The notes under the pieces are model-generated. The model did no database searches and was not told where the DNA came from. It worked only from the letters and a program-made list of their open reading frames with translations. Shown in pieces: positions 1 to 64,000 of a stretch of DNA of 64,000 nucleotides; the first letter of the stretch is position 1; each line of letters begins with the position of its first letter. Source of the stretch: a virus; the IMG/VR virus record IMGVR_UViG_3300018080_000002, positions 62,001 through 126,000 of that record; one strand, 5' to 3'. A program made the position numbers and the translations under genes.

Positions 1-68
1 GCTATAGGACAATGGCTAGTCCATCGGATTTTCAGTCCGGGCATCGGGGTTCGACTCCCCGTAGCCGT
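1..68 (+). tRNA. tRNA-Glu(TTC), 5' end cut by the window edge
   Basis: The anticodon stem TCGGA/TCCGG (24-28/36-40) encloses loop TTTTCAG, giving anticodon TTC at 31-33. The T arm is intact. The 3' acceptor strand GTAGCCG (61-67) pairs with the visible GCTAT, so the first two bases lie outside the window. No CCA is encoded. It is the first gene of a dense tRNA cluster. Confidence 0.93.
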
Positions 69-134
69 ATTTTGTATGACTGCTTCCGGTTTTTTTACGG
101 AACCATATGTAGCAACGTTGGGAGAGTAAGGTTT

Positions 135-207
135 GGAAGGGTAACTCAGTTGGTAGAGTGGCATCCTGATAAGGTGCTGGTCGATGGTTCAAGTCCATCC
201 CTTTCCA
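135..207 (+). tRNA. tRNA-Ile(GAT)
   Basis: The acceptor GGAAGGG/CCTTTCC pairs over seven positions. The anticodon stem GCATC/GGTGC encloses CTGATAA, giving anticodon GAT (168-170). The D and T arms are normal and CCA is not encoded. Confidence 0.93.
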
Positions 208-217
208 CTTGTTTTAG

Positions 218-287
218 GGGGCATCCTGTAGACGAGGTAACGCTCAAGTACGGGGGGATGTTGCGGGTTCGATCCCCGTGTGCTCCA
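218..287 (+). tRNA. Degenerate or unusual tRNA-like gene
   Basis: The acceptor GGGGCAT/GTGCTCC (218-224/280-286) and the T arm (stem GCGGG/CCCGT, loop TTCGATC) are well formed, and the spacing to neighbouring tRNAs is normal. The centre (227-262) does not fold into a normal D arm or a 5-bp anticodon stem. The best anticodon stem, CGCTC/GGGGG, has one G-G mismatch and a loop lacking T33, so no amino acid is assigned. It may be a decayed tRNA. Confidence 0.55.
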
Positions 288-296
288 CTTGAATGA

Positions 297-368
297 TGGG
301 ATGTAGCTCAGTGGTAGAGCAAGCGGCTGTTAACCGCTAGGTCGCGGGTTCGATCCCCGCTTTCCCAG
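297..368 (+). tRNA. tRNA-Asn(GTT)
   Basis: The anticodon stem AGCGG/CCGCT encloses CTGTTAA, giving anticodon GTT (329-331). The acceptor TGGGATG/TTTCCCA has one T-T mismatch at pair 6. The D arm and the T arm (GCGGG TTCGATC CCCGC) are canonical. Confidence 0.92.
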
Positions 369-373
369 CTTAA

Positions 374-446
374 GCAACGGTAGCTCAGTCGGTAGAGCAC
401 CAGACTGAAAATCTGGGTGTCGTTGGTTCAATTCCAACCCGTTGCA
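374..446 (+). tRNA. tRNA-Phe(GAA)
   Basis: The acceptor GCAACGG/CCGTTGC is perfect. The anticodon stem CCAGA/TCTGG encloses CTGAAAA, giving anticodon GAA (407-409). The discriminator is A446. Confidence 0.95.
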
Positions 447-456
447 CTGGTTTTAA

Positions 457-529
457 GGGTCATTAGTTCAGATGGTAGAACACGACACTTTTAATGTCGG
501 GGTCGCTGGTTCAAGTCCAGCATGACTCA
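457..529 (+). tRNA. tRNA-Lys(TTT)
   Basis: The acceptor GGGTCAT/ATGACTC is complete with one G-T pair. The anticodon stem CGACA/TGTCG encloses CTTTTAA, giving anticodon TTT (490-492). Confidence 0.95.
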
Positions 530-538
530 TTTGATTAT

Positions 539-611
539 TGGGGTGTAGAGCAGTTGGTAGCTCAACAGTTTTTGATGCTGTCGGTCGCTGGTTCGAGTCC
601 AGCCACCCCAG
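539..611 (+). tRNA. tRNA-Gln(TTG)
   Basis: The acceptor TGGGGTG/CACCCCA is perfect. The anticodon stem ACAGT/GCTGT encloses TTTTGAT, giving anticodon TTG (572-574). The T1-A72 pair is typical of tRNA-Gln. Confidence 0.94.
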
Positions 612-730
612 TTTTTAACTCATATGAGTCGAAAACTGCCCTAAAGTTATCGTTTAAAGACATTTTATGGGTAGTTTAGAGGTTGTTTGGGCTGTTAAAT
701 ACAAATTGTGAGTATTTAGATGTTTTGTTT
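612..730 (+). other. Intergenic spacer between tRNA-Gln and tRNA-Trp
   Basis: No gene is seen in this 119-base spacer. It starts with a perfect 12-bp palindrome, ACTCATATGAGT at 617-628, just after tRNA-Gln. The remainder is T-rich without a clear promoter or terminator. Confidence 0.5.
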
Positions 731-804
731 AGGGGAATAGCTCAGTTGGCTAGAGCGATAGATTCCAAATCTATAGGTCATGGGTTCGATCCCTATTTCC
801 CCTG
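731..804 (+). tRNA. tRNA-Trp(CCA)
   Basis: The acceptor AGGGGAA/TTCCCCT is perfect and the discriminator is G804. The anticodon stem ATAGA/TCTAT encloses TTCCAAA, giving anticodon CCA (765-767). Confidence 0.95.
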
Positions 805-863
805 TTTGATTCGACACCGTTTGTAGGTTTGTCGGTGACTAAGTTTAAAAAACCTGCGCTTAT

Positions 864-938
864 GGTGGGCTTATCTCAGTTGGTAGAGAGACGGGTTGTG
901 ATCTCGTAGGTCGTGGGTTCGAGTCCCACAGTTCACCC
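864..938 (+). tRNA. tRNA-His(GTG)
   Basis: The anticodon stem ACGGG/CTCGT encloses TTGTGAT, giving anticodon GTG (898-900). The acceptor GGTGGGC/GTTCACC is followed by C938, the discriminator expected for histidine. The base before position 1 is T, so the usual encoded G-1 is not evident. Confidence 0.92.
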
Positions 939-948
939 TTTTTTATAT

Positions 949-1022
949 CGGGGTATAGCGCAGTCAGGTAGCGCACTTGCTTTGGGAGCAAGTGGTCATC
1001 CGTTCAAATCGGATTACCCCGA
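949..1022 (+). tRNA. tRNA-Pro(TGG)
   Basis: The acceptor CGGGGTA/TACCCCG is perfect. The anticodon stem CTTGC/GCAAG encloses TTTGGGA, giving anticodon TGG (983-985). The C1-G72 pair is typical of proline tRNA. Confidence 0.94.
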
Positions 1023-1037
1023 CCATAAGATTGCTAC

Positions 1038-1102
1038 AGGCGTTGAAAGATCATTAATTTTTAGCCGACGACAGAGTGCTGAGATCCTTTGACGCCTTTT
1101 TA
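1038..1102 (+). terminator. Intrinsic terminator after the first tRNA group
   Basis: AGGCGT-led sequence (1038-1052) pairs with its near reverse complement (1083-1097) through a stem of about 15 bp with wobbles and one mismatch. A run of T residues follows (1097-1101). The roughly 30-base loop is long for a terminator, so a small structured RNA is the alternative. Confidence 0.6.
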
Positions 1103-1220
1103 TTGACATTCATTTTTACCAATGAGAAACTTGAATTTTAGGCTTTGTGTCTATTTATCTTTATTTTAGGCTTATGTATATGTTTTTAAGTTTGTACTCA
1201 AGTTTATATCTATCCTTACT

Positions 1221-1262
1221 CTATAAGAGTCAGGGGGTTGGTATGGTTTGATACGCTTATAG
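1221..1262 (+). ncRNA. Candidate small structured RNA
   Basis: CTATAAG (1221-1227) pairs with CTTATAG (1256-1262), and a nested GTAT/ATAC pair (1241-1244/1251-1254) forms an inner hairpin around a G-rich segment. An intrinsic terminator follows nine bases later, consistent with a short transcript. The bases between the first terminator and this element (1103-1220) show no gene. No RNA family is recognised. Confidence 0.35.
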
Positions 1263-1271
1263 CATTGCATG

Positions 1272-1310
1272 AAAAACCCCTGATGTCTTAACCGATTTCA
1301 GGGGTTTTTT
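1272..1310 (+). terminator. Strong intrinsic terminator
   Basis: A perfect 12-bp stem AAAAACCCCTGA/TCAGGGGTTTTT (1272-1283/1298-1309) with a 14-base loop ends in a T run. The A-rich 5' side means it could also act on the minus strand. It separates the upstream transcript from the tRNA-Tyr group. Confidence 0.85.
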
Positions 1311-1317
1311 GATTTTT

Positions 1318-1408
1318 GGGGGAGCTGCGAAGATTGGCTGGTTTCGCATCGGATTGTAAATCCGGTCCCACAGGGTAAACGTTGTAGGTTCGAGTCCTAC
1401 CTCCCTCA
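1318..1408 (+). tRNA. tRNA-Tyr(GTA)
   Basis: This is a class II tRNA of 91 bases with a long variable arm (1366-1383). The anticodon stem TCGGA/TCCGG encloses TTGTAAA, giving anticodon GTA (1356-1358). The acceptor GGGGGAG/CTCCCTC is complete. Confidence 0.94.
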
Positions 1409-1413
1409 CTTAT

Positions 1414-1487
1414 GGCTCAGTATCCCAATTGGTAGAGGAAGCTGGCTTAGACCCAGTTGGTTGTCAGTTCGAGTCTGACCTGAGCTA
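1414..1487 (+). tRNA. tRNA-Leu(TAG) with a short variable arm
   Basis: The acceptor GGCTCAG/CTGAGCT pairs with one G-T. The anticodon stem GCTGG/CCAGT encloses CTTAGAC, giving anticodon TAG (1448-1450), which reads CUA leucine codons. Bacterial leucine tRNAs normally carry a long variable arm; this one has only about five bases there. Identity by anticodon is leucine, but charging is not proven. Confidence 0.85.
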
Positions 1488-1497
1488 CTTGTTTTTT

Positions 1498-1572
1498 GGT
1501 CCCGTAGCCCAACTTGGTAGAGGCAATGGATTTAAAATCCATGAGTTATCAGTTCAAATCTGATCGGGACTA
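1498..1572 (+). tRNA. tRNA-Leu(TAA) with a short variable arm
   Basis: The acceptor GGTCCCG/CGGGACT is complete. The anticodon stem ATGGA/TCCAT encloses TTTAAAA, giving anticodon TAA (1533-1535). As in the neighbouring Leu(TAG) gene, the variable region is only about five bases, unlike standard class II leucine tRNAs. Confidence 0.87.
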
Positions 1573-1576
1573 CTCT

Positions 1577-1660
1577 GGAGGGATGGCCGAATGGTAAGGC
1601 TCTGGATTTGAAATCCAGTGGCGGGTAAAACCGATGGGGGTTCGATTCCCTCTCCCTCTG
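1577..1660 (+). tRNA. tRNA-Ser(TGA)
   Basis: The acceptor GGAGGGA/TCTCCCT is followed by discriminator G1660. The anticodon stem CTGGA/TCCAG encloses TTTGAAA, giving anticodon TGA (1609-1611). A long variable arm (about 1619-1634) fits class II serine tRNA. Confidence 0.94.
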
Positions 1661-1669
1661 CTTTTCTTT

Positions 1670-1755
1670 GGAGAGTTGCCCGAATGGTTAAGGGAGCACA
1701 TTGCTAATGTGTCGGTCTGAAATATGATCTCAGGGTTCGAGTCCCTGACTCTCCG
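1670..1755 (+). tRNA. tRNA-Ser(GCT)
   Basis: The acceptor GGAGAGT/ACTCTCC is perfect with discriminator G1755. The anticodon stem GCACA/TGTGT encloses TTGCTAA, giving anticodon GCT (1703-1705). A long variable arm is present. Confidence 0.94.
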
Positions 1756-1844
1756 TTTTTCTTCAAGTCTTTATTCAATTGATACAATTGCTGAAATGGA
1801 GGATAATGACAAAAAAGAATTTATGTCCAAATTGAGAGATAATA

Positions 1845-2504
1845 ATGTTTAATGAATTAAATTTGATTACGAATAATTGTTTTGAGAGTTTTCCTGGTAG
1901 TAGTCATCCTATAAATCGTAGGATGCAGCCTATTGTTGATTCTATTGTTGGCATGGGGACAGAGAACATTTCATTTATGATCAATGAATTGGTTCGTTGT
2001 TTCGCTGTCAAGGGATCGTATGTTGAGGTGGGGTGTTTACGAGGTCGAAGCTTGATTTCGGCTGCATTTCAAAATGATTCAACCAAGTGTATCGGTATCG
2101 ATAATTTCAGCGAATACGATCATAATAATGAAAACGAGACAGCATTGTTGCAGAACATTAAGAACAGCGGACAAAAAAACATCAAATTTTTTAATGGTGA
2201 TTATAGAGAGATATTGAGCGAGATATTAGATTTTAAGTCAGTAGATGTTTACTTTTATGATGGACCGCATAGATATCAAGATCAACTTGATGGATTAGAA
2301 ATTATGCTTCCCTATTTTAAGGATAAATGTGTCATAATTGTAGATGATGTTTGTTGGTCTAATGTTGCAAGGGCAAACGATGATTTTTGTTTGAAACATG
2401 CTGATTTTAAGCAGTTTGTTAGGGTTGCGCCTCATGATGGCACATTCCCACATGGGCAATGTCCATGGTGGAATGGATTTGAGATCATATATAGGGATGT
2501 ATGA
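1845..2504 (+). CDS. Class I SAM-dependent methyltransferase (FkbM/Methyltransf_24-like)
   Basis: The 219-residue protein has a SAM-binding motif I (YVEVGCLRGRS, about residues 63-73), an acidic motif II segment (CIGIDNF) and a metal-site-like stretch YDGPHRY followed by VIIVDD. This is the layout of class I methyltransferases that act on small molecules or sugars. The substrate is unknown; the three other small-molecule methyltransferases and the glycan genes in this window suggest surface or virion glycan modification. It is the first protein gene after the tRNA cluster, and its upstream ribosome site is weak (GAGAG). Confidence 0.75.
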   Translation: MFNELNLITNNCFESFPGSSHPINRRMQPIVDSIVGMGTENISFMINELVRCFAVKGSYVEVGCLRGRSLISAAFQNDSTKCIGIDNFSEYDHNNENETALLQNIKNSGQKNIKFFNGDYREILSEILDFKSVDVYFYDGPHRYQDQLDGLEIMLPYFKDKCVIIVDDVCWSNVARANDDFCLKHADFKQFVRVAPHDGTFPHGQCPWWNGFEIIYRDV

Positions 2505-2534
2505 TGCAATAAAATATAAGAATGGAGGCTTATC

Positions 2535-2696
2535 ATGTCATTGACCTTAGCTAAAATATTAATGTTTTTGGTAACTAATAGTGTTTGTAAGAAAATGGCC
2601 GCTGTTCTCATCGAAAGAGGAGTTAAATCTACAAAGACTAAACTTGATGACGACATGGCTGAACCTGTTTTAAAATTTCTTCGAGATGAGTTATAG
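2535..2696 (+). CDS. Small hypothetical protein, 53 aa
   Basis: ATG at 2535 follows a good ribosome site (GGAGG, 2524-2528) and the frame runs to TAG at 2694. The first 20 residues are hydrophobic and the rest is charged and helical in appearance (KTKLDDDMAEPVLKFL). It sits between a methyltransferase and tRNA-Met. No family is recognised. Good spacing and a clean frame support translation. Confidence 0.6.
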   Translation: MSLTLAKILMFLVTNSVCKKMAAVLIERGVKSTKTKLDDDMAEPVLKFLRDEL

Positions 2697-2702
2697 TAAT
2701 AT

Positions 2703-2776
2703 TGCGGTGTGGAGAAGTGGCTATCTCAGGGGTCTCATAATCCCCAGATCGTTCGGTTCGAGTCCGACCACCGCAA
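2703..2776 (+). tRNA. tRNA-Met(CAT) or tRNA-Ile2(CAT)
   Basis: The acceptor TGCGGTG/CACCGCA is perfect. The anticodon arm GGGGT/TCCCC encloses CTCATAA, giving anticodon CAT (2736-2738), with a T-T mismatch at the pair closing the loop. The T1-A72 pair is not the C-A mismatch of initiator tRNA. It is therefore elongator Met or an Ile tRNA that needs lysidine. It stands about 950 bases from the main cluster. Confidence 0.85.
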
Positions 2777-2805
2777 CTAATTCCGTTATTTCAGAATAGT
2801 AAACT

Positions 2806-2852
2806 CGAAAGCGCATTCGCTTTATAGTATAATTCCATTGTTGATCAACAAT
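2806..2852 (+). promoter_or_regulatory. Putative promoter and operator before the secreted protein gene
   Basis: The hairpin-like motif CGAAAGCGCATTCG (2806-2819) is followed by a consensus -10 TATAAT (2828-2833), then a perfect 16-bp palindrome ATTGTTGATCAACAAT (2837-2852) at the expected start of transcription. No good -35 box is seen. The palindrome could be an operator for a dimeric repressor. The same 14-base hairpin motif recurs at 16756. Confidence 0.5.
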
Positions 2853-2872
2853 TTTTTTGAAGGAGTGCAGTT

Positions 2873-3976
2873 ATGAGGCATTTAATTTTTCTGCTGTTGT
2901 TGATGATCCCTTCGGGGTTATTGGCGCAGGAAATCGAAGAGGAGGAGTATCTTTTTTTACCGGAAAATGATCTCCATTTAGAGGATGGTTACAATGATTT
3001 GAATTTCATGGAAGATTCTGCGGAATTGAATTGTTGGCCTAAACCTCGACCAAAGCCGCCGAAACCTAAACCACCTTGTCCAAAACCTGATCCAGATCCA
3101 TGTCCACCAGATGATCCTGGTCAAGATCCACCACCTCCTTGTCCCGATCCTGATCCACCTTGTCCAAAACCTGATCCAAAACCTGATCCAGATCCATGTC
3201 CAAAGCCTAAGCCTCCGACATGCAATATCTCTGAAGCTGAGTTTAACGAGCTTTTAAGCAAGATGGAGAGCAAGTATAAGCCTATTTTTGAAGGGAATAA
3301 TTTCCGTTTAAGAGTAGAGCGAAAATGGGCTGATCCTACAGTGAATCTCAAGACATCCAGAGTTTTTGGTTATGTGGTTGTTAAAGCATATGGGGGTCTT
3401 GCTAGACGATGTGAGATCACCAGAGATGGTTTCGTATTAGCGATGTGTCATGAGTTTGGAAGATTCCTCGGAGGTTTTTCTAAGAATCGTTGGGGTCAAT
3501 CTGTAGCCGGACAGGGTGATTATTTCTCAACTCTGTCGTGTGGTAGAGAGATGTGGCGCAATGATTATGATGAGAACTCGGCTTACAAGTATAAGACTCC
3601 TGCTTACATTCAGAGCTTATGTGATGAGGTTTTCCATGATGAAAATTCAAGAAACCTCTGTAAGCGTCAGGTGATGGCGGGGAAGTCGATCGCTGACCTA
3701 ATGGCGGTACTTGAGAACAGTTATGTTGAGTTTGACAATCATGATTTTAGCGAAGTCGACAAGACATTAGATTGTCATCCGACCTCTCAATGCAGGATGG
3801 ATTCTTACATTGCTGGAGCCATCTGCAAAAAGAATTGGAATCCGCTTTATATTCCAAAAACAGAGCTAGAATCGGTAAATTATAGCTGTACCGAATATGG
3901 GGGGTATGTTTTAGGGATTAGACCGAAGTGTTGGTATAAGCCTACTCTTCCTTCGTGCAATGGTTCGGGATGCTAA
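2873..3976 (+). CDS. Secreted Pro-rich protein with degenerate zinc-protease-like motif
   Basis: The 367-residue protein begins with a signal peptide (residues 1-19, MRHLIFLLLLMIPSGLLAQ). A linker of Pro-Lys-Pro-Asp repeats with spaced cysteines follows (about 53-118), then a cysteine-rich domain. Near residue 193 it has C-H-E-F-G-R-F-L-G-G, like the HExxH helix of a metalloprotease but with Arg in place of the second His. GQGDYF lies downstream. I associate the HELGHxxGG/EGQADYF pattern with exported proteins of Bdellovibrionota; this is from memory. Activity may be lost. Start: GGAG eight bases upstream. Confidence 0.7.
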   Translation: MRHLIFLLLLMIPSGLLAQEIEEEEYLFLPENDLHLEDGYNDLNFMEDSAELNCWPKPRPKPPKPKPPCPKPDPDPCPPDDPGQDPPPPCPDPDPPCPKPDPKPDPDPCPKPKPPTCNISEAEFNELLSKMESKYKPIFEGNNFRLRVERKWADPTVNLKTSRVFGYVVVKAYGGLARRCEITRDGFVLAMCHEFGRFLGGFSKNRWGQSVAGQGDYFSTLSCGREMWRNDYDENSAYKYKTPAYIQSLCDEVFHDENSRNLCKRQVMAGKSIADLMAVLENSYVEFDNHDFSEVDKTLDCHPTSQCRMDSYIAGAICKKNWNPLYIPKTELESVNYSCTEYGGYVLGIRPKCWYKPTLPSCNGSGC

Positions 3977-3984
3977 TTCATGTC

Positions 3985-4011
3985 AGGAGGTCCGGTTAAA
4001 TCGGACCTCCT
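3985..4011 (+). terminator. Perfect hairpin after the secreted protein gene
   Basis: AGGAGGTCCG/CGGACCTCCT forms a perfect 10-bp stem with a 7-base loop, nine bases after the stop codon. There is no T run, so it may act in mRNA stability or termination rather than as a classical intrinsic terminator. The stem buries an AGGAGG Shine-Dalgarno-like sequence. Confidence 0.5.
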
Positions 4012-4082
4012 ATGTACTGGCATATCGTATTTCTGTATGATAGTTTTGTTTGATGTTTTTTAATTTGTAAGCAGAGGTTGTT

Positions 4083-4166
4083 ATGACGTTGAATGATAGT
4101 TTTATTTTAGACTTTCTTTCCAAAAACGCTTACCAGAATTTTTATATTGGAAAATTTATGTTGTAA
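4083..4166 (+). CDS. Possible small peptide, 27 aa
   Basis: ATG at 4083 follows AGAGGT at a suitable distance and reads 27 codons to TAA. It is rich in Phe, Asn and Leu with no recognised domain. It fills an otherwise empty gap before the next small gene. Translation is plausible but unproven. Confidence 0.3.
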   Translation: MTLNDSFILDFLSKNAYQNFYIGKFML

Positions 4167-4192
4167 GAGGAGCGCATAAGAGGGCTGTGAAT

Positions 4193-4387
4193 ATGTGGAC
4201 ATGGTTAAAAAAGAATTTTATAGACATTCAGGATGAGGAGCTGTTGGCAGAGATTCAAAAGGTTGTTGAGGATGAGGAGCTTTTGAAGAAAAGAAAAAAG
4301 TTGGCAGTATCTAAGTTTGAGAAATTTTTGAAAGAGGGTGGAGCGTTGGCATCTGGCATGTCTCCCAGTGATGACGTTTTAGTATGA
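4193..4387 (+). CDS. Small charged helical protein
   Basis: ATG at 4193 is preferred over GTG at 4187 because AGAGGG lies eight bases upstream of the ATG. The 64-residue product is rich in Glu and Lys and looks like an amphipathic helix or coiled coil (ELLAEIQKVVEDEELLKKRK). It lies just upstream of a methyltransferase gene. No family is recognised. Confidence 0.6.
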   Translation: MWTWLKKNFIDIQDEELLAEIQKVVEDEELLKKRKKLAVSKFEKFLKEGGALASGMSPSDDVLV

Positions 4388-4400
4388 TTGGGAATAGAGG

Positions 4401-4925
4401 ATGATTGGAAAATCAAAAGGCTATAGTATGATTTATCACTCTGAAACTGCTAAAATAAGACATAGAATCGATAAATATTTGTTTGAAAAATCAGTGATTG
4501 ATATCGGATGTGGTCCAGACAAAGTTACTCTGGACGCTTTCGGTGTTGATGGTAGACCGCTAAATGGTATTGATTATGTGACGAAGGCGAGAAATGAGAT
4601 TTATCACTTGGATTCTATCCTTGATAAAAGGTTTGATGTTGTTTTTAGCTCTCATGTTCTTGAGCATCTGAAGAGGGATGTCCATGCTCTTAAATCCTGG
4701 TCTAATCTGTTGAATCCTGACGGAGTGATGTTGTTATATTTGCCTGATGATGACTGGTACGATAACGATACGAATCCAGAGCATGTTCAGAGGTATAAAT
4801 ATGTGGATTTTGTGAGGAGGTTCGACCAGTTTGGGGATATTGATTTTTTGGATGTAATAGAGCACTGGCCGGATGTTGGAAAAGATAGATATTCGTTTTT
4901 TGTGGCGTGTAAAAAAAGAATTTAG
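4401..4925 (+). CDS. Class I SAM-dependent methyltransferase (Methyltransf_11-like)
   Basis: The 174-residue protein shows motif I VIDIGCGPDKVTLDAFG, then GIDYV, and the VLEHL segment after VVFSSH that is typical of Methyltransf_11 proteins. The substrate is unknown; the gene lies in a region with another methyltransferase at 1845. ATG at 4428 is an alternative start with an AAAAGG site at better spacing. The 3' end converges with the minus-strand block and overlaps its last gene by four bases. Confidence 0.75.
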   Translation: MIGKSKGYSMIYHSETAKIRHRIDKYLFEKSVIDIGCGPDKVTLDAFGVDGRPLNGIDYVTKARNEIYHLDSILDKRFDVVFSSHVLEHLKRDVHALKSWSNLLNPDGVMLLYLPDDDWYDNDTNPEHVQRYKYVDFVRRFDQFGDIDFLDVIEHWPDVGKDRYSFFVACKKRI

Positions 4926-5206
4926 GTATCATCGTTCGGATATTCGATTCTAACGCATCCTGCGTTGCCCATACCGAAGTCGTTTAGAGGTTCATCTCCA
5001 TGAAATTCACCGATGATGTACCCTTCATAGTAAAGTATGTCGTCGTCGTCATACATGCGAAAATAAGATCCTTTTTTGATCTCATCTGGCTTTGCTGTAG
5101 AATCTCTCGGACCCTGCATCCCAACAGCATTACAATTACATGGTGGTTCCAGAGTCTTATCTGCGATATGATCTTTTGTGATGATCCAATCGTATTTTGA
5201 TTTCAT
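4922..5206 (-). CDS. Hypothetical protein, 94 aa
   Basis: This is the last gene of the only minus-strand block. It encodes an acidic, Gly- and Asp-rich 94-residue protein with a CNCN segment and YDDDDI. A GAGAGAT ribosome site precedes ATG and the gene follows its neighbour by less than one base, indicating co-transcription. No family is recognised. Confidence 0.65.
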   Translation of the reverse strand: MKSKYDWIITKDHIADKTLEPPCNCNAVGMQGPRDSTAKPDEIKKGSYFRMYDDDDILYYEGYIIGEFHGDEPLNDFGMGNAGCVRIEYPNDDT

Positions 5207-5464
5207 TTATCTCTCCTTTTTTTCGTTAAAAATAATGGTTATAAAGGTCAGCATGTGTTTCCATCCAAATCCTTCCATTTGATATCGGTCCTTGGCATCG
5301 CATTTTTTACATATACGACCCCAAAAATCTTTACCGTTAACCGTTTTTACTGCTCGTTGAGACCCCTCCGTAGGTCGCCATTGCTGGCATTCAACGCATT
5401 TGATCTTGCTTGTATGGGCTGAGATTAGCTTTTCAATTTGTTGCTCATATGAATCTGTCATCAT
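5207..5464 (-). CDS. Small zinc-binding protein (CxxC...CxxC)
   Basis: The 85-residue protein carries C-V-E-C and C-K-K-C pairs about 29 residues apart, a likely zinc knuckle, with aromatic residues between them (WRP, DFWGR). It overlaps the upstream gene by four bases, so the two are translationally coupled. Function unknown; a nucleic-acid or protein contact role is inferred only from the fold type. Confidence 0.65.
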   Translation of the reverse strand: MMTDSYEQQIEKLISAHTSKIKCVECQQWRPTEGSQRAVKTVNGKDFWGRICKKCDAKDRYQMEGFGWKHMLTFITIIFNEKKER

Positions 5465-6063
5465 TCCCTCCCGCGAAAGCTTTGAGCAGGTTTATCACCA
5501 TAGTCAACGCCTGAGTTGCCTGATACCGTCAGAAAAAGAACATCGTATTTTTCGCTGTATTCAACTTTTTTAACGGTCATTTTATCTTCGTAAATAGTAT
5601 TGATCGTGATATCAACACCGTCATCTTCGCATCGAGCAGATCGCGGATAAACAGTGTGAGAAATATCAAAATCAATTTTAACATCGATTATATCGCCGAC
5701 TTTGATGTCTGGTCTATTGTCGTATGTTGACCATTCGTCAATTTCGATTCCTGAGATTTCATATTCGTACTCAGGAGCCTCCGCTGGTTCCCACCAGCTA
5801 CCCGATGATCCTGGTGTTGATCCGACTATTTCATGATCAGTTACTCCGACATTATAGTCTCTTAAATCATGTATGATTTTGTTATCCCAGTTGAGTAAGA
5901 GATAACTTTCCAAATCGGATATTTCTGGGTAAATATCTTGATAATCTTTCGCCAGTTTTTTTAACTTCGACCGTGTCATTGGCTCTGAGCCAAGTGTTTC
6001 GCTGGCTTTGATTTCGGATCGAAATTTGTCCAGAGCCTCTTGTTTAAGATTTGAGTTTTTCAT
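5461..6063 (-). CDS. Hypothetical protein, 200 aa
   Basis: The N-terminal third is helical and charged; the middle carries a Gly-Ser-Trp-rich turn (GSSGSWWEPAEAPEYEYE), and the C-terminal half alternates hydrophobic and acidic residues as in a beta domain. The start has a GGGAGAAAC ribosome site. It is part of the minus-strand operon. No family is recognised. Confidence 0.65.
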   Translation of the reverse strand: MKNSNLKQEALDKFRSEIKASETLGSEPMTRSKLKKLAKDYQDIYPEISDLESYLLLNWDNKIIHDLRDYNVGVTDHEIVGSTPGSSGSWWEPAEAPEYEYEISGIEIDEWSTYDNRPDIKVGDIIDVKIDFDISHTVYPRSARCEDDGVDITINTIYEDKMTVKKVEYSEKYDVLFLTVSGNSGVDYGDKPAQSFRGRE

Positions 6064-6102
6064 GAAGTTTCTCCCTTTTTGTTTTTAACGGTTTTTGCTG
6101 GT

Positions 6103-6549
6103 TTATTTAGATTTGGCTATTTCGATTTCACGCCAGATCAGACAATGTGATTGTCTCTGGCTGGTGTATTTGTCTTTGAGTTTCTGATAGCGTTTTTCTT
6201 CGTCTTTGAGTACTTCATCGCAGATACCTTTGTAAGAGATGCTTTTTTTGCCGAGTAATTCTTTGATTTTGAAATCTTCGATCTCTTCACCAGTGATCAA
6301 GCGTTTTAAGATGTTCATCTCGAAATCGGCTTTGTCGTTGAGCATTTCATGCAATTCGTTTTGGATTTTGCTTAATTTGAGTTCGAGTTTGTCGATGCCA
6401 GCTTGAGCCTTAAGTTTGGCTATTTTGGCTTCGATGTTAGCTTCCATTTTTGCTCGCTCGGTATTCAGATCTGCGATAGTGTCTACGAAAGCTTGGTACT
6501 TGTTAGTTTCTTGAAATTTGTCGACTTTTTTAACGTTTGATTTTTTCAT
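6103..6549 (-). CDS. Coiled-coil protein, 148 aa
   Basis: Lys- and Glu-rich heptad-like sequence dominates residues 20-80, for example MEANIEAKIAKLKAQ, predicting a long coiled coil. A basic C-terminal tail follows. AGGAGCCAAAG precedes the start. It lies in the minus-strand operon between the fusion gene and the 200-residue protein. A scaffold or dimer role is possible; no family is recognised. Confidence 0.65.
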   Translation of the reverse strand: MKKSNVKKVDKFQETNKYQAFVDTIADLNTERAKMEANIEAKIAKLKAQAGIDKLELKLSKIQNELHEMLNDKADFEMNILKRLITGEEIEDFKIKELLGKKSISYKGICDEVLKDEEKRYQKLKDKYTSQRQSHCLIWREIEIAKSK

Positions 6550-6617
6550 ACTTTGGCTCCTAGTTTGATGTGAATATTAAAAATTTCTTTAAAACCGTCC
6601 ATGGTTTAAAGTAGTTT

Positions 6618-7595
6618 CTATGGTTTTATGGGCTTTATGGGTTCAGGAAATATTCCAGCATTGGGGTCTAACTCATCAAGAAATACCTTCACTTTTTTCC
6701 CCTTCCTGGTGGTTTTCAATATGGCATGGCCGATCTCTCTTTCGAGTTTAGCCATCCGGTTGAAAGCTTCAGGGTTGGTTTTTCGGACGGTATTCCAGTA
6801 TCCTGCTCCACCTTTGGGACAGCCAACGCAGTTGTTGTTGCAGAACGAGTTATAATTTTCTGGAAGATCAATTCCCAGGCTCTTGAGTATCCAGAAACAA
6901 TTTGCTTTGGATAAGCCATTTTCAATTAGTGGAGTCTCGACTTTTCGGTCTGGATTTCGTGCTTGGAAGTCCTGGCATCTTTTACATTCTGAGTTGTCGT
7001 ATCCGAATATCTCTTTTTTGACGTTCGGGATGAGTGAAAAAATGAGGTCATTAACCTCTCGTTTTAATATTCTTGTGCAGGGACAGCCTTTAGGCGATTT
7101 GATGAATCGCACTTTTTTGATCACTTCCCAGTGATCATTAAATCCCTGCTCGTTTTTCACTGTATCGATAACGACTTTTTTTCCTGCAATTCTTGAGTAC
7201 AGTTTTTGACACTGTTGCATGAATCGAAGGTTGTCTGGCTTTGACGCTGTTCCTGGGTCTATGCAGAGTATTTTTACGTTGTCTGCGCCATATTTTTCTA
7301 TGGCAAGCTTGCAAGCGACTGCGGAGGTTGCGCCAGCAGAGAACCATGCTATGACTGTGGATGTAGTAATAGCAATGAGCAAGTTTTTCAGTTTTTGAAC
7401 TGATACTCCAAGGATTTTTGCGAATTGACGCAATCGATTCAATGGCGGTCTTTTTATCCAGCCAGTTTCGATCTGGCCGATAGTAGATGCAGAGATTCGA
7501 TCGTTCTCATCCATTTTTTCGCTGAACTCTTTTCGTGAAAGATTTAGTTTTTCCCTTTTCTCTCGAATAAATTGCCCTAATTTTGTGGTTTTCAT
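6618..7595 (-). CDS. XRE-type HTH fused to a PAPS-reductase-like (PP-loop) domain
   Basis: Residues 6-70 form a Cro/C1-type helix-turn-helix (LGQFIREKREKLNLSRKEF, then TIGQIETG). From residue 80 a phosphoadenosine-phosphosulfate-reductase-like domain follows: the PP-loop is S86-A-G-A-T-S91, followed by CLAIEKYG-type helices. Cysteine sites CPC, CKRC and CNNNC-VGC could bind an iron-sulfur cluster. PP-loop proteins of this type activate substrates with ATP or handle sulfur, including DndC in DNA phosphorothioation. The DNA-binding fusion is unusual and suggests autoregulation or DNA-targeted chemistry. AGGAGAGGG precedes the ATG. Confidence 0.75.
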   Translation of the reverse strand: MKTTKLGQFIREKREKLNLSRKEFSEKMDENDRISASTIGQIETGWIKRPPLNRLRQFAKILGVSVQKLKNLLIAITTSTVIAWFSAGATSAVACKLAIEKYGADNVKILCIDPGTASKPDNLRFMQQCQKLYSRIAGKKVVIDTVKNEQGFNDHWEVIKKVRFIKSPKGCPCTRILKREVNDLIFSLIPNVKKEIFGYDNSECKRCQDFQARNPDRKVETPLIENGLSKANCFWILKSLGIDLPENYNSFCNNNCVGCPKGGAGYWNTVRKTNPEAFNRMAKLEREIGHAILKTTRKGKKVKVFLDELDPNAGIFPEPIKPIKP

Positions 7596-8029
7596 ATCCC
7601 TCTCCTATATTTGCGTTTCGTTTTAAAACTCATCAGTGGTCGAAATGACCAGACGCGACAGAGTTTTAAAGACTCTGAAAACTCTCTGTCCCTGACATCA
7701 CATTTCAAATGGAATAAAGACGCTGTTCTGAAGTACCTATCGTCAAATCTGACTAGGATCTGACGCTGGCTTACCAGTCTCAAGGTGTGATAGGACTGAC
7801 GATGATCGACTAACCATTTGCCCGTAAGGCTGGCCTCGGTTATCACCGTGGGTGTTTTAAGCCCAAATGATTGAATCCTTATGTCCGGTTGTTCAGGATC
7901 GGATTCGTTGGGGTGTCGGCAAGTTAGACCATCCTTGTAACCCCTGGGGATCGTGCATCATCCCCCCGTCATGTGATCTCAAACCGCTGATCGTACTACC
8001 CTTATTTACTCACCCTCACTGGCTTTCTT
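7596..8029 (-). other. Long structured upstream region of the minus-strand operon
   Basis: I see no convincing gene here. Two hairpins stand near the fusion gene: TGGTC/GACCA (7637-7651) and a longer one, GACAGAGTTTT (7657-7667) with AAAACTCTCTGTC (7678-7690). A CCCCTGGGG palindrome lies at about 7946-7954. A GTG-started 84-codon frame crosses the hairpins but has atypical composition. An untranslated leader with regulatory structure is the more likely reading. Confidence 0.4.
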
Positions 8030-8072
8030 ACTAACGATCGTTAGTTCTAACGAACGTTAGTAATAACGATCG
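8030..8072. promoter_or_regulatory. Tandem operator palindromes CTAACG-N2-CGTTAG
   Basis: ACTAACGATCGTTAGT (8030-8045) is a perfect 16-bp palindrome. CTAACGAACGTTAG (8047-8060) repeats the half-sites with a different centre, and TAACGATCGG (8063-8072) is a third partial copy. They lie in the divergent gap between the minus-strand operon and the nuclease gene. The repressor encoded at the head of that operon (XRE-type HTH) is the obvious candidate ligand. Confidence 0.65.
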
Positions 8073-8193
8073 GCATTTTTTTTAAAAACTTTAGTTTTCT
8101 TAAAATATTTTTAAAGTTGTTGTAATTATGGGGAAAATTTGGGGTGAATTTGGGGAATTTTTTCTGAGGCCAAATTTTTGCGGTCAGTTTTTG

Positions 8194-8202
8194 TGATATA
8201 AT
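8194..8202 (+). promoter_or_regulatory. Extended -10 promoter of the nuclease gene
   Basis: TGATATAAT is a consensus extended -10 (TATAAT at 8197-8202), about 30 bases before the nuclease start codon. The upstream 120 bases are strongly AT-rich and lack a good -35 box, which fits an extended -10 promoter. The same nine bases occur in the promoter candidate at 25479. Confidence 0.55.
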
Positions 8203-8231
8203 TGAGGAAAGAATTATCACAGGAGGGATGT

Positions 8232-8711
8232 ATGAGGTTGATATCTTTACTAATTTTATCAATTAGTACCCATTTTATAGTCCCCTCTGAAATATTTGGC
8301 TATGATTTCAATAAGGTAGAGTATATTCGGAATTACGATGGCGATACGCTCAAAGTCAATATCAAGGGGATTCATCCCTTGTTGGGTCGAAATATCAGCA
8401 TTAGACTGGCTGATATCGATACAGCAGAGATCGGGGGATCTAAAAAATGTGAGCAGGAAATGGCGAAATTAGCGCAATCCTGCGTTGAAAATCTCATCAT
8501 AGGGTCTGATAGGGTTGATATCAAAAACGCGCAGAGAGGCAAGTATTTCCGCGTTGTGGCCGATGTTTATCTTGAGGGGTTTCATCTCAATACTTTGCTG
8601 CTGAAATTGGGGTTAGCGGTCCACTATAGCGGGGGGAAAAGACCGGATGTAGACTGGTGTGAAATGTTGGTCAAGGCGAAGCGGAATCGAGCACTCAATC
8701 GGTGTTTATAG
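8232..8711 (+). CDS. Secreted staphylococcal-nuclease-like (SNase/TNase) enzyme
   Basis: The 159-residue product begins with a signal peptide (MRLISLLILSISTHFIVPSE) and continues with a thermonuclease domain: DGDTLKVNI, the catalytic-type RLADIDTAEI segment, RGKYFRVVADVYLEG with a second Arg, and LLLKLGLAVHY. The family cleaves DNA or RNA with calcium. The enzyme probably acts in the periplasm or outside. ATG at 8232 follows AGGAGGG at five bases. Two cysteine pairs may form disulfides after export. Confidence 0.85.
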   Translation: MRLISLLILSISTHFIVPSEIFGYDFNKVEYIRNYDGDTLKVNIKGIHPLLGRNISIRLADIDTAEIGGSKKCEQEMAKLAQSCVENLIIGSDRVDIKNAQRGKYFRVVADVYLEGFHLNTLLLKLGLAVHYSGGKRPDVDWCEMLVKAKRNRALNRCL

Positions 8712-8714
8712 CAC

Positions 8715-8975
8715 ATGCAGGAGGAATCGTTTTGTCGGTTGGTTTATGCCAGCGAGTCGATCAAAGCGTTTTTTTATATCTCTGGTGTGCGGAGAGTGAT
8801 ACCGAGAACTCAGGGTGTCAAAACCCGCCAGCGATTTCGTTTTTACCCCAAAAAACGCCTCATGACAGAGTACCGATTTTTCAAAAAGCGCAGAAAACAG
8901 TCTTACATGGGTCTGATTGAGATAGACGAGAGAGTTTTCGATTATGAGATTGAAGAGGATGATGACGATGAGTAG
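8715..8975 (+). CDS. Hypothetical basic protein with acidic tail
   Basis: The 86-residue frame starts four bases after the nuclease stop. Its middle is rich in Arg and Lys (RFRFYPKKRLMTEYRFFKKRRK) and it ends in an acidic run EEDDDDE, a composition shared with other small DNA-contacting phage proteins. No clear ribosome site is present, so translational coupling to the nuclease gene is assumed. No family is recognised. Confidence 0.5.
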   Translation: MQEESFCRLVYASESIKAFFYISGVRRVIPRTQGVKTRQRFRFYPKKRLMTEYRFFKKRRKQSYMGLIEIDERVFDYEIEEDDDDE

Positions 8976-9299
8976 GATTCTTTTTTGGCTCTTTACGGGA
9001 TACTTTCGAGATCTTTATTAGCTCTGAAAAAGAAACCAAAAAATCGCTCCAGCCATCCAAAAAATCGCGCAACCAACAAAAACATATAAAGAAAAAATTC
9101 AGAAAATCGCGGAACCAAAAAATTCCAACAAATATTTCCATTTACCCCCCAAACAAAAAGTCGCGCAACCAAAAACAAAATACAACCGTTACGTAAAATG
9201 GATACAAACCACAAACCCTTCAATTAAACCCTAATCTACTGTAACATAAGAGTTGAAGAGGAATAACTTACTAAGATACAGTAACAAGTAGATGTTACT
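8976..9299. repeat. A/C-rich gene-free region with four copies of an AAAATCGCGCAACCAA repeat
   Basis: I see no credible gene in these 324 bases. Four imperfect direct repeats, consensus AAAATCGCGCAACCAA, occur at about 9038-9055, 9058-9076, 9101-9118 and 9155-9173. The + strand is rich in A and C here, opposite to the G-rich coding strand elsewhere, and a GTAAC/GTTAC hairpin (9281-9297) closes the region. Iterated protein-binding sites, an origin or a packaging-related site are possible. A Phe- and Leu-rich minus-strand frame with a TTG start is the alternative. Confidence 0.45.
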
Positions 9300-9359
9300 A
9301 TGTCAGCATTACGCAAATGGAAGAAACAGTATGACTACACAGATAAGAGCTTAATATGA
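9300..9359 (+). CDS. Possible 19-aa leader peptide
   Basis: ATG at 9300 reads 19 codons and its TGA overlaps the ATG of the next gene in an ATGA junction (9356-9359). That arrangement is common in coupled leader peptides. There is no good ribosome site, so this is weakly supported. Confidence 0.25.
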   Translation: MSALRKWKKQYDYTDKSLI

Positions 9360-10372
9360 CGGATGATATCAAAAAAAGGATCTTCCCAGATGGTAAGAGG
9401 AATAGGAAGAAATTAGAGGATAAACAGGACGCTTATGCGAAAATACTGGAGGAACAGCATGAACGAGTGAAGGAGATGAGGCGAAATAAAAAGATTATTA
9501 AGGGTGCTGAGATTGAGGATTCTTTGAAGCGTAATAAGGCTCATCACTCTAAGAAAAAGCAGTCATCGAAAAAGCAAACGATGTTTGATTATGGCATTCG
9601 ACCTTCAAAGCTAGAGAAATTGAAATGTTTCCCAGAGGTCGTTAGCCTTATAAAAACGGGATATCCTGCAACTGCGATCGCAAAATATATCCGTGAGGAG
9701 AGGAAAGAGTATACTGATGTTTCATTTGATGCTGTATATAAAGCGGTTCGCACATTCATTCATAAGATGCCTCCTGGAGAGGTGATTCGAGAGCGATTGC
9801 CTGGTTATTACAACACGGTTATGAACTCTATCGAAGATCAGATTGATGGAGTGAAAGCCTTGAGCGACTTGTTTCACATTCAATTTGATAGGTTGATGAT
9901 CGATTATCAGAATGAGAAAAAGGTTAATAAGCTGATTGATAGCAATACCAAAAACGTCCAGGCTGCTACAGATATAGCTTATAAACTGGAGGAGGTTCGT
10001 TATCGATTAGTTGGTCATCATGCGCGATATGGTGTTAAAGTAGAGTCAGATAAGCCATCTACAGAGGATCAATTGAGGGATATTCGTGGTAAGATTTCTC
10101 AGAAATATGGTACTCGAATGGCTAATATTGCGTCTGATCCTATCCGCAGGAGAAAGCTCTTAAATATTTTTGAGAGGATCACGAATATCGGAGAGGATAG
10201 GTTTTTAGAGGTTATTAGTAAGTATAATGAGGATGATATTGAAACGATTGATGTAACGAATACATCTCAGGAGAACACAGATGACGAACGAACAGAGATC
10301 GTTGAAGGAAGTGGAGACAGCAACGGAGAGAACTCAGCAGAAAATGGAGGAGCTGAAACCGAGGCTACATAG
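9356..10372 (+). CDS. HTH-containing protein, possible small terminase
   Basis: The 338-residue protein has a basic N-terminal arm, then a helix-turn-helix-like segment (about residues 93-135, TGYPATAIAKYIREERKEY followed by SFDAVYKAV). A long helical middle and an acidic Ser/Glu/Asn-rich C-terminus follow. A DNA-binding domain with a helical oligomerisation part and an acidic tail is the plan of small terminase subunits. However, the large subunit lies 9.5 kb downstream, so the assignment is only an inference. It overlaps the next gene by 92 bases. Confidence 0.5.
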   Translation: MTDDIKKRIFPDGKRNRKKLEDKQDAYAKILEEQHERVKEMRRNKKIIKGAEIEDSLKRNKAHHSKKKQSSKKQTMFDYGIRPSKLEKLKCFPEVVSLIKTGYPATAIAKYIREERKEYTDVSFDAVYKAVRTFIHKMPPGEVIRERLPGYYNTVMNSIEDQIDGVKALSDLFHIQFDRLMIDYQNEKKVNKLIDSNTKNVQAATDIAYKLEEVRYRLVGHHARYGVKVESDKPSTEDQLRDIRGKISQKYGTRMANIASDPIRRRKLLNIFERITNIGEDRFLEVISKYNEDDIETIDVTNTSQENTDDERTEIVEGSGDSNGENSAENGGAETEAT

Positions 10373-10625
10373 ATATTTCAAATTAATTGACGGTTTCAGT
10401 CATAATCCGTTGTTGAGATATGGACGAAATGACCCTTGTATATGTGGCAGTAATAAAAAGTTTAAGAAATGTTGTTTGCCAAAATTACCAAGGGGTGTCC
10501 CATCTCCGATTGCAGATGATATGAAAAATAAGAGTGTTGGTACTCAAGCGGCTATCCTGTTAGAATATATAAAAGAGCAACAAAAACATAAGGATAGCAA
10601 TAATGAGGACATCAAAGAGCAATGA
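10281..10625 (+). CDS. SEC-C zinc-motif protein
   Basis: The 114-residue product contains GRNDPCICGSNKKFKKCC (about residues 48-65), the SEC-C motif, a zinc ligand set (CxC, then CC) known from the SecA C-terminus and many small proteins. The flanks are charged and helical. It overlaps the genes on both sides, so it is translated in an overlapping cluster. A protein or RNA contact role is inferred; the partner is unknown. Confidence 0.7.
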   Translation: MTNEQRSLKEVETATERTQQKMEELKPRLHRYFKLIDGFSHNPLLRYGRNDPCICGSNKKFKKCCLPKLPRGVPSPIADDMKNKSVGTQAAILLEYIKEQQKHKDSNNEDIKEQ

Positions 10626-10857
10626 TGATAAGCTATTCGTTATACGCCACTGGGACATTGATCACGATGATTCGTCGGTGGTTGCTAGAGGGTATCTCGC
10701 TGATGATGAGAGCCGTACAATCCGCATAGTAGAAATTCCTGTCATTTCGTTTCGTGTTGTTTGTAATCATAAAATTGCTAGTGCTGGTAGTCAGTTAGTG
10801 ACTCGATTGCGTTCTGGCCACTTCAAGCTTTATGATATGAATAAGGTGGAGGGCTAG
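10603..10857 (+). CDS. Hypothetical protein, 84 aa
   Basis: It overlaps the SEC-C gene by 23 bases. The sequence alternates hydrophobic and charged residues as in a small beta domain (SFRVVCNHKIAS). A weak hairpin AGCCT/AGGCT with a T run follows the stop codon at about 10860 and could end the transcript. No family is recognised. Confidence 0.55.
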   Translation: MRTSKSNDDKLFVIRHWDIDHDDSSVVARGYLADDESRTIRIVEIPVISFRVVCNHKIASAGSQLVTRLRSGHFKLYDMNKVEG

Positions 10858-11009
10858 TTAGCCTTTGCGGCTGTTTATAGGCTTTTTTGTTCATGTATAG
10901 AAAACTGTCGTTCTTCATTTTTTGTTTGGGGGGATGCTGGTGATTGTGTTCTAGGGACGGAAAGCGAGTATCGGCATTCCTATTTAATTTTTTTATGAAG
11001 GGGGGAGCG

Positions 11010-11348
11010 ATGGATATATTATCAAATTCTGCTGAACTTACGGCTATTCTTGTTTTGTCTCTTGGATTGATAAAAATCATTGAAATGCTGGTTAAAAAGA
11101 TTGGCAAAAAGGATAGTGCTCTACTTTCCGATGAACGTACATGGTTAAGAAACACCAATGAGATATTATCGAAGACCGATTCTAGCGGTGTTCCGTTGGT
11201 CTATGTTCCGCGTAGCTGTTCAGAATCTCAGGACAGACTGTTAGAGAAAATGTCTGCTATATCTTCGTCGCAGGAAAAAATTTGCTACATTCTTGAGAAT
11301 GTTGTTAAGCATTTAGAGAATATTGAGCTGTTAAAAAATAAACAGTAG
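11010..11348 (+). CDS. Single-span membrane protein (holin-like candidate)
   Basis: ATG at 11010 follows GGGGGAG at six bases and gives 112 residues. Residues 9-26 (ELTAILVLSLGLIKIIEM) form a membrane span. A basic patch and then the segment DERTWLRNTNEILSKTD with VPLVYVPR follow. Similar short proteins with a TM helix and a WL...TD..GVPL-Y-VPR tail occur in many prophages near lysis genes, from memory. A holin or lysis-accessory role is an inference; no endolysin is adjacent. Confidence 0.55.
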   Translation: MDILSNSAELTAILVLSLGLIKIIEMLVKKIGKKDSALLSDERTWLRNTNEILSKTDSSGVPLVYVPRSCSESQDRLLEKMSAISSSQEKICYILENVVKHLENIELLKNKQ

Positions 11349-11367
11349 TAGACCAGGAAAATGTAAG

Positions 11368-11395
11368 TTGATAAAACTTATGAGTTGACTATAAT
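11368..11395 (+). promoter_or_regulatory. Sigma70-type promoter
   Basis: TTGATA (11368-11373), a 16-base spacer and TATAAT (11390-11395) form a near-consensus promoter. The next gene starts 57 bases downstream. It sits in the gap after the membrane-protein gene. Confidence 0.65.
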
Positions 11396-11451
11396 AATGT
11401 TATTATGTTCAGGAATGATGTTTGTTTTTTTTTGTTACGAGGTAATGGCGT

Positions 11452-11913
11452 ATGGATCAGAAAGATTATTTGAAGTTTCACAAGGATTTTACCTCCAGAA
11501 TGTATCAGATAGTCGAGTCTGATTCTAGGGGTAGTGAGAACGGAGATCCTTTTACTGACTTTATGTTCGTAGAGGATATCGGTGTTTGTTCAGCTCTTTA
11601 TGGGTATCTGATAAATAAGTCGGATCGCTTTAGAAAGATCGTAAAATACCTTAAAAGAGGGGTCGATAAGTTTCCGATGGAGGCGATTGAAGAGACCTTG
11701 CTCGAAGAGGCGAATTACAACGTGCTTTTGGCAGCTTATTTAAAGGATATGCGGACTAAAAAGAGCGGCGAAGAGGAAAAAAAAAGACGTAGTGACGATA
11801 CTGGTAATAGTAAAGAGGATTCTCGCTTACCTCCGTCCGAAAGGCGGGATTCAGAATCCGAGAACGTATCGGAGTCTGTCGATAAGTTAGGTCGAGAGTC
11901 GATTATATACTAA
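11452..11913 (+). CDS. Hypothetical protein, 153 aa, disordered tail
   Basis: The N-terminal 105 residues look folded and helical; the C-terminal third is a run of Glu, Arg, Asp and Ser typical of disorder (KKRRSDDTGNSKEDSR). GAGGT lies nine bases upstream of ATG, a good promoter precedes the gene and a strong terminator follows, so it is probably monocistronic. No family is recognised. Confidence 0.65.
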   Translation: MDQKDYLKFHKDFTSRMYQIVESDSRGSENGDPFTDFMFVEDIGVCSALYGYLINKSDRFRKIVKYLKRGVDKFPMEAIEETLLEEANYNVLLAAYLKDMRTKKSGEEEKKRRSDDTGNSKEDSRLPPSERRDSESENVSESVDKLGRESIIY

Positions 11914-11947
11914 CATTGGAAAAACTCTTTTCAGATATTATAGGTGT

Positions 11948-11980
11948 GGTCACAGTGATGAGTTGCTGTGACCTTTTTTT
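11948..11980 (+). terminator. Strong intrinsic terminator
   Basis: GGTCACAG/CTGTGACC (11948-11955/11966-11973) forms an 8-bp stem with a 10-base loop followed by seven T residues. It ends the transcript of the 11452 gene. Confidence 0.85.
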
Positions 11981-12329
11981 GTGCAATAAGATCGTGACAT
12001 TTTTATGTCGAGGTAAAAGCTGCTCACCCCTTTAGAGGCAAGTAGAGTCGAATTGACGAGAGTTTTTGAAATGATTGAGATTATTTTTTTAGGTGAAAAA
12101 ATAAGGTCTGAGTCGATGTTGAGTAAAGTTTGCACGTAGATGATTATTTTGTAGGCAAGATAGACTGCAAAATCGATAAAAACAGGCCAAAAAGACCCTA
12201 TTTTGACGTTTGTATGTAAGATTGAATTGCTGAGTTTCCCCTGGAGACAAGGTGATCACACTAACTGTAATTATTGAAATTTGATGTTTTGTCAAATGAT
12301 CAGGTTTGTATGTATGTGATGAGTTAAAC
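11981..12329. other. Gene-free intergenic region
   Basis: No credible gene is seen in these 349 bases on either strand. Two TGATCA sites (about 12252 and 12297) and several T-rich stretches are present, but no clear promoter for the next gene. An untranslated RNA or regulatory region is possible. Confidence 0.4.
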
Positions 12330-12575
12330 ATGAGTAAAAAACGGCGGTATGACTACAGAACGTTGTCTGATGAAGAGATCAAGACACTAAAACATGCTCG
12401 ATGGAAACGTTGTCCTTTCTGTGGCGATAAGGTCGAGGTGTTTGAGAATTATCCCTATTCAAAGGTTTTCCAGGACGCATGGCTTAGATGTTTAGGGTGC
12501 GACATCTCTGTAGGTCCGTATTCAAAGAGAATAGCTTTAAAGGCAAGATGGAATATGAGGGTAGACGATGATTAG
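12330..12575 (+). CDS. Lar-like zinc-ribbon protein (restriction alleviation family)
   Basis: The 81-residue protein has KRCPFCGDKVEV, WLRCLGCDISVG and a C-terminal ALKARWNMR, the order seen in Lar-family zinc ribbons (CPFCG, second CxxC, A-x-x-x-WN-R). Lar of the Rac prophage relieves type I restriction by stimulating modification. An anti-restriction role is inferred from the fold alone, since this zinc-ribbon family is broad. ATG at 12330 is the likely start; its ribosome site is poor. Confidence 0.65.
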   Translation: MSKKRRYDYRTLSDEEIKTLKHARWKRCPFCGDKVEVFENYPYSKVFQDAWLRCLGCDISVGPYSKRIALKARWNMRVDDD

Positions 12576-12714
12576 TAAACTGTGGTGGAATATCAAGTAT
12601 TGGTTCAAGTGTGTTTTTGTAATTCCTGATGATAACTCAGAGGTGATGAGGAAATCAGGTGAAGCTATGGAATTTCTGAAAAGCCTTGAGGCTAAAGAGA
12701 GGGGTAAATCATGA
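12568..12714 (+). CDS. Small hypothetical protein, 48 aa
   Basis: ATG at 12568 overlaps the stop of the Lar-like gene, and TGA at 12712 overlaps the next start codon, so three genes are chained by overlaps. GAGGGT lies at good distance upstream. The N-terminus is aromatic (KLWWNIKYWFKCVF), resembling a membrane-surface helix; the rest is charged. No family is recognised. Confidence 0.6.
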   Translation: MISKLWWNIKYWFKCVFVIPDDNSEVMRKSGEAMEFLKSLEAKERGKS

Positions 12715-13607
12715 AATTGATGTTAGCTATTTTGTTTTTGGTGATATCCTGTAGTCATCAGAGCGAAGGGATGTTGACTGATCCGGCAGAGTTTGTGCCA
12801 ACACCGCCAGGAGATTTTGGCAGTTTTTATCTATCAGGTCCAGATCTGCATGGGATTCGCGGCGGTCGGTTCGATGTGGATAAGTGTTGTCCGAAGTGCA
12901 AAAAATGCAAAGACGATGAATTGAAAGAGGAGTTGAAAGAGGCTGAAGAGGAGATCAAACGCCTTGAGGACATGCTTGAGAAAAATGATGAGTTTCTGCG
13001 AAAGGCCGAAAAAGACTTAGAGGATGCGGAGGAGGATCTGGAAAAGGCTGAAAAAGATCTGGAGAAATGCCAGGACAAAGAGGAATGTCCTAAGTGTAAG
13101 AAATGCGAAAAGTGCGAAAAGTGCGAAAAGTGCGAAAAGTGTAAAGAGTGTGAGAAATGTGAAGAGTGTCCTCCAGAGAAAGAATGTCCTGATAAGGACT
13201 CGGATAAGGATGATGATAAGAACATCCCCCCACCAGAGGAGACTGCTGATGGAGCATTGAAAGATCTCTTTGAAGAGATGAATAAGATCAGATCGAAATA
13301 TGGAGCGGGACCATTGGTTTTAAATCCCAGGCTAAATTGTGCGGCAAAAAAACATAGTGAGGATATTGGCAGAACGAGGCGTTGCTCTCATACAGGTTCC
13401 GATGGTTCGAGTCCTTGGAAACGGGCTGAGAGATGTGGGATCAAAGCATATGGTGAGATAGTAGCGTGTGGTCAAGGGACTCCGAAAGCTGCGATAGATG
13501 CTTGGTTTAAGAGTTCTGGCCATAGAAATCTAATGCTCAATAAGAAATTTAAAAAGGTCGGGGTTGGTATGAAAAACAATTACTGGACTGCGATCTTTGC
13601 ATATTAA
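12711..13607 (+). CDS. Exported CAP/SCP-domain lipoprotein with coiled coil and Cys repeats
   Basis: A lipoprotein signal (MKLMLAILFLVISCS, lipobox Cys14) begins the 298-residue protein. A CPKCKKCK motif, a Glu/Lys coiled coil (about 68-125) and a run of repeated C-E/K-K units (about 126-155) follow. The C-terminal domain (about 185-298) is CAP-like: LNPRLNCAAKKHSEDI, CSHTGSDG, GEIVACG and WFKSSGHRNLMLN. Bacterial CAP proteins are secreted and of varied, often unknown activity. It is coupled to the 48-residue gene and followed by another lipoprotein, so both probably work at the envelope. Confidence 0.8.
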   Translation: MKLMLAILFLVISCSHQSEGMLTDPAEFVPTPPGDFGSFYLSGPDLHGIRGGRFDVDKCCPKCKKCKDDELKEELKEAEEEIKRLEDMLEKNDEFLRKAEKDLEDAEEDLEKAEKDLEKCQDKEECPKCKKCEKCEKCEKCEKCKECEKCEECPPEKECPDKDSDKDDDKNIPPPEETADGALKDLFEEMNKIRSKYGAGPLVLNPRLNCAAKKHSEDIGRTRRCSHTGSDGSSPWKRAERCGIKAYGEIVACGQGTPKAAIDAWFKSSGHRNLMLNKKFKKVGVGMKNNYWTAIFAY

Positions 13608-13618
13608 GGGGGTGAGTT

Positions 13619-15571
13619 ATGAAAAAGATATTATTTTTGATTTTTATTTTGGTGTTGGGGTGTGCTGCATCTTGGAAAATCACAGAGCAGACAGCGACAA
13701 GGATTGTGATGGAGCTGGTGGAAGATCCAGTTGATCCTACTCCGATACCTCCTGTCGAAGATCCTGTGGAGGTTCCTGCTGATGGTAATGCTTGGTTAAT
13801 GGGGTATTATGTCGGGTATCAGAGAGGTCTATATCCACCGGAAAAGGTAGATTTTACCAGTATCACGCATTTGATGGTTGGTAGAGTTGTGCCAAAGGCT
13901 GACGGGACATTAACTACGGATCTGGATATCGATGATACGAATGGACCAGCTTTGGCGAAATCGCTGGCGGGTTTGGCGCATAAAAATTTAAGAAAAGCCA
14001 TTCTTATGATTGGTGGTGATGGTGCTCACTCTGGTTGGGTTGGGTCAGCCAGTTCAGCAAACAGATCTAAGTTTGTGGATAACCTGTTATCGGTTATGGA
14101 TGCCTGGGGATATGATGGTTTAGATTTGGATTGGGAGCCTATTCTGGATTATGATAAGCCAGACTTGTTAGCATTGATAAAAGAGCTTAGGGCAAAAAGA
14201 CCGAATATGATTTTGACGATCCCTGTCGGTTGGGTTAATGCCAACCTTAAAAATGCTGATCCATGGTTGAAAAATATAGAACCATATGTTGATCGCATAA
14301 ACGTTATGTCATATTTGATGGGTGGTCCTTGGAGCGGTTGGCTGAGTTGGCATTCATCGGCATTGTCCGGTCATGGTGCTCAATATCCTAGTTCTATCGA
14401 GGTATCTGCTGAAGGATATCGATCTGTGGGGATACCAGCGGGGAAAATAGGTATTGGAGTGGGTTTTTTTGGCGTATGTTGGAAAGGTGTGACTGGTCCT
14501 AAACAATCTACATCTGGAGCATCGATAGTCGCCAGTGACAATACGATGAGCTATCGAAATATCCTTGCAAGTTATTTGGTTGAATCTGCATATAAATGGG
14601 ATTCAACAGCTTATGTTCCATATCTTTCATATCCGAACGGATACGGTCCTCTGGGATGTAATTTTATCTCGGCAGAGGATGAATCATCAGTATCACGCAA
14701 AGGGGAATATGTTCGAGTAAATGGTCTTGGAGGAGCTATTGTTTGGACTGTTAATCAGGGGTATTTGCCAGATAAGGATGATAATCCACTGTTGGTTTCA
14801 TTAGCAAACGGGATGTTTGTCGATAGCCAGCCTTTACCGATTCCTGTTCCGACTCCTGATGTTGGACAGGATATTAGCGGGAATATTAGTGGCATTTTTG
14901 AGGTTAGCAAATCTCCATATAATGTTGTTGGTGATGTCCATGTACCTAAAGGAAAAACTTTGATTATCGAGCCAGGAGTTAAGCTGATTTTTAAGGGTCA
15001 TTATAAAATGACGGTTGAAGGTATTTTGGTTTCTAAGGGAACATCTCAATTGCCTATTATTTTCACGGCAGATGATACTGCTGAGGGGTGGAATGGTTTG
15101 AGATGGCAAACTGGTACTGGGCATGATACGACAGGTTTAAATATTATTAAACATACTGTCTTTGAATATGGGAACAAAACTAAAGTGGTTATTAACGGTT
15201 CATATAAAGAAAATCGTGCTGGAGCGTTATTTGTATATGGAGTAGAAAATATTCAGATTGAGGACAATGTTTTTAGATATAACAGATCAAACGACAAATG
15301 CGGTGCAGTTATGATGCTGGCCATAGACGCTCCTATTTCTTTTAAAAATAATTCTTTTGAGGGTAACGAATCTTATCAGCATGGGGGAGCATTATGTTTT
15401 ACCCATGGCAAGTATCAAGATTTGTACGGCGGGTCATTTCAGAATAATAAATCGGCAAAAAATTATGGTGCAATTTATGTTTATGATACGAAGGTGACTC
15501 TTCATAATGTAGGGTTTTCAGGGAACATACCGAATAATTATAATACGAATGCAGTTAGTATTGCTGATTGA
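13619..15571 (+). CDS. GH18 chitinase-like lipoprotein with C-terminal beta-helix
   Basis: A lipoprotein signal (MKKILFLIFILVLGC) and a Pro-rich linker precede a glycoside hydrolase 18 barrel (about residues 60-390). The catalytic motif is D166-G-L-D169-L-D171-W-E173, with E173 as the proton donor, and YVDRINVMSYLM is a second GH18 signature. From about residue 420 a right-handed beta-helix follows (GTSQLPIIFTADDT, then repeated N-S-F-x-G-N turns). GH18 enzymes cleave chitin or related GlcNAc polymers. An exported two-domain enzyme of this kind is unusual in a phage. AAGGGGGTGAG precedes ATG. Confidence 0.85.
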   Translation: MKKILFLIFILVLGCAASWKITEQTATRIVMELVEDPVDPTPIPPVEDPVEVPADGNAWLMGYYVGYQRGLYPPEKVDFTSITHLMVGRVVPKADGTLTTDLDIDDTNGPALAKSLAGLAHKNLRKAILMIGGDGAHSGWVGSASSANRSKFVDNLLSVMDAWGYDGLDLDWEPILDYDKPDLLALIKELRAKRPNMILTIPVGWVNANLKNADPWLKNIEPYVDRINVMSYLMGGPWSGWLSWHSSALSGHGAQYPSSIEVSAEGYRSVGIPAGKIGIGVGFFGVCWKGVTGPKQSTSGASIVASDNTMSYRNILASYLVESAYKWDSTAYVPYLSYPNGYGPLGCNFISAEDESSVSRKGEYVRVNGLGGAIVWTVNQGYLPDKDDNPLLVSLANGMFVDSQPLPIPVPTPDVGQDISGNISGIFEVSKSPYNVVGDVHVPKGKTLIIEPGVKLIFKGHYKMTVEGILVSKGTSQLPIIFTADDTAEGWNGLRWQTGTGHDTTGLNIIKHTVFEYGNKTKVVINGSYKENRAGALFVYGVENIQIEDNVFRYNRSNDKCGAVMMLAIDAPISFKNNSFEGNESYQHGGALCFTHGKYQDLYGGSFQNNKSAKNYGAIYVYDTKVTLHNVGFSGNIPNNYNTNAVSIAD

Positions 15572-15589
15572 TGTTTGGAGTAAAGGGTC

Positions 15590-15775
15590 ATGGTTGACTT
15601 GATAAAATATGAAGATGAGAGTGATTGGGATGCGTTTACAGAGTGCATGTGTCTGGATATTGTCGAAGAGGGTGATTTTAGAGATTACCTTTTAGATAAC
15701 GGTTATACCGTTGATAGTTTGACTCTTAGTGAATTGGAAGTTTTGTATAAAGAGTTTGATAATGACGGATTTTAA
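15590..15775 (+). CDS. Small acidic hypothetical protein
   Basis: The 61-residue acidic protein is probably helical (LTLSELEVLYKEFDNDGF). It follows the GH18 gene by 18 bases with AAAGGGTC upstream and precedes the kinase gene, so it is in the same transcript. No family is recognised. Confidence 0.6.
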   Translation: MVDLIKYEDESDWDAFTECMCLDIVEEGDFRDYLLDNGYTVDSLTLSELEVLYKEFDNDGF

Positions 15776-15787
15776 AAGGAGATCGTA

Positions 15788-16210
15788 ATGAGTGTAAAAG
15801 TTTTGATCCTTAAAGGATTACCTGGTAGCGGTAAGAGTGCTTATGCAAAAGAACTAATGGATAAGGAAAAGGATTGGGTTAGGGTCAGCAGGGACAATCT
15901 CAGGGATATGCTTTATTTTAAGGATTTTCACTGGGCAAAAGAGAAAATGCTGGTCAGGATCATGAAAGAAATAATTGTTGATCTTGTGAGAATCGGCAAA
16001 AATGTCATTGTTGATAATACTCATTTAGATCCAAGTCATATAGAAATTGTTCATGATGCTTTGGTTTATAGTGGTGTGGATACAGATGTCGAAATTAAGT
16101 TTATTGACACACCCTTAGATGAATGTATAGCTAGGGATAGTTTGAGATCTGATTCTGTTGGTGAAACGGTTATTAGAAAAATGTACGAGAAATGGCTTGA
16201 AGAGAAATAA
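15788..16210 (+). CDS. Polynucleotide kinase-like P-loop kinase (AAA_33), kinase domain only
   Basis: The 140-residue enzyme has Walker A G10-L-P-G-S-G-K16-S, then SRDNLRDML and the NVIVDNTHLDP segment typical of the T4 PseT kinase domain, and a C-terminal lid with Arg residues (CIARDSLRSDS). It would phosphorylate 5'-OH ends of RNA or DNA. The T4 enzyme also has a 3'-phosphatase domain, which is absent here. With many phage tRNAs present, tRNA repair is an attractive role, but no RNA ligase is in the window. Confidence 0.8.
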   Translation: MSVKVLILKGLPGSGKSAYAKELMDKEKDWVRVSRDNLRDMLYFKDFHWAKEKMLVRIMKEIIVDLVRIGKNVIVDNTHLDPSHIEIVHDALVYSGVDTDVEIKFIDTPLDECIARDSLRSDSVGETVIRKMYEKWLEEK

Positions 16211-16238
16211 ATACCATAAGTTAGCACATGAAAAGATA

Positions 16239-16421
16239 TTGAGTAGAGGTCGTCTTATTGTTAGATGTAACATAGATAACTGTGGTGCTTGTTCTTATAT
16301 CCAAGATGCTTATAGAGTGCGTTTTTTAAAAAATAATAGTTGGAGTAAGAAATATGTTATCGTCAGGCGTAAAGGTACTATTGTTGATCGGATTATTCAG
16401 TTTTTTAACAGGCTGTGGTAG
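16239..16421 (+). CDS. Possible small Cys-containing protein
   Basis: A frame from TTG at 16239 codes for 60 residues with CNIDNCGAC and a basic C-terminus. Its 3' end overlaps the lipoprotein gene by 68 bases. The composition looks protein-like, but the start codon is uncertain and the ribosome site weak. Confidence 0.3.
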   Translation: MSRGRLIVRCNIDNCGACSYIQDAYRVRFLKNNSWSKKYVIVRRKGTIVDRIIQFFNRLW

Positions 16422-16566
16422 GTGTCAGAGGACGATTACTCATTGGACGGGTGATTTGACATACAAATGTTCTAAAGGTGGAGCTGAGTATGTTCAATCA
16501 GACAGCGGTATCGCGGTTCATGTGAATCCTGATACTGGATTGCCATATCATTGCACTGGAAGATAG
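16354..16566 (+). CDS. Small lipoprotein
   Basis: The 70-residue protein has a lipoprotein signal (VKVLLLIGLFSFLTGC, lipobox LTGC) and a short mature part with three further cysteines. GGAGTAAG precedes ATG. Phage outer-membrane spanin subunits are short lipoproteins of this kind, but no inner-membrane partner is seen nearby, so spanin identity is only a possibility. Confidence 0.65.
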   Translation: MLSSGVKVLLLIGLFSFLTGCGRCQRTITHWTGDLTYKCSKGGAEYVQSDSGIAVHVNPDTGLPYHCTGR

Positions 16567-16790
16567 ATTTTTATGGGGATAGCGGTTACATCTGGTAACA
16601 GGTGTTGACAGGAGTGAGCGAGGTGCCTTGGCTAGACCGATCGGGCAATGGCCGAAAGTCCTAAAGAGCATCGATTGGAACCCGTACTGATCTCTCATTA
16701 TCCATTAGGTTTTGATGCAGATTGGTTGATGCTCCTATCCCCTCCCCTTAAAATACGAAAGCGCATTCGTTTTTTTCCAAGGAGGTTATT
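16567..16790 (+). promoter_or_regulatory. Structured leader masking a Shine-Dalgarno sequence
   Basis: No gene lies here. GAGCATC (16666-16672) can pair with GATGCTC (16728-16734). Further on, CCTCC (16741-16745) faces GGAGG (16781-16785) around an inner hairpin CGAAAGCGCATTCG (16756-16769) and a T run, so the ribosome site of the next gene can be sequestered. TTGACA at 16605-16610 could be a -35 box but lacks a clear -10. Confidence 0.5.
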
Positions 16791-16991
16791 ATTTCGAGTT
16801 GTATATATTGTGATGGTGGAGATGTAATTGTCTCGACTAGCACTCGTAGGGGTGCGTATAAAGGAATTGAGGTTGATCATAAATATGAATACTTTGAGTG
16901 TTTGTCGTGTGGTAAAACGTTTCAAACGATAAAACAGAAAGCTCAAGAGATTGCTGAAATACAGGAACAGATTAGGAAGAAAGATCGATGA
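16791..16991 (+). CDS. Zinc-ribbon protein with a putative ATT start codon
   Basis: The open frame from 16752 has no ATG, GTG or TTG before its zinc-binding region. A perfect AAGGAGG (16779-16785) stands five bases before ATT at 16791 (a second ATT is at 16788). The 66-residue product begins SSCIYCDGGD, carries CLSCGKTF later and ends in a charged helix; CxxC...CxxCG is a zinc ribbon. Its TGA overlaps the start of the phosphatase gene. ATT starts are known for infC and pcnB in E. coli, where initiation is regulated. Confidence 0.6.
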   Translation: MSSCIYCDGGDVIVSTSTRRGAYKGIEVDHKYEYFECLSCGKTFQTIKQKAQEIAEIQEQIRKKDR

Positions 16992-17797
16992 ATATTATAG
17001 GTGACGTGCATGGTGAGTATGATGCTTTAGTAAAGCTGGCAAAGAAAATGCCAGACGATGAGTTTATATCAGTAGGAGACATGATTGATAGAGGTGCAAA
17101 ATCCAAAGAGGTCATGGATTTTTTCAGAAAAAACGGCAGAGCGGTCCTGGGCAACCATGAACATCAGTTATTGGATCTTTGGAATAAGGGTGATTATTAT
17201 GATTGTTTGATTTGGGGTGCGTTTAACGGTGGTTTTAAGACGCTTACAAGCATGATTTCATTTGTGGATGACATAAAGAGAGTGGTGTCCTGGAATAATG
17301 AGGTTTTATTTACAGTTAAGTATGGAAAGATGTTTGTCGAAGAGGGAATATTGGATGATATGATTGAGGGGTTTTCTAAAGATATTTGTGATCTTGTAAA
17401 GGAGATGATCCCAAAAGATTACATTGATTGGTTGCAATCGTTGCCATTGTATATCGATGAGGATGGTGTTTTCATTTCTCATGCTGCAAAGAATCCAGAG
17501 CTACAATTAGAGGATGTCTGCGATCTCAGGTATGGTCCTAACAATGAATATGCGATAGAGGATTTACCTCATAAATTAAAGCCTAAAGGATCGTATAACG
17601 ATAATATATTGTGGAATACTGGAAACCCTAGACGGATGAAAGACAAATATCAGGTGCATGGTCATAAGAGACAGACGAGTCCTTGGAAATATATGGATCA
17701 GTTTGGAGAGTTTGGCATCAATATCGATACCGTCCCTCAGATGCTTACAGGAATCCATCTGCCATCAAAAAAAGTGTATCAGGAGGAGATTGGATGA
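16988..17797 (+). CDS. Calcineurin-like metallophosphatase (PPP family)
   Basis: The 269-residue protein has the full metal-site series: G5-D6-V-H8-G, G30-D31-x-x-D34-R-G, G55-N56-H57-E58, then ISHAA and a final VHGHKR. This is the PPP-type phosphatase fold of lambda phosphatase and related Ser/Thr and Ap4A phosphatases. The substrate may be phosphoproteins or dinucleotides. It overlaps the ATT-start gene by four bases. Confidence 0.85.
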   Translation: MNIIGDVHGEYDALVKLAKKMPDDEFISVGDMIDRGAKSKEVMDFFRKNGRAVLGNHEHQLLDLWNKGDYYDCLIWGAFNGGFKTLTSMISFVDDIKRVVSWNNEVLFTVKYGKMFVEEGILDDMIEGFSKDICDLVKEMIPKDYIDWLQSLPLYIDEDGVFISHAAKNPELQLEDVCDLRYGPNNEYAIEDLPHKLKPKGSYNDNILWNTGNPRRMKDKYQVHGHKRQTSPWKYMDQFGEFGINIDTVPQMLTGIHLPSKKVYQEEIG

Positions 17798-17853
17798 CGT
17801 TGTCAAGAAAAAAATGTATTCTGGTATTAATAGATACTAGGTATGGGGTTTAA
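17794..17853 (+). CDS. Possible 19-aa peptide
   Basis: An ATGA overlap with the phosphatase stop and a strong AGGAGGAG site seven bases upstream support initiation at 17794. The frame gives 19 residues. It may mainly serve coupling between flanking genes. Confidence 0.35.
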   Translation: MTLSRKKCILVLIDTRYGV

Positions 17854-17855
17854 TT

Positions 17856-18878
17856 ATGGAAATCATTAAGAAACGTTTGAAAATGATTGAACAGGCTTTA
17901 TATGAGGGTGGTATGCCCAAAGTGCCTAAAGAGATGATAAAGCCTGTAATGGACTGGGTAAAATCTGTTCATAAGTTTGGAGTTAGTAAAACAAAGACTT
18001 TTAGGTTCCCGAAGGGAATTAAGATTTATGGAAAAGAGACAGGACAGCCGATTGAGATAAAAGTCATATTGAAACCGTTCCAAACGAGAGAGGGTTCGTG
18101 GAGTGTATATGGCGGAAAGTTACAGTTAAATTCTGAGGCATCGATCGAAGAAATTGAGACGACTTTGTATCATGAACTTATTCATTTCATGCAGTCCTGG
18201 GATAAGAGGAATATCGGGGTTCCAAAGTCTAGGTCTGTTATAGTAAAGGGTGCGAAGTTCAAGAGTGAGAGAGAACGCGGATATATTTCATGGTTAGCAA
18301 ATCCGTATGAGTATAAGACGTTTTTGGCTGATAAGATAAACGGTTTGAGTAAGCATATTTTAAGTCTGGCAAGTAGGGATCAAGGTGTTGATGTTCAAGA
18401 CATGATAAGAGGTGTCGTAAAGAATTTTATGGACAAGAATGAGAATTATAAAAGACTTGATTCTAAAACTAGACGAGTATTTGCTACTGACTTAACGGTA
18501 GGCTTGAACAAAGATCCAAGGATCAAGAATCTTATCAATAGGCGAAAAGGTCAGCAGGATGTTGATGTTGATTCGATCAAAAAATCTCTTAGATCTGTAG
18601 CTAAGAGGACAGGTTTAGATATTTTTATGCCGAAAGCAGGAAAAGAGTTAAGCCAAGGTGGTGAGGAGAAACAATTATGGATTCAAGGCGATAATCCGAA
18701 GGACGTTGTTCATGTATTTAACTTGCTACGAAAGAGATACGGCACTGAGCTTGGTTTGGATTATATGGTGGATAAGGGAAAGCCAACCGTCAGGGTTTTC
18801 TATGATCAGAGTGAGTTAAGAAAATTTAGAGAGATGGTTAAATTTTTAGGAAAAATAGATAGGGTAGGTAAATTGTAA
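17856..18878 (+). CDS. HExxH zinc metalloprotease with N-terminal leader
   Basis: The 340-residue protein contains TLYHELIHFMQ (about residues 106-116), the HExxH zinc motif. A basic C-terminal half follows. The first 20 residues (MEIIKKRLKMIEQALYEGG) resemble the LKKLN-type leaders found near 55-60 kb and end in L-Y-E-G, which fits a T4-type prohead protease site. It may therefore be a packaged internal protein. It touches the next start codon (TAATG). Confidence 0.65.
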   Translation: MEIIKKRLKMIEQALYEGGMPKVPKEMIKPVMDWVKSVHKFGVSKTKTFRFPKGIKIYGKETGQPIEIKVILKPFQTREGSWSVYGGKLQLNSEASIEEIETTLYHELIHFMQSWDKRNIGVPKSRSVIVKGAKFKSERERGYISWLANPYEYKTFLADKINGLSKHILSLASRDQGVDVQDMIRGVVKNFMDKNENYKRLDSKTRRVFATDLTVGLNKDPRIKNLINRRKGQQDVDVDSIKKSLRSVAKRTGLDIFMPKAGKELSQGGEEKQLWIQGDNPKDVVHVFNLLRKRYGTELGLDYMVDKGKPTVRVFYDQSELRKFREMVKFLGKIDRVGKL

Positions 18879-19654
18879 TGAAGGTAAAGTTTCTTGGCGT
18901 AGGATCTGCGTTTTATCCAGATCTAGGTAATACGAGTATTTTGATCAACGATAGGGTGCTTATTGATTGCGGTTCAACAGTACCAGCCGAATTGATGAGA
19001 TTGAAAAAAATTGAAGAGATCACTGACATCATCATTACTCATCTCCATTCCGATCATGTTGGTGGTTTAGAATTACTTGGTCAGATTTATTATTATGCTT
19101 TAAAAAAGAGACCTCGTTTATGGCTTACAGAAACCATGAGGAGGGATCTTTGGGAAAAGGTGCTGAGAGGTGGTTTAGAGTATTCTGTGTCACCAGTCGG
19201 CTCTATCCTCAAATGTGAGCTAGAGACTTATTTTAACTTAGAGTGGGGGATTACTCCGAAACCTGGTGTTGTTGGTTGTTATGAAGTCAATACTCCAGAC
19301 GTCAGCATTATGTTAGAGTTGACGGAGCATGTCCCAGGAATGGAATCATATTCGATGATCACAGATGACGGGGTAATTTATTCCTCAGACATCAAACATT
19401 GTCTGTATGATCAGGGGTATGCGATCGAAGAGTTTGACGGATTGAAAGCAATATTTCATGATTGTAGTCTGGTTGATTTGGGGGTTCAAAACGTCCATCC
19501 GTATATCGAGAGTTTGTTAGAGGGTATTCCAGAGGAATATCGGGGAATTACGTGGTTCGTACATTATGGGAATCAATATAAGGACTGGGAAGAAAAGATT
19601 CAGCCTTTAGGGTTTCCAGGGTTTGTTAGAAAAGGCCAGGATTTTATTTTTTGA
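18878..19654 (+). CDS. MBL-fold metallohydrolase (possible Apyc1/RNase Z-type phosphodiesterase)
   Basis: The 258-residue protein has the MBL signature T54-H55-L-H57-S-D59-H60, an N-terminal GxGSAFYPDLGNTS, a later EHVPG and SSDIKH, and a final VHYG. This is the RNase Z-like branch of MBL hydrolases. Phage-encoded Apyc1 proteins of this fold degrade cyclic nucleotides and block Pycsar immunity, so an anti-defence role is possible. RNA processing is the alternative. The gene is coupled to the metalloprotease gene. Confidence 0.7.
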   Translation: MKVKFLGVGSAFYPDLGNTSILINDRVLIDCGSTVPAELMRLKKIEEITDIIITHLHSDHVGGLELLGQIYYYALKKRPRLWLTETMRRDLWEKVLRGGLEYSVSPVGSILKCELETYFNLEWGITPKPGVVGCYEVNTPDVSIMLELTEHVPGMESYSMITDDGVIYSSDIKHCLYDQGYAIEEFDGLKAIFHDCSLVDLGVQNVHPYIESLLEGIPEEYRGITWFVHYGNQYKDWEEKIQPLGFPGFVRKGQDFIF

Positions 19655-19664
19655 GGAGTACGAG

Positions 19665-19862
19665 ATGCAAATTTTGATCAAAAAAGATGGTGTTCATCTG
19701 TATATCGAACATGCTGGAAACAACGTTATCAAGTTCACAGTCGGCAAGCTGGCAGACAAGGATTATGATGGAAAGCCGGATTTATATACGGTTGCTTTAA
19801 AGCAAGAGGAGTTGGAAAAGGCGGTTCGATTTGTGGTTGGAGAGGGGTCTTCAATTAGTTGA
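19665..19862 (+). CDS. Small hypothetical protein, 65 aa
   Basis: ATG at 19665 follows GAGGAG. The protein begins with beta-like sequence (MQILIKKDGVHLYIEH) and has a Lys/Asp-rich middle and a helical end. It directly precedes the terminase gene. No family is recognised. Confidence 0.6.
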   Translation: MQILIKKDGVHLYIEHAGNNVIKFTVGKLADKDYDGKPDLYTVALKQEELEKAVRFVVGEGSSIS

Positions 19863-19897
19863 TGACGTTTTTGTTAATATGCTTGGTGAATTTTCAT

Positions 19898-21880
19898 ATG
19901 ATAAAACAAGAGGGTTTAAGACATCGTAGCTATTATACAGCGAAAGAATATCAGCTCTCATTAAAAGACGACCTTGAGACGTTGGATGATGATGAGATGG
20001 ATTTCGTCTTTCAGATGTTTGACGATAAGTTTGCTCAGGATATGGAGACGATTGAATATAAGACTATTCCTGTCGATATGGAAACGTTTTTGTTAGATCC
20101 GTATTATCTTGGCATTGTCGGGAAAACGTTGTTTCCGGCATGGTTGGACGATCTCATAGAGCTGTTTAGCGGGGAATATCACGAAGCTATTATTGGCGGT
20201 GCGATAGGTACTGGGAAATCTACATTTGCCCATGTGGCAGTTATCCGTATGCTGTACGAGGCTAGTTGTTTGGCCAATCCTCAAGCTTCGTATGGCATCA
20301 TGGATGGCACTCCTATATGCTTTGCGAATGTCGGTGTGAGTAAGACCAATGCTGAAAAGGTAGTCTATGAGGGCATTGCTAGTAAGCTGAGGCTATCCGA
20401 ATATTTCATGAACGTCTATCGTCCTGTGAATGCCTCCAAGAAAGAGATTTTATTTTTAGACAACATTCAGATTACGCCAGGTAGTTCTACAGAGTCAGGA
20501 ATTATCGGTATGAATATTTTTGGTGGAATCATGGATGAATCTAATTTTATGGATGATAGAGCTAAAAAAGGTACTAAGCAAAATATTGCATTAAACATGT
20601 ATGCTGCAATCCAAAGGCGTATGAAATCTCGATTTATGCAACAGGGCAAACTTCCAGGGATTTTGATGTTAATTTCGTCTAAACGAACACAAGATGATTT
20701 TACAGAGCAGCGGATTAGAGGAGCAATTGGCGATAAGCATGTGTTTGTGCGAGATTATTCCCAATGGGGGACGAGAAAACGATCGGTTTTTTCTCCAAGA
20801 TCATTCAAGGTATTGATAGGGAATGATAGGCTCCAGTCTAAAATTATAAAGGATGATAAAGAGATTGAGGAAATAAAATCCAAGTCTTATGATGATGAGG
20901 TTCATATAATTGATGTGCCTGAAGATTATAGGCTAGATTTTGAAAATGATTTAACTGGTGCGATTCGAGATATAGCAGGAATCTCAACAGAGGCTATTAG
21001 CAATTTTCTCCAAAATAGAGAAAAGATTTTTGAGATGATAAATAAAAGCAGATCTCATCCTTTTAGTGTCGAGTCGTTTGATATGAGTAAGCCGGGGGGT
21101 TTTCTTTGGGAAAAGCTTTGTCATAAGGTATATGACGAGAAAGATCCCAAGAAATTTGAATGGCGTCCTTGGTTGAATCCTCAAGCGGTTAGACATATCC
21201 ATATTGACCCTAGTTTGTCGACTGATTCCACTGGATTTGCTATGGGTCATATCTCTCATATGACTGAGGTGATCAGAAAGAGGCGTGATGAGGATGGTCG
21301 AGAGGTTATTTATAAGGAGGTTGCTCCATTTGTAGTCATTGATTTTGTTTTAGAGATAGTGCCTCCTCTGGGTGAGGAAATAATGCTAGGGAATGTGCGT
21401 CAGTTGGTCTATGATCTCTCGGCACATGGATTCCCGATTAGGTTGATAACGATGGACTCATTTCAATCTGCTGACTCTAAGCAGCAGTTTATGAATAAAG
21501 GTTATAGGGCTGAAATTTTGTCTTTAGATATAAGCCCTGAGCCATATCAAAATGTTAAACTTGCTATTTATGAAAATAGAGTTGACTGTTATTATTATAA
21601 GAAATTGATTGATGAGCTAAAGACATTAGAGAAAGATAATACGACCGGAAAAGTGGACCATATGGCAACTAAAAGCAAAGATGTTTCGGATGCTTTTGGT
21701 GGAGTTATCCATTCGTTGACGACGATGGTTAAGTATCCTGCGCCTCCGATGGAAAGGGGTATCAGTGAATCAACGGAGTCTGATGACGAAGGGGATCGAT
21801 GGATTTTACAAGGTAGACATGCCGAGTTTGACAAGGCTGGGAACAAGACTGAATTACCCCTACCGTTTTTAAAGGGATAG
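19898..21880 (+). CDS. terL: Large terminase subunit (DNA packaging ATPase-nuclease)
   Basis: This protein powers DNA translocation into the prohead and cuts concatemers. Walker A is GAIGTGK107ST, Walker B is GGIMD213-E214, and a C-terminal RNase H-like nuclease starts at HIHID437PSLSTDSTGFAMGH with later acidic residues (MDSFQSAD, KDVSDAFGG). The 660-residue length is slightly above T4 gp17. ATG at 19898 follows GGTGA; the earlier ATG at 19862 adds 12 hydrophobic residues and is less likely. The portal gene follows 109 bases later. Confidence 0.88.
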   Translation: MIKQEGLRHRSYYTAKEYQLSLKDDLETLDDDEMDFVFQMFDDKFAQDMETIEYKTIPVDMETFLLDPYYLGIVGKTLFPAWLDDLIELFSGEYHEAIIGGAIGTGKSTFAHVAVIRMLYEASCLANPQASYGIMDGTPICFANVGVSKTNAEKVVYEGIASKLRLSEYFMNVYRPVNASKKEILFLDNIQITPGSSTESGIIGMNIFGGIMDESNFMDDRAKKGTKQNIALNMYAAIQRRMKSRFMQQGKLPGILMLISSKRTQDDFTEQRIRGAIGDKHVFVRDYSQWGTRKRSVFSPRSFKVLIGNDRLQSKIIKDDKEIEEIKSKSYDDEVHIIDVPEDYRLDFENDLTGAIRDIAGISTEAISNFLQNREKIFEMINKSRSHPFSVESFDMSKPGGFLWEKLCHKVYDEKDPKKFEWRPWLNPQAVRHIHIDPSLSTDSTGFAMGHISHMTEVIRKRRDEDGREVIYKEVAPFVVIDFVLEIVPPLGEEIMLGNVRQLVYDLSAHGFPIRLITMDSFQSADSKQQFMNKGYRAEILSLDISPEPYQNVKLAIYENRVDCYYYKKLIDELKTLEKDNTTGKVDHMATKSKDVSDAFGGVIHSLTTMVKYPAPPMERGISESTESDDEGDRWILQGRHAEFDKAGNKTELPLPFLKG

Positions 21881-21989
21881 TTATTTGATTTCATTGTGTG
21901 TTATGATTTGTTATTGATAATCAATTGTCTGCTTTTCATTTTTCCGTAATCGAAAATTTGTTGATGAACATATATTAGTAGGAATGGCG

Positions 21990-24932
21990 ATGGCTAAAGA
22001 TAATGGTTTGCTAAACTTTTTACGGCATGTATTTGTCGATGAGTATAATATTCCTTCCGAATTGTCTCCTAACACCAGACAGGTGATGATGCCTGGGACT
22101 GGTCATAGCAGTTATTTTCAGAATATCGATACAAATTTTGGGTTAACAAGTTCTTGGCTGAAGGATTATCTCACCATAGAAAACGATCTGATTTCCAGAT
22201 ACGTTGACTATGAGGATATGGATGACTTGCCAGAGCTTTCTGCATCTTTAGATATATATTCGGACGATGCAACACAGCCAGACGGTATTACGGGAAAGAC
22301 TGTTAGGGTTGATTGCCAGGACCAAACCATATGTCAGATTCTTGAAGATCTTTACGAAAAGAATTTAAGGATTGACGAAGAGGTTTGGGAAATGGCTCGA
22401 ACCTTATGTAAGTACGGCAATGACTTTGAGGAAATTGTTATCAAGGATGGTGAGGGTGTTATAGACCTCAACTTTTTACCTCCACCGACAGTGAGGCGCA
22501 TAGAGGATACTGAAGGATCTTTGCTAGGATTTGTTCAGGATTACACGGCGAATTTTAAGATCACGACAGAGGAATTTCTGGAGCGTATTAAGAATCGGGA
22601 AGAGGAAGAGAAATATGTAGAGGAGCAGATGGAAAGAGGCTCTTTACCAGTCAAGAGTTTCGAGAACTGGGAAGTGGTACACATGCGTCTACGATCCAAG
22701 CAAAGACGATCTATGTATGGCTATGGGGTGTTGGATTCTGTTAGATGGATCGTAAAACGGTTGATGCTGATCGAAGACAGTATGCTCGTATATCGTCTAT
22801 GTTTACATGGTGATAGTAACGTTTGGACGGATAATGGGTATAAAAAAATTAAGGATATTGTAAAAGATGATGTTGTTTATTGTTATAACAATAAGGGTAT
22901 TTTAAACAAAACTAAGGTTGTTTATAAAAAACATAATGGTAAGGATACTATCTATAAAGTATCAAGTAGGCGAAGGCAGATTTTTGCCAATAAAACGCAT
23001 CCTATTTTAGTGGAGTCGGTTGAGCATAATGGCAGTGGGAATAGGAATACAATTAAACTTGAGTATGTAGAGGTTCAGAATATTGAGCCTAATATGTATA
23101 AGTTTATCATGCCGAAAGTAGAGTCAGGTGAAGATATAATATTGAATTTTCCTGATGTTTCTAAGAGAGCTTTTATCAAGTCTGATTTCTTAGGGAAAAT
23201 AGAATTAAAAAAAGGTCCACGTTTTTTAATGGAAAAATGCGGAGTTAATAGTCAGAAAATCAAACCATTCCTTAATGGTGATATTTCTCTTACAGAACGA
23301 GCAGCACTCTCATTAATGTCAGAAAATGGCTATGATGAGAGTGTTTTGGATATATACGATGATTGGGGAAGTATTGATGTTTCTGGTTTACCGAAAACTG
23401 TGGATGAAGATTTTTCCAGATGGTTTGGATTTATGATAGGTGATGGGTTTTTATCCGATCATACTCATAAAAGTGGATATATTGCTAGAAATACTGTCGG
23501 TTTTGCCTGTGGGAATAAGTTTGAAGTGAATAATAAGTATAAGGACTTATTTAAAAAGTATGTAGGCAATGTAAAAGAAAATTTTAAAGGTGATAGGCTG
23601 AATAGTTATTGTATTTGTTCGAGACAATTTTATGAGTTTATGATTTTGAATGGGTATATAAAGGGTGCTCATAATAAAAGAATACCTGAGTGGGTTTTTA
23701 GGAGTGAACTAAAAATTAGAAAGGCTTTTATTTTTGGTCTTATTGATGCTGATGGGATGGTTAGAGATAATGGAAAAGATGTTTCTATTGAGATGTGTAA
23801 TAAAGATCTAGTAAATGATCTTAGAATTTTGTGCATGCAATCTGGTTACAGTGTAGGAAAAGAGATCAAGAGACGAGAAAGGTCTGGTGGTCATATAATA
23901 GAAGGCGATCATCGTGCTCCTGAGACTGTATCATATTGTTTGAATTTTAGTTTCAATGAATCTGAGGATAGAGAAAACATTTTAAATGTAGAGATTGTGG
24001 GCATAGACGATATTTATGATATTGGAGTGGAGGCTGAAGAACATAATTTTGTTTCCGATGGTGTTGTCGTACATAATACTAGAGCACCAGAGCGTTTGGC
24101 TTTTTACGTAGATGTTGGTGACATTCCTCCAAACGAAGCTTTAGGGTACGTCAAAAAGGTCAAGAACGAGTATAAAAAGAAAAAGTGGGTTGATCCTAAT
24201 ACGGGAAAACTCGATATGTCTTACAATCCTTTGAGCGCGGATGAAGATTTTTTTGTCCCAGTAAGAGGGGATAAGAGGTCGGCCAGCATTGAGAGTATAG
24301 GTGGAGCGAACTACCAGCCGACAGACGATGTTAATTACTTCAAAGATAAGTTATATTCAGGACTTAAGATTCCAAGAGACTTTTTAAACTATACTGAGGG
24401 TGGAGCTTCCAAGGCAAACTTATCCACAGAGGATATGCGGTTTGCCCGATCTATTCTTCGCATCCAGCGAGAGATCAGAAACGGTTTGAAAAAGGTTGGC
24501 AGGGTGCATTTGGCATCATTCGGCATACAGCCAGATATTGTCGAGTGGGAAGTTATGCTCAATCCTCCATCGAGTATATTTGAGTTAGCTCAGATGGAGG
24601 TAAGGAATGCTCAGTTGGACCTAGCAGATAGATATAGGGCTTTTGCCAGCCAGTATTGGATTATGCGCGAAATACTGCATATGACGGATGAGGAGATTGA
24701 ATCTATCAATACTGAGCGTAAAAAGGAAACCTTGGATAAAACCAGTTATCCTGAGTTTGAGGCTAGGGATTATCCCAGAAATTTCTTCAATGGAAATCGA
24801 GAGGCTGAAAAAATTCTTTCTGAGAATTGGGAAAAAATGATGACGCAGAGTCCATATCTCAAAAAGAGATTTGATGAATTACGAGGATTGATTTCTGATA
24901 TGAGAATCCATTTACAGAAACGGAGAAAATAA
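21990..24932 (+). CDS. Portal protein (T4 gp20-like) interrupted by an intein
   Basis: The 980-residue precursor contains a 426-residue intein (residues 271-696); the mature portal would be 554 residues. After the intein comes TRAPERLAFYVDVGDIPP, a hallmark of gp20-type portals, with DFLNYTEGG and ANLSTEDMRFARSILRIQ downstream. The portal dodecamer sits at the special vertex and nucleates head assembly. ATG at 21990 follows AGGA at seven bases; ATG at 21984 is possible. Splicing is required because the insertion lies in the most conserved stretch. Confidence 0.9.
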   Translation: MAKDNGLLNFLRHVFVDEYNIPSELSPNTRQVMMPGTGHSSYFQNIDTNFGLTSSWLKDYLTIENDLISRYVDYEDMDDLPELSASLDIYSDDATQPDGITGKTVRVDCQDQTICQILEDLYEKNLRIDEEVWEMARTLCKYGNDFEEIVIKDGEGVIDLNFLPPPTVRRIEDTEGSLLGFVQDYTANFKITTEEFLERIKNREEEEKYVEEQMERGSLPVKSFENWEVVHMRLRSKQRRSMYGYGVLDSVRWIVKRLMLIEDSMLVYRLCLHGDSNVWTDNGYKKIKDIVKDDVVYCYNNKGILNKTKVVYKKHNGKDTIYKVSSRRRQIFANKTHPILVESVEHNGSGNRNTIKLEYVEVQNIEPNMYKFIMPKVESGEDIILNFPDVSKRAFIKSDFLGKIELKKGPRFLMEKCGVNSQKIKPFLNGDISLTERAALSLMSENGYDESVLDIYDDWGSIDVSGLPKTVDEDFSRWFGFMIGDGFLSDHTHKSGYIARNTVGFACGNKFEVNNKYKDLFKKYVGNVKENFKGDRLNSYCICSRQFYEFMILNGYIKGAHNKRIPEWVFRSELKIRKAFIFGLIDADGMVRDNGKDVSIEMCNKDLVNDLRILCMQSGYSVGKEIKRRERSGGHIIEGDHRAPETVSYCLNFSFNESEDRENILNVEIVGIDDIYDIGVEAEEHNFVSDGVVVHNTRAPERLAFYVDVGDIPPNEALGYVKKVKNEYKKKKWVDPNTGKLDMSYNPLSADEDFFVPVRGDKRSASIESIGGANYQPTDDVNYFKDKLYSGLKIPRDFLNYTEGGASKANLSTEDMRFARSILRIQREIRNGLKKVGRVHLASFGIQPDIVEWEVMLNPPSSIFELAQMEVRNAQLDLADRYRAFASQYWIMREILHMTDEEIESINTERKKETLDKTSYPEFEARDYPRNFFNGNREAEKILSENWEKMMTQSPYLKKRFDELRGLISDMRIHLQKRRK
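22800..24077 (+). mobile_element. Intein with LAGLIDADG homing endonuclease
   Basis: The element starts with Cys (CLHGDSNVWTDNGYKKI, block A) and ends DGVVVHN followed by Thr, so Cys1, the penultimate His-Asn and the +1 Thr are all in place. ANKTHPIL is block B. Two LAGLIDADG helices, WFGFMIGDGFLSD and FIFGLIDADGMV, indicate a homing endonuclease. The element is more AT-rich than the flanking portal sequence. It is inserted at YRL/TRAPER. Confidence 0.92.
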
Positions 24933-25430
24933 ATGGGAAAGAAAAAAGCAGGCGTTAAGATTGAGTCAGATATGAGTAACGAAAACGAAAAGTCATTTAT
25001 TAAATCGTATGAGGTTGTAGGCGCAGAGAGACCTTTCATTCAAACCGATGTGGTTGAGGCTTTGATGAAAGGCTCTTACGAGGATAAGGTTCGTAAGGTG
25101 TCTAGTCTTGTCGGAGAGAATAGGAAATTGTTTCTTAGTCATGATGTAGATGATATCAGTGTAAGTCCGGTCGCTACTTTCGATAGTCATGTGATTGTGG
25201 CAACGGATGAGGGCAAGCTGTTTAAATCAGAGATTGCAATGAATGAGGATGATGGTTCATACTCATTAGGTAATGTCGAAGAAATGGAGATTCCTTCAGT
25301 AGATGCTCAACATCTTAAAGACTTTAGAGAAAGCAAGTTATCTGAAATGATAGATGATTTTTGCCGAAACAAAGTTTTTGATCGTAGCAGAATGAAGGAC
25401 TTAGTTTCTTTGAATAGCTTGATCGGGTAA
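24933..25430 (+). CDS. Hypothetical head-region protein
   Basis: The 165-residue protein starts directly after the portal stop. The N-terminus is basic (MGKKKAGVK) and the remainder is mixed with a helical C-terminus. In T4 the corresponding place holds prohead core proteins. No family is recognised; a core or portal-associated role is inferred from position. Confidence 0.6.
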   Translation: MGKKKAGVKIESDMSNENEKSFIKSYEVVGAERPFIQTDVVEALMKGSYEDKVRKVSSLVGENRKLFLSHDVDDISVSPVATFDSHVIVATDEGKLFKSEIAMNEDDGSYSLGNVEEMEIPSVDAQHLKDFRESKLSEMIDDFCRNKVFDRSRMKDLVSLNSLIG

Positions 25431-25459
25431 GGCTGAACGTTCCAATGTACTCGTAAGGA

Positions 25460-25487
25460 TTGATGTTGACAAGCAAAATGATATAAT
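25460..25487 (+). promoter_or_regulatory. Promoter before the acidic core protein
   Basis: TTGATG (25460-25465), a 16-base spacer and an extended -10 TGATATAAT (TATAAT 25482-25487) form a good promoter. The rest of the 233-base gap (25431-25663) is AT-rich and holds no gene. Confidence 0.55.
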
Positions 25488-25663
25488 GGACTATATCGAA
25501 CTATATTCATTGATTTTTGCTAGTTAGGTAGATTTGAAAAAAGATACCATATTGATCTTGTAAAGTCCGGTTAACACAGAATTAAGAATAATTTTTTTTC
25601 TGTTAAACGATTTAGGGGTTTTATTGCATACCAATCAGCTCATCGAACAGAGGGGGCTTATAA

Positions 25664-27046
25664 ATGTTCAAAAAGAAAATTAATTCATTGAAGGAAGATT
25701 TTCAGACGTTAGGACTTATTAGAGAGGAGACCAGAACGTCTGATGGTCAGGAGGATCTCACCGAAGCGAAGGTGGTGAAGAAAAAAACGGGTGCGAAAGC
25801 CAAGCAGGCTGCACGTAAAAGAAAGATCGAGTATCGTAAGAAAAAGTCAGAGATCAAGAGGAAAGCCAAAAAGTATCGCCAGAGTGCGAAGGGCAAAAAG
25901 ACTATCGCAAAGCATGAAAAGGTAGTCAAACGAATGGGTGGAACGAAAAAAGGAAAATACATTCGTACATCCAGCATTGAGAGAAATGCGAATATTATCG
26001 AAGAAATTTCAAGATTGAATAAAGCTCTGTTAGGGGAATCTAGGCCAGAGCTTTTTTCTGAGCAGGAGTTAAAAGAACTGCGTAAGTCTATTAAGAATAC
26101 TCATCATCTAGCGGCTGTCTTAGCTAAGAGATTGGCTGAGTACATTGAGCAATGCGGTGAAGATATCCCTCATGATATTCTTACAAAGCATTTCAAAGAG
26201 GCTGCTCCATCGATCAATCCGAAAGCACCAAGCCGAAAAAATCCAGGCATTAACCCTGACAAAGATTTAAGTAAAAATCGTGTAGGGGAAGATCAGCCAA
26301 CAGACATGGAAGATGAGCATGGCATCAGTGATCCTAAGTCTGAAGCGGAGAAAAATGTTCAGAAAGAAAACATGGATGGCGAAACTCCAGATGATTTAGA
26401 CGATGATGAAATGGATTACATCGGTGATGAGGATGCCGATGGTGACGTTGATGATCTCGATGATGTCGACAATGAGTATGATGAAGAAAACGATCAGGGT
26501 GAAGATGGAACAGATGGTCCTGATAATGATAGCGGTGATCCTGAGCATGATTACATCGGCGATGACGACAAAGACGGTTATCAGGATGATGTCGATGAGC
26601 CTAGTCATGTAGGCGAAGATGATGATGAGGATGATTTATCTCTTGATATTGATGGAGATGGAGATGCCGATTTAGACATAGACATCGATGATGACGACGA
26701 TGACCTGGGTGCTGTGGATGACGATGACGACGACGATTTTGACGATGATGATGTTTCTGATGATTTTGACGATGATGATGATGATGATGATGAGTATGAC
26801 GAGGATGTCATGCCTACAGTGAAGGATTTCTTGGAAGAGGTTCAGGATATCAGTGGGAAGTCAAGTAAGCTGCTTAGTAAGCTTGATGATAAGACGATTA
26901 GCCCAGGATTAGCCAAAGATGTTTTAACTTCATTGGTCAATTATCTTGGTGGTGCGATGGAGCTATATACAGATTTGAATAAGTATGCAGCCAAGCCAGA
27001 TTATGAAAACAAAAATCTGACTGGTATGCCATCCAAGGTAAAATAA
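25664..27046 (+). CDS. Prohead core/scaffold-like protein with basic N-terminus and Asp-rich domain
   Basis: The 460-residue protein has a leader (INSLKEDFQTLGLIREE) ending at LTE-A (residues 32-35), a Lys-rich segment (35-105), and a long Asp/Glu-rich stretch (about 225-385) with runs of up to eight Asp. A helical C-terminal domain follows. T4 places small acidic core proteins (gp67, gp68) at this position, which gp21 degrades. The mixture of basic and acidic blocks and the [LI]-x-E sites suggest an assembly core or internal protein. AGAGGGGGC precedes ATG. Confidence 0.6.
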   Translation: MFKKKINSLKEDFQTLGLIREETRTSDGQEDLTEAKVVKKKTGAKAKQAARKRKIEYRKKKSEIKRKAKKYRQSAKGKKTIAKHEKVVKRMGGTKKGKYIRTSSIERNANIIEEISRLNKALLGESRPELFSEQELKELRKSIKNTHHLAAVLAKRLAEYIEQCGEDIPHDILTKHFKEAAPSINPKAPSRKNPGINPDKDLSKNRVGEDQPTDMEDEHGISDPKSEAEKNVQKENMDGETPDDLDDDEMDYIGDEDADGDVDDLDDVDNEYDEENDQGEDGTDGPDNDSGDPEHDYIGDDDKDGYQDDVDEPSHVGEDDDEDDLSLDIDGDGDADLDIDIDDDDDDLGAVDDDDDDDFDDDDVSDDFDDDDDDDDEYDEDVMPTVKDFLEEVQDISGKSSKLLSKLDDKTISPGLAKDVLTSLVNYLGGAMELYTDLNKYAAKPDYENKNLTGMPSKVK

Positions 27047-27070
27047 TAGATTTTGTGTAGAGGTATTGAT

Positions 27071-28651
27071 ATGGCGAAAGAACTACTTCAGGATTCAGTG
27101 CCGTTTAAGCTCGTTTTGGAAGAGAGTGAGAATGGCAGATTGGTAGCTAAAGGTCAGTTTGGTGCCGTTGATATCCCTACTGCTAATAAAAGAATGTATC
27201 CCCGCAGAATCATAGAGCGTGAATTATCCCGTCTAATGAAGGATGCAAAGGAACGCCGATTATATGGCGAGCTAGACCATCCTGGAGACGGGAAAACCAA
27301 ATTATCTCGCTCCAGTCATTTGATTACCAATCTTTCTTTGCAGGAGGATGGATCAGTTGTCGGTATGGCTGAAATCCTTAGTACCAGGAATGGGAAGGAG
27401 CTACAGGCTATTAGAAATGATGGCGGTCAAGTGGGGATTAGTAGTAGAGGATTTGGTTCGGTTAAAACCAACAATGAAGGTATCGATGTTGTTCAGGATG
27501 ACTTTACTCTCATGACATATGATTTCGTTGCAGATCCCGCTGCTGGCGGTAGCTACCCTGAATTTTCAAATGCTAATAGTGAGGATAGCGAAATGGCGAA
27601 AAAGAAATCTGATGAGAATAAAGATGCGAAGGAAAAAGAGATCCTGACATCTGAGAAAAAACCTGACGAAACTAAGCCAAAGGTTGATGAGGCTGTAATA
27701 TCCAAAGAGCCGGAAGAGAAAGTTGAGCATGAAAAAGAGATTGCTACGCTAAAGGCTAGTTTCAAAAAACAATTGAGTGAAGCTATAAAAGACGTGACTG
27801 AGAAAGTCAGATCCGAGGTTCGTAGTGAACTCCTTTCTGATCCAAAGGTTGCAGGAGCGATGACAGCGATTGAGTCTGTTAAATCGACCTTAAGACCTTA
27901 TATATTAGAGGCGGATGTTAACAAAGAGCTGGAGGTTCGTGAGAGCCGCATTAATGATCTTACATCTCAGGTGGATTCAATTCTCGAAGAGAAAAAATCT
28001 CTTGAATCTAAAATCGAAGAGTTTACTTCAGCGACTAAGGAGCTTGGTTTTAAGTTATTCTTAGAACGAGCGGTTAAGGGTCATCAAGAGTATGACTCTA
28101 TTATTGAAAAAGTTGGTGATGTAAATAGCTTCGCATCCCTTGAGGCTCTAGGTCATAGGGTTAATTTGATTATCTCTGAATACGATGACGTTAAAGAGGT
28201 TGTCAAAGATATCAAGACTGAGAGTGATGGTAGGGTGAAAGCTCTTGAGGGCAAGGTGAAAACCCTTGAGGAACAATTAAGCAAATCTCTTGAGGTTAGC
28301 AGAAACTTTGGTGTTCAGGCTTATCTTAGAGAGCGAGTTGTCAATCATCCAAGAGCTAAAGAAATTCTTTCGGAAGCTAAATTTCAAAAGCTTGAATCGA
28401 AAGAAAATGTTGACGAGTTTATTGCGTCCTATCGAGTGGTCAAGCGTAATGTAAACGAAGATTACCGTTCACGCATTAGGCGGTTTGTCAACAAAGACTC
28501 CTTAGTGGAAGATAGCATTAAGGGGACAAGGGTAGTTGATAGGAAGCAAAAGATAGAGGAGACCTCAGTAAATGAGGCTACTAATCCGCTATCAGGCGTT
28601 CCTGGCGTGACATTGGAAGATGTCGAGAGACTATCTGGAGTACGTAAATAG
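27071..28651 (+). CDS. Prohead protease (T4 gp21-like) fused to a coiled-coil scaffold
   Basis: Residues 1-175 form the protease domain: GELDH70P and GISS125RG are the His and Ser motifs of the T4-type prohead protease family, with VDIPTANKRMYPR before them. Residues about 180-527 are charged coiled coil (ESRINDLTSQVDSILEEKK), like a T4 gp22 scaffold. A single protease-scaffold polypeptide would be incorporated in the core and destroyed on maturation. ATG at 27071 follows AGAGG. The C-terminus ends with an NEAT[N] site compatible with self-cleavage. Confidence 0.85.
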   Translation: MAKELLQDSVPFKLVLEESENGRLVAKGQFGAVDIPTANKRMYPRRIIERELSRLMKDAKERRLYGELDHPGDGKTKLSRSSHLITNLSLQEDGSVVGMAEILSTRNGKELQAIRNDGGQVGISSRGFGSVKTNNEGIDVVQDDFTLMTYDFVADPAAGGSYPEFSNANSEDSEMAKKKSDENKDAKEKEILTSEKKPDETKPKVDEAVISKEPEEKVEHEKEIATLKASFKKQLSEAIKDVTEKVRSEVRSELLSDPKVAGAMTAIESVKSTLRPYILEADVNKELEVRESRINDLTSQVDSILEEKKSLESKIEEFTSATKELGFKLFLERAVKGHQEYDSIIEKVGDVNSFASLEALGHRVNLIISEYDDVKEVVKDIKTESDGRVKALEGKVKTLEEQLSKSLEVSRNFGVQAYLRERVVNHPRAKEILSEAKFQKLESKENVDEFIASYRVVKRNVNEDYRSRIRRFVNKDSLVEDSIKGTRVVDRKQKIEETSVNEATNPLSGVPGVTLEDVERLSGVRK

Positions 28652-28720
28652 TATTGTCGTTTTGTCGTTGTTCGTAAGCAAGTAGGATTTTTTTTAGATT
28701 TTTTTTCTTGGAGATAAGAA

Positions 28721-30178
28721 ATGGACGAAATGAGAAAAATGCTTACCGAGCAGCAGAATAAAGCTTCGGAAAGTTATGTTGGTCAGTTACTCGAAAAGTG
28801 GAACCCGCTCCTAAAAGGTGTCAGGTCTGATTACACCAGGGGAACGATGGCTGTTCTTTTTGAGAACCAAGCAAACTATTTAAAAGATTTAACCGAAGAA
28901 ACTCGTACAACCAATGTTGGTGAGTATCTTAAGTATGTATTTCCGATTCTTCGTCGCGTATGGCCGAACCTTATTGCAAACGAAATCGTTTCAGTTCAGC
29001 CCATGACAGCTCCTATTGGCGGTATCTTTTACTTTGAAGTAAAGTATGCCAATACCAAAGGGACCGTGACTGCTGGTGATAATTTCATCCAGAATTTCAA
29101 CCGATATTACAGTTCCGAAACTATCGATAAGGAAGTTATCGGTACGGCTACGGGATCTGGTGCCAGTTTTACCTCCACTCTGGACTATACGCCAATCAGA
29201 AATGGCTCAGTCCACAGTGATGCCTTGTTAACCGTTTGGACAACCGCATCTGGTGTTGATACCCAAGTTGGTGTCGATGACGGATCTGCTGGTGGTCTTA
29301 TCACTGAGTATGCAAGCTCTGGTGTTAGCGGTACGGTCAATTACACGACTGGCGTTATCGAAGTTACTTTCCCAAGTAATCCCGACGCGGATACATCGAT
29401 TTGGGTTAAGTATGACTATGATATGGAATGCAATGAGACTATTCCTCAAGCCAATCTCGATATCGAATTGGTCGAAATTCGAGCCAGAACTCGTAAGATG
29501 AAGGCTCTTTGGTGCTCCGAAGCTGCCGACGATCTTAAAGCGTTTCATGGAATCGATGCTGAAGCGGAATTGGTTGCTGCTCTTGCAGCCGAGATTTCTC
29601 TTGAAATTGACCGTGAGATGATCATGGATCTCTACAATGGCGCGACTGGTGGAACCGAAACTTGGGATTATGCTGGTGCCGCTGCTGGTGTTAGTGAGAT
29701 TGATTGGATCAGAACAATCGTTACGGTCTTAAGCCGACTATCCAACAAAATCTACAAGCAATCGTTACGTGGAGCTGCTAACTTCATCGTTACATCTCCT
29801 GACGTTGCTTCGGTTTTTGAGCAATTGGGTACTCATGGTGATTTCCGATCTATTTTTGCTCCTGCCAATGCAGAGACATTTGTAGCTCCTGAGTCGCCAC
29901 AGACCTTCGGTGTTCAGAAAATTGGTACGCTCCATCAGAAATGGATCGTTTACAAAGATCCATATTTCCCAAGCAACAAAATCCTCCTTGGATACAAAGG
30001 CTCTAGTTTCTTAGATGCTGGCTTTGTTTGGGCACCGTATGTACCGCTACAAATGACTGCTACTTTCTTAGATCCGCAAGATTTCTCATTCAGAAAAGGG
30101 ATGAGAACACGCTATGCTAAGAAAATGGTCCGTAGCGAATTTTACGGAGTTGTTACCGTAAATAATCTGCCTGCTTAA
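28721..30178 (+). CDS. Major capsid protein (T4 gp23-like, HK97 fold)
   Basis: The 485-residue protein follows the protease-scaffold gene. Supporting features are TTNVGEYLKYVFPILRRVWP and the C-terminal YVPLQMTATFLDPQDF with FRKGMRTRYAKK, both typical of gp23-like capsid proteins. An N-terminal propeptide is likely, ending near DLTEE (about 53-58). Residues about 130-220 are an inserted beta domain (GVSGTVNYTTGVIEVTF), matched in the tail sheath protein. Codon use is highly optimised and a strong terminator follows. Confidence 0.88.
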   Translation: MDEMRKMLTEQQNKASESYVGQLLEKWNPLLKGVRSDYTRGTMAVLFENQANYLKDLTEETRTTNVGEYLKYVFPILRRVWPNLIANEIVSVQPMTAPIGGIFYFEVKYANTKGTVTAGDNFIQNFNRYYSSETIDKEVIGTATGSGASFTSTLDYTPIRNGSVHSDALLTVWTTASGVDTQVGVDDGSAGGLITEYASSGVSGTVNYTTGVIEVTFPSNPDADTSIWVKYDYDMECNETIPQANLDIELVEIRARTRKMKALWCSEAADDLKAFHGIDAEAELVAALAAEISLEIDREMIMDLYNGATGGTETWDYAGAAAGVSEIDWIRTIVTVLSRLSNKIYKQSLRGAANFIVTSPDVASVFEQLGTHGDFRSIFAPANAETFVAPESPQTFGVQKIGTLHQKWIVYKDPYFPSNKILLGYKGSSFLDAGFVWAPYVPLQMTATFLDPQDFSFRKGMRTRYAKKMVRSEFYGVVTVNNLPA

Positions 30179-30219
30179 TATCAGGTAGATCGACTAATTC
30201 AGCGATAAAAGTTCTACGA

Positions 30220-30256
30220 GGCTAGGTTAGGGTTTCCTTAGCCTAGCCGTTTTTTT
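30220..30256 (+). terminator. Strong intrinsic terminator after the capsid gene
   Basis: GGCTAGG (30220-30226) pairs with CCTAGCC (30242-30248) and the stem extends inward with wobble pairs. Seven T residues follow. It isolates the highly expressed capsid gene from downstream genes. Confidence 0.85.
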
Positions 30257-30266
30257 GGAGTCGTTT

Positions 30267-31025
30267 ATGAGAGAACGTAAAGATATAGAACTGCTGCTCA
30301 AAAAATTTCTGAAAAAATCCCCTAGAAAAGATGATGAAGTACATGCCTTTGCAGAAAAAGCAGGGATAGATCCACACGATTTAGAGGGTATGATATACTC
30401 GATAGCGTTTAAAGCATTGAATGGTAGGTATCTGAAACACTGGGATGTTCCAGATGATAAGTTTGATCCTGATGAGTTGGCTATGGGTGTTGAGATTGAA
30501 TTAGAGCATACAGGAGATAGGAAAATAGCAGAGGTGATAGCAAAGGCTCATTTGTTGGAGTTGCCTGACTATTACACTCGGCTTAAGAAAATGGAAAACG
30601 AAAGCGATTTCGCAGAGTGGTGCGAACAGGCATATGCAAATGCTAAAAGTCTAAAGATGATGTGCGAGTCCTCGTCAAAGCAGGGTTTTTTTGAAAAGAA
30701 AGGCGGAAAACTGAGCGGAGTCTATTTTGGAAATGACTTTGATCATAAGATTAGTTTTGATTATGTTTCGGACAAGACTGCGGAAATGCTTAAGGGGTTG
30801 GATGATGGTGTGTACTCAGTCAATTACAACCCGTCAAACAGCAGCATTGAAAATGTTGCAAAGATAGATGTGAGAAAAGAGCTGAGTAAGCTGAAAAAGA
30901 CTAAGAGTAAGATTGTCAAGTTTAGAACCACACAGAAGCAGAGGTTTACCAAGTCTGCTAGAACAAGAATCCACCAAGCTGATGATATCAGGAGAAGAAA
31001 GATAGATTGGCTTGAAAGGGTGTAG
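30267..31025 (+). CDS. DUF5661-like protein with leader-type N-terminus
   Basis: ATG at 30267 follows GGAG and gives 252 residues. The segment ELAMGVEIELEHTGDRK with DYYTRLKKME (about residues 70-111) matches the DUF5661 pattern known from many phage virion gene clusters, of unknown function. The N-terminus (RERKDIELLLKKFLKKS) resembles other leaders in this region. The C-terminus is basic. The stop is TAG and the same frame remains open downstream into the next gene. Confidence 0.7.
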   Translation: MRERKDIELLLKKFLKKSPRKDDEVHAFAEKAGIDPHDLEGMIYSIAFKALNGRYLKHWDVPDDKFDPDELAMGVEIELEHTGDRKIAEVIAKAHLLELPDYYTRLKKMENESDFAEWCEQAYANAKSLKMMCESSSKQGFFEKKGGKLSGVYFGNDFDHKISFDYVSDKTAEMLKGLDDGVYSVNYNPSNSSIENVAKIDVRKELSKLKKTKSKIVKFRTTQKQRFTKSARTRIHQADDIRRRKIDWLERV

Positions 31026-31034
31026 GAGTTTGAA

Positions 31035-31538
31035 ATTTATAAAAATAGAGAGCTGATCAATAAGACAAATGAACAATTATTAGATATTATATTTGAATCT
31101 ATTGTTCCCAAACATAGATATGCTTTTAATGCTGTTAAGTCTTTGCATAAAAAACAGTGGTTCCAAGGAAAACATAAGGATTGGGGTTCAGATGAATCCG
31201 ATTATTTTTTTCCTTTTGATAAATATAAAAATATGGCAGAGGAGTTTTTTTTAGTTTCGATTCCTGTGAAAGATCTGGATATTGTGGATGTTGGTGATAA
31301 AGATAGACTAAATAGATATGTGGAATTGATAAAATCAGGTGTGGATATGGGTCCATCATGGGGTGTCTACGGTAGATTTAGACGGAGCGGAGAGTTTGTG
31401 GAGCCTCATACTAAAGGTAAGATTAGCGTATTAGATGGAAACCATAGGGCTTTAGCATCTAAAAAGGCGGGTAAATCTCATATTATGGTTATAATTCCAG
31501 ATATTTCTTTTAATAAATATGTTGAGGACACACCATGA
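31035..31538 (+). CDS. ParB-like domain protein with putative ATT start and leader
   Basis: No ATG, GTG or TTG exists at the proper start. ATT at 31035 follows AGGAG at six bases and gives MYKNRELINKTNEQLLDIIF, which aligns with the start of the gene at 32618 (MYKARDLIDETNNVVSSVL). This homology fixes the start. The leader ends I-F-E-S, a prohead-protease-type site. The C-terminal half contains ISVLDGNHRALASKKAG, a ParB/sulfiredoxin-like DGNHR motif. It would be 167 residues, and it overlaps the next gene by four bases. Confidence 0.65.
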   Translation: MYKNRELINKTNEQLLDIIFESIVPKHRYAFNAVKSLHKKQWFQGKHKDWGSDESDYFFPFDKYKNMAEEFFLVSIPVKDLDIVDVGDKDRLNRYVELIKSGVDMGPSWGVYGRFRRSGEFVEPHTKGKISVLDGNHRALASKKAGKSHIMVIIPDISFNKYVEDTP

Positions 31539-32608
31539 TTACTACTCATTTGAATGAGTTTTTATTAGTAAATCAAAAGGCTGTTTCTTTGATGGAGATG
31601 GTTTTTTCTGGATATACGAAATACGATAATCTTACGGTATTTTTTTCCAAGCAGAGAAAGCCCTCTATAGCTATTTTGAGAAAAGGCAATAGGTATGATG
31701 TTTTGTTTTTCAAGCAAGGTAGGATGGGTCTAGTCCTTTATAATATTTTGGGTATGGGTAGAGGACAGGGGGTTTCTGACGAGAAAATTTTTGATTTGAT
31801 GTTGGAGAAATCTAAGGAAGTTGGTTTGTTGAAAAAGTTTCATTCCAATTTAACTGGACCAAAACTGATTGATTTATTGATAGTAAAAAGCGGTGTTCAG
31901 ACTGAAGTTTTAAAAGACATTTTTCCAGATATTGATTTTGAGGAAAAGGGTGTTAAGACTCAGATTGGAAAATTCAATATTATAGGCTTATCTAAGAAAA
32001 ACGAAAAGATCGTAGAATCATTGATTGACAAATCGTCCGATCTAATCAGGAAAGCAGGATATGGTCATATACTTTATGGCGATGTGGTTATTGTTACTAG
32101 GGGTTCTATATCCCAGAGAGCTGCGGCTGATTATGGCGAAAAATCAGACAATATCAGGTTGAAATTACCTGTTAAAATATTTGATCATGCTGTCCAGAGT
32201 CTCATTCATGAGTTGGGACATAGGCAATATTATAAATTTAAGACTGACCAAACAGCGGTCCATCGGCGATGGCTCCAGGCTACTAGTAAATATCCCATAT
32301 TGCGAATAGGAGACCGGGTAAAAGAACCTGATTCTGATAGGGAATTTTCGGTTACTGGTATTAAGTCTATTCGATCTGGAAACGTCAAGTACCAAGGATA
32401 TTATATGGATGATCCTGGCAGAAAATTGATTGCTAGTGATCATATAGCTCTTTGGGATAAGCTGACTGGAGAGAGCGACAGGGATGTTTTATCTGTATCA
32501 CGATATGCCATGAGTAATGAGAGAGAGTTTTATGCAGAGGTTTTTGCTCATGGGGTTTTAGGAAATAAAAATGCTTTGCAATGGATCAAAGAGGTGTCAT
32601 CTAAGTAG
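31535..32608 (+). CDS. HELGH zinc metalloprotease with leader-type N-terminus
   Basis: The 357-residue protein carries QSLIHELGHRQYYKF (about residues 222-236), a classical HExxH zinc site, with a downstream EREFYAEVFAHG that could supply a third Glu ligand. The N-terminus (MITTHLNEFLLVNQKAVSLM) is helical like the other leaders. It starts inside the stop of the ParB-like gene. Position between capsid and neck genes suggests a packaged or virion-associated protease. Confidence 0.7.
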   Translation: MITTHLNEFLLVNQKAVSLMEMVFSGYTKYDNLTVFFSKQRKPSIAILRKGNRYDVLFFKQGRMGLVLYNILGMGRGQGVSDEKIFDLMLEKSKEVGLLKKFHSNLTGPKLIDLLIVKSGVQTEVLKDIFPDIDFEEKGVKTQIGKFNIIGLSKKNEKIVESLIDKSSDLIRKAGYGHILYGDVVIVTRGSISQRAAADYGEKSDNIRLKLPVKIFDHAVQSLIHELGHRQYYKFKTDQTAVHRRWLQATSKYPILRIGDRVKEPDSDREFSVTGIKSIRSGNVKYQGYYMDDPGRKLIASDHIALWDKLTGESDRDVLSVSRYAMSNEREFYAEVFAHGVLGNKNALQWIKEVSSK

Positions 32609-32617
32609 GGGTTTAAA

Positions 32618-32992
32618 ATGTATAAAGCTAGGGATTTAATTGACGAGACTAACAATGTGGTGTCTTCGGTATTAGATGAAGAATCAATGAAAGTTATTAG
32701 GAAAGTAGATCAAGCTAAACCTGAAGATAAGGTTACAAGTGATTTTTTTGAGTATCTTTTGAGTAAAAAATTGAGAGTTGGATATAATGTTGATGATATG
32801 AGGGGTATTATTGATTTGGGTGAAATTGGAGATTTATATTTTGGTATGTCGTCTAATGATCCTAGTGTTTTTTTCTCTATAAATGATAAACATTTTACCC
32901 ATAGTTTTAAAGTTAGCATGGGTGAAAGTGTTAAATCTGTAATTGAATCTATTTTGAAATTTCGTAAGGTAGTTAATAATTACAGTGAATAA
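32618..32992 (+). CDS. Leader-bearing hypothetical protein
   Basis: The 124-residue protein begins MYKARDLIDETNNVVSSVLDEES, matching the leader class also seen at 31035 and 37444; V-L-D-E-E is the candidate cleavage site. The remaining 100 residues look like a small alpha/beta domain with no recognised family. GGGG lies upstream of the start. Confidence 0.6.
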   Translation: MYKARDLIDETNNVVSSVLDEESMKVIRKVDQAKPEDKVTSDFFEYLLSKKLRVGYNVDDMRGIIDLGEIGDLYFGMSSNDPSVFFSINDKHFTHSFKVSMGESVKSVIESILKFRKVVNNYSE

Positions 32993-33015
32993 TTGATGAA
33001 TGGAGGTTTGATTTT

Positions 33016-33582
33016 ATGTCGAATATTTTAAAAGAATTTGAAAGTTTTGGTTTAATAAACAAAAAAAAGACTACTCAAGAGGCTTACATTGATCCTGAGC
33101 AAGAGCAGGAACAGGACGGTGCAGAACCAGAGGGTCCAGAGGATGATGAGCCTAGAGCAGATGATATTGGGCAAGACTCTGAAGAGGAGGGTATGATCCA
33201 GGTTCCAGAGGAAACCAAAGAAAAGGTCATGGAGCTGCATAAGCTGGCTGGTGAAGTCTATGGATTGATGGCTGGTGAGCCTGAGACGGGTCAGGAAACA
33301 GAGGAATCATATGATGCCCAACCAGACGACGAAACTCCTCCTGAAGCTGTTGGCGATCCTGACGATACTCCTGAAGATGATAAGACCGTTGATGCTACTA
33401 TTGATGAGCTTATATCGACAAGTTGGGGTGGTGATAACGAGAGTCAGGGGAAAGCGATAGAGCTGCTTAAGGGGTTGGCTTTTTCTGATGATCCGAAAGC
33501 GAATGCGTTTATGATGAAACTGGATGAGTTGACATCCGGTATGGACGCTAGTGCGTTAGGTGAGAGTAAAAAGAAAGCTTAA
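33016..33582 (+). CDS. Acidic core-type protein
   Basis: The 188-residue protein shares its leader pattern with the Asp-rich core protein at 25664: ILKEFESFGLINKKKTTQEA versus SLKEDFQTLGLIREE. A Glu/Asp/Pro-rich middle (about 25-130) and a helical C-terminus follow. It resembles acidic prohead core proteins and is probably cleaved at TQE-A. AGGTTTG precedes ATG. Confidence 0.6.
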   Translation: MSNILKEFESFGLINKKKTTQEAYIDPEQEQEQDGAEPEGPEDDEPRADDIGQDSEEEGMIQVPEETKEKVMELHKLAGEVYGLMAGEPETGQETEESYDAQPDDETPPEAVGDPDDTPEDDKTVDATIDELISTSWGGDNESQGKAIELLKGLAFSDDPKANAFMMKLDELTSGMDASALGESKKKA

Positions 33583-33595
33583 ATAGAGGTCCAGT

Positions 33596-34366
33596 ATGGA
33601 TAATGCAGAATTAATTCATATCGTCCAGAAAAAGCTTGGGATGCCTCAAGTAAAAGTAGAGATGGATGAATCTCAATGGGATGAGATGGTAGATGAGACT
33701 AAGCGTTGGTTCCTTGGTAAGAAAGGGATTATAGGCGCAAAGTCGATGTATATTGTTCCTAAGAGACCAGTTAAGTTTAGTACGATAGATACCACTCATG
33801 GGGTGGACAGCATCGTAGATGTTATCTTTGGTGTAGATCCTGCGTTAAATGGTCTGTTTTATGATTGCATTTTCGGGGTATTTACCAATGGGTATCCTAT
33901 TGTGGGAGCGTCTGTTTTTAAAACCCATTTCGGTCTATTTTCCTCTAGTCGCTATGCTCAGATGGTTATGGCTTTAGAGGAAAGACATAGGATCTATGGT
34001 TCTGAATATGACTGGTGGATTCTCGAAGGTGAGAATTATGATGGTGATGATAATCTGATCATAGACGGTCGAGATGATGGTACAGGGGTGCTCTGTATCG
34101 TTAAATTTAAGCCAAGGTTAAAGCCTAGAGATCTCAACTTAGAATGGCTCAAATCGAGAGATGAGGAGCTTGTTGTTCGTTGGGCTACAGCAGAGGCTAA
34201 GGAGATTCTTGGTCATATCCGATCTAAGTATCCAAGTTATCAGACACCTGGAGGAGATGTTTCTTTGAATGGGGAGGCGTTGCTTGAGCAGGCTAAATCC
34301 GAAAAGGAAATTTTAAACGTAGAGATATCGGAAAGCCAATTCCCGATGCCTTTTATTACGGGGTGA
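33596..34366 (+). CDS. Neck/head-completion protein candidate
   Basis: The 256-residue protein begins MDNAELIHIVQKKLGMPQVK and DESQWDEMVDETKRWF, the helical start common to phage head-tail connector and neck proteins of myoviruses. Beta-rich sequence follows, ending with FKPRLKPRDLNLEWLK and a helical tail. Position after the capsid and core genes supports a neck role (T4 gp13/gp14 analogue). Confidence 0.6.
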   Translation: MDNAELIHIVQKKLGMPQVKVEMDESQWDEMVDETKRWFLGKKGIIGAKSMYIVPKRPVKFSTIDTTHGVDSIVDVIFGVDPALNGLFYDCIFGVFTNGYPIVGASVFKTHFGLFSSSRYAQMVMALEERHRIYGSEYDWWILEGENYDGDDNLIIDGRDDGTGVLCIVKFKPRLKPRDLNLEWLKSRDEELVVRWATAEAKEILGHIRSKYPSYQTPGGDVSLNGEALLEQAKSEKEILNVEISESQFPMPFITG

Positions 34367-34371
34367 TGATT

Positions 34372-34635
34372 ATGAATTTTGTAGAAAACGATAATAAACT
34401 TGCAACGAAAGTGATGTTTGGACAGACATTGACGGAGGCAAGTAACGAAGAAAAAATAAGCAAACTTGAGGTCAAGTTTAACAAGTTAAGGGAAAAGGCT
34501 GAGGTTCTGAGAGATAGGCAGTTTAAGTTAGAGGATGAGCTTGAAAAGATTGTTAAGGCTGCGGATAAACTTGGAGCTGAAGAATTGTCTGGAGTGCATT
34601 TGGATGGTCTGTCTCTATCAGATTTGATGTCTTGA
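34372..34635 (+). CDS. Small coiled-coil protein with LTE-A site
   Basis: ATG at 34372 lies eight bases after GGGG (ATG at 34366 is possible). The 87-residue protein has an N-terminal segment ending MFGQTLTEASNEE, where LTE-A fits prohead-protease cleavage. The rest is a heptad-like coil (LEVKFNKLREKAEVLRDRQ). It may be an internal or core protein. Confidence 0.55.
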   Translation: MNFVENDNKLATKVMFGQTLTEASNEEKISKLEVKFNKLREKAEVLRDRQFKLEDELEKIVKAADKLGAEELSGVHLDGLSLSDLMS

Positions 34636-34641
34636 GTAATG

Positions 34642-34661
34642 CGAAAGCGATTTCGTTTTTT
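34642..34661 (+). terminator. CGAAAGCGATTTCG hairpin with T run
   Basis: CGAAA/TTTCG forms a short stem capped by GCGA, a GNRA-type tetraloop, and six T residues follow. It lies between the coiled-coil gene and rmlB. As a terminator it would be weak; it is also one of four exact copies of a motif dispersed in this window. Confidence 0.45.
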
Positions 34662-34672
34662 AAGGAGTATGT

Positions 34673-35650
34673 ATGCGTAAGGTAGTCGTCACAGGGGGAT
34701 GTGGCTTTATTGGAAGTGCGTTTGTTCGTTTATTTCATGAGAAATACGATATTCTGATTGTTGATAAATTCACATATGCGGCAGATCCTATTAGGATAGA
34801 GGGGTGTAAGCATAGCATTTGGAAAGAGGATATTGCTAAGGAAAATTGGCATGATGAACTGGTGAGATGGAAACCGGATGTTATTGTGAATTTCGCGGCT
34901 GAGTCTCATGTTGATAGATCGATTCATTCGGACCAGGTTTTTCTTGATGCGAATACTGGAGGGACTTTAAATCTTTTAAGGTACTGTAACGTCATGGGAT
35001 GTAGGATGGTTCAGGTATCTACAGACGAGGTGTATGGATCTATACGAGAGGGTGCTTTTTTTGAGCATGATAGATTTAACCCTCGTAATCCATACAGTGC
35101 CTCTAAAGCGGCTGCGGAGCATTTCTGCAACGCTTATTATGCGACACATAAGATTGATGTCGTTGGCACCAGAGGAGCTAATACCTACGGTCCTTGGCAG
35201 TATGCTGAAAAACTTATACCTGTAGCTTTAAAGAAATTGTATGATGGAGGTAAAGTCCCGGTATATGGCATAGGTGCTCAGATCAGAGATTGGTTGTATG
35301 TGGATGATCACGCCAAAGCCATTGAGCATGTTATGCTGCATGGTAAGGCTGGAGAGTTTTATAATGTTCCTGGCACCAAAGAATTGCAGAATATTGATTT
35401 AGTCAAATCTTTGATACAGACTTGTAAAGCTAGAGGTTGGGACATAGACGTTGATAATAGCATTGAATTTGTGGCTGATAGAAAGGGTCACGATTTTAGA
35501 TACAGCATGAATGGTGGAAAAATACACAGTATAGGCTTTTTTAAAACAACGATGTTTGAGGATGGATTGAACGCTACTGTGGATCACTATAAGAGGGTGT
35601 TTGATAAACAAAAATGTTTAAGAGGGGTAAGTAATGGGAACAATACCTAG
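34673..35650 (+). CDS. rmlB: dTDP-glucose 4,6-dehydratase-like SDR enzyme
   Basis: The 325-residue protein has the NAD-binding TGGCGFIGSAF, the SHVDRSI segment, VSTDEVYGS and the catalytic NPYSASKAAAEH (Y-x-x-x-K), followed by RGANTYGPWQ. These are the signatures of RmlB, which converts dTDP-glucose to dTDP-4-keto-6-deoxyglucose. No RmlA, C or D is in the window. With the glycosyltransferase and methyltransferases it may supply a deoxysugar for phage or host surface modification. AAGGAG precedes ATG. Confidence 0.88.
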   Translation: MRKVVVTGGCGFIGSAFVRLFHEKYDILIVDKFTYAADPIRIEGCKHSIWKEDIAKENWHDELVRWKPDVIVNFAAESHVDRSIHSDQVFLDANTGGTLNLLRYCNVMGCRMVQVSTDEVYGSIREGAFFEHDRFNPRNPYSASKAAAEHFCNAYYATHKIDVVGTRGANTYGPWQYAEKLIPVALKKLYDGGKVPVYGIGAQIRDWLYVDDHAKAIEHVMLHGKAGEFYNVPGTKELQNIDLVKSLIQTCKARGWDIDVDNSIEFVADRKGHDFRYSMNGGKIHSIGFFKTTMFEDGLNATVDHYKRVFDKQKCLRGVSNGNNT

Positions 35651-36182
35651 CACAGAAATTTGTGGCCGAGCCATCGCAGACGGAATGTTAGTTCCGATCT
35701 CATATGATGATGGTGCTAAACAGGAATATGGTTTTATCGGCAATGTGAGAAAAGGTGGTCCGACAGATTTTTTCTGGAGAGTAACCAAGGCTGAATTAGT
35801 AGATTGGAAAATCTCGAAAGATGATTTGATGGATTGCGTTCGTCAATTATCTGAGATGGGCAATATAGAGCAGTTGAGAGACATGCTTGGTATTAGCCCA
35901 GGTCAGGGTTTAAAGTATTGCGATTTTGGTCTTAGGAGCGAAACCAATCCTAAGATTTGTTGTCGAGTGGTTGTCAATTCGAGGACAGCATACGGTCATC
36001 CGTACTGGGATGCTGATGGTGGTGCTCCAAGCAATTTCAACGATTATGGTCAGGTAATAGAGATTTATTTCTATTATGATATTCATAATGTCGTATCTGG
36101 GGAAGAAACGGATGATCGATTGGTTGGCGATATGAATAAGCTACTATTTGGAGATGGTGTAACTGTTCCTACTTTACTTTAA
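35634..36182 (+). CDS. Hypothetical structural protein, 182 aa
   Basis: It overlaps rmlB by 17 bases and has AGAGGGG upstream. The sequence is beta-rich with YGHPYWDADGG and a tyrosine-rich IEIYFYYDIHN. It lies in the neck region between the connector candidate and the genes at 36399 and 36902. A neck or head-completion role is inferred from position only. Confidence 0.55.
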   Translation: MGTIPSTEICGRAIADGMLVPISYDDGAKQEYGFIGNVRKGGPTDFFWRVTKAELVDWKISKDDLMDCVRQLSEMGNIEQLRDMLGISPGQGLKYCDFGLRSETNPKICCRVVVNSRTAYGHPYWDADGGAPSNFNDYGQVIEIYFYYDIHNVVSGEETDDRLVGDMNKLLFGDGVTVPTLL

Positions 36183-36193
36183 GGAAAGAGAAT

Positions 36194-36406
36194 ATGAGGC
36201 AGTTCAAAAAAAGACCGATCAAGGATTTTATGGCTGTTGACATTAAAGAGGACATAGCCTCTAGCGCGACAGTGCCGGGTTTTACGATTGAGGGTGAATG
36301 GAATGGTATCAATAATTTCATGTCAGATCTTAAATATCACTTAACGATTTTGAGTCAGAAACATGGTGTTAAGGTGGTATCATCTGGGGAACCTGAAGAT
36401 GGGTAG
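36194..36406 (+). CDS. Small hypothetical protein, 70 aa
   Basis: The sequence contains SSATVPGFTIEGEW, similar in pattern to TANVPGFVVPLG of the small gene at 60141. The C-terminus is helical. GGAAAGAG precedes ATG and the stop overlaps the next start. No family is recognised. Confidence 0.55.
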   Translation: MRQFKKRPIKDFMAVDIKEDIASSATVPGFTIEGEWNGINNFMSDLKYHLTILSQKHGVKVVSSGEPEDG

Positions 36407-36890
36407 ATTACGAGATGGTTATGAAAATCCTTTGTTCCAGCATTACAGCTCTGAGATAGTAGATTTGTATGGGACTGACGAGGTGATCTTGTATCGATTT
36501 GATGAGGCGTTATCTGATTCTGTAGCAGATCCTCTATGGGACGAGTATGCTCCAGCTCCTAAATATCGAGCTTTTAAAATCAAGGGATTTAGGTTTGACA
36601 TAAGTAGGGATGGCAGCACAAATTCCCCTCATGGAAAAAATACTGAGATCGATGTTACATCTACGATATCCAGAAATCACTTGGACCATGCAGGAGTCCC
36701 TACAGATGTGGATGGGAGGATGGTGAGAGAGGGTGACGTCCTATTGTTTCACGAAAGAGGAGATACGTTCTACTACGATATTATTGGCACGAACAGAAAA
36801 GGTCATGTGAACAACACTGATTCGTGGACATATGTAGAATGTACGATGAAACGACGAGAAAAGTTCACTCCAGAACGAAAACTTCCGTAG
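36399..36890 (+). CDS. Hypothetical neck/adaptor protein
   Basis: ATG at 36399 follows GGGGA at eight bases and overlaps the previous gene by eight bases. The 163-residue protein begins MGRLRDGYENPLFQHYSSE and has a beta-rich core (FKIKGFRFDIS, GDVLLFHERGDTFYYD). Small beta-barrel adaptor proteins at this map position connect head and tail in many myoviruses; identity is inferred from location. Confidence 0.55.
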   Translation: MGRLRDGYENPLFQHYSSEIVDLYGTDEVILYRFDEALSDSVADPLWDEYAPAPKYRAFKIKGFRFDISRDGSTNSPHGKNTEIDVTSTISRNHLDHAGVPTDVDGRMVREGDVLLFHERGDTFYYDIIGTNRKGHVNNTDSWTYVECTMKRREKFTPERKLP

Positions 36891-36901
36891 GAGGGTGTTA
36901 T

Positions 36902-37444
36902 ATGCCGCTTAAAAAATCATGCAGTATAAAGGCGTATAAAGACAATGTCGCAGAGTTAATTGGCTCTGGACGCAAACCTAACCAAGCCGTTGCAATCGCC
37001 ATCAGGACGCTAAAAACGGCTTGTGGGGTGGAATCTGATAAGAGGATGAGTCCCAAGCAGATTGTTGGAGAATCGCTAAGATTGCCGAGATTACGCGAAA
37101 TGGCATCCAGTTTAAAAAGCTTTGGAAAATTAGGCTTTTACAACGGATACGATAATTTTGGCGATGTTTTGGATAAATTCGAGGATTTACGGATAGAGTT
37201 ACGACCAACCAAAAATGATTTTAAGGTGATTGAGGATTTTAAAAAGCAGAACGAAAGCGATGGCGATAAGGATCATCGTGATTATTGGTCTGGTATCGCT
37301 AGGCAATGTAATTACGTTACTGATTGTTTGAGATTGTATGGTTTAGCTTTGGAAAATCAGGTTCCAGGTTTGGATGATATTTTTCAGAAAAGAGCGATTC
37401 AGTTGGCTAATAGAGATCGATGGATAAACATAGAGGAGCTATGA
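36902..37444 (+). CDS. Hypothetical protein with SGxxxxQAVAIA motif
   Basis: ATG at 36902 follows AGGAGGG. The N-terminal region KSCSIKAYKDNVAELIGSGR and NQAVAIAIRTLKTACG is a motif common in phage head-associated small proteins, of unknown function, cited from memory. It is followed by IVGES, a possible prohead-protease site, and a helical domain. The 180-residue product abuts the next gene. Confidence 0.6.
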   Translation: MPLKKSCSIKAYKDNVAELIGSGRKPNQAVAIAIRTLKTACGVESDKRMSPKQIVGESLRLPRLREMASSLKSFGKLGFYNGYDNFGDVLDKFEDLRIELRPTKNDFKVIEDFKKQNESDGDKDHRDYWSGIARQCNYVTDCLRLYGLALENQVPGLDDIFQKRAIQLANRDRWINIEEL

Positions 37445-37785
37445 TGTATAGGTTAGCAAATGATTTAAACGAATTTGACAAGTTGATCAGAACTCTGAAG
37501 GAAGATGATGATGAGCCTCAGATCAAATCGACAGATAAGGTTGATTATGGTGACGATGATGTCAATGAGGCTGACTTCGGAGCTTATGTCAAAAAGGTCA
37601 AAAATGTCATGAATGCGTTTCGTAAGATAGGCATGAACATAGAGGATTTGATTGCGGATCAATCGACACCCTCTGAGTTGAAAGACTATCTTATGGAGTT
37701 GGATAAGGATGTGAGTAAGAGTTACATGAAATTGTATAAATTTGCTCACAGGGTTAAAGTCAGACATTACAAAAATGGAGAATAA
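37444..37785 (+). CDS. Leader-bearing hypothetical protein, 113 aa
   Basis: ATG at 37444 follows GAGGAG at six bases. The N-terminus (MYRLANDLNEFDKLIRTLKE) resembles the MYKxRxLI leader class. An acidic linker with VNE-A follows (about residue 39), then a helical basic domain. It is likely an internal protein; no family is recognised. Confidence 0.55.
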   Translation: MYRLANDLNEFDKLIRTLKEDDDEPQIKSTDKVDYGDDDVNEADFGAYVKKVKNVMNAFRKIGMNIEDLIADQSTPSELKDYLMELDKDVSKSYMKLYKFAHRVKVRHYKNGE

Positions 37786-37788
37786 GGT

Positions 37789-38142
37789 ATGAGACACGCA
37801 GAAAAAATCAAGACTATTGGTGCTGGACTATTAAGTGAAAGCAATCATGTGTTGAAAAACGATATTGCGGAGACGAATGCGATCTTGGAAAGGGTTGCTC
37901 ATGGTTTAGAGGAAGTGAGGACTGCTGAAGAGGATTTTGAAGAATCTCTTTTTGATGAAATTGTTGAATTTGTAGTTGTGAAATATAAGCAGCAGTATCC
38001 TGACATTACTCCAGATGAACTCGCTATGAAAGCATCTGCTCTGTTCCTTACTCTGAGTAAGGCTAAGTCGGTTGTTAGGAGTGATGCAAAGCGAATGGCT
38101 AAAAAAACGGGATTAGAGAGACAAATAAAAAGAGGTTTGTAA
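37789..38142 (+). CDS. Leader-bearing helical protein, 117 aa
   Basis: MRHAEKIKTIGAGLLSES is a leader-like start with an L-S-E-S site. The remainder is helical with a basic end (RMAKKTGLERQIKRGL). It overlaps the next gene by one base (TAATG). No family is recognised. Confidence 0.55.
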   Translation: MRHAEKIKTIGAGLLSESNHVLKNDIAETNAILERVAHGLEEVRTAEEDFEESLFDEIVEFVVVKYKQQYPDITPDELAMKASALFLTLSKAKSVVRSDAKRMAKKTGLERQIKRGL

Positions 38143-38618
38143 TGCGAGAACAATATTTACAAGAGATGGAAATTATAACTGATTTACTTGAGGGTTCAGG
38201 TGAGTCGGTTGTAGAAAGCGTCAATGATTATTTCTCTGCTGAAGATAAGATGAAGAGTTTGGTAGTGACTTATCTTAAGGCTAGACAATCTCTCAAAGAT
38301 TGGATCGACAAAAACAAGCCGGATGATCCTTTAGCTTTTTTAAGTGATGATCCAGAGCCAAAAGAGGCAAAGTCTTTGAGGTTGAAAAAGGAAAAAGCGG
38401 CAAGTAATGCTGAAAAGTTTTTTACTAAGTTTCTTGCTGCTTATATAGCTGAACCTGAAGTGGGAAGGGCTAATTTCAAATCAGCTATGGATGGATATAT
38501 TGTATCGCCAAAGTCAGTGGAGATTGAGAAAGGCAAAAAGCATGATACGAGGTCAGCTTTGTCTGTTGCTAAAAAGATAGCTCCAAATATTGTAAAGAAT
38601 TATAGACTTTTTGATTAG
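38142..38618 (+). CDS. Leader-bearing helical protein, 158 aa
   Basis: MREQYLQEMEIITDLLEGS belongs to the MRxEYxxEM leader class also found at 38628, 41009 and 41859; L-L-E-G is the candidate cleavage site. The body is helical and Lys-rich. No family is recognised. Confidence 0.55.
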   Translation: MREQYLQEMEIITDLLEGSGESVVESVNDYFSAEDKMKSLVVTYLKARQSLKDWIDKNKPDDPLAFLSDDPEPKEAKSLRLKKEKAASNAEKFFTKFLAAYIAEPEVGRANFKSAMDGYIVSPKSVEIEKGKKHDTRSALSVAKKIAPNIVKNYRLFD

Positions 38619-38627
38619 AGGATTGTG

Positions 38628-38900
38628 ATGCGTAATCAATATTTGAAAGAGGTATCGGATATTGTCAATTTCATGATGGGTAAATCGGACGATATCTCTG
38701 AGGAGATTGGAGATCCTATCAATGACGATGATGATGCTGAAAAAAGGCTACAGGTTGCTTTGAAGGACATCAAAGATGTTTTGAAGAAAATACCTCATTT
38801 AAAAGATCGCAAATACATCGCTCGTATATTGGGTCAGGTTCAAGTTGATATGGATGATTTGATGAATTATTTTTCTAAAAAGAAAAGATTCAAGGGTTGA
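38628..38900 (+). CDS. Leader-bearing helical protein, 90 aa
   Basis: ATG at 38628 follows GAGGATT. MRNQYLKEVSDIVNFMMGKS is a leader of the MRxEY class. An acidic linker (NDDDDAEKR) and a helical C-terminal part follow. No family is recognised. Confidence 0.55.
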   Translation: MRNQYLKEVSDIVNFMMGKSDDISEEIGDPINDDDDAEKRLQVALKDIKDVLKKIPHLKDRKYIARILGQVQVDMDDLMNYFSKKKRFKG

Positions 38901-38932
38901 TGAAAGACAAAGCCTCAACAGGAGTTCCTATT

Positions 38933-40087
38933 ATGGTAGAGGAAGCATTGGGAGACATTGTTGAGAGAGTAAAATCGAAAAGCGAAGCTCGTAGGCTGTC
39001 TATACAGACGGGAAAGGAGATTGATATGGATGGTTTTGACTTACCGGATATGGATGTGACTGTATCTGACGATAAGACCAGAATCATTGAGGACGAAAAG
39101 AAATCTGCTATTAGAATGGCCTTTCTTGGTCTGGGTCAAGGCGGTGGTAACATAGCGGATACATTCTGGAAGTATGGATATAGGCGTGTGTTAATAGTGA
39201 ACACGACTGATCAAGACTTCAAAGACATAGAATGCACGAATCGCTTGGTTATCGGAGATGATGTCAGGGGTGCTGGCAAAGATCCAGCAGTAGGTGCGAA
39301 GGTGTTTGAGGACCACAAAGAGGATGTTCTTACAGCTATAAAGAATGCCTTTGGTAAGGACGTGGAGCAAGTAATGATCTGTGTTGGTGCTGGAGGAGGG
39401 ACCGGAGGAGGTTCTGCTTCAGGTGCAGCCAAAGCGATCAAGGAATTTCTGAAAAACAATGGATCTGAAGATGCAAAAATAGGTTTCATTGTGAGTATGC
39501 CAGCCAAGCCGGAGGGTAGTGTAGTTGTCAATAACGCGGAGACGTTATTGGGTATGTTGCGTGAGTCTGTAAAGTTGAAAGAAATAAGTCCATTGGTGGT
39601 AGCTGATAATGCGAAAATTCTTAAAATTTTTCCGAATACGAAACTTGGTCAACGTTGGGATGTTATCAATCGGAGTGTTTGTGGGCTTTTTGATAGCTTT
39701 AATGTGCTTGCTGCACAGAGTTCCAGTTATGCGACCTTTGATCCACAGGATTACAAAAAGGTTCTTAACAGTGGGATGTTGATATTTGGCAGGAGTGTAT
39801 TAGGGGTTCCTGAGACTGGAACAGAGTTGAGCGATGCTATCAGAAAGAATCTTAAAGGTGGTTTTTTGAGCGAGAGATTTGCTTTAACAGCAGCCACTCA
39901 TGCGGCATCCATTATTGTTGCGAACAAAGACACCTTGGACCAGTTGGACCAGGAGGCTTATGATATGTCGTTTGAAACGCTACAGAGAGTCATAGGTTCA
40001 AAGAAACTGGTAATGTATCAGGGAATTTTCGATAACGAGAAAGTTAAGGGGATACATTATTTTACGGTAGCGGGTGGTTTAGGATAA
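38933..40087 (+). CDS. Tubulin/FtsZ-superfamily GTPase
   Basis: The 384-residue protein has the nucleotide-binding glycine motifs G66-L-G-Q-G-G-G-N-I-A and G152-A-G-G-G-T-G-G-G-S, with IVNTTDQDF between them and NAETLLGMLRES as a helix near the binding site. The GQGG(G)NIA form resembles TubZ/tubulin more than FtsZ. Phage tubulins such as PhuZ centre the phage nucleus or DNA. This copy sits among virion genes next to an AAA ATPase. ATG at 38933 follows AGGAG at eight bases; ATG at 38900 would add 11 residues. Confidence 0.85.
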   Translation: MVEEALGDIVERVKSKSEARRLSIQTGKEIDMDGFDLPDMDVTVSDDKTRIIEDEKKSAIRMAFLGLGQGGGNIADTFWKYGYRRVLIVNTTDQDFKDIECTNRLVIGDDVRGAGKDPAVGAKVFEDHKEDVLTAIKNAFGKDVEQVMICVGAGGGTGGGSASGAAKAIKEFLKNNGSEDAKIGFIVSMPAKPEGSVVVNNAETLLGMLRESVKLKEISPLVVADNAKILKIFPNTKLGQRWDVINRSVCGLFDSFNVLAAQSSSYATFDPQDYKKVLNSGMLIFGRSVLGVPETGTELSDAIRKNLKGGFLSERFALTAATHAASIIVANKDTLDQLDQEAYDMSFETLQRVIGSKKLVMYQGIFDNEKVKGIHYFTVAGGLG

Positions 40088-40101
40088 ACAAAGGAGAAAA
40101 T

Positions 40102-40968
40102 ATGTTTAAAATAGCTCATGTTTCAGAGGAATTAGCTCCAGGTGAATTTGAGAATGAGATCAAAGAAATCGCATATGCCTTAGATACATATGTTCCGAAA
40201 CCGAAGCTTGGTCAGCCATTCAAAATGAAGATTGAATCAGGATTTTATGATTTGCAATGTTCCCTGAATGAGCATTCTGTCAAAAAGCTTAAACCGATGG
40301 AGATCATTTCTGACGAGATGATGGAAACATCGTGGAATAGGGTGCTTAGATCGGAGGTTCATAAGTTTTATACGAGCAGGGACAGGCTGGAGTCGAAGGG
40401 ATTGCTGCATAAAACGGGTTTATTGCTATACGGACCTCCAGGATCGGGCAAAAGCTCTCTGCTTAAGATGGAGATGAAAAGGTTAGCTCAAGATGGAAAG
40501 GTCATATTTATGGCTCGTAGCCCATATATGATCAAAGAGTCGTTGGCCAATTTCAGGAAAATGGAGCCAAACAGAGATGTAGTGGTTATCCTGGAAGATA
40601 TGGATGAGTACGTTAAATATGGTCTGCATGAGATGTTGGAGACAATGGACGGTATGAACACCGTTGATCATGTCATGTTTGTCGCTACGACGAATAACAT
40701 GGAGGGGATGCCTAACAAGATCTTAAGGACTGGAAGGATCGATAAAAAGATAGAGATACCGATGCCTCATGTAAGAGAGAGGCGAAAGTATCTTGAGATG
40801 AAAACCAACTGGAGGCCATCATTGATTGAAAATGTGGCGGTTAGGACTGAAGGATTTGGGTACTCGGATCTCAGGACATTATGTCATTTCGTGGATGGTT
40901 ATGGAATGAAGATAAGAGATTCATATAGAGAAATACGGAACGATATACGTTCTCGTAATAAGAAATAA
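40102..40968 (+). CDS. AAA-family ATPase
   Basis: The 288-residue protein has Walker A GPPGSGK117SS, Walker B VVVILE165D166MDE, sensor 1 ATTNN and an arginine-finger region LRTGRIDKKIEIPMP, the layout of classical AAA proteins. An N-terminal domain of about 90 residues precedes it. It lies 14 bases after the tubulin-like gene, suggesting joint function, for example filament remodelling or assembly chaperoning. AAGGAG precedes ATG. Confidence 0.82.
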   Translation: MFKIAHVSEELAPGEFENEIKEIAYALDTYVPKPKLGQPFKMKIESGFYDLQCSLNEHSVKKLKPMEIISDEMMETSWNRVLRSEVHKFYTSRDRLESKGLLHKTGLLLYGPPGSGKSSLLKMEMKRLAQDGKVIFMARSPYMIKESLANFRKMEPNRDVVVILEDMDEYVKYGLHEMLETMDGMNTVDHVMFVATTNNMEGMPNKILRTGRIDKKIEIPMPHVRERRKYLEMKTNWRPSLIENVAVRTEGFGYSDLRTLCHFVDGYGMKIRDSYREIRNDIRSRNKK

Positions 40969-41008
40969 TTTCTGTAGGTGATAATTTTATTTTTTATAGA
41001 GGTATGTT

Positions 41009-41848
41009 ATGCGAAAAGAATTTAAAAAAGAAATGGCAAGAATAGAGTCTGTTTTAGGTCGAGATACTGGCGAAAGAGATTCTATTGAGGAATATTCTGA
41101 ACCTTGGATGAATAAAAAAGTTAAGAGTCAAAAGACTGGTCGAATGGTTAAGATCGGATCATTAGAGCCAGCAGAACGAGCAAAATATCGACCAAAATCA
41201 GAGCAAAAACCAGCTCATCATCATGCTGCTGAAGCCTTGAGGAAGTCGGGACATCACAAGTTGGCAGATAAGGTTATGAGAGATCCAAAGTCTCATGCAA
41301 AAATAGCAGATAAAATGGAAGATATAAATAATCATGGTATTGCTGCTATGTTAAGGGCTGATGATGATACTGATGTTGAGGTTTTAGCCAAGGGTGAGCA
41401 CGATCATCATGAGTTTGATATGAGAGGTAAGCCTGAGAAATATGGTCATGAAAGAGATGATGCCTTGAGGGCAAAATATGAAGCTACTAATCCAGATAAG
41501 AGGATGGGTGACGGGGACGAATTTGATAAATGGCAAGCTCCAGGCCATTTGTCTGCTTTGAGATATCTTCATAAAAACAATCTACATCATACTGATACCT
41601 ATAAGCGTTTGGCTGATAAGGTCAATAAGCATAAGGATAAGTATAAGAAACTTCATGACGAGCATCTGAAGGGCTATAAAGACAATCATAAACAAGCCAA
41701 GGCAGAGTTGAAAGAGACTCAGAAAAGATTCAAAGACAAGTATGATAGGAAATATACGATGGGTGATCATAAGAGCTATTTGCATAGTATTAAAAGCACT
41801 CATGACACACAGAAAGATCTTGGTAGGGTTCTTGGTTTAGATAAATAG
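41009..41848 (+). CDS. His/Lys-rich leader-bearing protein
   Basis: MRKEFKKEMARIESVLGRD is an MRxEY-class leader. The 279-residue body is extremely rich in His, Lys and Asp (KPAHHHAAEALRKSGHHK) and almost entirely helical, with a QKTGRMV motif near residue 44 also present in the protein at 57694. High basic charge fits a DNA-associated internal head protein. No family is recognised. Confidence 0.6.
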   Translation: MRKEFKKEMARIESVLGRDTGERDSIEEYSEPWMNKKVKSQKTGRMVKIGSLEPAERAKYRPKSEQKPAHHHAAEALRKSGHHKLADKVMRDPKSHAKIADKMEDINNHGIAAMLRADDDTDVEVLAKGEHDHHEFDMRGKPEKYGHERDDALRAKYEATNPDKRMGDGDEFDKWQAPGHLSALRYLHKNNLHHTDTYKRLADKVNKHKDKYKKLHDEHLKGYKDNHKQAKAELKETQKRFKDKYDRKYTMGDHKSYLHSIKSTHDTQKDLGRVLGLDK

Positions 41849-41858
41849 GAGATTTCAA

Positions 41859-42161
41859 ATGAGACAAGAATATATTGATGAGATGAAAAAGATCGAATCT
41901 GTTCTTTCTGAGGTTACTTTTAGTGGCGGTGGTTCTGATGATGCAGCTAAGGCATTTAAGATCCTGGGTACTAGGCCAAAATCCTCGGTAACGTCAATTG
42001 GTATAGTTGCTTATGGTACTGGCTTGAGTGAAATTGATGCGGTTTTGTTGAAAAAGCTTTTAAAGATCAAAACATTTACGGGTGTATCATTCAATCCTCA
42101 ATCTAAATTAGAAATCATGTTTGATTTAGGCGATGATTTTGAGGATGAGGATGAGGAATAG
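41859..42161 (+). CDS. Leader-bearing protein, 100 aa
   Basis: MRQEYIDEMKKIESVLSEV is nearly the same leader as at 41009, with an L-S-E-V site. A Gly/Ser-rich link and a small alpha/beta domain with acidic tail follow. GGAG precedes ATG. No family is recognised. Confidence 0.6.
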   Translation: MRQEYIDEMKKIESVLSEVTFSGGGSDDAAKAFKILGTRPKSSVTSIGIVAYGTGLSEIDAVLLKKLLKIKTFTGVSFNPQSKLEIMFDLGDDFEDEDEE

Positions 42162-42175
42162 TTAGGAGATAAGAG

Positions 42176-43057
42176 ATGATTTCATTAGAGAGAAAACTAT
42201 ATGAGGATTCCATTGATGGGTTGGCGTCTGTTTTATGCGAGTCCTCAAGGATCAATGAAGAGTATGATCTTATCCTACAAAAAGAGTCTTTGGGTAAGCC
42301 GAAAGATATTGAAAAGTGGCATAAGGATCTTTTAGCTTGGATGAAAAAATATAAGCTTAAACCAGGCGCACAGCTAAAGATGTCTGGTGGACGTTTGTAT
42401 GATCCTTCCAAGATGGCACCGACCAAAGCTGGTGATGAGTTTGAAAAACTATTAAAGAGAGCCTTAGATCTTAAAATAGGGTCTGAATACAATTTTAGGA
42501 CTGGAGGTAGTATGCAGACCTCTAGTAAGTTGGCTGTCAATATATTTAATAGTGCAGATCTTGTTTTTGGTGAGTATGACGATCTTGAGTATGCTGGTGG
42601 TGATAATACCTATGACTATTGCAAAGTAGAAAATGAGGGTGCTGTTTCTATTATAGACAGGAATTTCGTAGAGAAATTTATTGAGCATTTAGGTGATGAT
42701 ACTGCTTATGTTATCCCGTCAGAAATTAATAATCAGTGGGAAGATTTTGAGGAGCTTGCTCATAAGGCGAATGGGTCTGCTGGTTTGAATCCAAAATTCG
42801 GAGCCATGATTCGTTTTAAGGCTGTTGAGTTATTTGAAGTGCTCAAAAAGTTGGATGGCATAAAGATCTCATTGAACAACATTAAAAAGTCTAAGAATAA
42901 TCCAAAGTATTATTCGACTGTTGAATACAGGATTGAGGTTCCTAAGATTGTTGCATTTTATGTTTCAGTTAAATCTCAGAGATTACGTGATGGATCTTTT
43001 AGAGTGAATGCTGAAGCTGAATTGGATATCAAGCCTGGAAGGTTTCGTTCATTTTAA
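42176..43057 (+). CDS. Leader-bearing protein, 293 aa
   Basis: The start (YEDSIDGLASVLCESSR) carries an L-C-E-S site. A Lys-rich helical segment with PKDIEKWHKDLLAWMKKY, a beta-containing middle and a C-terminal beta region (FYVSVKSQRLRDGSF) follow. AGGAGATAAG precedes ATG. It lies among other leader genes; function unknown. Confidence 0.6.
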   Translation: MISLERKLYEDSIDGLASVLCESSRINEEYDLILQKESLGKPKDIEKWHKDLLAWMKKYKLKPGAQLKMSGGRLYDPSKMAPTKAGDEFEKLLKRALDLKIGSEYNFRTGGSMQTSSKLAVNIFNSADLVFGEYDDLEYAGGDNTYDYCKVENEGAVSIIDRNFVEKFIEHLGDDTAYVIPSEINNQWEDFEELAHKANGSAGLNPKFGAMIRFKAVELFEVLKKLDGIKISLNNIKKSKNNPKYYSTVEYRIEVPKIVAFYVSVKSQRLRDGSFRVNAEAELDIKPGRFRSF

Positions 43058-43074
43058 TAGCAGAGGGTTTTAAC

Positions 43075-45300
43075 ATGCTAAAGTATGGTTTTCTGAAAGA
43101 GACTAATGATGCTGTCTTAGATATTTTTAGAGAGGAAAACGGTTTTCCCAAGAAAAATGAATTAACTGAGGGATGGGGAAACGAAGGTTATGATTTTGAG
43201 GGGGATGATATTGGTGTTAAGGCTTGGAGCGTAACGCCTACGTTCTGGGAGCTTGACCTATATGACAACCTAAAACAGATTGGAAAACGTGGTAAGAGAA
43301 TAAAGCATCTTTATAAAAGGGTGATCCATAAAGAGGGTAGAACGGCATGGCCTGAAACTCTTATAGCTCGTCTTAAGCCTAATATGGGCAAGGCTGAGGT
43401 TATGAAAGAGTTTGATAAGATCATCAAAGAAATGGAAAGAGATACCGAGGCTGAAGTGCAAGTCAGTGGTGGAGAATCTGAGCTTAAAGCTGTGGATAGG
43501 TCTATTATTGAGCCATCCTGGGCAAATAAGTTTATCGATAAGGCTGGTAAGGACATCTCGGTACATTTCAAAAAACCCCATGTAACGATCTCCAGTAAAA
43601 AAGATTCTAAGGCGGCTGATGAACAGAGGATGTACCACTATATTGACGTAGACTGGCATTATGCTAAGAAAGTCAACATGTTAGTGGATGAGCTAATTAA
43701 GGGTGTTGGTCTTTCGTCTGCTGGTAAGATCCTTAAAAGGGAAAAAATCAAGTATAAAGAGCCTTTCCGTATGGACCCGATGTGGGAATCGAAGCAGTTG
43801 CGGTTGAGTGAAGGATCAATAAAGATATCTCCTGATGACCCAGTGAAAAAGCTGTGGGTTGTTTTAAAGTCTGAATTAACTCAGTTTGACAAAAAGCAAT
43901 CGACTAAATCTGGATATAATCATTATGCTCTAGCTCAGTATTTGGAGGCGGTAAATAAAGCTGCAAAGTTGGTTGGCAGTAAGGATGATAAGATACTTAT
44001 TTTTAAGGCATTAATAAAGTCTTTTACATTCAATAGAAATAGGATGAAATTTGATCTTCCTCCATTACAGAGAGTTGCTAAAAAATATGGTGTTGATTAT
44101 GAATCGGTTTCTGCTCTCCATAACAAGCAGGAGTCATCTGATATTGTAGTCAAAGATGGTAAGAAATTCTTCAAGCCTAAAAAGCCTGTTTACCACCGTA
44201 TGCCTGTTGAAAAATTTTCTGACATGACAGAGAGGGAGCTTAATAAGCTCGTACATAAGGCTATTAAGGGTGTTGATGTTCATTTTGGTTTTTCAGATCT
44301 TTTCACAGATAAACAGTTGAATGCTTTGTTGGATAGCGAGGTATTCAATGATTTTTCTCGTAGCACTAAGGACGATATTTATAACGCTCTGGGTGAGAGT
44401 GTGGAGATTTCTGAGTCTAATAAGTTGAAGGATGTTACGAAAAAGACAATAGCCATGTTGTCTGATCTTCGGCATATAGATGATGAAAATTTGGTTTCAG
44501 ATTTCCCGACTACATTATTGATGGTTCTTCATAATTTAGCGGTTATGTCTCAGGATCTTGGGATGGATGATGTTAAACGAGATATTTTGTCTTTGAAGAA
44601 AAGGTTAAATTCTAGTGTTGTTAAGTATCAAATGGGTGAGGCTGTTGGCAAAAATTTGATAGGCAGTGCTCCGAGCTTAGAGAGGATACAAAAATTAATC
44701 AGTAAATATTTTATGGGTAGTAAAGTTGATCTGAAAGAGACCGGAGAAAATGAGTGGTCAGTAGCTACAGGTAAAGGTGTTATCCCGAAGTTAAGAGTCA
44801 TCAAAAAGAAAAATCGTTTTAGGTTCGAGAGAACCGAGAGTAAATATGATCAAATAACGGAAAGAGATACTACTCCTGATGAATGGAAAAAGGCTTTGGA
44901 TGGTAACAGGCGTGTATTAAAGAGCCTGACAGACAAAGTCAAACGGATGCGAAAAGGAGAGACCTTCCCTAATCTGACTATGGATGGAGCTATGGGAGCT
45001 ATTAGGGGGTTGACTGTAGCTATTAAAAACATCGAAAAATCATTGGGTGAGAACGTTGATAGCATTGTAAATGAATCTTCATATGATGTAGCAGCAGATA
45101 GTATTGCTAGATCAGCGGCTTTGAATCCAAAAGCTGTGTTGAAACTTATTGAGAGGCAGGGGTGGGATGGCGATAAATTGGCCGAATTGATCCATGCAAA
45201 AAAAGTAGATGCGATGGATGTTATGGTTGCTCTGGTTGGGAACAAGAAAGGTATGGCTCAAGCAATAAAGAAAATCGAAAAATCATTGGGTGTTTCGTAA
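43075..45300 (+). CDS. Large multidomain leader-bearing protein, 741 aa
   Basis: The N-terminus (MLKYGFLKETNDAVLDIFRE) is leader-like. The long body is Lys-rich and contains several candidate [LI]-x-E sites. The last 110 residues contain a tandem repeat: AIKNIEKSLGEN and AIKKIEKSLGVS. No enzyme motif is recognised. Size and context suggest a large internal head protein or ejection protein. Confidence 0.6.
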   Translation: MLKYGFLKETNDAVLDIFREENGFPKKNELTEGWGNEGYDFEGDDIGVKAWSVTPTFWELDLYDNLKQIGKRGKRIKHLYKRVIHKEGRTAWPETLIARLKPNMGKAEVMKEFDKIIKEMERDTEAEVQVSGGESELKAVDRSIIEPSWANKFIDKAGKDISVHFKKPHVTISSKKDSKAADEQRMYHYIDVDWHYAKKVNMLVDELIKGVGLSSAGKILKREKIKYKEPFRMDPMWESKQLRLSEGSIKISPDDPVKKLWVVLKSELTQFDKKQSTKSGYNHYALAQYLEAVNKAAKLVGSKDDKILIFKALIKSFTFNRNRMKFDLPPLQRVAKKYGVDYESVSALHNKQESSDIVVKDGKKFFKPKKPVYHRMPVEKFSDMTERELNKLVHKAIKGVDVHFGFSDLFTDKQLNALLDSEVFNDFSRSTKDDIYNALGESVEISESNKLKDVTKKTIAMLSDLRHIDDENLVSDFPTTLLMVLHNLAVMSQDLGMDDVKRDILSLKKRLNSSVVKYQMGEAVGKNLIGSAPSLERIQKLISKYFMGSKVDLKETGENEWSVATGKGVIPKLRVIKKKNRFRFERTESKYDQITERDTTPDEWKKALDGNRRVLKSLTDKVKRMRKGETFPNLTMDGAMGAIRGLTVAIKNIEKSLGENVDSIVNESSYDVAADSIARSAALNPKAVLKLIERQGWDGDKLAELIHAKKVDAMDVMVALVGNKKGMAQAIKKIEKSLGVS

Positions 45301-45328
45301 TTTTCTGACTTATACCTGGAGTCAAGGA

Positions 45329-45517
45329 ATGAAAACTCAGAAAGAAAAGATCAAGGAAGAGAATGACAGGATCTTAGAAAAGATGAGAAATGGAGAGTCG
45401 TTATCGAGATGTAAGCCTCAAGACACCTGGTTTCAGCCAAGGCCGATAATTGAAAAGGATAAAGAGGCTATAAAGAAACTTGAAAAGATGAGCAAAAAGG
45501 ATGAGCCAGTACAATGA
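45329..45517 (+). CDS. Small charged helical protein
   Basis: ATG at 45329 follows GGAG at seven bases. The 62-residue sequence is mostly Lys and Glu with KIKEENDRILEKMRNGESL. It overlaps the next gene by 17 bases. No family is recognised. Confidence 0.55.
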   Translation: MKTQKEKIKEENDRILEKMRNGESLSRCKPQDTWFQPRPIIEKDKEAIKKLEKMSKKDEPVQ

Positions 45518-45776
45518 TTTAAGGTTTACAAGATTGATATCTAGTCGCACAAATATGTGTGGCTATAAGAAATTGCCGCATAATTTAAAACAAGAGTTTG
45601 GAGAGGCTCATTTAATGTTTGAAAAAAGTGCTGCTAAGGAGGATTGGGATTCCGATGAGGAAACCACTTTAAGGGATTTACTACTAAGATTAGCGGAGGT
45701 TTTAGTCAGTCGTATAAACGTGAAAGAAAAGGAAAAGTCGTTAGTCAGTATAAAGGGTAATATTGAAAGGTTGTAA
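45501..45776 (+). CDS. Hypothetical protein, 91 aa
   Basis: It starts within the previous gene and ends on the ATG of the methyltransferase gene (TAATG). The C-terminal half is helical (TLRDLLLRLAEVLVSR). It may be co-translated with the methyltransferase. No family is recognised. Confidence 0.55.
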   Translation: MSQYNDLRFTRLISSRTNMCGYKKLPHNLKQEFGEAHLMFEKSAAKEDWDSDEETTLRDLLLRLAEVLVSRINVKEKEKSLVSIKGNIERL

Positions 45777-47110
45777 TGTTAAATCTTGGTAATATTGTAA
45801 AGTCCGTACAAAAAGTTTCTAAGGAAATAGAGGAATATCGTAATAGTAGGGTGTTAATTTATAACGAAGATTGTTTGTCTCGTTTAAAAAAAGTCGAAAG
45901 CGATTTCGTTGATTCATTGGTTGCAGATCCACCCGCTGGCATCTCGTTCATGAACAAAGATTGGGATAAAGATAAAGGCGGTAGGGATGAATGGATATCT
46001 TGGATGACTGAAGTAATGAAAGAATGCCACAGAGTAATGAAACCAGGAGCACATGGTTTAGTGTGGGCTATTCCCAGAACATCCCATTGGACTGCTACAG
46101 CATTAGAAGAGGCTGGTTTTGAAGTCAAAGATGTTGTGACGCATCTTTTTGGGTCAGGATTTCCTAAAAGTTTAAATATAAGCAAAGCTATCGATAAGCT
46201 GAAAGGGGTTGATAGGGAAGTTGTTGGTAGTGTTCCACACACAACTGGCATTCATAGAAATCATTCTTTACAGAGGAGTGAGTGGGATGAAAAAGATACT
46301 AAACAAGGCACTTTGAAAAATGATGAGATGAAAATAACCAAACCAGCCACACCCGAAGCTGAACAATGGGATGGCTGGGGTAGTGCGCTAAAACCGAGCA
46401 ATGAACATTGGATTTTAATAAGAAAACCATTATCTGAAAAGTCGATAGCGGAAAATGTTTTAAAACATGGGGCGGGGGGTATTAACATTGACGGGTCTAG
46501 GATTGGTACAAGTGGAAGTGCATTACACGCATCAAAACCAAGATCAAAGAGGACTGGATTTATAAAGGGATTTGTATCGGGCACCGAAACAGAGATAAGA
46601 AATCAAGGCCGATTTCCATCGAACACGGTCATGACACATCATCCTGAATGCGAACTAACGGTGTATCCGGATCATACTACAACATGGGAATGCCATGATG
46701 ATTGCCCGGTGAAGATGTTGGATGATCAATCTGGAATATTGAAAAACGGTGGTGCTGTAGCAGGTAAAGGGTATGAAAAAAATGGGATGTTTTCTATGGG
46801 AAATATAAATAATGCAAAGATTGATTTTGCTGGTGATAAAGGTGGTGCATCCCGATTCTTTTATTGTGCTAAAGCATCACGTTCGGATAGGGGTGAAGGA
46901 AACAATCACCCTACGGTTAAAAACACAAAATTGATGGAATATTTAGTAACACTCGTAACTCCAAAGAACGGTCGGGTATTAGATCCTTTTATGGGTAGTG
47001 GTAGTACAGGTGTGGCGTGTGCTAGACTTGGGTATAGATTTTTCGGAATAGAAAAAGAAAAAGAATATTTTGATATTGCAGACACAAGGATAAAGAACGT
47101 CCTGGATTAG
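45776..47110 (+). CDS. DNA methyltransferase (N4/N6 amino-type)
   Basis: The 444-residue enzyme has catalytic motif IV V-A-D51-P-P-A-G near the N-terminus and the SAM motif I D403-P-F-M-G-S-G-S-T-G near the C-terminus, the beta-class order of amino DNA methyltransferases. DPPAG replaces the usual DPPY. A central target-recognition-like region (about 130-330) includes CHDDC. It probably methylates phage or host DNA against restriction. No cognate nuclease is adjacent. It carries a copy of the CGAAAGCGATTTCG motif at 45895. Confidence 0.85.
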   Translation: MLNLGNIVKSVQKVSKEIEEYRNSRVLIYNEDCLSRLKKVESDFVDSLVADPPAGISFMNKDWDKDKGGRDEWISWMTEVMKECHRVMKPGAHGLVWAIPRTSHWTATALEEAGFEVKDVVTHLFGSGFPKSLNISKAIDKLKGVDREVVGSVPHTTGIHRNHSLQRSEWDEKDTKQGTLKNDEMKITKPATPEAEQWDGWGSALKPSNEHWILIRKPLSEKSIAENVLKHGAGGINIDGSRIGTSGSALHASKPRSKRTGFIKGFVSGTETEIRNQGRFPSNTVMTHHPECELTVYPDHTTTWECHDDCPVKMLDDQSGILKNGGAVAGKGYEKNGMFSMGNINNAKIDFAGDKGGASRFFYCAKASRSDRGEGNNHPTVKNTKLMEYLVTLVTPKNGRVLDPFMGSGSTGVACARLGYRFFGIEKEKEYFDIADTRIKNVLD

Positions 47111-47118
47111 AGGTTTGT

Positions 47119-47655
47119 ATGAATAGTTGGCTTTTAATAGAGGAAATAACTGAGGCGGTAAATCGTAAGAGGACACGTCCAAGGAAGATGTCTCTCAGAA
47201 AAGAGAGAACATGGAATAGGATTGATCAGGTCCAGGATGATATTGATGAAATATTGGATAAATTGGGGAAAAAGGAAACTATCTCGGTAGCTAAGATTGT
47301 TGAGTTGAATAACAGAGGTCGGATGCCGACTTTGTTAAAACATGCGGTTGTAGCGATTACCAAATATTTGTTGAAAAAGACCAATGAGAGTCGATCTCAG
47401 GCGTTTATTGGAGGTCATAATATAGCGTTTTGGTCTCTTAGACGGTATGGTTATGTCAAACGAAATGGATATGCCTTAACAGGAAAAGGTGTTCTGCGGA
47501 GTAAGCTGCACGAAAGAGAGGGTGCTGAGGGTGGTCGAAAGACCGACAGGTATGGTATTATGTATAATCAGGTATTCAAACGCAAAAAGAGCTATTCGGG
47601 TAAAGACAAATATCGTCATAAAACTGAACCGAAGATAAGAAATGTGAAAAAATGA
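47119..47655 (+). CDS. Leader-bearing protein with winged-helix-like end
   Basis: MNSWLLIEEITEAVNRK contains I-T-E-A, an ideal T4-type cleavage site. A very basic stretch (KRTRPRKMSLRKERTWNR) follows. Near residues 108-130, SLRRYGYVKRNGYALTGKG looks like a winged-helix wing. The 178-residue product may be an ejected DNA-binding protein. It overlaps the next gene by four bases. Confidence 0.6.
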   Translation: MNSWLLIEEITEAVNRKRTRPRKMSLRKERTWNRIDQVQDDIDEILDKLGKKETISVAKIVELNNRGRMPTLLKHAVVAITKYLLKKTNESRSQAFIGGHNIAFWSLRRYGYVKRNGYALTGKGVLRSKLHEREGAEGGRKTDRYGIMYNQVFKRKKSYSGKDKYRHKTEPKIRNVKK

Positions 47656-47849
47656 ATATGAAAGAGATCAATGAAAAGCTAAAGTTGATTGAGAGAAATC
47701 TTTTCAATGATGATGAAGAGGGTTTAGCGGATAAGGTAAATTCTCGTTTGAGAAAACGCCAAAAAAAATCTGGTGACAAAATGAAAGATAGATTGCGCCG
47801 TTCTCGTAAGTCTAGGATTTCAGATAGGAAAATTAGTAACAACGCTTGA
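47652..47849 (+). CDS. Small basic leader-type protein
   Basis: MNMKEINEKLKLIERNLFND resembles the LKKLN leader class. The remaining 45 residues are very basic (RLRKRQKKSGDKMKDRLRR), like a DNA-condensing peptide. It overlaps the preceding gene by four bases. Confidence 0.6.
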   Translation: MNMKEINEKLKLIERNLFNDDEEGLADKVNSRLRKRQKKSGDKMKDRLRRSRKSRISDRKISNNA

Positions 47850-47871
47850 TGTTTACAAGGGGTATGATTAT

Positions 47872-48135
47872 ATGCAGAAATGTACTGGAAAAGTGAAGTG
47901 GTTTAATACCGAAAAGGGTTTTGGATTCTTAGCCAGAGATGGCCATCCAGAGGACATGGAGCCAAAGAAAGGTGTCTTTGTCCATTATGATGCCATTGAG
48001 AGGGTTGATGGTTTAGATAAGAAAACTTTGGTAAAGGACCAGATAGTAGAGTTTTTCGCTGTAACTTCGGAGAAAGGTCTTAAGGCGTTAAGGGTAAAAT
48101 TTGTTGAGGTTGGCGATGACAGTGACGAATCATAA
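47872..48135 (+). CDS. Cold-shock-domain protein
   Basis: The 87-residue protein is CspA-like: TGKVKWFNTEKGFGFL holds RNP1 and VFVHYDAI holds RNP2. It would bind single-stranded RNA or DNA as a chaperone. A ten-residue insertion (DGHPEDMEPK) lies between the motifs. It overlaps the amidase gene by 20 bases. Confidence 0.88.
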   Translation: MQKCTGKVKWFNTEKGFGFLARDGHPEDMEPKKGVFVHYDAIERVDGLDKKTLVKDQIVEFFAVTSEKGLKALRVKFVEVGDDSDES

Positions 48136-48826
48136 AATGCCTGAACTCCCTTTTCGGTCAACTCCGAATCATGGTGGAGAGATATCGCCGAGGATCATTG
48201 TGTTGAATTACACCCTTAGCAGGACGTTGATTAGTACGGTACGTTGGATGAGTACATCTGAGAGTCAGGCATCAGCACATATCATCATCGGTCGTGATGG
48301 TAAGGCTATGCAGATGTTGCCGTTTAACATCAAGGCATGGCATTGTGGTTTTTCTGAATTTAAGGGATTATCCAGATGTAATGATTTTTCGATAGGCGTT
48401 GAGTTGTGTAATTGGGGACCGCTTCAATACAAGCATGGCATGTATCAAACATGGGCAAAGACTACTGTTCATGATGACGATGTTGTCCAATTTGCTCATG
48501 ACCTAGAGCCTGGTAAGCAGAAATTTTGGGAGCGATACAGGGAGGAACAGATAGCATCCTGTATCAGCATTTGCAAAAAGATCTGCGAGCACTATCCGAT
48601 TGAGGCGATTGTTGGTCATTCCGATATTGCTAGACCGTTGGGTAGGAGCCTTGGACCTGGACCAGCATTTGATATTAACAAGGTCAGGGAAGAGGTTGGC
48701 ATTGGTTATTGTAAAGATACTGACGACTGTATCAAAAGCAGCAATTTTGAGTTATATTTACTCAGGAATGAAATTGAGTCTGTTTTAAAAAAGGTCAATA
48801 GGTTTCTGGATAGGCGTAGCGATTGA
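48116..48826 (+). CDS. N-acetylmuramoyl-L-alanine amidase-like protein (Amidase_2)
   Basis: The 236-residue protein follows the AmpD/T7-lysozyme plan: IIVLN31YTLS, SAHIIIGRDGK, WHCG, SIGVELCNWG, G-H168-S-D-I and GPAFD186. The first zinc ligand, normally His in IVLHYT, is Asn31 here, so activity is uncertain. A helical tail follows the domain. It may be the endolysin or a virion peptidoglycan hydrolase. ATG at 48116 follows GAGG at six bases. Confidence 0.78.
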   Translation: MTVTNHKMPELPFRSTPNHGGEISPRIIVLNYTLSRTLISTVRWMSTSESQASAHIIIGRDGKAMQMLPFNIKAWHCGFSEFKGLSRCNDFSIGVELCNWGPLQYKHGMYQTWAKTTVHDDDVVQFAHDLEPGKQKFWERYREEQIASCISICKKICEHYPIEAIVGHSDIARPLGRSLGPGPAFDINKVREEVGIGYCKDTDDCIKSSNFELYLLRNEIESVLKKVNRFLDRRSD

Positions 48827-48857
48827 AAGTCGCCATCGATTTCGTTCGGGGGATATC

Positions 48858-49088
48858 GTGAAGGAGTATTTTCTCAAATTTGATTGTCCTAATTTTGTGG
48901 ATTCGGAGAAAGTTCTTCGAGCTATACAAGAGATTTTGGTTACGTACAAATGTAAGATGACTCAATGTGGTGAATTTGAAACGTTAAAAGAGGTGATATT
49001 TAGACATAGCACAGGAGCGTGTAAGGGACGATCGGTTCCACCTAAATACACCAAAAAAGTATCGGACGATTTTAGTGTTAAAGGTTAA
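48858..49088 (+). CDS. Small hypothetical protein with GTG start
   Basis: GTG at 48858 follows CGGGGGAT. The 76-residue product has an alpha/beta look with a basic end (PPKYTKKVSDDF). It overlaps the next gene by 14 bases. No family is recognised. Confidence 0.5.
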   Translation: MKEYFLKFDCPNFVDSEKVLRAIQEILVTYKCKMTQCGEFETLKEVIFRHSTGACKGRSVPPKYTKKVSDDFSVKG

Positions 49089-49941
49089 ATTAAAGCCCAG
49101 GGATAAGCGCAGAATCGAGACCTATCTCAGAAAGATAGATAGGCGTGTGTCTGCTTTTTTTCGTGGGACTGCTACTCATGCAGGTCGTCTAGTAGCTCAC
49201 CAGGTTAACCAGAAATTAGATCCTAGTCGAGATCCGCTGTCCAAGGAATACAGTGACGGTGTTAGGACTCTCAGAGTTAAAGGTGCTGAGAGGATTCCAA
49301 AAGACGAGCTAGGATTGCCGAAGCCTCTGACGAGAGTAAGAGAGGAGCATTGGGCTGCTATTGCTGTTAGAGCTGAAGCACAAAAAGGTGACGATCTATT
49401 TAGGCAGTCGAAAAATATTATAATCAAAATCAAGCCACATAGGCGTAAGTTATTGAAAAATAGGATGTCTCATTTGATTCCATTGATTCGATATGGTCCT
49501 TGGACACCAGATACCATACCTTATATCCCAAAGCCATCTGAGGCTTTGGTTTTGTATGTAAAGGTTCCGGTTATGGATCGAAAGTATTTTAGGGATCGAA
49601 ACATTAAAGATATGCGAAAAGTAAGGTCTATGTTGGCTAGGGAAGGGATATCAACGAAAGATCCTTTAAAGAATCTCTCGAAGATATATGCCGTTGAAGA
49701 GATAGAATACTATGCTCTAAGACGGGAATTTGGTTTGTTAGCTGCTGAGAAACCTATTTGGAAACCCTCGATCAAGTTTATGAAGAAAAAGGGTGCCGAA
49801 TATCTAATCACTACTAACAAGCAGTTGTGGCGCACATTGTTTGATCCAAGTTACAAGGGGTATGGTATGTTAGGTCGTTTTACAGAGATCGATGCCGATC
49901 ACGTAAAGTCGTTTCAGTCGTTTCAGGATAAAGTTCGATAA
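49075..49941 (+). CDS. Virion structural protein candidate, 288 aa
   Basis: The protein starts at GTG 49075 and begins with a basic helical region (RDKRRIETYLRKIDRRV). A mixed region with RYGPWTPDTIPYIPKPSE and a tail region LYVKVPVMDRKYFRDR follow. It immediately precedes the tail-completion candidate and sheath genes. HK97 gp10-like or neck proteins occupy such positions; the assignment is positional. Confidence 0.55.
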   Translation: MLKVKLKPRDKRRIETYLRKIDRRVSAFFRGTATHAGRLVAHQVNQKLDPSRDPLSKEYSDGVRTLRVKGAERIPKDELGLPKPLTRVREEHWAAIAVRAEAQKGDDLFRQSKNIIIKIKPHRRKLLKNRMSHLIPLIRYGPWTPDTIPYIPKPSEALVLYVKVPVMDRKYFRDRNIKDMRKVRSMLAREGISTKDPLKNLSKIYAVEEIEYYALRREFGLLAAEKPIWKPSIKFMKKKGAEYLITTNKQLWRTLFDPSYKGYGMLGRFTEIDADHVKSFQSFQDKVR

Positions 49942-49956
49942 TGGAGGAGTTTGGAT

Positions 49957-50277
49957 ATGGCAAGAAAATTTTTGTCTGAATCCGAGATTGAAACTCCGAT
50001 GGATTACAGCACTCAGACACCTCTCAGTCAGCCTGATGAGCAACATGATCTTGTTGATGAGGCGATATGGGGTGTGATGGACGAGGTGATAGCCTTTGGA
50101 CATTCGGAGTCTGCTGCTGAAAAAAGGGTTCGTGATGCTATTGACAAACTGGTAAAGGATGAAGTTGTATCCGAGACGCCAGAGTATGACGAGCCAGATG
50201 GGGTTAAATCTGCATGGATTTCAAATTCTTTGCCGAGGGTGAAGAACTATCTACGAATGAAGGGAGATATCCTATAA
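49957..50277 (+). CDS. Hypothetical protein with LSE-S site
   Basis: ATG at 49957 follows GGAGGAG. MARKFLSESEIETP contains L-S-E-S near the N-terminus. The 106-residue body is acidic and helical. It abuts the next gene. No family is recognised. Confidence 0.5.
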   Translation: MARKFLSESEIETPMDYSTQTPLSQPDEQHDLVDEAIWGVMDEVIAFGHSESAAEKRVRDAIDKLVKDEVVSETPEYDEPDGVKSAWISNSLPRVKNYLRMKGDIL

Positions 50278-50991
50278 ATGTCTGGTGCAGGATACGATTT
50301 TAGCCGTAGAACTGGAGAGGTTTTCATAAGAAACTTCGACAGGGGTGTTGTCGAAACGATGGGGGGTTATATTGACAATCCATCTAGTTTTGGTATCGAT
50401 ATGGTTAAGATGCTCGGAGGGGATAAGAAAAATTATTTTATCGATGTCCCTGATGCGAGTGAAGATCCTATACCTGTTATTTTCGGGAATCCCGAAGCAA
50501 TCAAAGAAAGACAGATTTATCCTAGTTTCTTAGTAATAAGGGGTGATCCTGCTCCAGCTTTAAACCGATGGCATTCTGTTGGCCAAAAGGAATACAGGAT
50601 ACCTGGACCAAATGCGGTAGTTGAATACTCTGCTGAGTATGGTGTCAGTGGCTATTCTGAATATGAGGAAACTGTTCAGAATTGGCCTTATGACATACCG
50701 TATCAAATCCAAGTATACGCTCGTTTAGAGAACGAAGTTATTCCAATGCTTAAAAAGGTGTTGAGGACATATAAGCCTTATTGTAGAATAATTTTACAGG
50801 ATTCACTTGAAGAAACAAGGACTTACACTGCATTTCAACAGTCAGTTAATGATATTAGTGAGTTGGTTGATATAGCTGATAGGGTCAAAGCTTATTCCGT
50901 CGAACTTATGGTTGAGGGTGAGCTTACGTTAAGTGATCCTGTTGTTAAGCCGAGTGTTACAGACATTAGGCATACAGTTCATAGGCGTTAG
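50278..50991 (+). CDS. Tail completion/terminator protein candidate
   Basis: The 237-residue protein precedes the sheath gene by 21 bases. It contains a beta-rich core with WPYDIPYQIQVYARLENEVI and a VKAYSVELMVEGELT strand pair, similar in pattern to tail terminator proteins of the gp3/gp15 type. Position and fold pattern support this; specific motifs are lacking. Confidence 0.5.
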   Translation: MSGAGYDFSRRTGEVFIRNFDRGVVETMGGYIDNPSSFGIDMVKMLGGDKKNYFIDVPDASEDPIPVIFGNPEAIKERQIYPSFLVIRGDPAPALNRWHSVGQKEYRIPGPNAVVEYSAEYGVSGYSEYEETVQNWPYDIPYQIQVYARLENEVIPMLKKVLRTYKPYCRIILQDSLEETRTYTAFQQSVNDISELVDIADRVKAYSVELMVEGELTLSDPVVKPSVTDIRHTVHRR

Positions 50992-51012
50992 ATTTTTTGG
51001 GAGGATGAAAAA

Positions 51013-52800
51013 ATGCCAGAATTTTTAAGCCCAGGTGTATATATCGAAGAAAGACCTTCCGGGGTTACTCCGATTACTGGTGTTTCTACCTCTAATTTCG
51101 CAGGAGTCGGTTACACAGAAAGGGGACCGTCTAATACTGCTACTTTGGTAACAAGTTTGGAGCAATATCTTCAGACTTTTGGTGGATACACGAAGTATAG
51201 TGATTTAGCGTTGGCGATGACTGCGTTCTTTAACAATGGTGGTTTAAGGGCTTACATTGTGAGAGTGGTAGCATCGGATGCGGTTACGGCTTGGAAAAAC
51301 CTTGCCTCTCTATGGAAGTTTTCAGCTTCATCTGAGGGTGCGTGGGGAAATTTACTCCGAGTTCGTATCCAGGGTAATGAAAACTATTATGACGCTGATA
51401 CGGCGACATATAGTCGTTTTGACGTTTTTGTCGATGAAGAAAGTGCTGATGGCGAGGGAGATTTCTCTACTCAAGAGCAGTATGAAGGTTTGATTTTAGA
51501 TGATTCTGAAGACAAGGATTACATCGTTTCAGTTCTTAATGATCAGTCTGCCTTAGTTGTTGCAGAGGATCTAGGGAATGGCGGTATTCCGACCGATCTT
51601 CAATCCACCCAATATACGGATGTTGCTTTGGGTACTGGTGATAACATTGAACAGAGTTTCAGTGCTAGTGTCTCCGGTATGGTTGAAGTAGCTGAAGATA
51701 CGTTTATCGTAAAAGTTGATAGTTCTCAGGTTGCCGCTGACGATGGTGACGGTGTTATTAGCGGTACTGGCGTAAGCGGAACGATTGATTATGAGACTGG
51801 CGATATCACTCTGTACTTTACCACACCTCCTGGTAGTGGTGCTGCGATCACTGCTGACTTTTACAAGCGTGGTGATGATGCGGTTAATACAGAGCTTGAG
51901 AATGGAAGCGATGGAGATCCTACATCTATCGGTCGAAGTGAGATCAGTGATCCTGGTCTTTCTGACGATAAGCATGGGATCTATGCGATGGATGACGTTG
52001 AAGAAATGTTTTCTCTTGCCGTTCCAGATTTCTCAGATGATGAGCTGATTTCTCTTGATTTGATTTCGTATGCTGAATTGAGGAAATATGCTTTTGCTAT
52101 TCTTGATGTCCCTGCTGGTTACACTCCACAAAAGGCATTGAAGTACAAGCGTACTACGCTTGGAAGTCTGAGCAACTATGCTTCGATCTACTATCCTAAG
52201 ATCACGATTGCTGATCCTTTGAAGGATAATAGGCCGAGAAATATCAGTTGTGTAGGTCACGTTGCTGGTGTATTTGCTCGAACGGATACTCAGCAAACTG
52301 TCGGTAAAGCTCCTGCTGGCGTCAATGACGGTCGGTTAAATTTTGCTCTTGGTCTTGAAAGGGAACTTTCGAGAGGTGAGATGGATTTAATTTATCCTGC
52401 AAACGTTAACCCGCTGTATGTCAGTACAGCTACAGGGAGAGTTGTTTGGGGTGCTAGAACGCTGCAAGTAGTAGGGGATTTCACTCAGATCAACGCACGA
52501 CGATTGTTCCAATTCTTAGAACTGAGCGTTTTCAACCAGACACATGATGTCGTGTTTGAGAACGTTGGTGCTGAGTTATGGTCACGTATCAAGATGAGAG
52601 TTGATGGCTTTTTCTTTGCTTTATTCCAAGACGGATATTTCAAAGGTGATAGCCCAGATCAAGCTTATCGGATTGTGGTTGATCAAAGTAATAACCCACC
52701 CGCTATTCAGGCGCAGAGAATGGTAATTGTTGATTATTATGTGGCAGTTAATGAGCCTGGAGAATTTTTGAGGCATCGTTTTCAAAGACGCTTCGACTGA
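51013..52800 (+). CDS. Contractile tail sheath protein (T4 gp18-like)
   Basis: The 595-residue protein begins MPEFLSPGVYIEERPSG, the classical sheath N-terminus, and contains GVGYTERGPSNTATLVTS and FFNNGGLRAYIVRV. The C-terminal domain VVWGARTL and NPPAIQAQRMVIVDYYVAV with EFLRHRF completes the sheath signature. An inserted beta domain (about residues 195-285, TGVSGTIDYETGDITLYF) resembles the one in the capsid protein. Sheath contraction drives DNA injection. AGGATG-type spacing precedes ATG. Confidence 0.93.
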   Translation: MPEFLSPGVYIEERPSGVTPITGVSTSNFAGVGYTERGPSNTATLVTSLEQYLQTFGGYTKYSDLALAMTAFFNNGGLRAYIVRVVASDAVTAWKNLASLWKFSASSEGAWGNLLRVRIQGNENYYDADTATYSRFDVFVDEESADGEGDFSTQEQYEGLILDDSEDKDYIVSVLNDQSALVVAEDLGNGGIPTDLQSTQYTDVALGTGDNIEQSFSASVSGMVEVAEDTFIVKVDSSQVAADDGDGVISGTGVSGTIDYETGDITLYFTTPPGSGAAITADFYKRGDDAVNTELENGSDGDPTSIGRSEISDPGLSDDKHGIYAMDDVEEMFSLAVPDFSDDELISLDLISYAELRKYAFAILDVPAGYTPQKALKYKRTTLGSLSNYASIYYPKITIADPLKDNRPRNISCVGHVAGVFARTDTQQTVGKAPAGVNDGRLNFALGLERELSRGEMDLIYPANVNPLYVSTATGRVVWGARTLQVVGDFTQINARRLFQFLELSVFNQTHDVVFENVGAELWSRIKMRVDGFFFALFQDGYFKGDSPDQAYRIVVDQSNNPPAIQAQRMVIVDYYVAVNEPGEFLRHRFQRRFD

Positions 52801-52888
52801 TCTGTGGTCTTTTACCGATTGTAACGGAGATTTAATTATGCTACTCTTTAACCAAGTAAATTTTGTACTTACGTTATGGAGTAGCCGT

Positions 52889-53857
52889 ATGAACAATAAG
52901 TATTTTTTTGACGAGTCCGAATTGGAAAAAATGGTTGAGGGATATAATTCTGGTATGTCTCCTGGTGAGATAGGTAAGGCTTTTGGTGTGTCTAGGCAAG
53001 TAATACATCATTGGTTGAAAAAACGTGGTGTTGAGATCAAGCCTAGATCCCCGTATGGAGTTCTTACGACCAAGAAAGATGTGTCTCAATGGAAGAGATG
53101 GTATCTGGATGATGGTATGAGTGTACGACAGATAGCTAAGAAAGCTGGAGTTGTTAGCTCTACTGTTGTCAAGCATTTGAACAAAGCTGGTATTCAGATG
53201 AGGACAATTTCTGAGGGTAAAACCAAGGTTACTGATGATGATCGAAAAAAGATCATTGATGATTATGAGCTTGGTTTGAACATGGAGGATTGTGCTAGGA
53301 ATGTTGGTTTTTCGATGGATACTGTCAAAAGAGTTTTGTATGAGTCTGGTATTGAGACGAAACGGGGTCGTATGATCAAGTTTAGACGCAAAGAGCAGCA
53401 GGAAAAGATTCGTGATCTTTATAACAAAGGTTGGAGTCTTTCTGCTCTTGAGCGGGAATTAGATACCAGTAGGGATAGCATCAAAGCTGTTTTGAGGATT
53501 TATGGGATTTCGATAAAATCCTATGGAGAGCTGAATGGTTTTGATTTTGAGGATCGGAAAGGCAGAAAATACTTCATGAGGAGTGGTTGGGAGATGTCTT
53601 ATGCGAGATATCTCGATAAACTAGGTCTCGATTGGGATTACGAATTAGAGTCCTTTGATATTGGGGAAGGTCGAAAATATACGCCTGATTTTTGGGTGTA
53701 TAAGAAAGATGGTTCATTAGGTTACATAGTAGAAATCAAAGGGTGGTACACCGAGAAAGCTAAGAGACGAGTGAAACTTTTCAAAGAAAATTTTCCTAAG
53801 TTAAATTTTAAGCTTTTGCAGGAGAAAAATTTGCAAGTTCTAGGTGTTCTGACTTAA
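52889..53857 (+). CDS. Homing endonuclease (HTH repeats plus PD-(D/E)xK-type nuclease)
   Basis: ATG at 52889 follows GGAG; an earlier ATG at 52838 also has GGAG. The 322-residue protein has four helix-turn-helix repeats (GMSPGEIGKAFGVSRQ; GMSVRQIAKKAGVVSST; LNMEDCARNVGFSMDT; SLSALERELDTSRDS). The C-terminal nuclease has RSGWEMSYARYLDKLG, YTPDFWVY and YIVEIKGW. Free-standing homing nucleases of this build invade phage genomes. It lies between sheath and tube genes. Confidence 0.82.
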   Translation: MNNKYFFDESELEKMVEGYNSGMSPGEIGKAFGVSRQVIHHWLKKRGVEIKPRSPYGVLTTKKDVSQWKRWYLDDGMSVRQIAKKAGVVSSTVVKHLNKAGIQMRTISEGKTKVTDDDRKKIIDDYELGLNMEDCARNVGFSMDTVKRVLYESGIETKRGRMIKFRRKEQQEKIRDLYNKGWSLSALERELDTSRDSIKAVLRIYGISIKSYGELNGFDFEDRKGRKYFMRSGWEMSYARYLDKLGLDWDYELESFDIGEGRKYTPDFWVYKKDGSLGYIVEIKGWYTEKAKRRVKLFKENFPKLNFKLLQEKNLQVLGVLT

Positions 53858-53872
53858 GGAGGGTTATTAAAA

Positions 53873-54355
53873 ATGGCTAGAGCACAATCAAGTGATTATT
53901 ATCACGTCATGAAATTTCATGTTGTTGATAATCAAGATAGGCTTAATAGGTTAGCTGGTTTTACCAGCGTGACGGTTCCCGAATACACTCTTGAGGCTGT
54001 AGAGTACAAAGAGGGTATTTGGACGTATCGAAGAAAATATCCTGGGGATGTGACTGTTAGTGATATCACTCTGACGAGGGGTGTTGCTCGACAGGCGACC
54101 TATTTCTATGACTGGATAAAAGAGGCCATAGAGGGTAATCCGTACAGGGTTGACTTTGTTATTTATCAGTATCACAGAGAGGATGTTCAAGGCATGACAT
54201 CTTATCTTGATGCAACGCCATCGAGACGGATTGAATGTTTTGAAGCTTTTCCGATCAGGGTTAAGCCTGGAGCGGATTTTGATTCTCAGACTGGCGATGT
54301 CAGTGTTGAGGAGATGGATCTGGCAATTGAGCGGTTTAACATTGTAGCTGAGTAA
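53873..54355 (+). CDS. Tail tube protein (T4 gp19-like), copy 1
   Basis: The 160-residue protein has the tube plan: RLAGFTSVTVPEYTLEAVEY, then EGIWTYRRKYPGDVTVSDIT, FYDWIKEAI and a C-terminal DVSVEEMDLAIERF. These match gp19/Hcp-type tube proteins stacked inside the sheath. AAGGAGGG precedes ATG. A second paralogue follows directly. Confidence 0.82.
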   Translation: MARAQSSDYYHVMKFHVVDNQDRLNRLAGFTSVTVPEYTLEAVEYKEGIWTYRRKYPGDVTVSDITLTRGVARQATYFYDWIKEAIEGNPYRVDFVIYQYHREDVQGMTSYLDATPSRRIECFEAFPIRVKPGADFDSQTGDVSVEEMDLAIERFNIVAE

Positions 54356-54366
54356 TTGGAAAAGCT

Positions 54367-54915
54367 ATGGCTAGAGATCAGATTACTGACTTTCTGTTGT
54401 CTAATCGGTTTCATTTACTGGATGTATCTTTGACGATACCTCCAGTATTGATTCCTATATGGGGTTTTACGAGTATCAGTGCTCCAGAGATGACTGTTTC
54501 TTATCGAGAGATAAAAGAGGGTAACTACGAGTTTCCCCGAAAGGTTGTCGAGCGAGCGTCTGTATCTGTTCTAACCCTAGAGAACGGAAGTCAGATCTTC
54601 AATTCCGGTTTTTGGGACTGGATTAGTAAGATGCCGGAAGGTAATTACGAGAAAAAAGATTTATTGTTGATGCACCTGACTGGTATTAACCCGACAGATT
54701 CAGATAGTGTTGGGATAGATATTGGTGGTTTTGGTGTGGCTACAGGGGAATTTGCATTTAGGGTTCCAGGTAAGGCATGGCTGTTAAAAAATTGTGCAGC
54801 GGCTAGGTACAAGGCGGGTTCAGACTTTAGTTCTATGGGTGGTTCAGAGGTTAGCATCCAGCAATTAGATTTAGAGTATGAGGAGTTTCTTGAGTTTAAC
54901 GTAGGTATTGGTTGA
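54367..54915 (+). CDS. Tail tube protein paralogue, copy 2
   Basis: The 182-residue protein repeats the same plan as copy 1: WGFTSISAPEMTVSYREI, EGNYEFPRKV, FWDWISKM and EVSIQQLDLEYEEF. It is longer by an insertion of about 20 residues. It could form a distinct ring, such as the tube initiator at the baseplate, as in contractile injection systems with several tube proteins. Confidence 0.75.
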   Translation: MARDQITDFLLSNRFHLLDVSLTIPPVLIPIWGFTSISAPEMTVSYREIKEGNYEFPRKVVERASVSVLTLENGSQIFNSGFWDWISKMPEGNYEKKDLLLMHLTGINPTDSDSVGIDIGGFGVATGEFAFRVPGKAWLLKNCAAARYKAGSDFSSMGGSEVSIQQLDLEYEEFLEFNVGIG

Positions 54916-54923
54916 GGTGTATT

Positions 54924-55382
54924 ATGAGAAACGAAAGCGATTTCGCATCTAAGACAAAATCGATGGATAATGTTCTTACATTTGCGAAGGTGATGTCCAA
55001 GAGTTATAAACAATTGACCGAGGAAGAGTTTGATACGGTCGATGAGCAGTTAGAAAAAGTCAAGATAGCATTCGAGTCGGAGCTGTCTTTATTCATATTT
55101 GAGCTATTAAAAGATTATTCGCATAAGTTCAATTGGAGCTTTGCGTCTCCGAATAGCGAGTTATTTGGTCAAAGCTGGCAGTCTCTACAGGATAGATATC
55201 AGCTCATGGGTGATGCTGATAAAATCGATCTGTATAAAAAGATCGGCATGTATATGATCAAAGTATTTTTAGAGTTGTTTCCGAATGCAGGAGAGCAGGC
55301 AGCGGTAGAGATGGCTATGGTCTTTAAGGATCTTATGGTCGAAAGGCTGAGGGAAAAATCTGTTCAAGCAAGGAAAGTATAA
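54924..55382 (+). CDS. Helical protein after the tail tubes
   Basis: ATG at 54924 follows GAGGTG. The 152-residue protein is helical, with QLTEEEFDTVDEQLEKVKIA and a C-terminal ELFPNAGEQAAVEMAMVF. Its first codons contain one copy of the CGAAAGCGATTTCG motif (54932). It overlaps the first LKKLN gene by one base. A tail assembly role is inferred from position. Confidence 0.55.
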   Translation: MRNESDFASKTKSMDNVLTFAKVMSKSYKQLTEEEFDTVDEQLEKVKIAFESELSLFIFELLKDYSHKFNWSFASPNSELFGQSWQSLQDRYQLMGDADKIDLYKKIGMYMIKVFLELFPNAGEQAAVEMAMVFKDLMVERLREKSVQARKV

Positions 55383-55651
55383 TGAATCTTAAAAAACTAA
55401 ATCGAACCCTCGAAGATATTGAGATGATTTTGAATGAGAATGCGTATATGACTAAGGTTCATGATGAATATGTAAAATTAAATAAGAAGATTCATGAGCA
55501 TCTTATTAGGCAAGGCAAATTAGACCGTCAGTTGGACAAGATCAAGAAATTAGCAAAAAAATATGGGATATTTGAGTTATACATAAATGGTCAGACAATA
55601 CAGATTCAAGAGATAAAAATAGAGGATATTTTTAAGAATATGGGGCATTAG
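55382..55651 (+). CDS. LKKLN-leader protein 1, 89 aa
   Basis: MNLKKLNRTLEDIEMILNEN is the first of eight closely similar leaders in this cluster, with the L-N-E-N site. The short body is a helical, Lys-rich domain with an IYxINGQTIQIQEIKI-like beta hairpin also present in the next gene. The first 35 bases are almost identical to those at 55930. Internal head protein is the inferred role. Confidence 0.65.
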   Translation: MNLKKLNRTLEDIEMILNENAYMTKVHDEYVKLNKKIHEHLIRQGKLDRQLDKIKKLAKKYGIFELYINGQTIQIQEIKIEDIFKNMGH

Positions 55652-55655
55652 TGAT

Positions 55656-55919
55656 ATGAATCTCAAAAAGCTTAATGAACAGATGGAAGAGAGCATTTCG
55701 ATATTAGAGGATAAGACCGAGGAGATGAAAAAAAAGTTGGCTGTTAGGTACGGCAAACTTCAGATGAAGGTCAATAGACTTACTGATATGGAATGGAAAT
55801 GTGGCGAGGAATTGGAAAAGATAAAGAAAATAGCTGAAAGATATAAGATAAGTGAGATTGAAGTTGATGGAGGGACTATTGATTTATCTGATGTTTATCT
55901 AGGTGATATGAAAGCTTAA
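55656..55919 (+). CDS. LKKLN-leader protein 2, 87 aa
   Basis: MNLKKLNEQMEESISILEDK has I-L-E-D at the leader end. The body resembles that of protein 1 (KIKKIAERYKISEIEVDGG versus KIKKLAKKYGIFELYINGQ), so these two are full-length paralogues. No catalytic motif is seen. Confidence 0.65.
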   Translation: MNLKKLNEQMEESISILEDKTEEMKKKLAVRYGKLQMKVNRLTDMEWKCGEELEKIKKIAERYKISEIEVDGGTIDLSDVYLGDMKA

Positions 55920-55929
55920 GGTGGTAACA

Positions 55930-56661
55930 ATGGATCTCAAAAAACTAAATCGAACCCTCGAAGAGAGCATTCGGATTTTAGAGGAAGATAAGGTTCATAC
56001 CATAATGTTAGAGGCTAAGTCTAAGGTGAATGAGTCGATTATACCGAATATCCAGAAATGGGTTGATGCTGAACCAAGAAATACCATTGGTGATATCTCG
56101 TTTGAGATGGTCGAGGGTCATATTATTATCCCTAAAGATATCGTTACTCAGGAAGTGGTTGATCGGTATACGTATGAAGATAAGTGGGAAGTTGGTGAAG
56201 AGATCAGAGAATGGTTTTGGATGAGCTATGAGGAAAAGGGTAGTAAAGATATCCCTAAAGGTCACTGGGTTGCTTTAATGTTTGATGCTAGTATTATGGG
56301 AAAACCAGCGAAAGATATCAAGACTGCTTTGAATAATTTTATCAAAGAGGAGCGGGATTGGTTCAAGAGTATAGGTGTTAAAGTAAAAACAAAGGTTAAG
56401 CTCACAAAAGCAACTGGTTCAGAGGCAGAACATACAAATGATAGTATTGGTTGGGAATATTTATACACGGAATTTGATTTGACTGATAGTCATATGAGCC
56501 TTTTAGGCAAGATAAAAGATTCTGACGAGTCTTATAAGCCGGATAGCTATGATACGAAGTATTATATCCCCAAGATGGAAAAAAATGGCTTAGTGGTTTC
56601 TCAAGGTGGTGGTTATGTGATTACACCGAAAGGCGAAAAACTTTTGGCTAAGGGTTGGTAA
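55930..56661 (+). CDS. LKKLN-leader protein 3, 243 aa, winged-helix-like end
   Basis: ATG at 55930 follows AGGTGG. MDLKKLNRTLEESIRILEED is followed by a mixed domain (GHWVALMFDASIMG), then a C-terminal winged-helix-like segment: SHMSLLGKIKDS, KYYIPKMEKNGLVVSQGGG and YVITPKGEKLLAKG. A DNA-binding payload is plausible. The stop overlaps the next ATG (TAATG). Confidence 0.65.
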   Translation: MDLKKLNRTLEESIRILEEDKVHTIMLEAKSKVNESIIPNIQKWVDAEPRNTIGDISFEMVEGHIIIPKDIVTQEVVDRYTYEDKWEVGEEIREWFWMSYEEKGSKDIPKGHWVALMFDASIMGKPAKDIKTALNNFIKEERDWFKSIGVKVKTKVKLTKATGSEAEHTNDSIGWEYLYTEFDLTDSHMSLLGKIKDSDESYKPDSYDTKYYIPKMEKNGLVVSQGGGYVITPKGEKLLAKGW

Positions 56662-57047
56662 TGGATCTCAAAAAACTCAACAAAGTTCTCAGAGAAAGTA
56701 TTTCTATTTTACGAACAGAGTCCGATAAGTTTCGAGATCTTCCGATATATGGTGATGCGATTCCAGCGGGAAGCACCTTAATTAAAAAGAAAAGGGCTAA
56801 AAAGGATGCCATTTTTAAGCCTGTATTAATTAAGCAAGATGCTTATAGGACAAATAAAACCATATGGGTAAGAGCTATGGGTGTGTATGAAGGCGGGAAG
56901 GTTGTCAGGAGTTTTGAATATACCAGGAGTGGTAGAGTACAACTGTCGCTATGGTTAAAATACACAGACGACCCTGTGGTTGAAGATAAAATAACAAAAT
57001 ACAGGAAAGGGACTATTAACGATTTGCCAGCATTGATTGTTCGATGA
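56661..57047 (+). CDS. LKKLN-leader protein 4, 128 aa
   Basis: MDLKKLNKVLRESISILRTES is the leader. The body is basic and beta-rich with KKRAKKDAIFKPVLIKQDAY and ends in IVR. It begins on the stop codon of protein 3. No family is recognised. Confidence 0.62.
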   Translation: MDLKKLNKVLRESISILRTESDKFRDLPIYGDAIPAGSTLIKKKRAKKDAIFKPVLIKQDAYRTNKTIWVRAMGVYEGGKVVRSFEYTRSGRVQLSLWLKYTDDPVVEDKITKYRKGTINDLPALIVR

Positions 57048-57060
57048 CATGGGGGTAACG

Positions 57061-57405
57061 ATGAATCTTAAAAAATTAAACCAAGCTCTAGGCGAGAGTA
57101 TTAAGATATTGGAAGGAAAATCGGATAAATATTTAGCTATTAAACGTGGTTCAGGTACAAATAGATACTATTTAACTACTGCAAAAAAATATCGTGGTCG
57201 TTGGATGATTGGTGGTGATGTTGATACAACTAATGTAACTATTCTCAAAAAGGATCAAACGGACGATCGATGGAAAGCTTATACCCTTAAAGGTAATCGT
57301 ATGGTTTTTTCTGATTATGTGGATGAGGATGATTTAAGGAAATATGAGAAAGGTCTGGATGATAAAGATTTGGAAGATGTTGGTTTGAAGGACTTGTATA
57401 AGTGA
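57061..57405 (+). CDS. LKKLN-leader protein 5, 114 aa
   Basis: ATG at 57061 follows GGGGG. MNLKKLNQALGESIKILEGK ends with I-L-E-G, an ideal cleavage site. A small beta domain (RYYLTTAKKYRGRWMIGGD) and an acidic tail follow. No family is recognised. Confidence 0.65.
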   Translation: MNLKKLNQALGESIKILEGKSDKYLAIKRGSGTNRYYLTTAKKYRGRWMIGGDVDTTNVTILKKDQTDDRWKAYTLKGNRMVFSDYVDEDDLRKYEKGLDDKDLEDVGLKDLYK

Positions 57406-57423
57406 AAAAATATGGGAAAAGAT

Positions 57424-57684
57424 ATGGACAATAAGACAATCAATGAAACTGTATCTAAGGTACTTTTTAAGGATAAACCCCTTAATGAGTCTTTTCATAT
57501 GAAAGACAGTGTTCTGGATGGTTTTACGTTTGAGGATTTGATTACGACCATTCAGACTAGCGAAGCAAAAATTGATGAAAAAACTGTTCTTAGGATTCTT
57601 GAAAAGGTCATCAAGCTTGATGTTGCTGGTGCTAGGTCTGTTGTTAAAAAGGAAATGAAGAATATTTTAGATGCTTTGCAATAG
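57424..57684 (+). CDS. Divergent leader protein, 86 aa
   Basis: ATG at 57424 follows GGGAAAAG. MDNKTINETVSKVLFKDKPL followed by N-E-S carries an L-N-E-S site. The remaining 60 residues are helical (FEDLITTIQTSEAKIDEK). It sits between LKKLN-type genes. No family is recognised. Confidence 0.55.
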   Translation: MDNKTINETVSKVLFKDKPLNESFHMKDSVLDGFTFEDLITTIQTSEAKIDEKTVLRILEKVIKLDVAGARSVVKKEMKNILDALQ

Positions 57685-57693
57685 AGGTATGTT

Positions 57694-58272
57694 ATGAATC
57701 TCAAAAAACTGAATGAAACCTTGGAAGAAAGTATAGAGATACTGTCTGATAATAAGGTTAGAAATCCAAAGACAGGCAGGATGGTGGGTCAGAGATATCT
57801 CAGGAAAGTGATTGCTAAAGAGCATGAGACGATTGGTAATCTTGGTTTTGAGAAACTGGAGACGTTCGTAAAGCATAAAAAGAAAAGAATGAAAAAGATA
57901 AGTGAGGCTGAGGACTTTCGTACTTTGAAGCGTGGAAAAGCAGAGAAATTAATGCGAACTATTCTTGACAAACACACGAAAGGTGTTTTTAAGGATGAAC
58001 ATTGGGCACCTTGGCACAAGATCTTGGATGATTTCGTTGATCATAAGGTTGATTATACGATCGATAAGACTGAGTATTACAAACATCCGAGTACCAAGGA
58101 TGAGATGCCTGATGGTAAGAGGTGGATGCTTACTGTTTATCATGGTGAAAAAGGCGGCTGGAAAGTTAATATAACAGCCTCATTTGGTCCATCTAAGCCG
58201 GGTGATACGGATAAGTACGACATGATTTATACGATAAATTGGTTAGGACGTTTAAGAAAGCCGAAAGATTAG
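57694..58272 (+). CDS. LKKLN-leader protein 6, 192 aa
   Basis: MNLKKLNETLEESIEILSDN is followed by NPKTGRMVGQRYL, a motif shared with the His-rich protein at 41009, then a basic helical domain and a C-terminal beta domain (WMLTVYHGEKGGWKVNITA). This leader has no Glu at the usual site. AGAGGT precedes ATG. Confidence 0.62.
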   Translation: MNLKKLNETLEESIEILSDNKVRNPKTGRMVGQRYLRKVIAKEHETIGNLGFEKLETFVKHKKKRMKKISEAEDFRTLKRGKAEKLMRTILDKHTKGVFKDEHWAPWHKILDDFVDHKVDYTIDKTEYYKHPSTKDEMPDGKRWMLTVYHGEKGGWKVNITASFGPSKPGDTDKYDMIYTINWLGRLRKPKD

Positions 58273-58281
58273 AGGTGAAGT

Positions 58282-58620
58282 ATGAATCTTAAAAAATTGA
58301 ATGAACAGCTTGAACGGAGTATTTCTCTCTTGGAGAATAAGGATTCTGTTGATGGAGAATATCTTGTCAAAGTAGAGAGACAACCGATTTATAGTGATTC
58401 AGCTAAACACGCAACGTATAAAGTGTCGCAGAAAAAACTAAAGGTTTCTGATGGTAGTGTTTTCTTAAATGGAAAATCATTTAGGTTGAGTTCGCCTTTT
58501 GATTGGTTGCAAAAGGCGTTAGAAAAAGGTTTTGATTCTTTGAAAGCTGATGAGCATATCGTTTTTACGACACAAAAATTAAAGTATGAGCTGGTCGATA
58601 TAATAAAGAAAATACGTTAG
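58282..58620 (+). CDS. LKKLN-leader protein 7, 112 aa
   Basis: MNLKKLNEQLERSISLLENK ends with L-L-E-N. The short body has Lys-rich beta segments (YKVSQKKLKVSDGSVF). AGAGGTGAAGT precedes ATG, identical to the ribosome site of the next gene. No family is recognised. Confidence 0.62.
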   Translation: MNLKKLNEQLERSISLLENKDSVDGEYLVKVERQPIYSDSAKHATYKVSQKKLKVSDGSVFLNGKSFRLSSPFDWLQKALEKGFDSLKADEHIVFTTQKLKYELVDIIKKIR

Positions 58621-58629
58621 AGGTGAAGT

Positions 58630-59103
58630 ATGGCCGTAAAAGACGAAATTGATATTGCCAATATGATCATGGCAAAACCAAAAATTAGAATGAATGCTGG
58701 AGAGAAACAGCCAGCTCAGTGCATAGGTGGAGCTAGTAAGACTGGTCCTAATAGCGAGATAGCTACAGGTCAGTTAATGGCCGAGGAAGTTAAAATGAGC
58801 GATTTAAGGCCACAAAGGAGAGCTAAACCCTCATTATCCAATGATCGGAAAAACGAGCTTAAAGAGGCAATGAGGAGGTCTCATCTACATAATACGAGAC
58901 AGGAGCCTATCACTGAGGATATGGGTTTTGAGGAATCTGTTGAGAGTTTATTTGAGGCTGTGAATAATATTGAGTTAGGGATCGAGGAAATTGGTTCACA
59001 AACTGGTCGAGTTGGTCGTAAGATGGTTGAGGAGTGGGATATGCTACTCAAGCGTCTGAAAAGGTTTGAGTTGTATTATGATCGAGCAATGTCAAAATTA
59101 TAA
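58630..59103 (+). CDS. Hypothetical protein in the leader cluster, 157 aa
   Basis: The N-terminus differs from the LKKLN type (MAVKDEIDIANMIMAKPK). A Gly/Thr-rich segment, PITEDMGFEESVESLFE and a helical C-terminus follow. It has the same ribosome site sequence as its upstream neighbour. Function unknown. Confidence 0.55.
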   Translation: MAVKDEIDIANMIMAKPKIRMNAGEKQPAQCIGGASKTGPNSEIATGQLMAEEVKMSDLRPQRRAKPSLSNDRKNELKEAMRRSHLHNTRQEPITEDMGFEESVESLFEAVNNIELGIEEIGSQTGRVGRKMVEEWDMLLKRLKRFELYYDRAMSKL

Positions 59104-59115
59104 GGTGATTGTCGT

Positions 59116-59769
59116 ATGATAGAACAGTTGATTGAGCTGGAGGCTGCGAATAGATATCAGCCTTGGGTTGATCCTGGGTTAGATCCTGAATTTGTAAGGA
59201 TGAAAGATGCCGTTCAAGAGCATACCGTGCTTTGTATTTATCGTTTATATACAGCATATCAATTTCTAAAACATGCTTTACGAATGGTTCATGGCAACGT
59301 AGCTGATATTGGTGTTTATAAGGGTGGATCTGTCAGGCTTTTTGGAGAAATGGCGACCAAAGCTGGTCGAAAGACTTATGGCTTTGATACTTTTACTGGA
59401 GAACCGGAAACTGCTCCTTGGATAGATATTCATAAAGAGGGCGATTTTTCTGATGTTAATTTTGAAGATGTTCAAAAATTTGTGAAGAATTTTGATGTTG
59501 AGTTGTTTAAGGGGGTATTTCCTGAGACTGGGGACGTTATTAAAGACGATAGATTTTGTTTTGTTCATATAGATGTTGATTTGTATTTATCATGCCAGGA
59601 TTGTTTAGAGTTTTTTTGTCCGAGAATGTCTGATGGAGCGATTATTTTATTGGATGATTATGGCACCAAGTCATGTCCAGGTATCAAGCTTGCTACGGAT
59701 GAGTTTGTTTTTGACAAAGATAAAAGTTTGATATTTTTGCCGACAGGACAGGCGGTGATTATCTGTTAG
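59116..59769 (+). CDS. TylF/MycF-type O-methyltransferase
   Basis: The 217-residue protein has NVADIGVYKGGSVRLFGEMA (SAM motif I), YGFDTFTGEPE, the metal-site FVHIDVDLYLSCQDCLEFF and ILLDDYGTKSCPG. These match the macrocin O-methyltransferase family, which methylates sugar hydroxyls with magnesium. With the glycosyltransferase and RmlB it suggests a modified glycan. It interrupts the leader cluster. Confidence 0.85.
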   Translation: MIEQLIELEAANRYQPWVDPGLDPEFVRMKDAVQEHTVLCIYRLYTAYQFLKHALRMVHGNVADIGVYKGGSVRLFGEMATKAGRKTYGFDTFTGEPETAPWIDIHKEGDFSDVNFEDVQKFVKNFDVELFKGVFPETGDVIKDDRFCFVHIDVDLYLSCQDCLEFFCPRMSDGAIILLDDYGTKSCPGIKLATDEFVFDKDKSLIFLPTGQAVIIC

Positions 59770-59779
59770 GAGAATAACG

Positions 59780-60148
59780 ATGGATCTACGTAGTCTGAAT
59801 AAAAAGCTGGAGGAATCTATTTCTCTTTTAAATGAGGGAAAGACTGCTGATGGAACAGTCACCATTGAAGGATGGTATGACAAGGACGATAACGAGTGGA
59901 ATCTGGAGATTGAATATACGGTTGCTGACTATGAGTATGGTGCTGATAGAGATAGCAGGCGGGGTATGAGGCGAGTAGACCTTGAGGATTGGAGCGTTTC
60001 TCATGCTGAGTTAGTTTATCCGACCAAAAAAGATCTGGAGCCTGGGGAAAAATTGCCTAAATTCAATGAAAGAAAGCTCTCTCGCAAAGAATTGAAGGAT
60101 CTCGGAGATCAGATTGAGGATTTGGCTAGGGAAGATTATCATGGATAA
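59780..60148 (+). CDS. LKKLN-type leader protein 8, 122 aa
   Basis: MDLRSLNKKLEESISLLNEG is the last leader of the cluster with L-N-E-G. The body is acidic with an IEYTVADYEYG strand and a helical end. AGGAGAAT precedes ATG. It overlaps the next gene by eight bases. Confidence 0.62.
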   Translation: MDLRSLNKKLEESISLLNEGKTADGTVTIEGWYDKDDNEWNLEIEYTVADYEYGADRDSRRGMRRVDLEDWSVSHAELVYPTKKDLEPGEKLPKFNERKLSRKELKDLGDQIEDLAREDYHG

Positions 60149-60326
60149 AATATCGGAACAAACGACTACTGCTAATGTCCCTGGATTTGTTGTCCCATTG
60201 GGGATGAAATCTCCATTTATGACGAAAAAGGACTATGCTGATTTCGTTAAAAATGCTTCCAAATCTAAAAAATCCAGAAAAATGAGTTACCCTCTCCTGC
60301 GTTGGGATTACTTCCTTAGAAAATAA
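60141..60326 (+). CDS. Small hypothetical protein, 61 aa
   Basis: ATG at 60141 follows AGGGAAG. The segment TANVPGFVVPLGMKSPFMTK is conserved in pattern with the 36194 gene (VPGF). A basic end follows. No family is recognised. Confidence 0.55.
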   Translation: MDKISEQTTTANVPGFVVPLGMKSPFMTKKDYADFVKNASKSKKSRKMSYPLLRWDYFLRK

Positions 60327-60342
60327 AATCCAACTATGTGTA

Positions 60343-60396
60343 TTGACTTAATAAGTTTTTCTTTTTAAACTTTGAGCATGTTTTGTGTATTATATA
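60343..60396 (+). promoter_or_regulatory. Promoter region before the RHH and gp26-like genes
   Basis: TTGACT (60343-60348) with a 17-base spacer to TAAACT (60366-60371), and TTGAGC (60372-60377) with a downstream TATATA, offer two overlapping weak promoters. This 84-base gap is one of few spaces in the tail region. The RHH protein encoded next might regulate it. Confidence 0.45.
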
Positions 60397-60410
60397 CGTA
60401 AGGGTGTAAC

Positions 60411-60641
60411 ATGGGTAAACCGATTGTAGGCAAAGTTCGTTTGAATTTGTTTATGCAGGCAAAGTTGTATATCGAATTGTGTCATATCGCGGAGACTGAT
60501 GATCGAAGCATGGCTGACGTTATCAGGGAAGCGTGTAGAGATTACGTGGTTCGATACAAAAGACGTGGAACGCATAAGTATTTTAATCAAGGAGTAAGCG
60601 ATGAGCGAAGTGACGAAAGAGGTAGGGACAACGACAGTTGA
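60411..60641 (+). CDS. Ribbon-helix-helix DNA-binding protein
   Basis: The 76-residue protein has the RHH pattern: a beta strand KVRLNLFM, then helices AKLYIELCHIAETDD and SMADVIREACRDYVV. A charged disordered tail follows. Arc/CopG-type proteins bind DNA as dimers and often repress their own promoter. AAGGG precedes ATG. It overlaps the next gene by 41 bases. Confidence 0.72.
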   Translation: MGKPIVGKVRLNLFMQAKLYIELCHIAETDDRSMADVIREACRDYVVRYKRRGTHKYFNQGVSDERSDERGRDNDS

Positions 60642-61401
60642 TCAGATTGTTTCAGGGGTAAAGAGTGATACTAAATCCAGCCATACCTGTATAGAGCTGC
60701 CGACAGGTTATATCGATCAGGATGGAAATCTTCAAAAAGCGGTGGATATCAGACCGTACACAGGTGAGGAGGAGGATATATTAGCCTCTCAGAAAATGCC
60801 TATGTATCGAAGATTGGGCAAGTTGCTGGAGAATTGTGTAACCAGGATTGGTGATATTGATGATCCGAAGAGATTGAAAAGCATTATTCGTCAGTTAGTT
60901 TTTTCTGACAGATTGTTTTTGATCGTACAAGTAAGGGCTGCAACAAACGGAAATATCTATTCTTTAGATGTAAAATGCCCTGAAGAGGATTGTGGCTTGA
61001 ACAGTATGCAGCATATTGATCTAGCTGATATCAAATGGGTTGGATTGCAAGATCCCATGAAGCGTCAATACTCGTTTAAGCTGCCTGGTAGTGGTGTTGA
61101 TGTGACATGGAACGTTATGGATGGAATAAGAGAGGAGAGGATTCATCAGCATTCCTTGGATCGAGATTTATTATCTGTGGGAATTTTGGCTAGGTTGAAC
61201 GATCTCGATACTCGCCGAGTTACGATGGCGATGGTTAAAAAGATGACGCCTCCACAGAGACGAGCATTAAGGAAAGAGTTTGAAAAGGCTGAAGGGACTT
61301 TAGATGATCAGGTAACGTTTGAGTGTAAGCATTGCGGTCATGAATGGACGGATTCTGTTGATTACGCGCAACCAAGTTTTTTCTTCCCTACGGACGAGTA
61401 G
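60601..61401 (+). CDS. Baseplate hub/tail assembly chaperone (T4 gp26-like)
   Basis: The 266-residue protein fits the T4_baseplate (gp26) family: CIELPTGYI, VDIRPYTGEEEDIL, LVFSDRLFLIVQVRAA, then a CPEEDC segment and a C-terminal CKHCGHEW zinc-type pair. In T4 gp26 and gp51 help assemble the hub around the tape measure. A -1 slippery sequence near the 3' end would extend it into a second frame. It sits shortly upstream of the tape measure gene, where tail chaperones usually lie. Confidence 0.78.
   Translation: MSEVTKEVGTTTVDQIVSGVKSDTKSSHTCIELPTGYIDQDGNLQKAVDIRPYTGEEEDILASQKMPMYRRLGKLLENCVTRIGDIDDPKRLKSIIRQLVFSDRLFLIVQVRAATNGNIYSLDVKCPEEDCGLNSMQHIDLADIKWVGLQDPMKRQYSFKLPGSGVDVTWNVMDGIREERIHQHSLDRDLLSVGILARLNDLDTRRVTMAMVKKMTPPQRRALRKEFEKAEGTLDDQVTFECKHCGHEWTDSVDYAQPSFFFPTDE
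61377..61383 (+). promoter_or_regulatory. -1 programmed frameshift site T TTT TTC
   Basis: In the gp26-like frame the codons read AGT TTT TTC, so the heptamer T_TTT_TTC fits X_XXY_YYZ exactly, 18 bases before the zero-frame stop. The -1 frame is open from here to 61550. Confidence 0.6.
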
Positions 61402-61550
61402 AATATCTGGAATATCACATTGAATTATTGATGTATAATTTCAATGCGAGCTATTCGTCCGTTATGCAGATGCCAGTTGATCGTCGCTATCGTATAGTGG
61501 AGAGGATCGAGAATGAGTTGCGTAAAAGAAAGAATCAGAAACAGGCTTAG
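61383..61550 (+). CDS. Frameshift extension of the gp26-like chaperone
   Basis: The -1 frame continues LPYGRVEYLEYHIELLMY and then NASYSSVMQMPVDRRYRIV, ending with a charged helix at TAG 61548. The MPVxxRxxxVERI pattern occurs in small proteins near tape measure genes of other phages, from memory. No good ribosome site precedes the internal ATG at 61431, so synthesis as a frameshift fusion (about 315 residues) is preferred, like lambda G/GT. The region would otherwise be an empty 158-base gap. Confidence 0.58.
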   Translation, partial: LPYGRVEYLEYHIELLMYNFNASYSSVMQMPVDRRYRIVERIENELRKRKNQKQA

Positions 61551-61559
61551 GAGTGTAAC

Positions 61560-62195
61560 ATGGAAGATCGTAAGCCGTGGAGATTGACCTGGGATGAAGA
61601 GGGATATACTTATGCTTATTTTGTTAAAGGGAAAGACAGTGATAGGCATGAGGAGTTATTTAAGGAAGTTGTTAACCGACATATAGATAACAAGGCAGAT
61701 TGTCTGCAAGTGGGTATCCCTCATGGTATTGATCGAGAATTTGGTGGAGAGGGTAAGAAATTTGGCAAAAATTTCATAGCCATTGATTTATATGATCAGA
61801 ATCCCGAAATAGATTACAATGTGGATTTGTCCGATACTCCTTTCGATAGTGATTGTTTTGATTTTATAGTTTGTCCGGCAATATTAGAACATGTTAAAGA
61901 TCCGTTTAAATGCGTAGATGAAATATATAGAATCCTTAAAAATGGCGGTGAAGTATGGTGTGAGGTTCCATTTTTTCAACCCTTTCATCCATTTAAGGGC
62001 TATAATGAAGATGATATGGGATTAGCATTAGATGATCAACAGATCGAATTTACAGGCGATGAGGATCATGGTGGAGATTACTGGAGGTTTACGCCTCAAG
62101 GTGTAAGGCAATTATTTAGGCGATTTGAATTGATCGAGATGTTCCTATGTAGAGAGGGTGGAATTTGTTTCTATGGCCGTAAACCGGAGGCATGA
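61560..62195 (+). CDS. SAM-dependent methyltransferase (Methyltransf_11-like)
   Basis: The 211-residue protein has a degenerate motif I (CLQVGIPHGIDREFGG), FIAIDLYDQNPEIDY (motif II) and the hallmark CPAILEHVKDPFKCVDEIYR plus LKNGGEVWCEVPFFQP. The last parts are common in methyltransferases of sugar and polysaccharide clusters. It overlaps the glycosyltransferase gene by four bases. AGGAGTGTAAC precedes ATG. Confidence 0.78.
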   Translation: MEDRKPWRLTWDEEGYTYAYFVKGKDSDRHEELFKEVVNRHIDNKADCLQVGIPHGIDREFGGEGKKFGKNFIAIDLYDQNPEIDYNVDLSDTPFDSDCFDFIVCPAILEHVKDPFKCVDEIYRILKNGGEVWCEVPFFQPFHPFKGYNEDDMGLALDDQQIEFTGDEDHGGDYWRFTPQGVRQLFRRFELIEMFLCREGGICFYGRKPEA

Positions 62196-62977
62196 ATTTG
62201 AAAACCGATATTACAGGGACTCTTTTTGTTAAAGATAATTTTAGATTAGATTACTGTTTAGAGGAATCGGTCAGGAGTTTACTTCCTTTTTGCGATGAAA
62301 TAATTGTTTTGGATTGCGGGAGTCGGGATGGCACTCAGGAATTGATCAGAAATCTTGCCAATGAGAATACTAAAATTAAAGCTGTTTATGACCATCCTTG
62401 GGATGTTGCGTATGGGTATCATAGGCTAAGGATTATTGCAGATGATGCTCGTAGAATGGTTAAGACCAATTGGCATTTCATGTTACAGGCTGATGAGGTT
62501 GTTCATGAAGATAGTGTTCCATTTATTTTAGATGCTGTTAAATCGGGTTGTGGTGATAGGTTTTTCTGTCGTCGTTATAATTTATTTGGAGGCATGGATC
62601 ACTATATAAGATTTGGAAGTTCGTATCAGCCGTGTAATGATCAAGTAGTACGGTTAGGTAAACAGGTTTTTGCAGTTGTTGGAGATGCCGAGAATATTGA
62701 TTCGGATCATGCTGTTGATGATTATTTGGATAAGATAAATATCGTGCATTACGGTTTTGTTAGAACGGGGTCTATTTTGTTGGATAAGGCTATCGAGATG
62801 CAGGAATGGTTTGGATTAGGGGTTGATTCTCGGTTGTTGGCTATGAAGAAAAGAGGAGAAATTTATGAATCTGAGGTCTTTATATCCAAAGATTATTTAG
62901 ATGCGATACCATTTAGCCATCCGAAAGTTGCTCAAAAATGGGTTGATAGTAGGCGTAATGATTTAACAAGGAAGTGA
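62192..62977 (+). CDS. Family 2 glycosyltransferase
   Basis: The 261-residue GT-A enzyme has TGTLFVKDNFRLDYCLEESV at the N-terminus, IIVLDCGSRDGTQELI (nucleotide-sugar site) and HFMLQADEVVHED, where the acidic residues fit the metal-binding motif. It is coupled to the methyltransferase by an ATGA overlap. Substrates are unknown; virion or host-surface glycosylation is likely. Confidence 0.82.
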   Translation: MNLKTDITGTLFVKDNFRLDYCLEESVRSLLPFCDEIIVLDCGSRDGTQELIRNLANENTKIKAVYDHPWDVAYGYHRLRIIADDARRMVKTNWHFMLQADEVVHEDSVPFILDAVKSGCGDRFFCRRYNLFGGMDHYIRFGSSYQPCNDQVVRLGKQVFAVVGDAENIDSDHAVDDYLDKINIVHYGFVRTGSILLDKAIEMQEWFGLGVDSRLLAMKKRGEIYESEVFISKDYLDAIPFSHPKVAQKWVDSRRNDLTRK

Positions 62978-62980
62978 TAG

Positions 62981-64000
62981 ATGGACAAGAAATATCTTGG
63001 CTTAGGTTTTACGTTTGCGGCCATTGATGATGGTTTGAAAAATGCTTTTCGTCAGACTGCAAATAGTTTTGGACAGCTTGATGACCAAATGGGATCAGTG
63101 AACAAAAAGGGTAAGACCTTTTCTGAGATGTTTGAAGGTCTGAAAATGATCGGATTAGGTGCTGCTTACTCTAAGCTTAAGGATATCAGTGCAGCGATAC
63201 AGGGTGTTGATACCAGTGATGTTACGTTCGGCACCTTAGAAACATTTGAGATGCAGTTTAAGTCTTTGACGGGATCTGTTGAGGCGGCCAAGGATTTAAG
63301 GTCTGTAATGATGCGGATAGCCACAGAGACTAATGCGACTGTGGAGGATTTGTCAGGTGCGTCAATATCTCTATCTCAGTCAGGCATTGATATGAATCGT
63401 ATCAATAAAAGCATGACTATGATGGGTCAGTTGATGGGTGTCTTTAAGGTTGGAGCTGAGGATACAGCAGATATTTTTCGACAAGGATTGAGCGAACAGG
63501 GTTTAAAACTCAGTGTGAATCAGATGCAACAGCTCATTAAAGAGTCGTTTGCGTTCGGGAAAGGGATGGATACTGCGGTTGGTACTACGGTGACGAACCT
63601 TAATGGTATGAAAGACATCCTAGCGGCTGTTATCAATCAGCAGGAAAACTTTCGATTGAGGGGTATCGGAGCATTAGATGCAGCTAAATCTATCCAGAGA
63701 TTATCATATTCATTCCAAGTGTTAGGGTTAAGCCAGGGGGATGCTACGAAAACCTCCATAGATCTTTTCTCAAGAACCAAGGATATTGTTGGTAGTTTTA
63801 AAGATATGACTGCGGGATTGGATCAGAATGTTGATGAATATGCGGCATTAGCAAGGATCATGGGTGATACCAATAAATTAAACAAGGCTTTGCTATCCAA
63901 TGATCCTACTGTGATTTTCAACACTCTCTCAGCAGCTTTAGGCCGAGCGAGAAAGATGGGTGGTCAGTCACAACAGGTTATGGAACGTTGGGTAGAGGCT
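62981..64000 (+). CDS. Tail tape measure protein, N-terminal part
   Basis: The frame runs open from ATG 62981 to the window end (340 codons). The sequence is helical with GLGFTFAAIDDGLKNAFRQT, then TFETFEMQFKSL-like and ATETNATVEDLSGASISLSQ segments typical of TP901-like tape measure N-terminal domains. The protein sets tail length and threads the tube. The position after the chaperone and the open frame support the call. AAGGAAGTGATAG precedes ATG. Confidence 0.82.
   Translation, partial: MDKKYLGLGFTFAAIDDGLKNAFRQTANSFGQLDDQMGSVNKKGKTFSEMFEGLKMIGLGAAYSKLKDISAAIQGVDTSDVTFGTLETFEMQFKSLTGSVEAAKDLRSVMMRIATETNATVEDLSGASISLSQSGIDMNRINKSMTMMGQLMGVFKVGAEDTADIFRQGLSEQGLKLSVNQMQQLIKESFAFGKGMDTAVGTTVTNLNGMKDILAAVINQQENFRLRGIGALDAAKSIQRLSYSFQVLGLSQGDATKTSIDLFSRTKDIVGSFKDMTAGLDQNVDEYAALARIMGDTNKLNKALLSNDPTVIFNTLSAALGRARKMGGQSQQVMERWVEA

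What the first reader, a model, noticed from the sequence alone, without database searches (positions are those of the whole stretch)
55382..60148. A cluster of eight proteins sharing one cleavable-looking N-terminal leader with different bodies
Genes at 55382, 55656, 55930, 56661, 57061, 57694, 58282 and 59780 all begin M-(N/D)-L-(K/R)-x-L-N followed by x-x-L-x-x-S/I-I-x-I/L-L, then diverge. Several leaders end in I/L-x-E followed by a small or polar residue (I-L-E-G, L-N-E-G, L-L-E-N, L-N-E-N). Known in T4: internal proteins IPI-III carry a short N-terminal capsid-targeting sequence cut by gp21 at [LI]-x-E. A gp21-like protease is encoded at 27071. Inference: these are packaged internal proteins, ejected with DNA, with swappable payloads. 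Their place between tail tube and tail chaperone genes is unexpected.
Basis: partly seen in the sequence, partly recalled or inferred. Interest (0 to 1): 0.92.

Follow-up and report, generated by a model that had tools for sequence, protein, structure and literature searches.

The report
Phage cargo proteins sharing packaging leaders
Eight neighbouring genes of an uncultured T4-type phage make mostly unrelated proteins that share one short removable-looking front tag, probably the address label that gets them packed into the phage head and injected into the bacterium, as T4 does with its three injected anti-defence proteins.

Summary
Eight late genes share a 17-19-residue amphipathic leader, M[ND]L[KR]xLNxxLxESIxIL; similarity stops at residues 17-21, and only two bodies are related. 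Silent sites are saturated (pS 0.72) while replacements are few (pN 0.27), so selection acts on the peptide. Six of eight leaders end in the [L/I]-x-E gp21 cleavage motif. The genome has an S77 prohead protease with conserved His and Ser, and a gp23 capsid protein whose LTE|E aligns with the T4 cut. [L/I]-x-E at residues 14-25 is enriched across the head/late block (26/53 genes, 10.4 expected) but barely elsewhere (24/137, 17.2 expected). Best reading: T4 Ip-like head cargo, packaged by the leader, trimmed and injected. Packaging, cleavage and payload functions are inferred. Leader sequences are not homologous to T4's. New variant of a known kind.

The parts
55382..55651 (+). F1 leader protein, 89 aa; leader MNLKKLNRTLEDIEMILNE|N; coiled-coil-like basic body related to 55656
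55656..55919 (+). F1 leader protein, 87 aa; leader MNLKKLNEQMEESISILE|D; body homologous to 55382 and to 34366, which has another leader
55930..56661 (+). F1 leader protein, 243 aa; leader MDLKKLNRTLEESIRILE|E; C-terminal winged-helix match (PF14947, E 1.3e-5, at cut-off; Sso10a-like 3e-5, below cut-off)
56661..57047 (+). F1 leader protein, 128 aa; leader MDLKKLNKVLRESISILRTES, no [L/I]-x-E; basic body (pI 9.9)
57061..57405 (+). F1 leader protein, 114 aa; leader MNLKKLNQALGESIKILE|G
57412..57684 (+). 90-aa protein inside the cluster without the F1 leader (MGKDMDNKTINETVSKVLFKDKPLNE|S)
   Evidence: not an F1 member by PSSM
57694..58272 (+). F1 leader protein, 192 aa; leader MNLKKLNETLEESIEILSD, Asp at the site; very basic body (net +15)
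58282..58620 (+). F1 leader protein, 112 aa; leader MNLKKLNEQLERSISLLE|N
59780..60148 (+). F1 leader protein, 122 aa; leader MDLRSLNKKLEESISLLNE|G; acidic body (pI 4.6)
38142..38618 (+). F2 leader protein, 158 aa; leader MREQYLQEMEIITDLLE|G
38628..38900 (+). F2 leader protein, 90 aa; leader MRNQYLKEVSDIVNFMMG, no Glu site
41009..41848 (+). F2 leader protein, 279 aa; leader MRKEFKKEMARIESVLGRD, no Glu site; basic body
41859..42161 (+). F2 leader protein, 100 aa; leader MRQEYIDEMKKIESVLSE|V
34366..34635 (+). Body homologous to 55656 under an unrelated leader ending LTE|A; homology starts at the site
54924..55382 (+). 152-aa protein whose homology to L004:18106 starts at LTE in both; possible single leader
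31535..32608 (+). 357-aa HELGH metallopeptidase-like protein; homologue in L004 (32% identity) has a different N-terminal leader ending LSE|G
42176..43057 (+). 293-aa protein with single leader ending VLCE|S
27071..28651 (+). gp21-like S77 prohead protease fused to a coiled-coil, scaffold-like C-terminal half; proposed leader-removing enzyme
   Evidence: PF03420 E 2e-15; conserved catalytic motifs
28721..30178 (+). gp23-like major capsid protein; DLTE|E at residue 60 aligns with the T4 cut FLTE|A
   Evidence: PF07068 E 3e-76; alignment
25664..27046 (+). 460-aa acidic, Asp-rich, scaffold-like core protein with N-terminal LTE|A
   Evidence: function inferred from place and composition
60601..61401 (+). 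Baseplate-hub protein (phrog_150) that bounds the cluster downstream
53873..54355 (+). gp19-like tail tube protein upstream of the cluster (second tube-like gene at 54367-54915)

Best explanation
The cluster is a hotspot of head-cargo genes, T4 internal-protein-like. Each product carries an amphipathic N-terminal helix that binds the prohead core and so brings the protein into the capsid under assembly (inferred). The gp21-type protease then cuts after [L/I]-x-E at the end of the helix, freeing the body (site and protease shown; cleavage inferred). The bodies leave the head with the DNA and act in the new host at once, most likely against restriction or other defences or on host takeover (inferred from T4). 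Because the leader is separate from the body, bodies are gained, lost and exchanged while the leader is kept. A second leader family and single leaders upstream use the same site logic. Leaders lacking Glu at the site may be packaged without being cut, as a T4 leader with Asp at that place is.
For: Leader unique to these eight genes and under protein-level selection. Six of eight end in [L/I]-x-E (p about 0.002). Excess of [L/I]-x-E at residues 14-25 in the head/late block: 26/53 against 24/137 elsewhere (Fisher p 3e-5), and only in the first residues, not further along the proteins. Protease with conserved catalytic motifs. Capsid cut site aligned with T4 and with [L/I/V]-x-E in nine of ten capsid proteins compared; the tenth has LFNE. 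Homology between proteins with different leaders starts at the [L/I]-x-E in two cases. Independent recurrence: contig G001 carries 20 distinct proteins with leader MKLTESKLRKIIKEEIQKLNE, no detectable similarity between bodies, seven of them between tube and hub and the rest around protease and capsid genes. 73 distinct proteins with that leader in IMG/VR, 57 with [LIV]-x-E at the expected place; 10 of 15 long contigs bearing it also carry S77 and 11 of 15 gp23. T4: Ip1-3 share nothing but the N-terminal leader, are injected, and block restriction enzymes (PMC12373910); leader of 10-19 residues, L/I-X-E cut, Asp variant targeted but not cut (PMC9026906).
Against: No virion proteomics; the phage is uncultured. 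Two of eight F1 and two of four F2 leaders lack the Glu. Leaders have no sequence similarity to T4's MKTYQEF. Most other relatives found through the tail tube gene have no shared-leader cluster in the slot. No body has a proven function; only one of the eight has a domain match at a curated cut-off.
Confidence: 0.8

Rival explanations
1. Tail-tube cargo: the leader loads the proteins into the tail tube lumen, as N-terminal signals do for cargo of extracellular contractile injection systems; the genes therefore lie next to the tube gene.
For: Position directly after the tube genes and before the hub gene. Existence of N-terminal loading signals in contractile injection systems is from general knowledge, not tested here.
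Against: The phage tail lumen is normally filled by the tape measure protein. In G001 the same leader also lies on genes around the protease and capsid genes. Site motif and co-occurrence point to gp21. The tail block downstream shows no clear excess of the motif (6/37, 3.4 expected).
Confidence: 0.08
2. Assembly or docking tag without cleavage: the leader binds a common phage protein (scaffold, chaperone or hub) in the infected cell and the proteins act during assembly, not as injected cargo.
For: Four of twelve F1 and F2 leaders lack the Glu. An amphipathic helix is a generic binding element.
Against: The motif is enriched at one place and homology boundaries coincide with it. Bodies are unrelated to each other, which does not suggest a common assembly role.
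Confidence: 0.08
3. Residue of gene duplication or a nucleic-acid element (ribosome-binding or recombination sequence) with no function in the peptide.
For: Two bodies are true paralogues.
Against: Silent sites are saturated while replacements are few; upstream DNA is not shared; similarity stops at the putative cut, not at a domain edge.
Confidence: 0.03

Closest known systems
T4 and T-even internal proteins Ip1, Ip2, Ip3 with their capsid targeting sequence
   Same: Short N-terminal leader shared by otherwise unrelated small, mostly basic proteins; [L/I]-x-E end; gp21-type protease and gp23-type capsid in the same genome; swappable bodies in hotspots.
   Different: Leader sequence unrelated (M[ND]LKKLN versus MKTYQEFIAE) and longer than that of Ip2/Ip3; eight genes plus a second family of four; located in the tube-hub interval, while T4 ip genes lie in two other loci.
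T4 Alt (packaged ADP-ribosyltransferase)
   Same: N-terminal propeptide cut by gp21, injected with DNA.
   Different: No ADP-ribosyltransferase match in the leader proteins of this window; Alt leader is 7 residues (PMC9026906).
phiKZ and SPN3US inner-body or ejection proteins with propeptides
   Same: Many head proteins trimmed after Glu by a diverged prohead protease and ejected (PMC9026906).
   Different: As recalled, cleavage motif and capsid family differ; no family-wide shared leader on unrelated bodies was recalled; not compared here.
Leader family MKLTExKLRxIIKEEIxxLxE of huge and metagenomic T4-type phages
   Same: Same architecture, same tube-hub slot in G001, leader mostly ending L-x-E, gp21 and gp23 present.
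   Different: Different leader sequence; up to 20 proteins seen per phage; not found under these sequences in the paper library.

Membership tests
T4-type internal (head cargo) proteins | One short N-terminal leader shared by proteins with otherwise unrelated bodies | tested here: met
   two of the eight bodies are related
T4-type internal (head cargo) proteins | Leader ends in the gp21 motif [L/I]-x-E | tested here: met
   6 of 8 F1 leaders; 56661 and 57694 are exceptions; F2 has 2 of 4
T4-type internal (head cargo) proteins | gp21-type protease and gp23-type capsid protein in the same genome, capsid cut at the same motif | tested here: met
T4-type internal (head cargo) proteins | Leader sequence homologous to the T4 capsid targeting sequence MKTYQEF | tested here: not met
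   Leaders printed share no motif by eye; so it works like an Ip, descent from the T4 ip genes is not claimed
T4-type internal (head cargo) proteins | Small basic proteins | tested here: inconclusive
   5 of 8 bodies have pI 9.0-9.9, one 8.0, two are acidic
T4-type internal (head cargo) proteins | Present in the mature head, leader removed, injected with DNA | not testable with these tools
   needs virions
T4-type internal (head cargo) proteins | Inhibits a host defence such as a type IV restriction enzyme | not testable with these tools
   host unknown; no known inhibitor domain found
T4 superfamily (gp20, gp21, gp23 head) | Portal_T4, Peptidase_S77 and Gp23 matches over cut-off | tested here: met
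Extracellular contractile injection system cargo | N-terminal signal loads cargo into the tube lumen | not testable with these tools
   only gene position speaks for it

The most novel reading that the evidence does not exclude
Many T4-type phages run a general head-cargo delivery system: each lineage has its own address leader, matched to its own prohead core and all ending in L/I-x-E, and loads up to 20 or more unrelated proteins per virion from fixed slots such as the tube-hub interval. Reading leaders would then reveal whole sets of injected anti-defence and takeover proteins from sequence alone.
Probability: 0.6. Interest if true: 0.88.

Novelty: new variant of a known kind. Interest (0 to 1): 0.75.

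Why it matters
Injected phage proteins are the first to meet host defences, yet few are known because their bodies share no sequence. T4's three Ips were shown to block distinct restriction enzymes. If each T4-type lineage marks its cargo with a readable leader, such proteins can be listed from genomes, and leader, protease and core could be built into protein-delivery particles. The leader differences between lineages also make the question of what the leader binds in the core directly testable.

Tried and rejected
Pattern scans of IMG/VR for F1 found nothing and, looser, one hit that is not the start of any predicted gene; F2 found nothing: both leaders appear private to this lineage. tblastn of short leader consensuses against phage records gave no match and is too insensitive to mean much. 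tblastn of payload 57694 and of 42176 and 43075 against phage records: no match. Structure predictions of 55930 and 57694 without an alignment were poor (mean pLDDT 36 and 44); only a helix at residues 3-19 of 57694 and 3-36 of 55930 is suggested, so no fold search was made. T4 late promoter TATAAATA is not above chance. A regex slip gave 0 rows; corrected. My gene finder is a simple one; it picked inner or outer starts for 55656 and 57061, corrected by hand before the statistics. In L018, ADP-ribosyltransferase-like bodies were suspected by eye but Pfam does not support it. Sec or lipoprotein signal rejected: no hydrophobic core in F1 leaders.

Full report
1. The observation. All eight genes are there, on the + strand, in one tight late operon between two gp19-like tube genes (53873, 54367) and a baseplate-hub gene (60601; phrog_150, E 5e-11). 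Gaps between neighbouring genes are -1 to 13 nt. The leader is M[ND]L[KR]xLNxxLxESIxIL. A PSSM over 3,599 starts of the 157-kb genome gives 40-49 bits for the eight (27-44 left out in turn) and 12.3 for the next start. DNA similarity starts at the ATG; protein similarity ends at residues 17-21. Within the leader, silent sites are near saturation (pS 0.72) while pN is 0.27: old copies held by selection on the peptide. Bodies are unrelated except 55382/55656.

2. The cleavage site. Six of eight leaders have [L/I]-x-E with Glu at 18 or 19; chance about 0.002 at the local Glu frequency. 57694 has Asp there; in T4 IPIII, Asp at that place stops the cut but not the targeting (PMC9026906). 56661 has ILRTES. 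The rule L/I-X-E is that of T4 gp21 (PMC9026906). The protease of this phage is PF03420 (E 2e-15) with the GELDHP and GISSRG motifs of T4-type gp21. The capsid protein is PF07068 (E 3e-76); its DLTE|E lies in the alignment column of the T4 cut FLTE|A, and of ten T4-superfamily capsid proteins nine have [L/I/V]-x-E in that place, the tenth LFNE.

3. Beyond the cluster. Over the head and late block (genome 87.0-122.2 kb, window about 25-60.2 kb) 26 of 53 genes have [L/I]-x-E with Glu at 14-25, against 10.4 +- 2.8 in shuffles (none of 2,000 reached it); elsewhere 24 of 137 against 17.2 (p 0.047); Fisher p 3e-5. Further along the same proteins the excess is gone. A second leader family, MR(x)2[YF](x)2E[MV](x)2I, marks 38142, 38628, 41009 and 41859. 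34366 has a body homologous to 55656 (E 3e-9 for the pair) under another leader, and the alignment begins around ILE|D against LTE|A; 54924 and L004:18106 are homologous from LTE on and not before it. The first pair has coiled-coil-like sequence, so its homology is less sure. A metallopeptidase-like body is at 31535 and, with a different leader, in L004.

4. Elsewhere. The huge phage record LR756508.1 has another leader, MKLTExKLRxIIKEEIxxxLxE, on about fifteen genes on either side of its capsid gene. A pattern for it in IMG/VR gave 75 stretches and 73 distinct proteins, 57 with [LIV]-x-E at 17-27. One contig, G001 (IMGVR_UViG_3300022912_000005), carries 20 distinct proteins with this leader and no detectable similarity between bodies: ten between protease and capsid genes, three after the capsid gene, seven between tail tube and hub. 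So the tube-hub interval holds leader genes in two phages with unrelated leaders. Of 15 long contigs with the leader, 10 carry S77 and 11 gp23; the others may be fragments. No random-contig control was run for this. Most relatives found through the tube gene have two to four genes in the interval and no shared leader. F1 and F2 were not found elsewhere.

5. How it works, most likely. The helix docks the protein in the prohead core; gp21 cuts at [L/I]-x-E; the body goes in with the DNA and acts early against host defence or for takeover. Shown: leader, constraint, site, protease, capsid site, modularity, recurrence. Inferred: docking, cutting, packaging, injection, function. T4's Ip1-3, which share only the leader, are injected and block distinct GmrSD enzymes (PMC12373910), are the model. 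Only one of the eight bodies has a domain match at a curated cut-off: 55930, a C-terminal winged helix.

6. Known or new. The principle is known from T-even phages; review authors propose that the leader lets T4-like phages carry varied proteins (PMC9026906). New here: a distant lineage with unrelated leaders, two leader families in one genome, body-leader exchange with homology bounded at the cut, and a recurrent genomic slot. Hence new variant of a known kind.

Noticed in passing
window 22800-24077: The T4-type portal gene (21984-24932) holds an intein with splicing and LAGLIDADG homing-endonuclease domains, about 426 residues.
   Followed up: partly
window 39026-40087: A TubZ/FtsZ-like tubulin GTPase (PF00091, E 2e-16) followed by an AAA ATPase (40102-40968) sits among the leader-bearing head/late genes.
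   Followed up: no
window 52838-53857: A protein with HTH repeats and a C-terminal phage endonuclease I-like domain lies between tail sheath and tail tube genes; possible free-standing homing endonuclease.
   Followed up: no
window 59116-59769 and 61560-62977: TylF-type and other methyltransferases and a glycosyltransferase-like gene are inserted next to tail genes.
   Followed up: no
window 135-2777: Fourteen tRNA genes in the first 2.8 kb of the window.
   Followed up: no
L004:12350-14582: A second phage carries a third leader type, MF[QR][LF]N[NK]S, on a metallopeptidase-like and a J-domain protein between its two tube genes.
   Followed up: partly
L018:27697-32387: Row of proteins after the capsid gene with ten-residue leaders such as MRLKEILLE|N and MKLKGILKE|A, of unknown function.
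   Followed up: partly
L046:3819-4236 (also L047, L048): Two adjacent genes share a leader MNR(x)2N(x)LLE, a small case in another relative.
   Followed up: no
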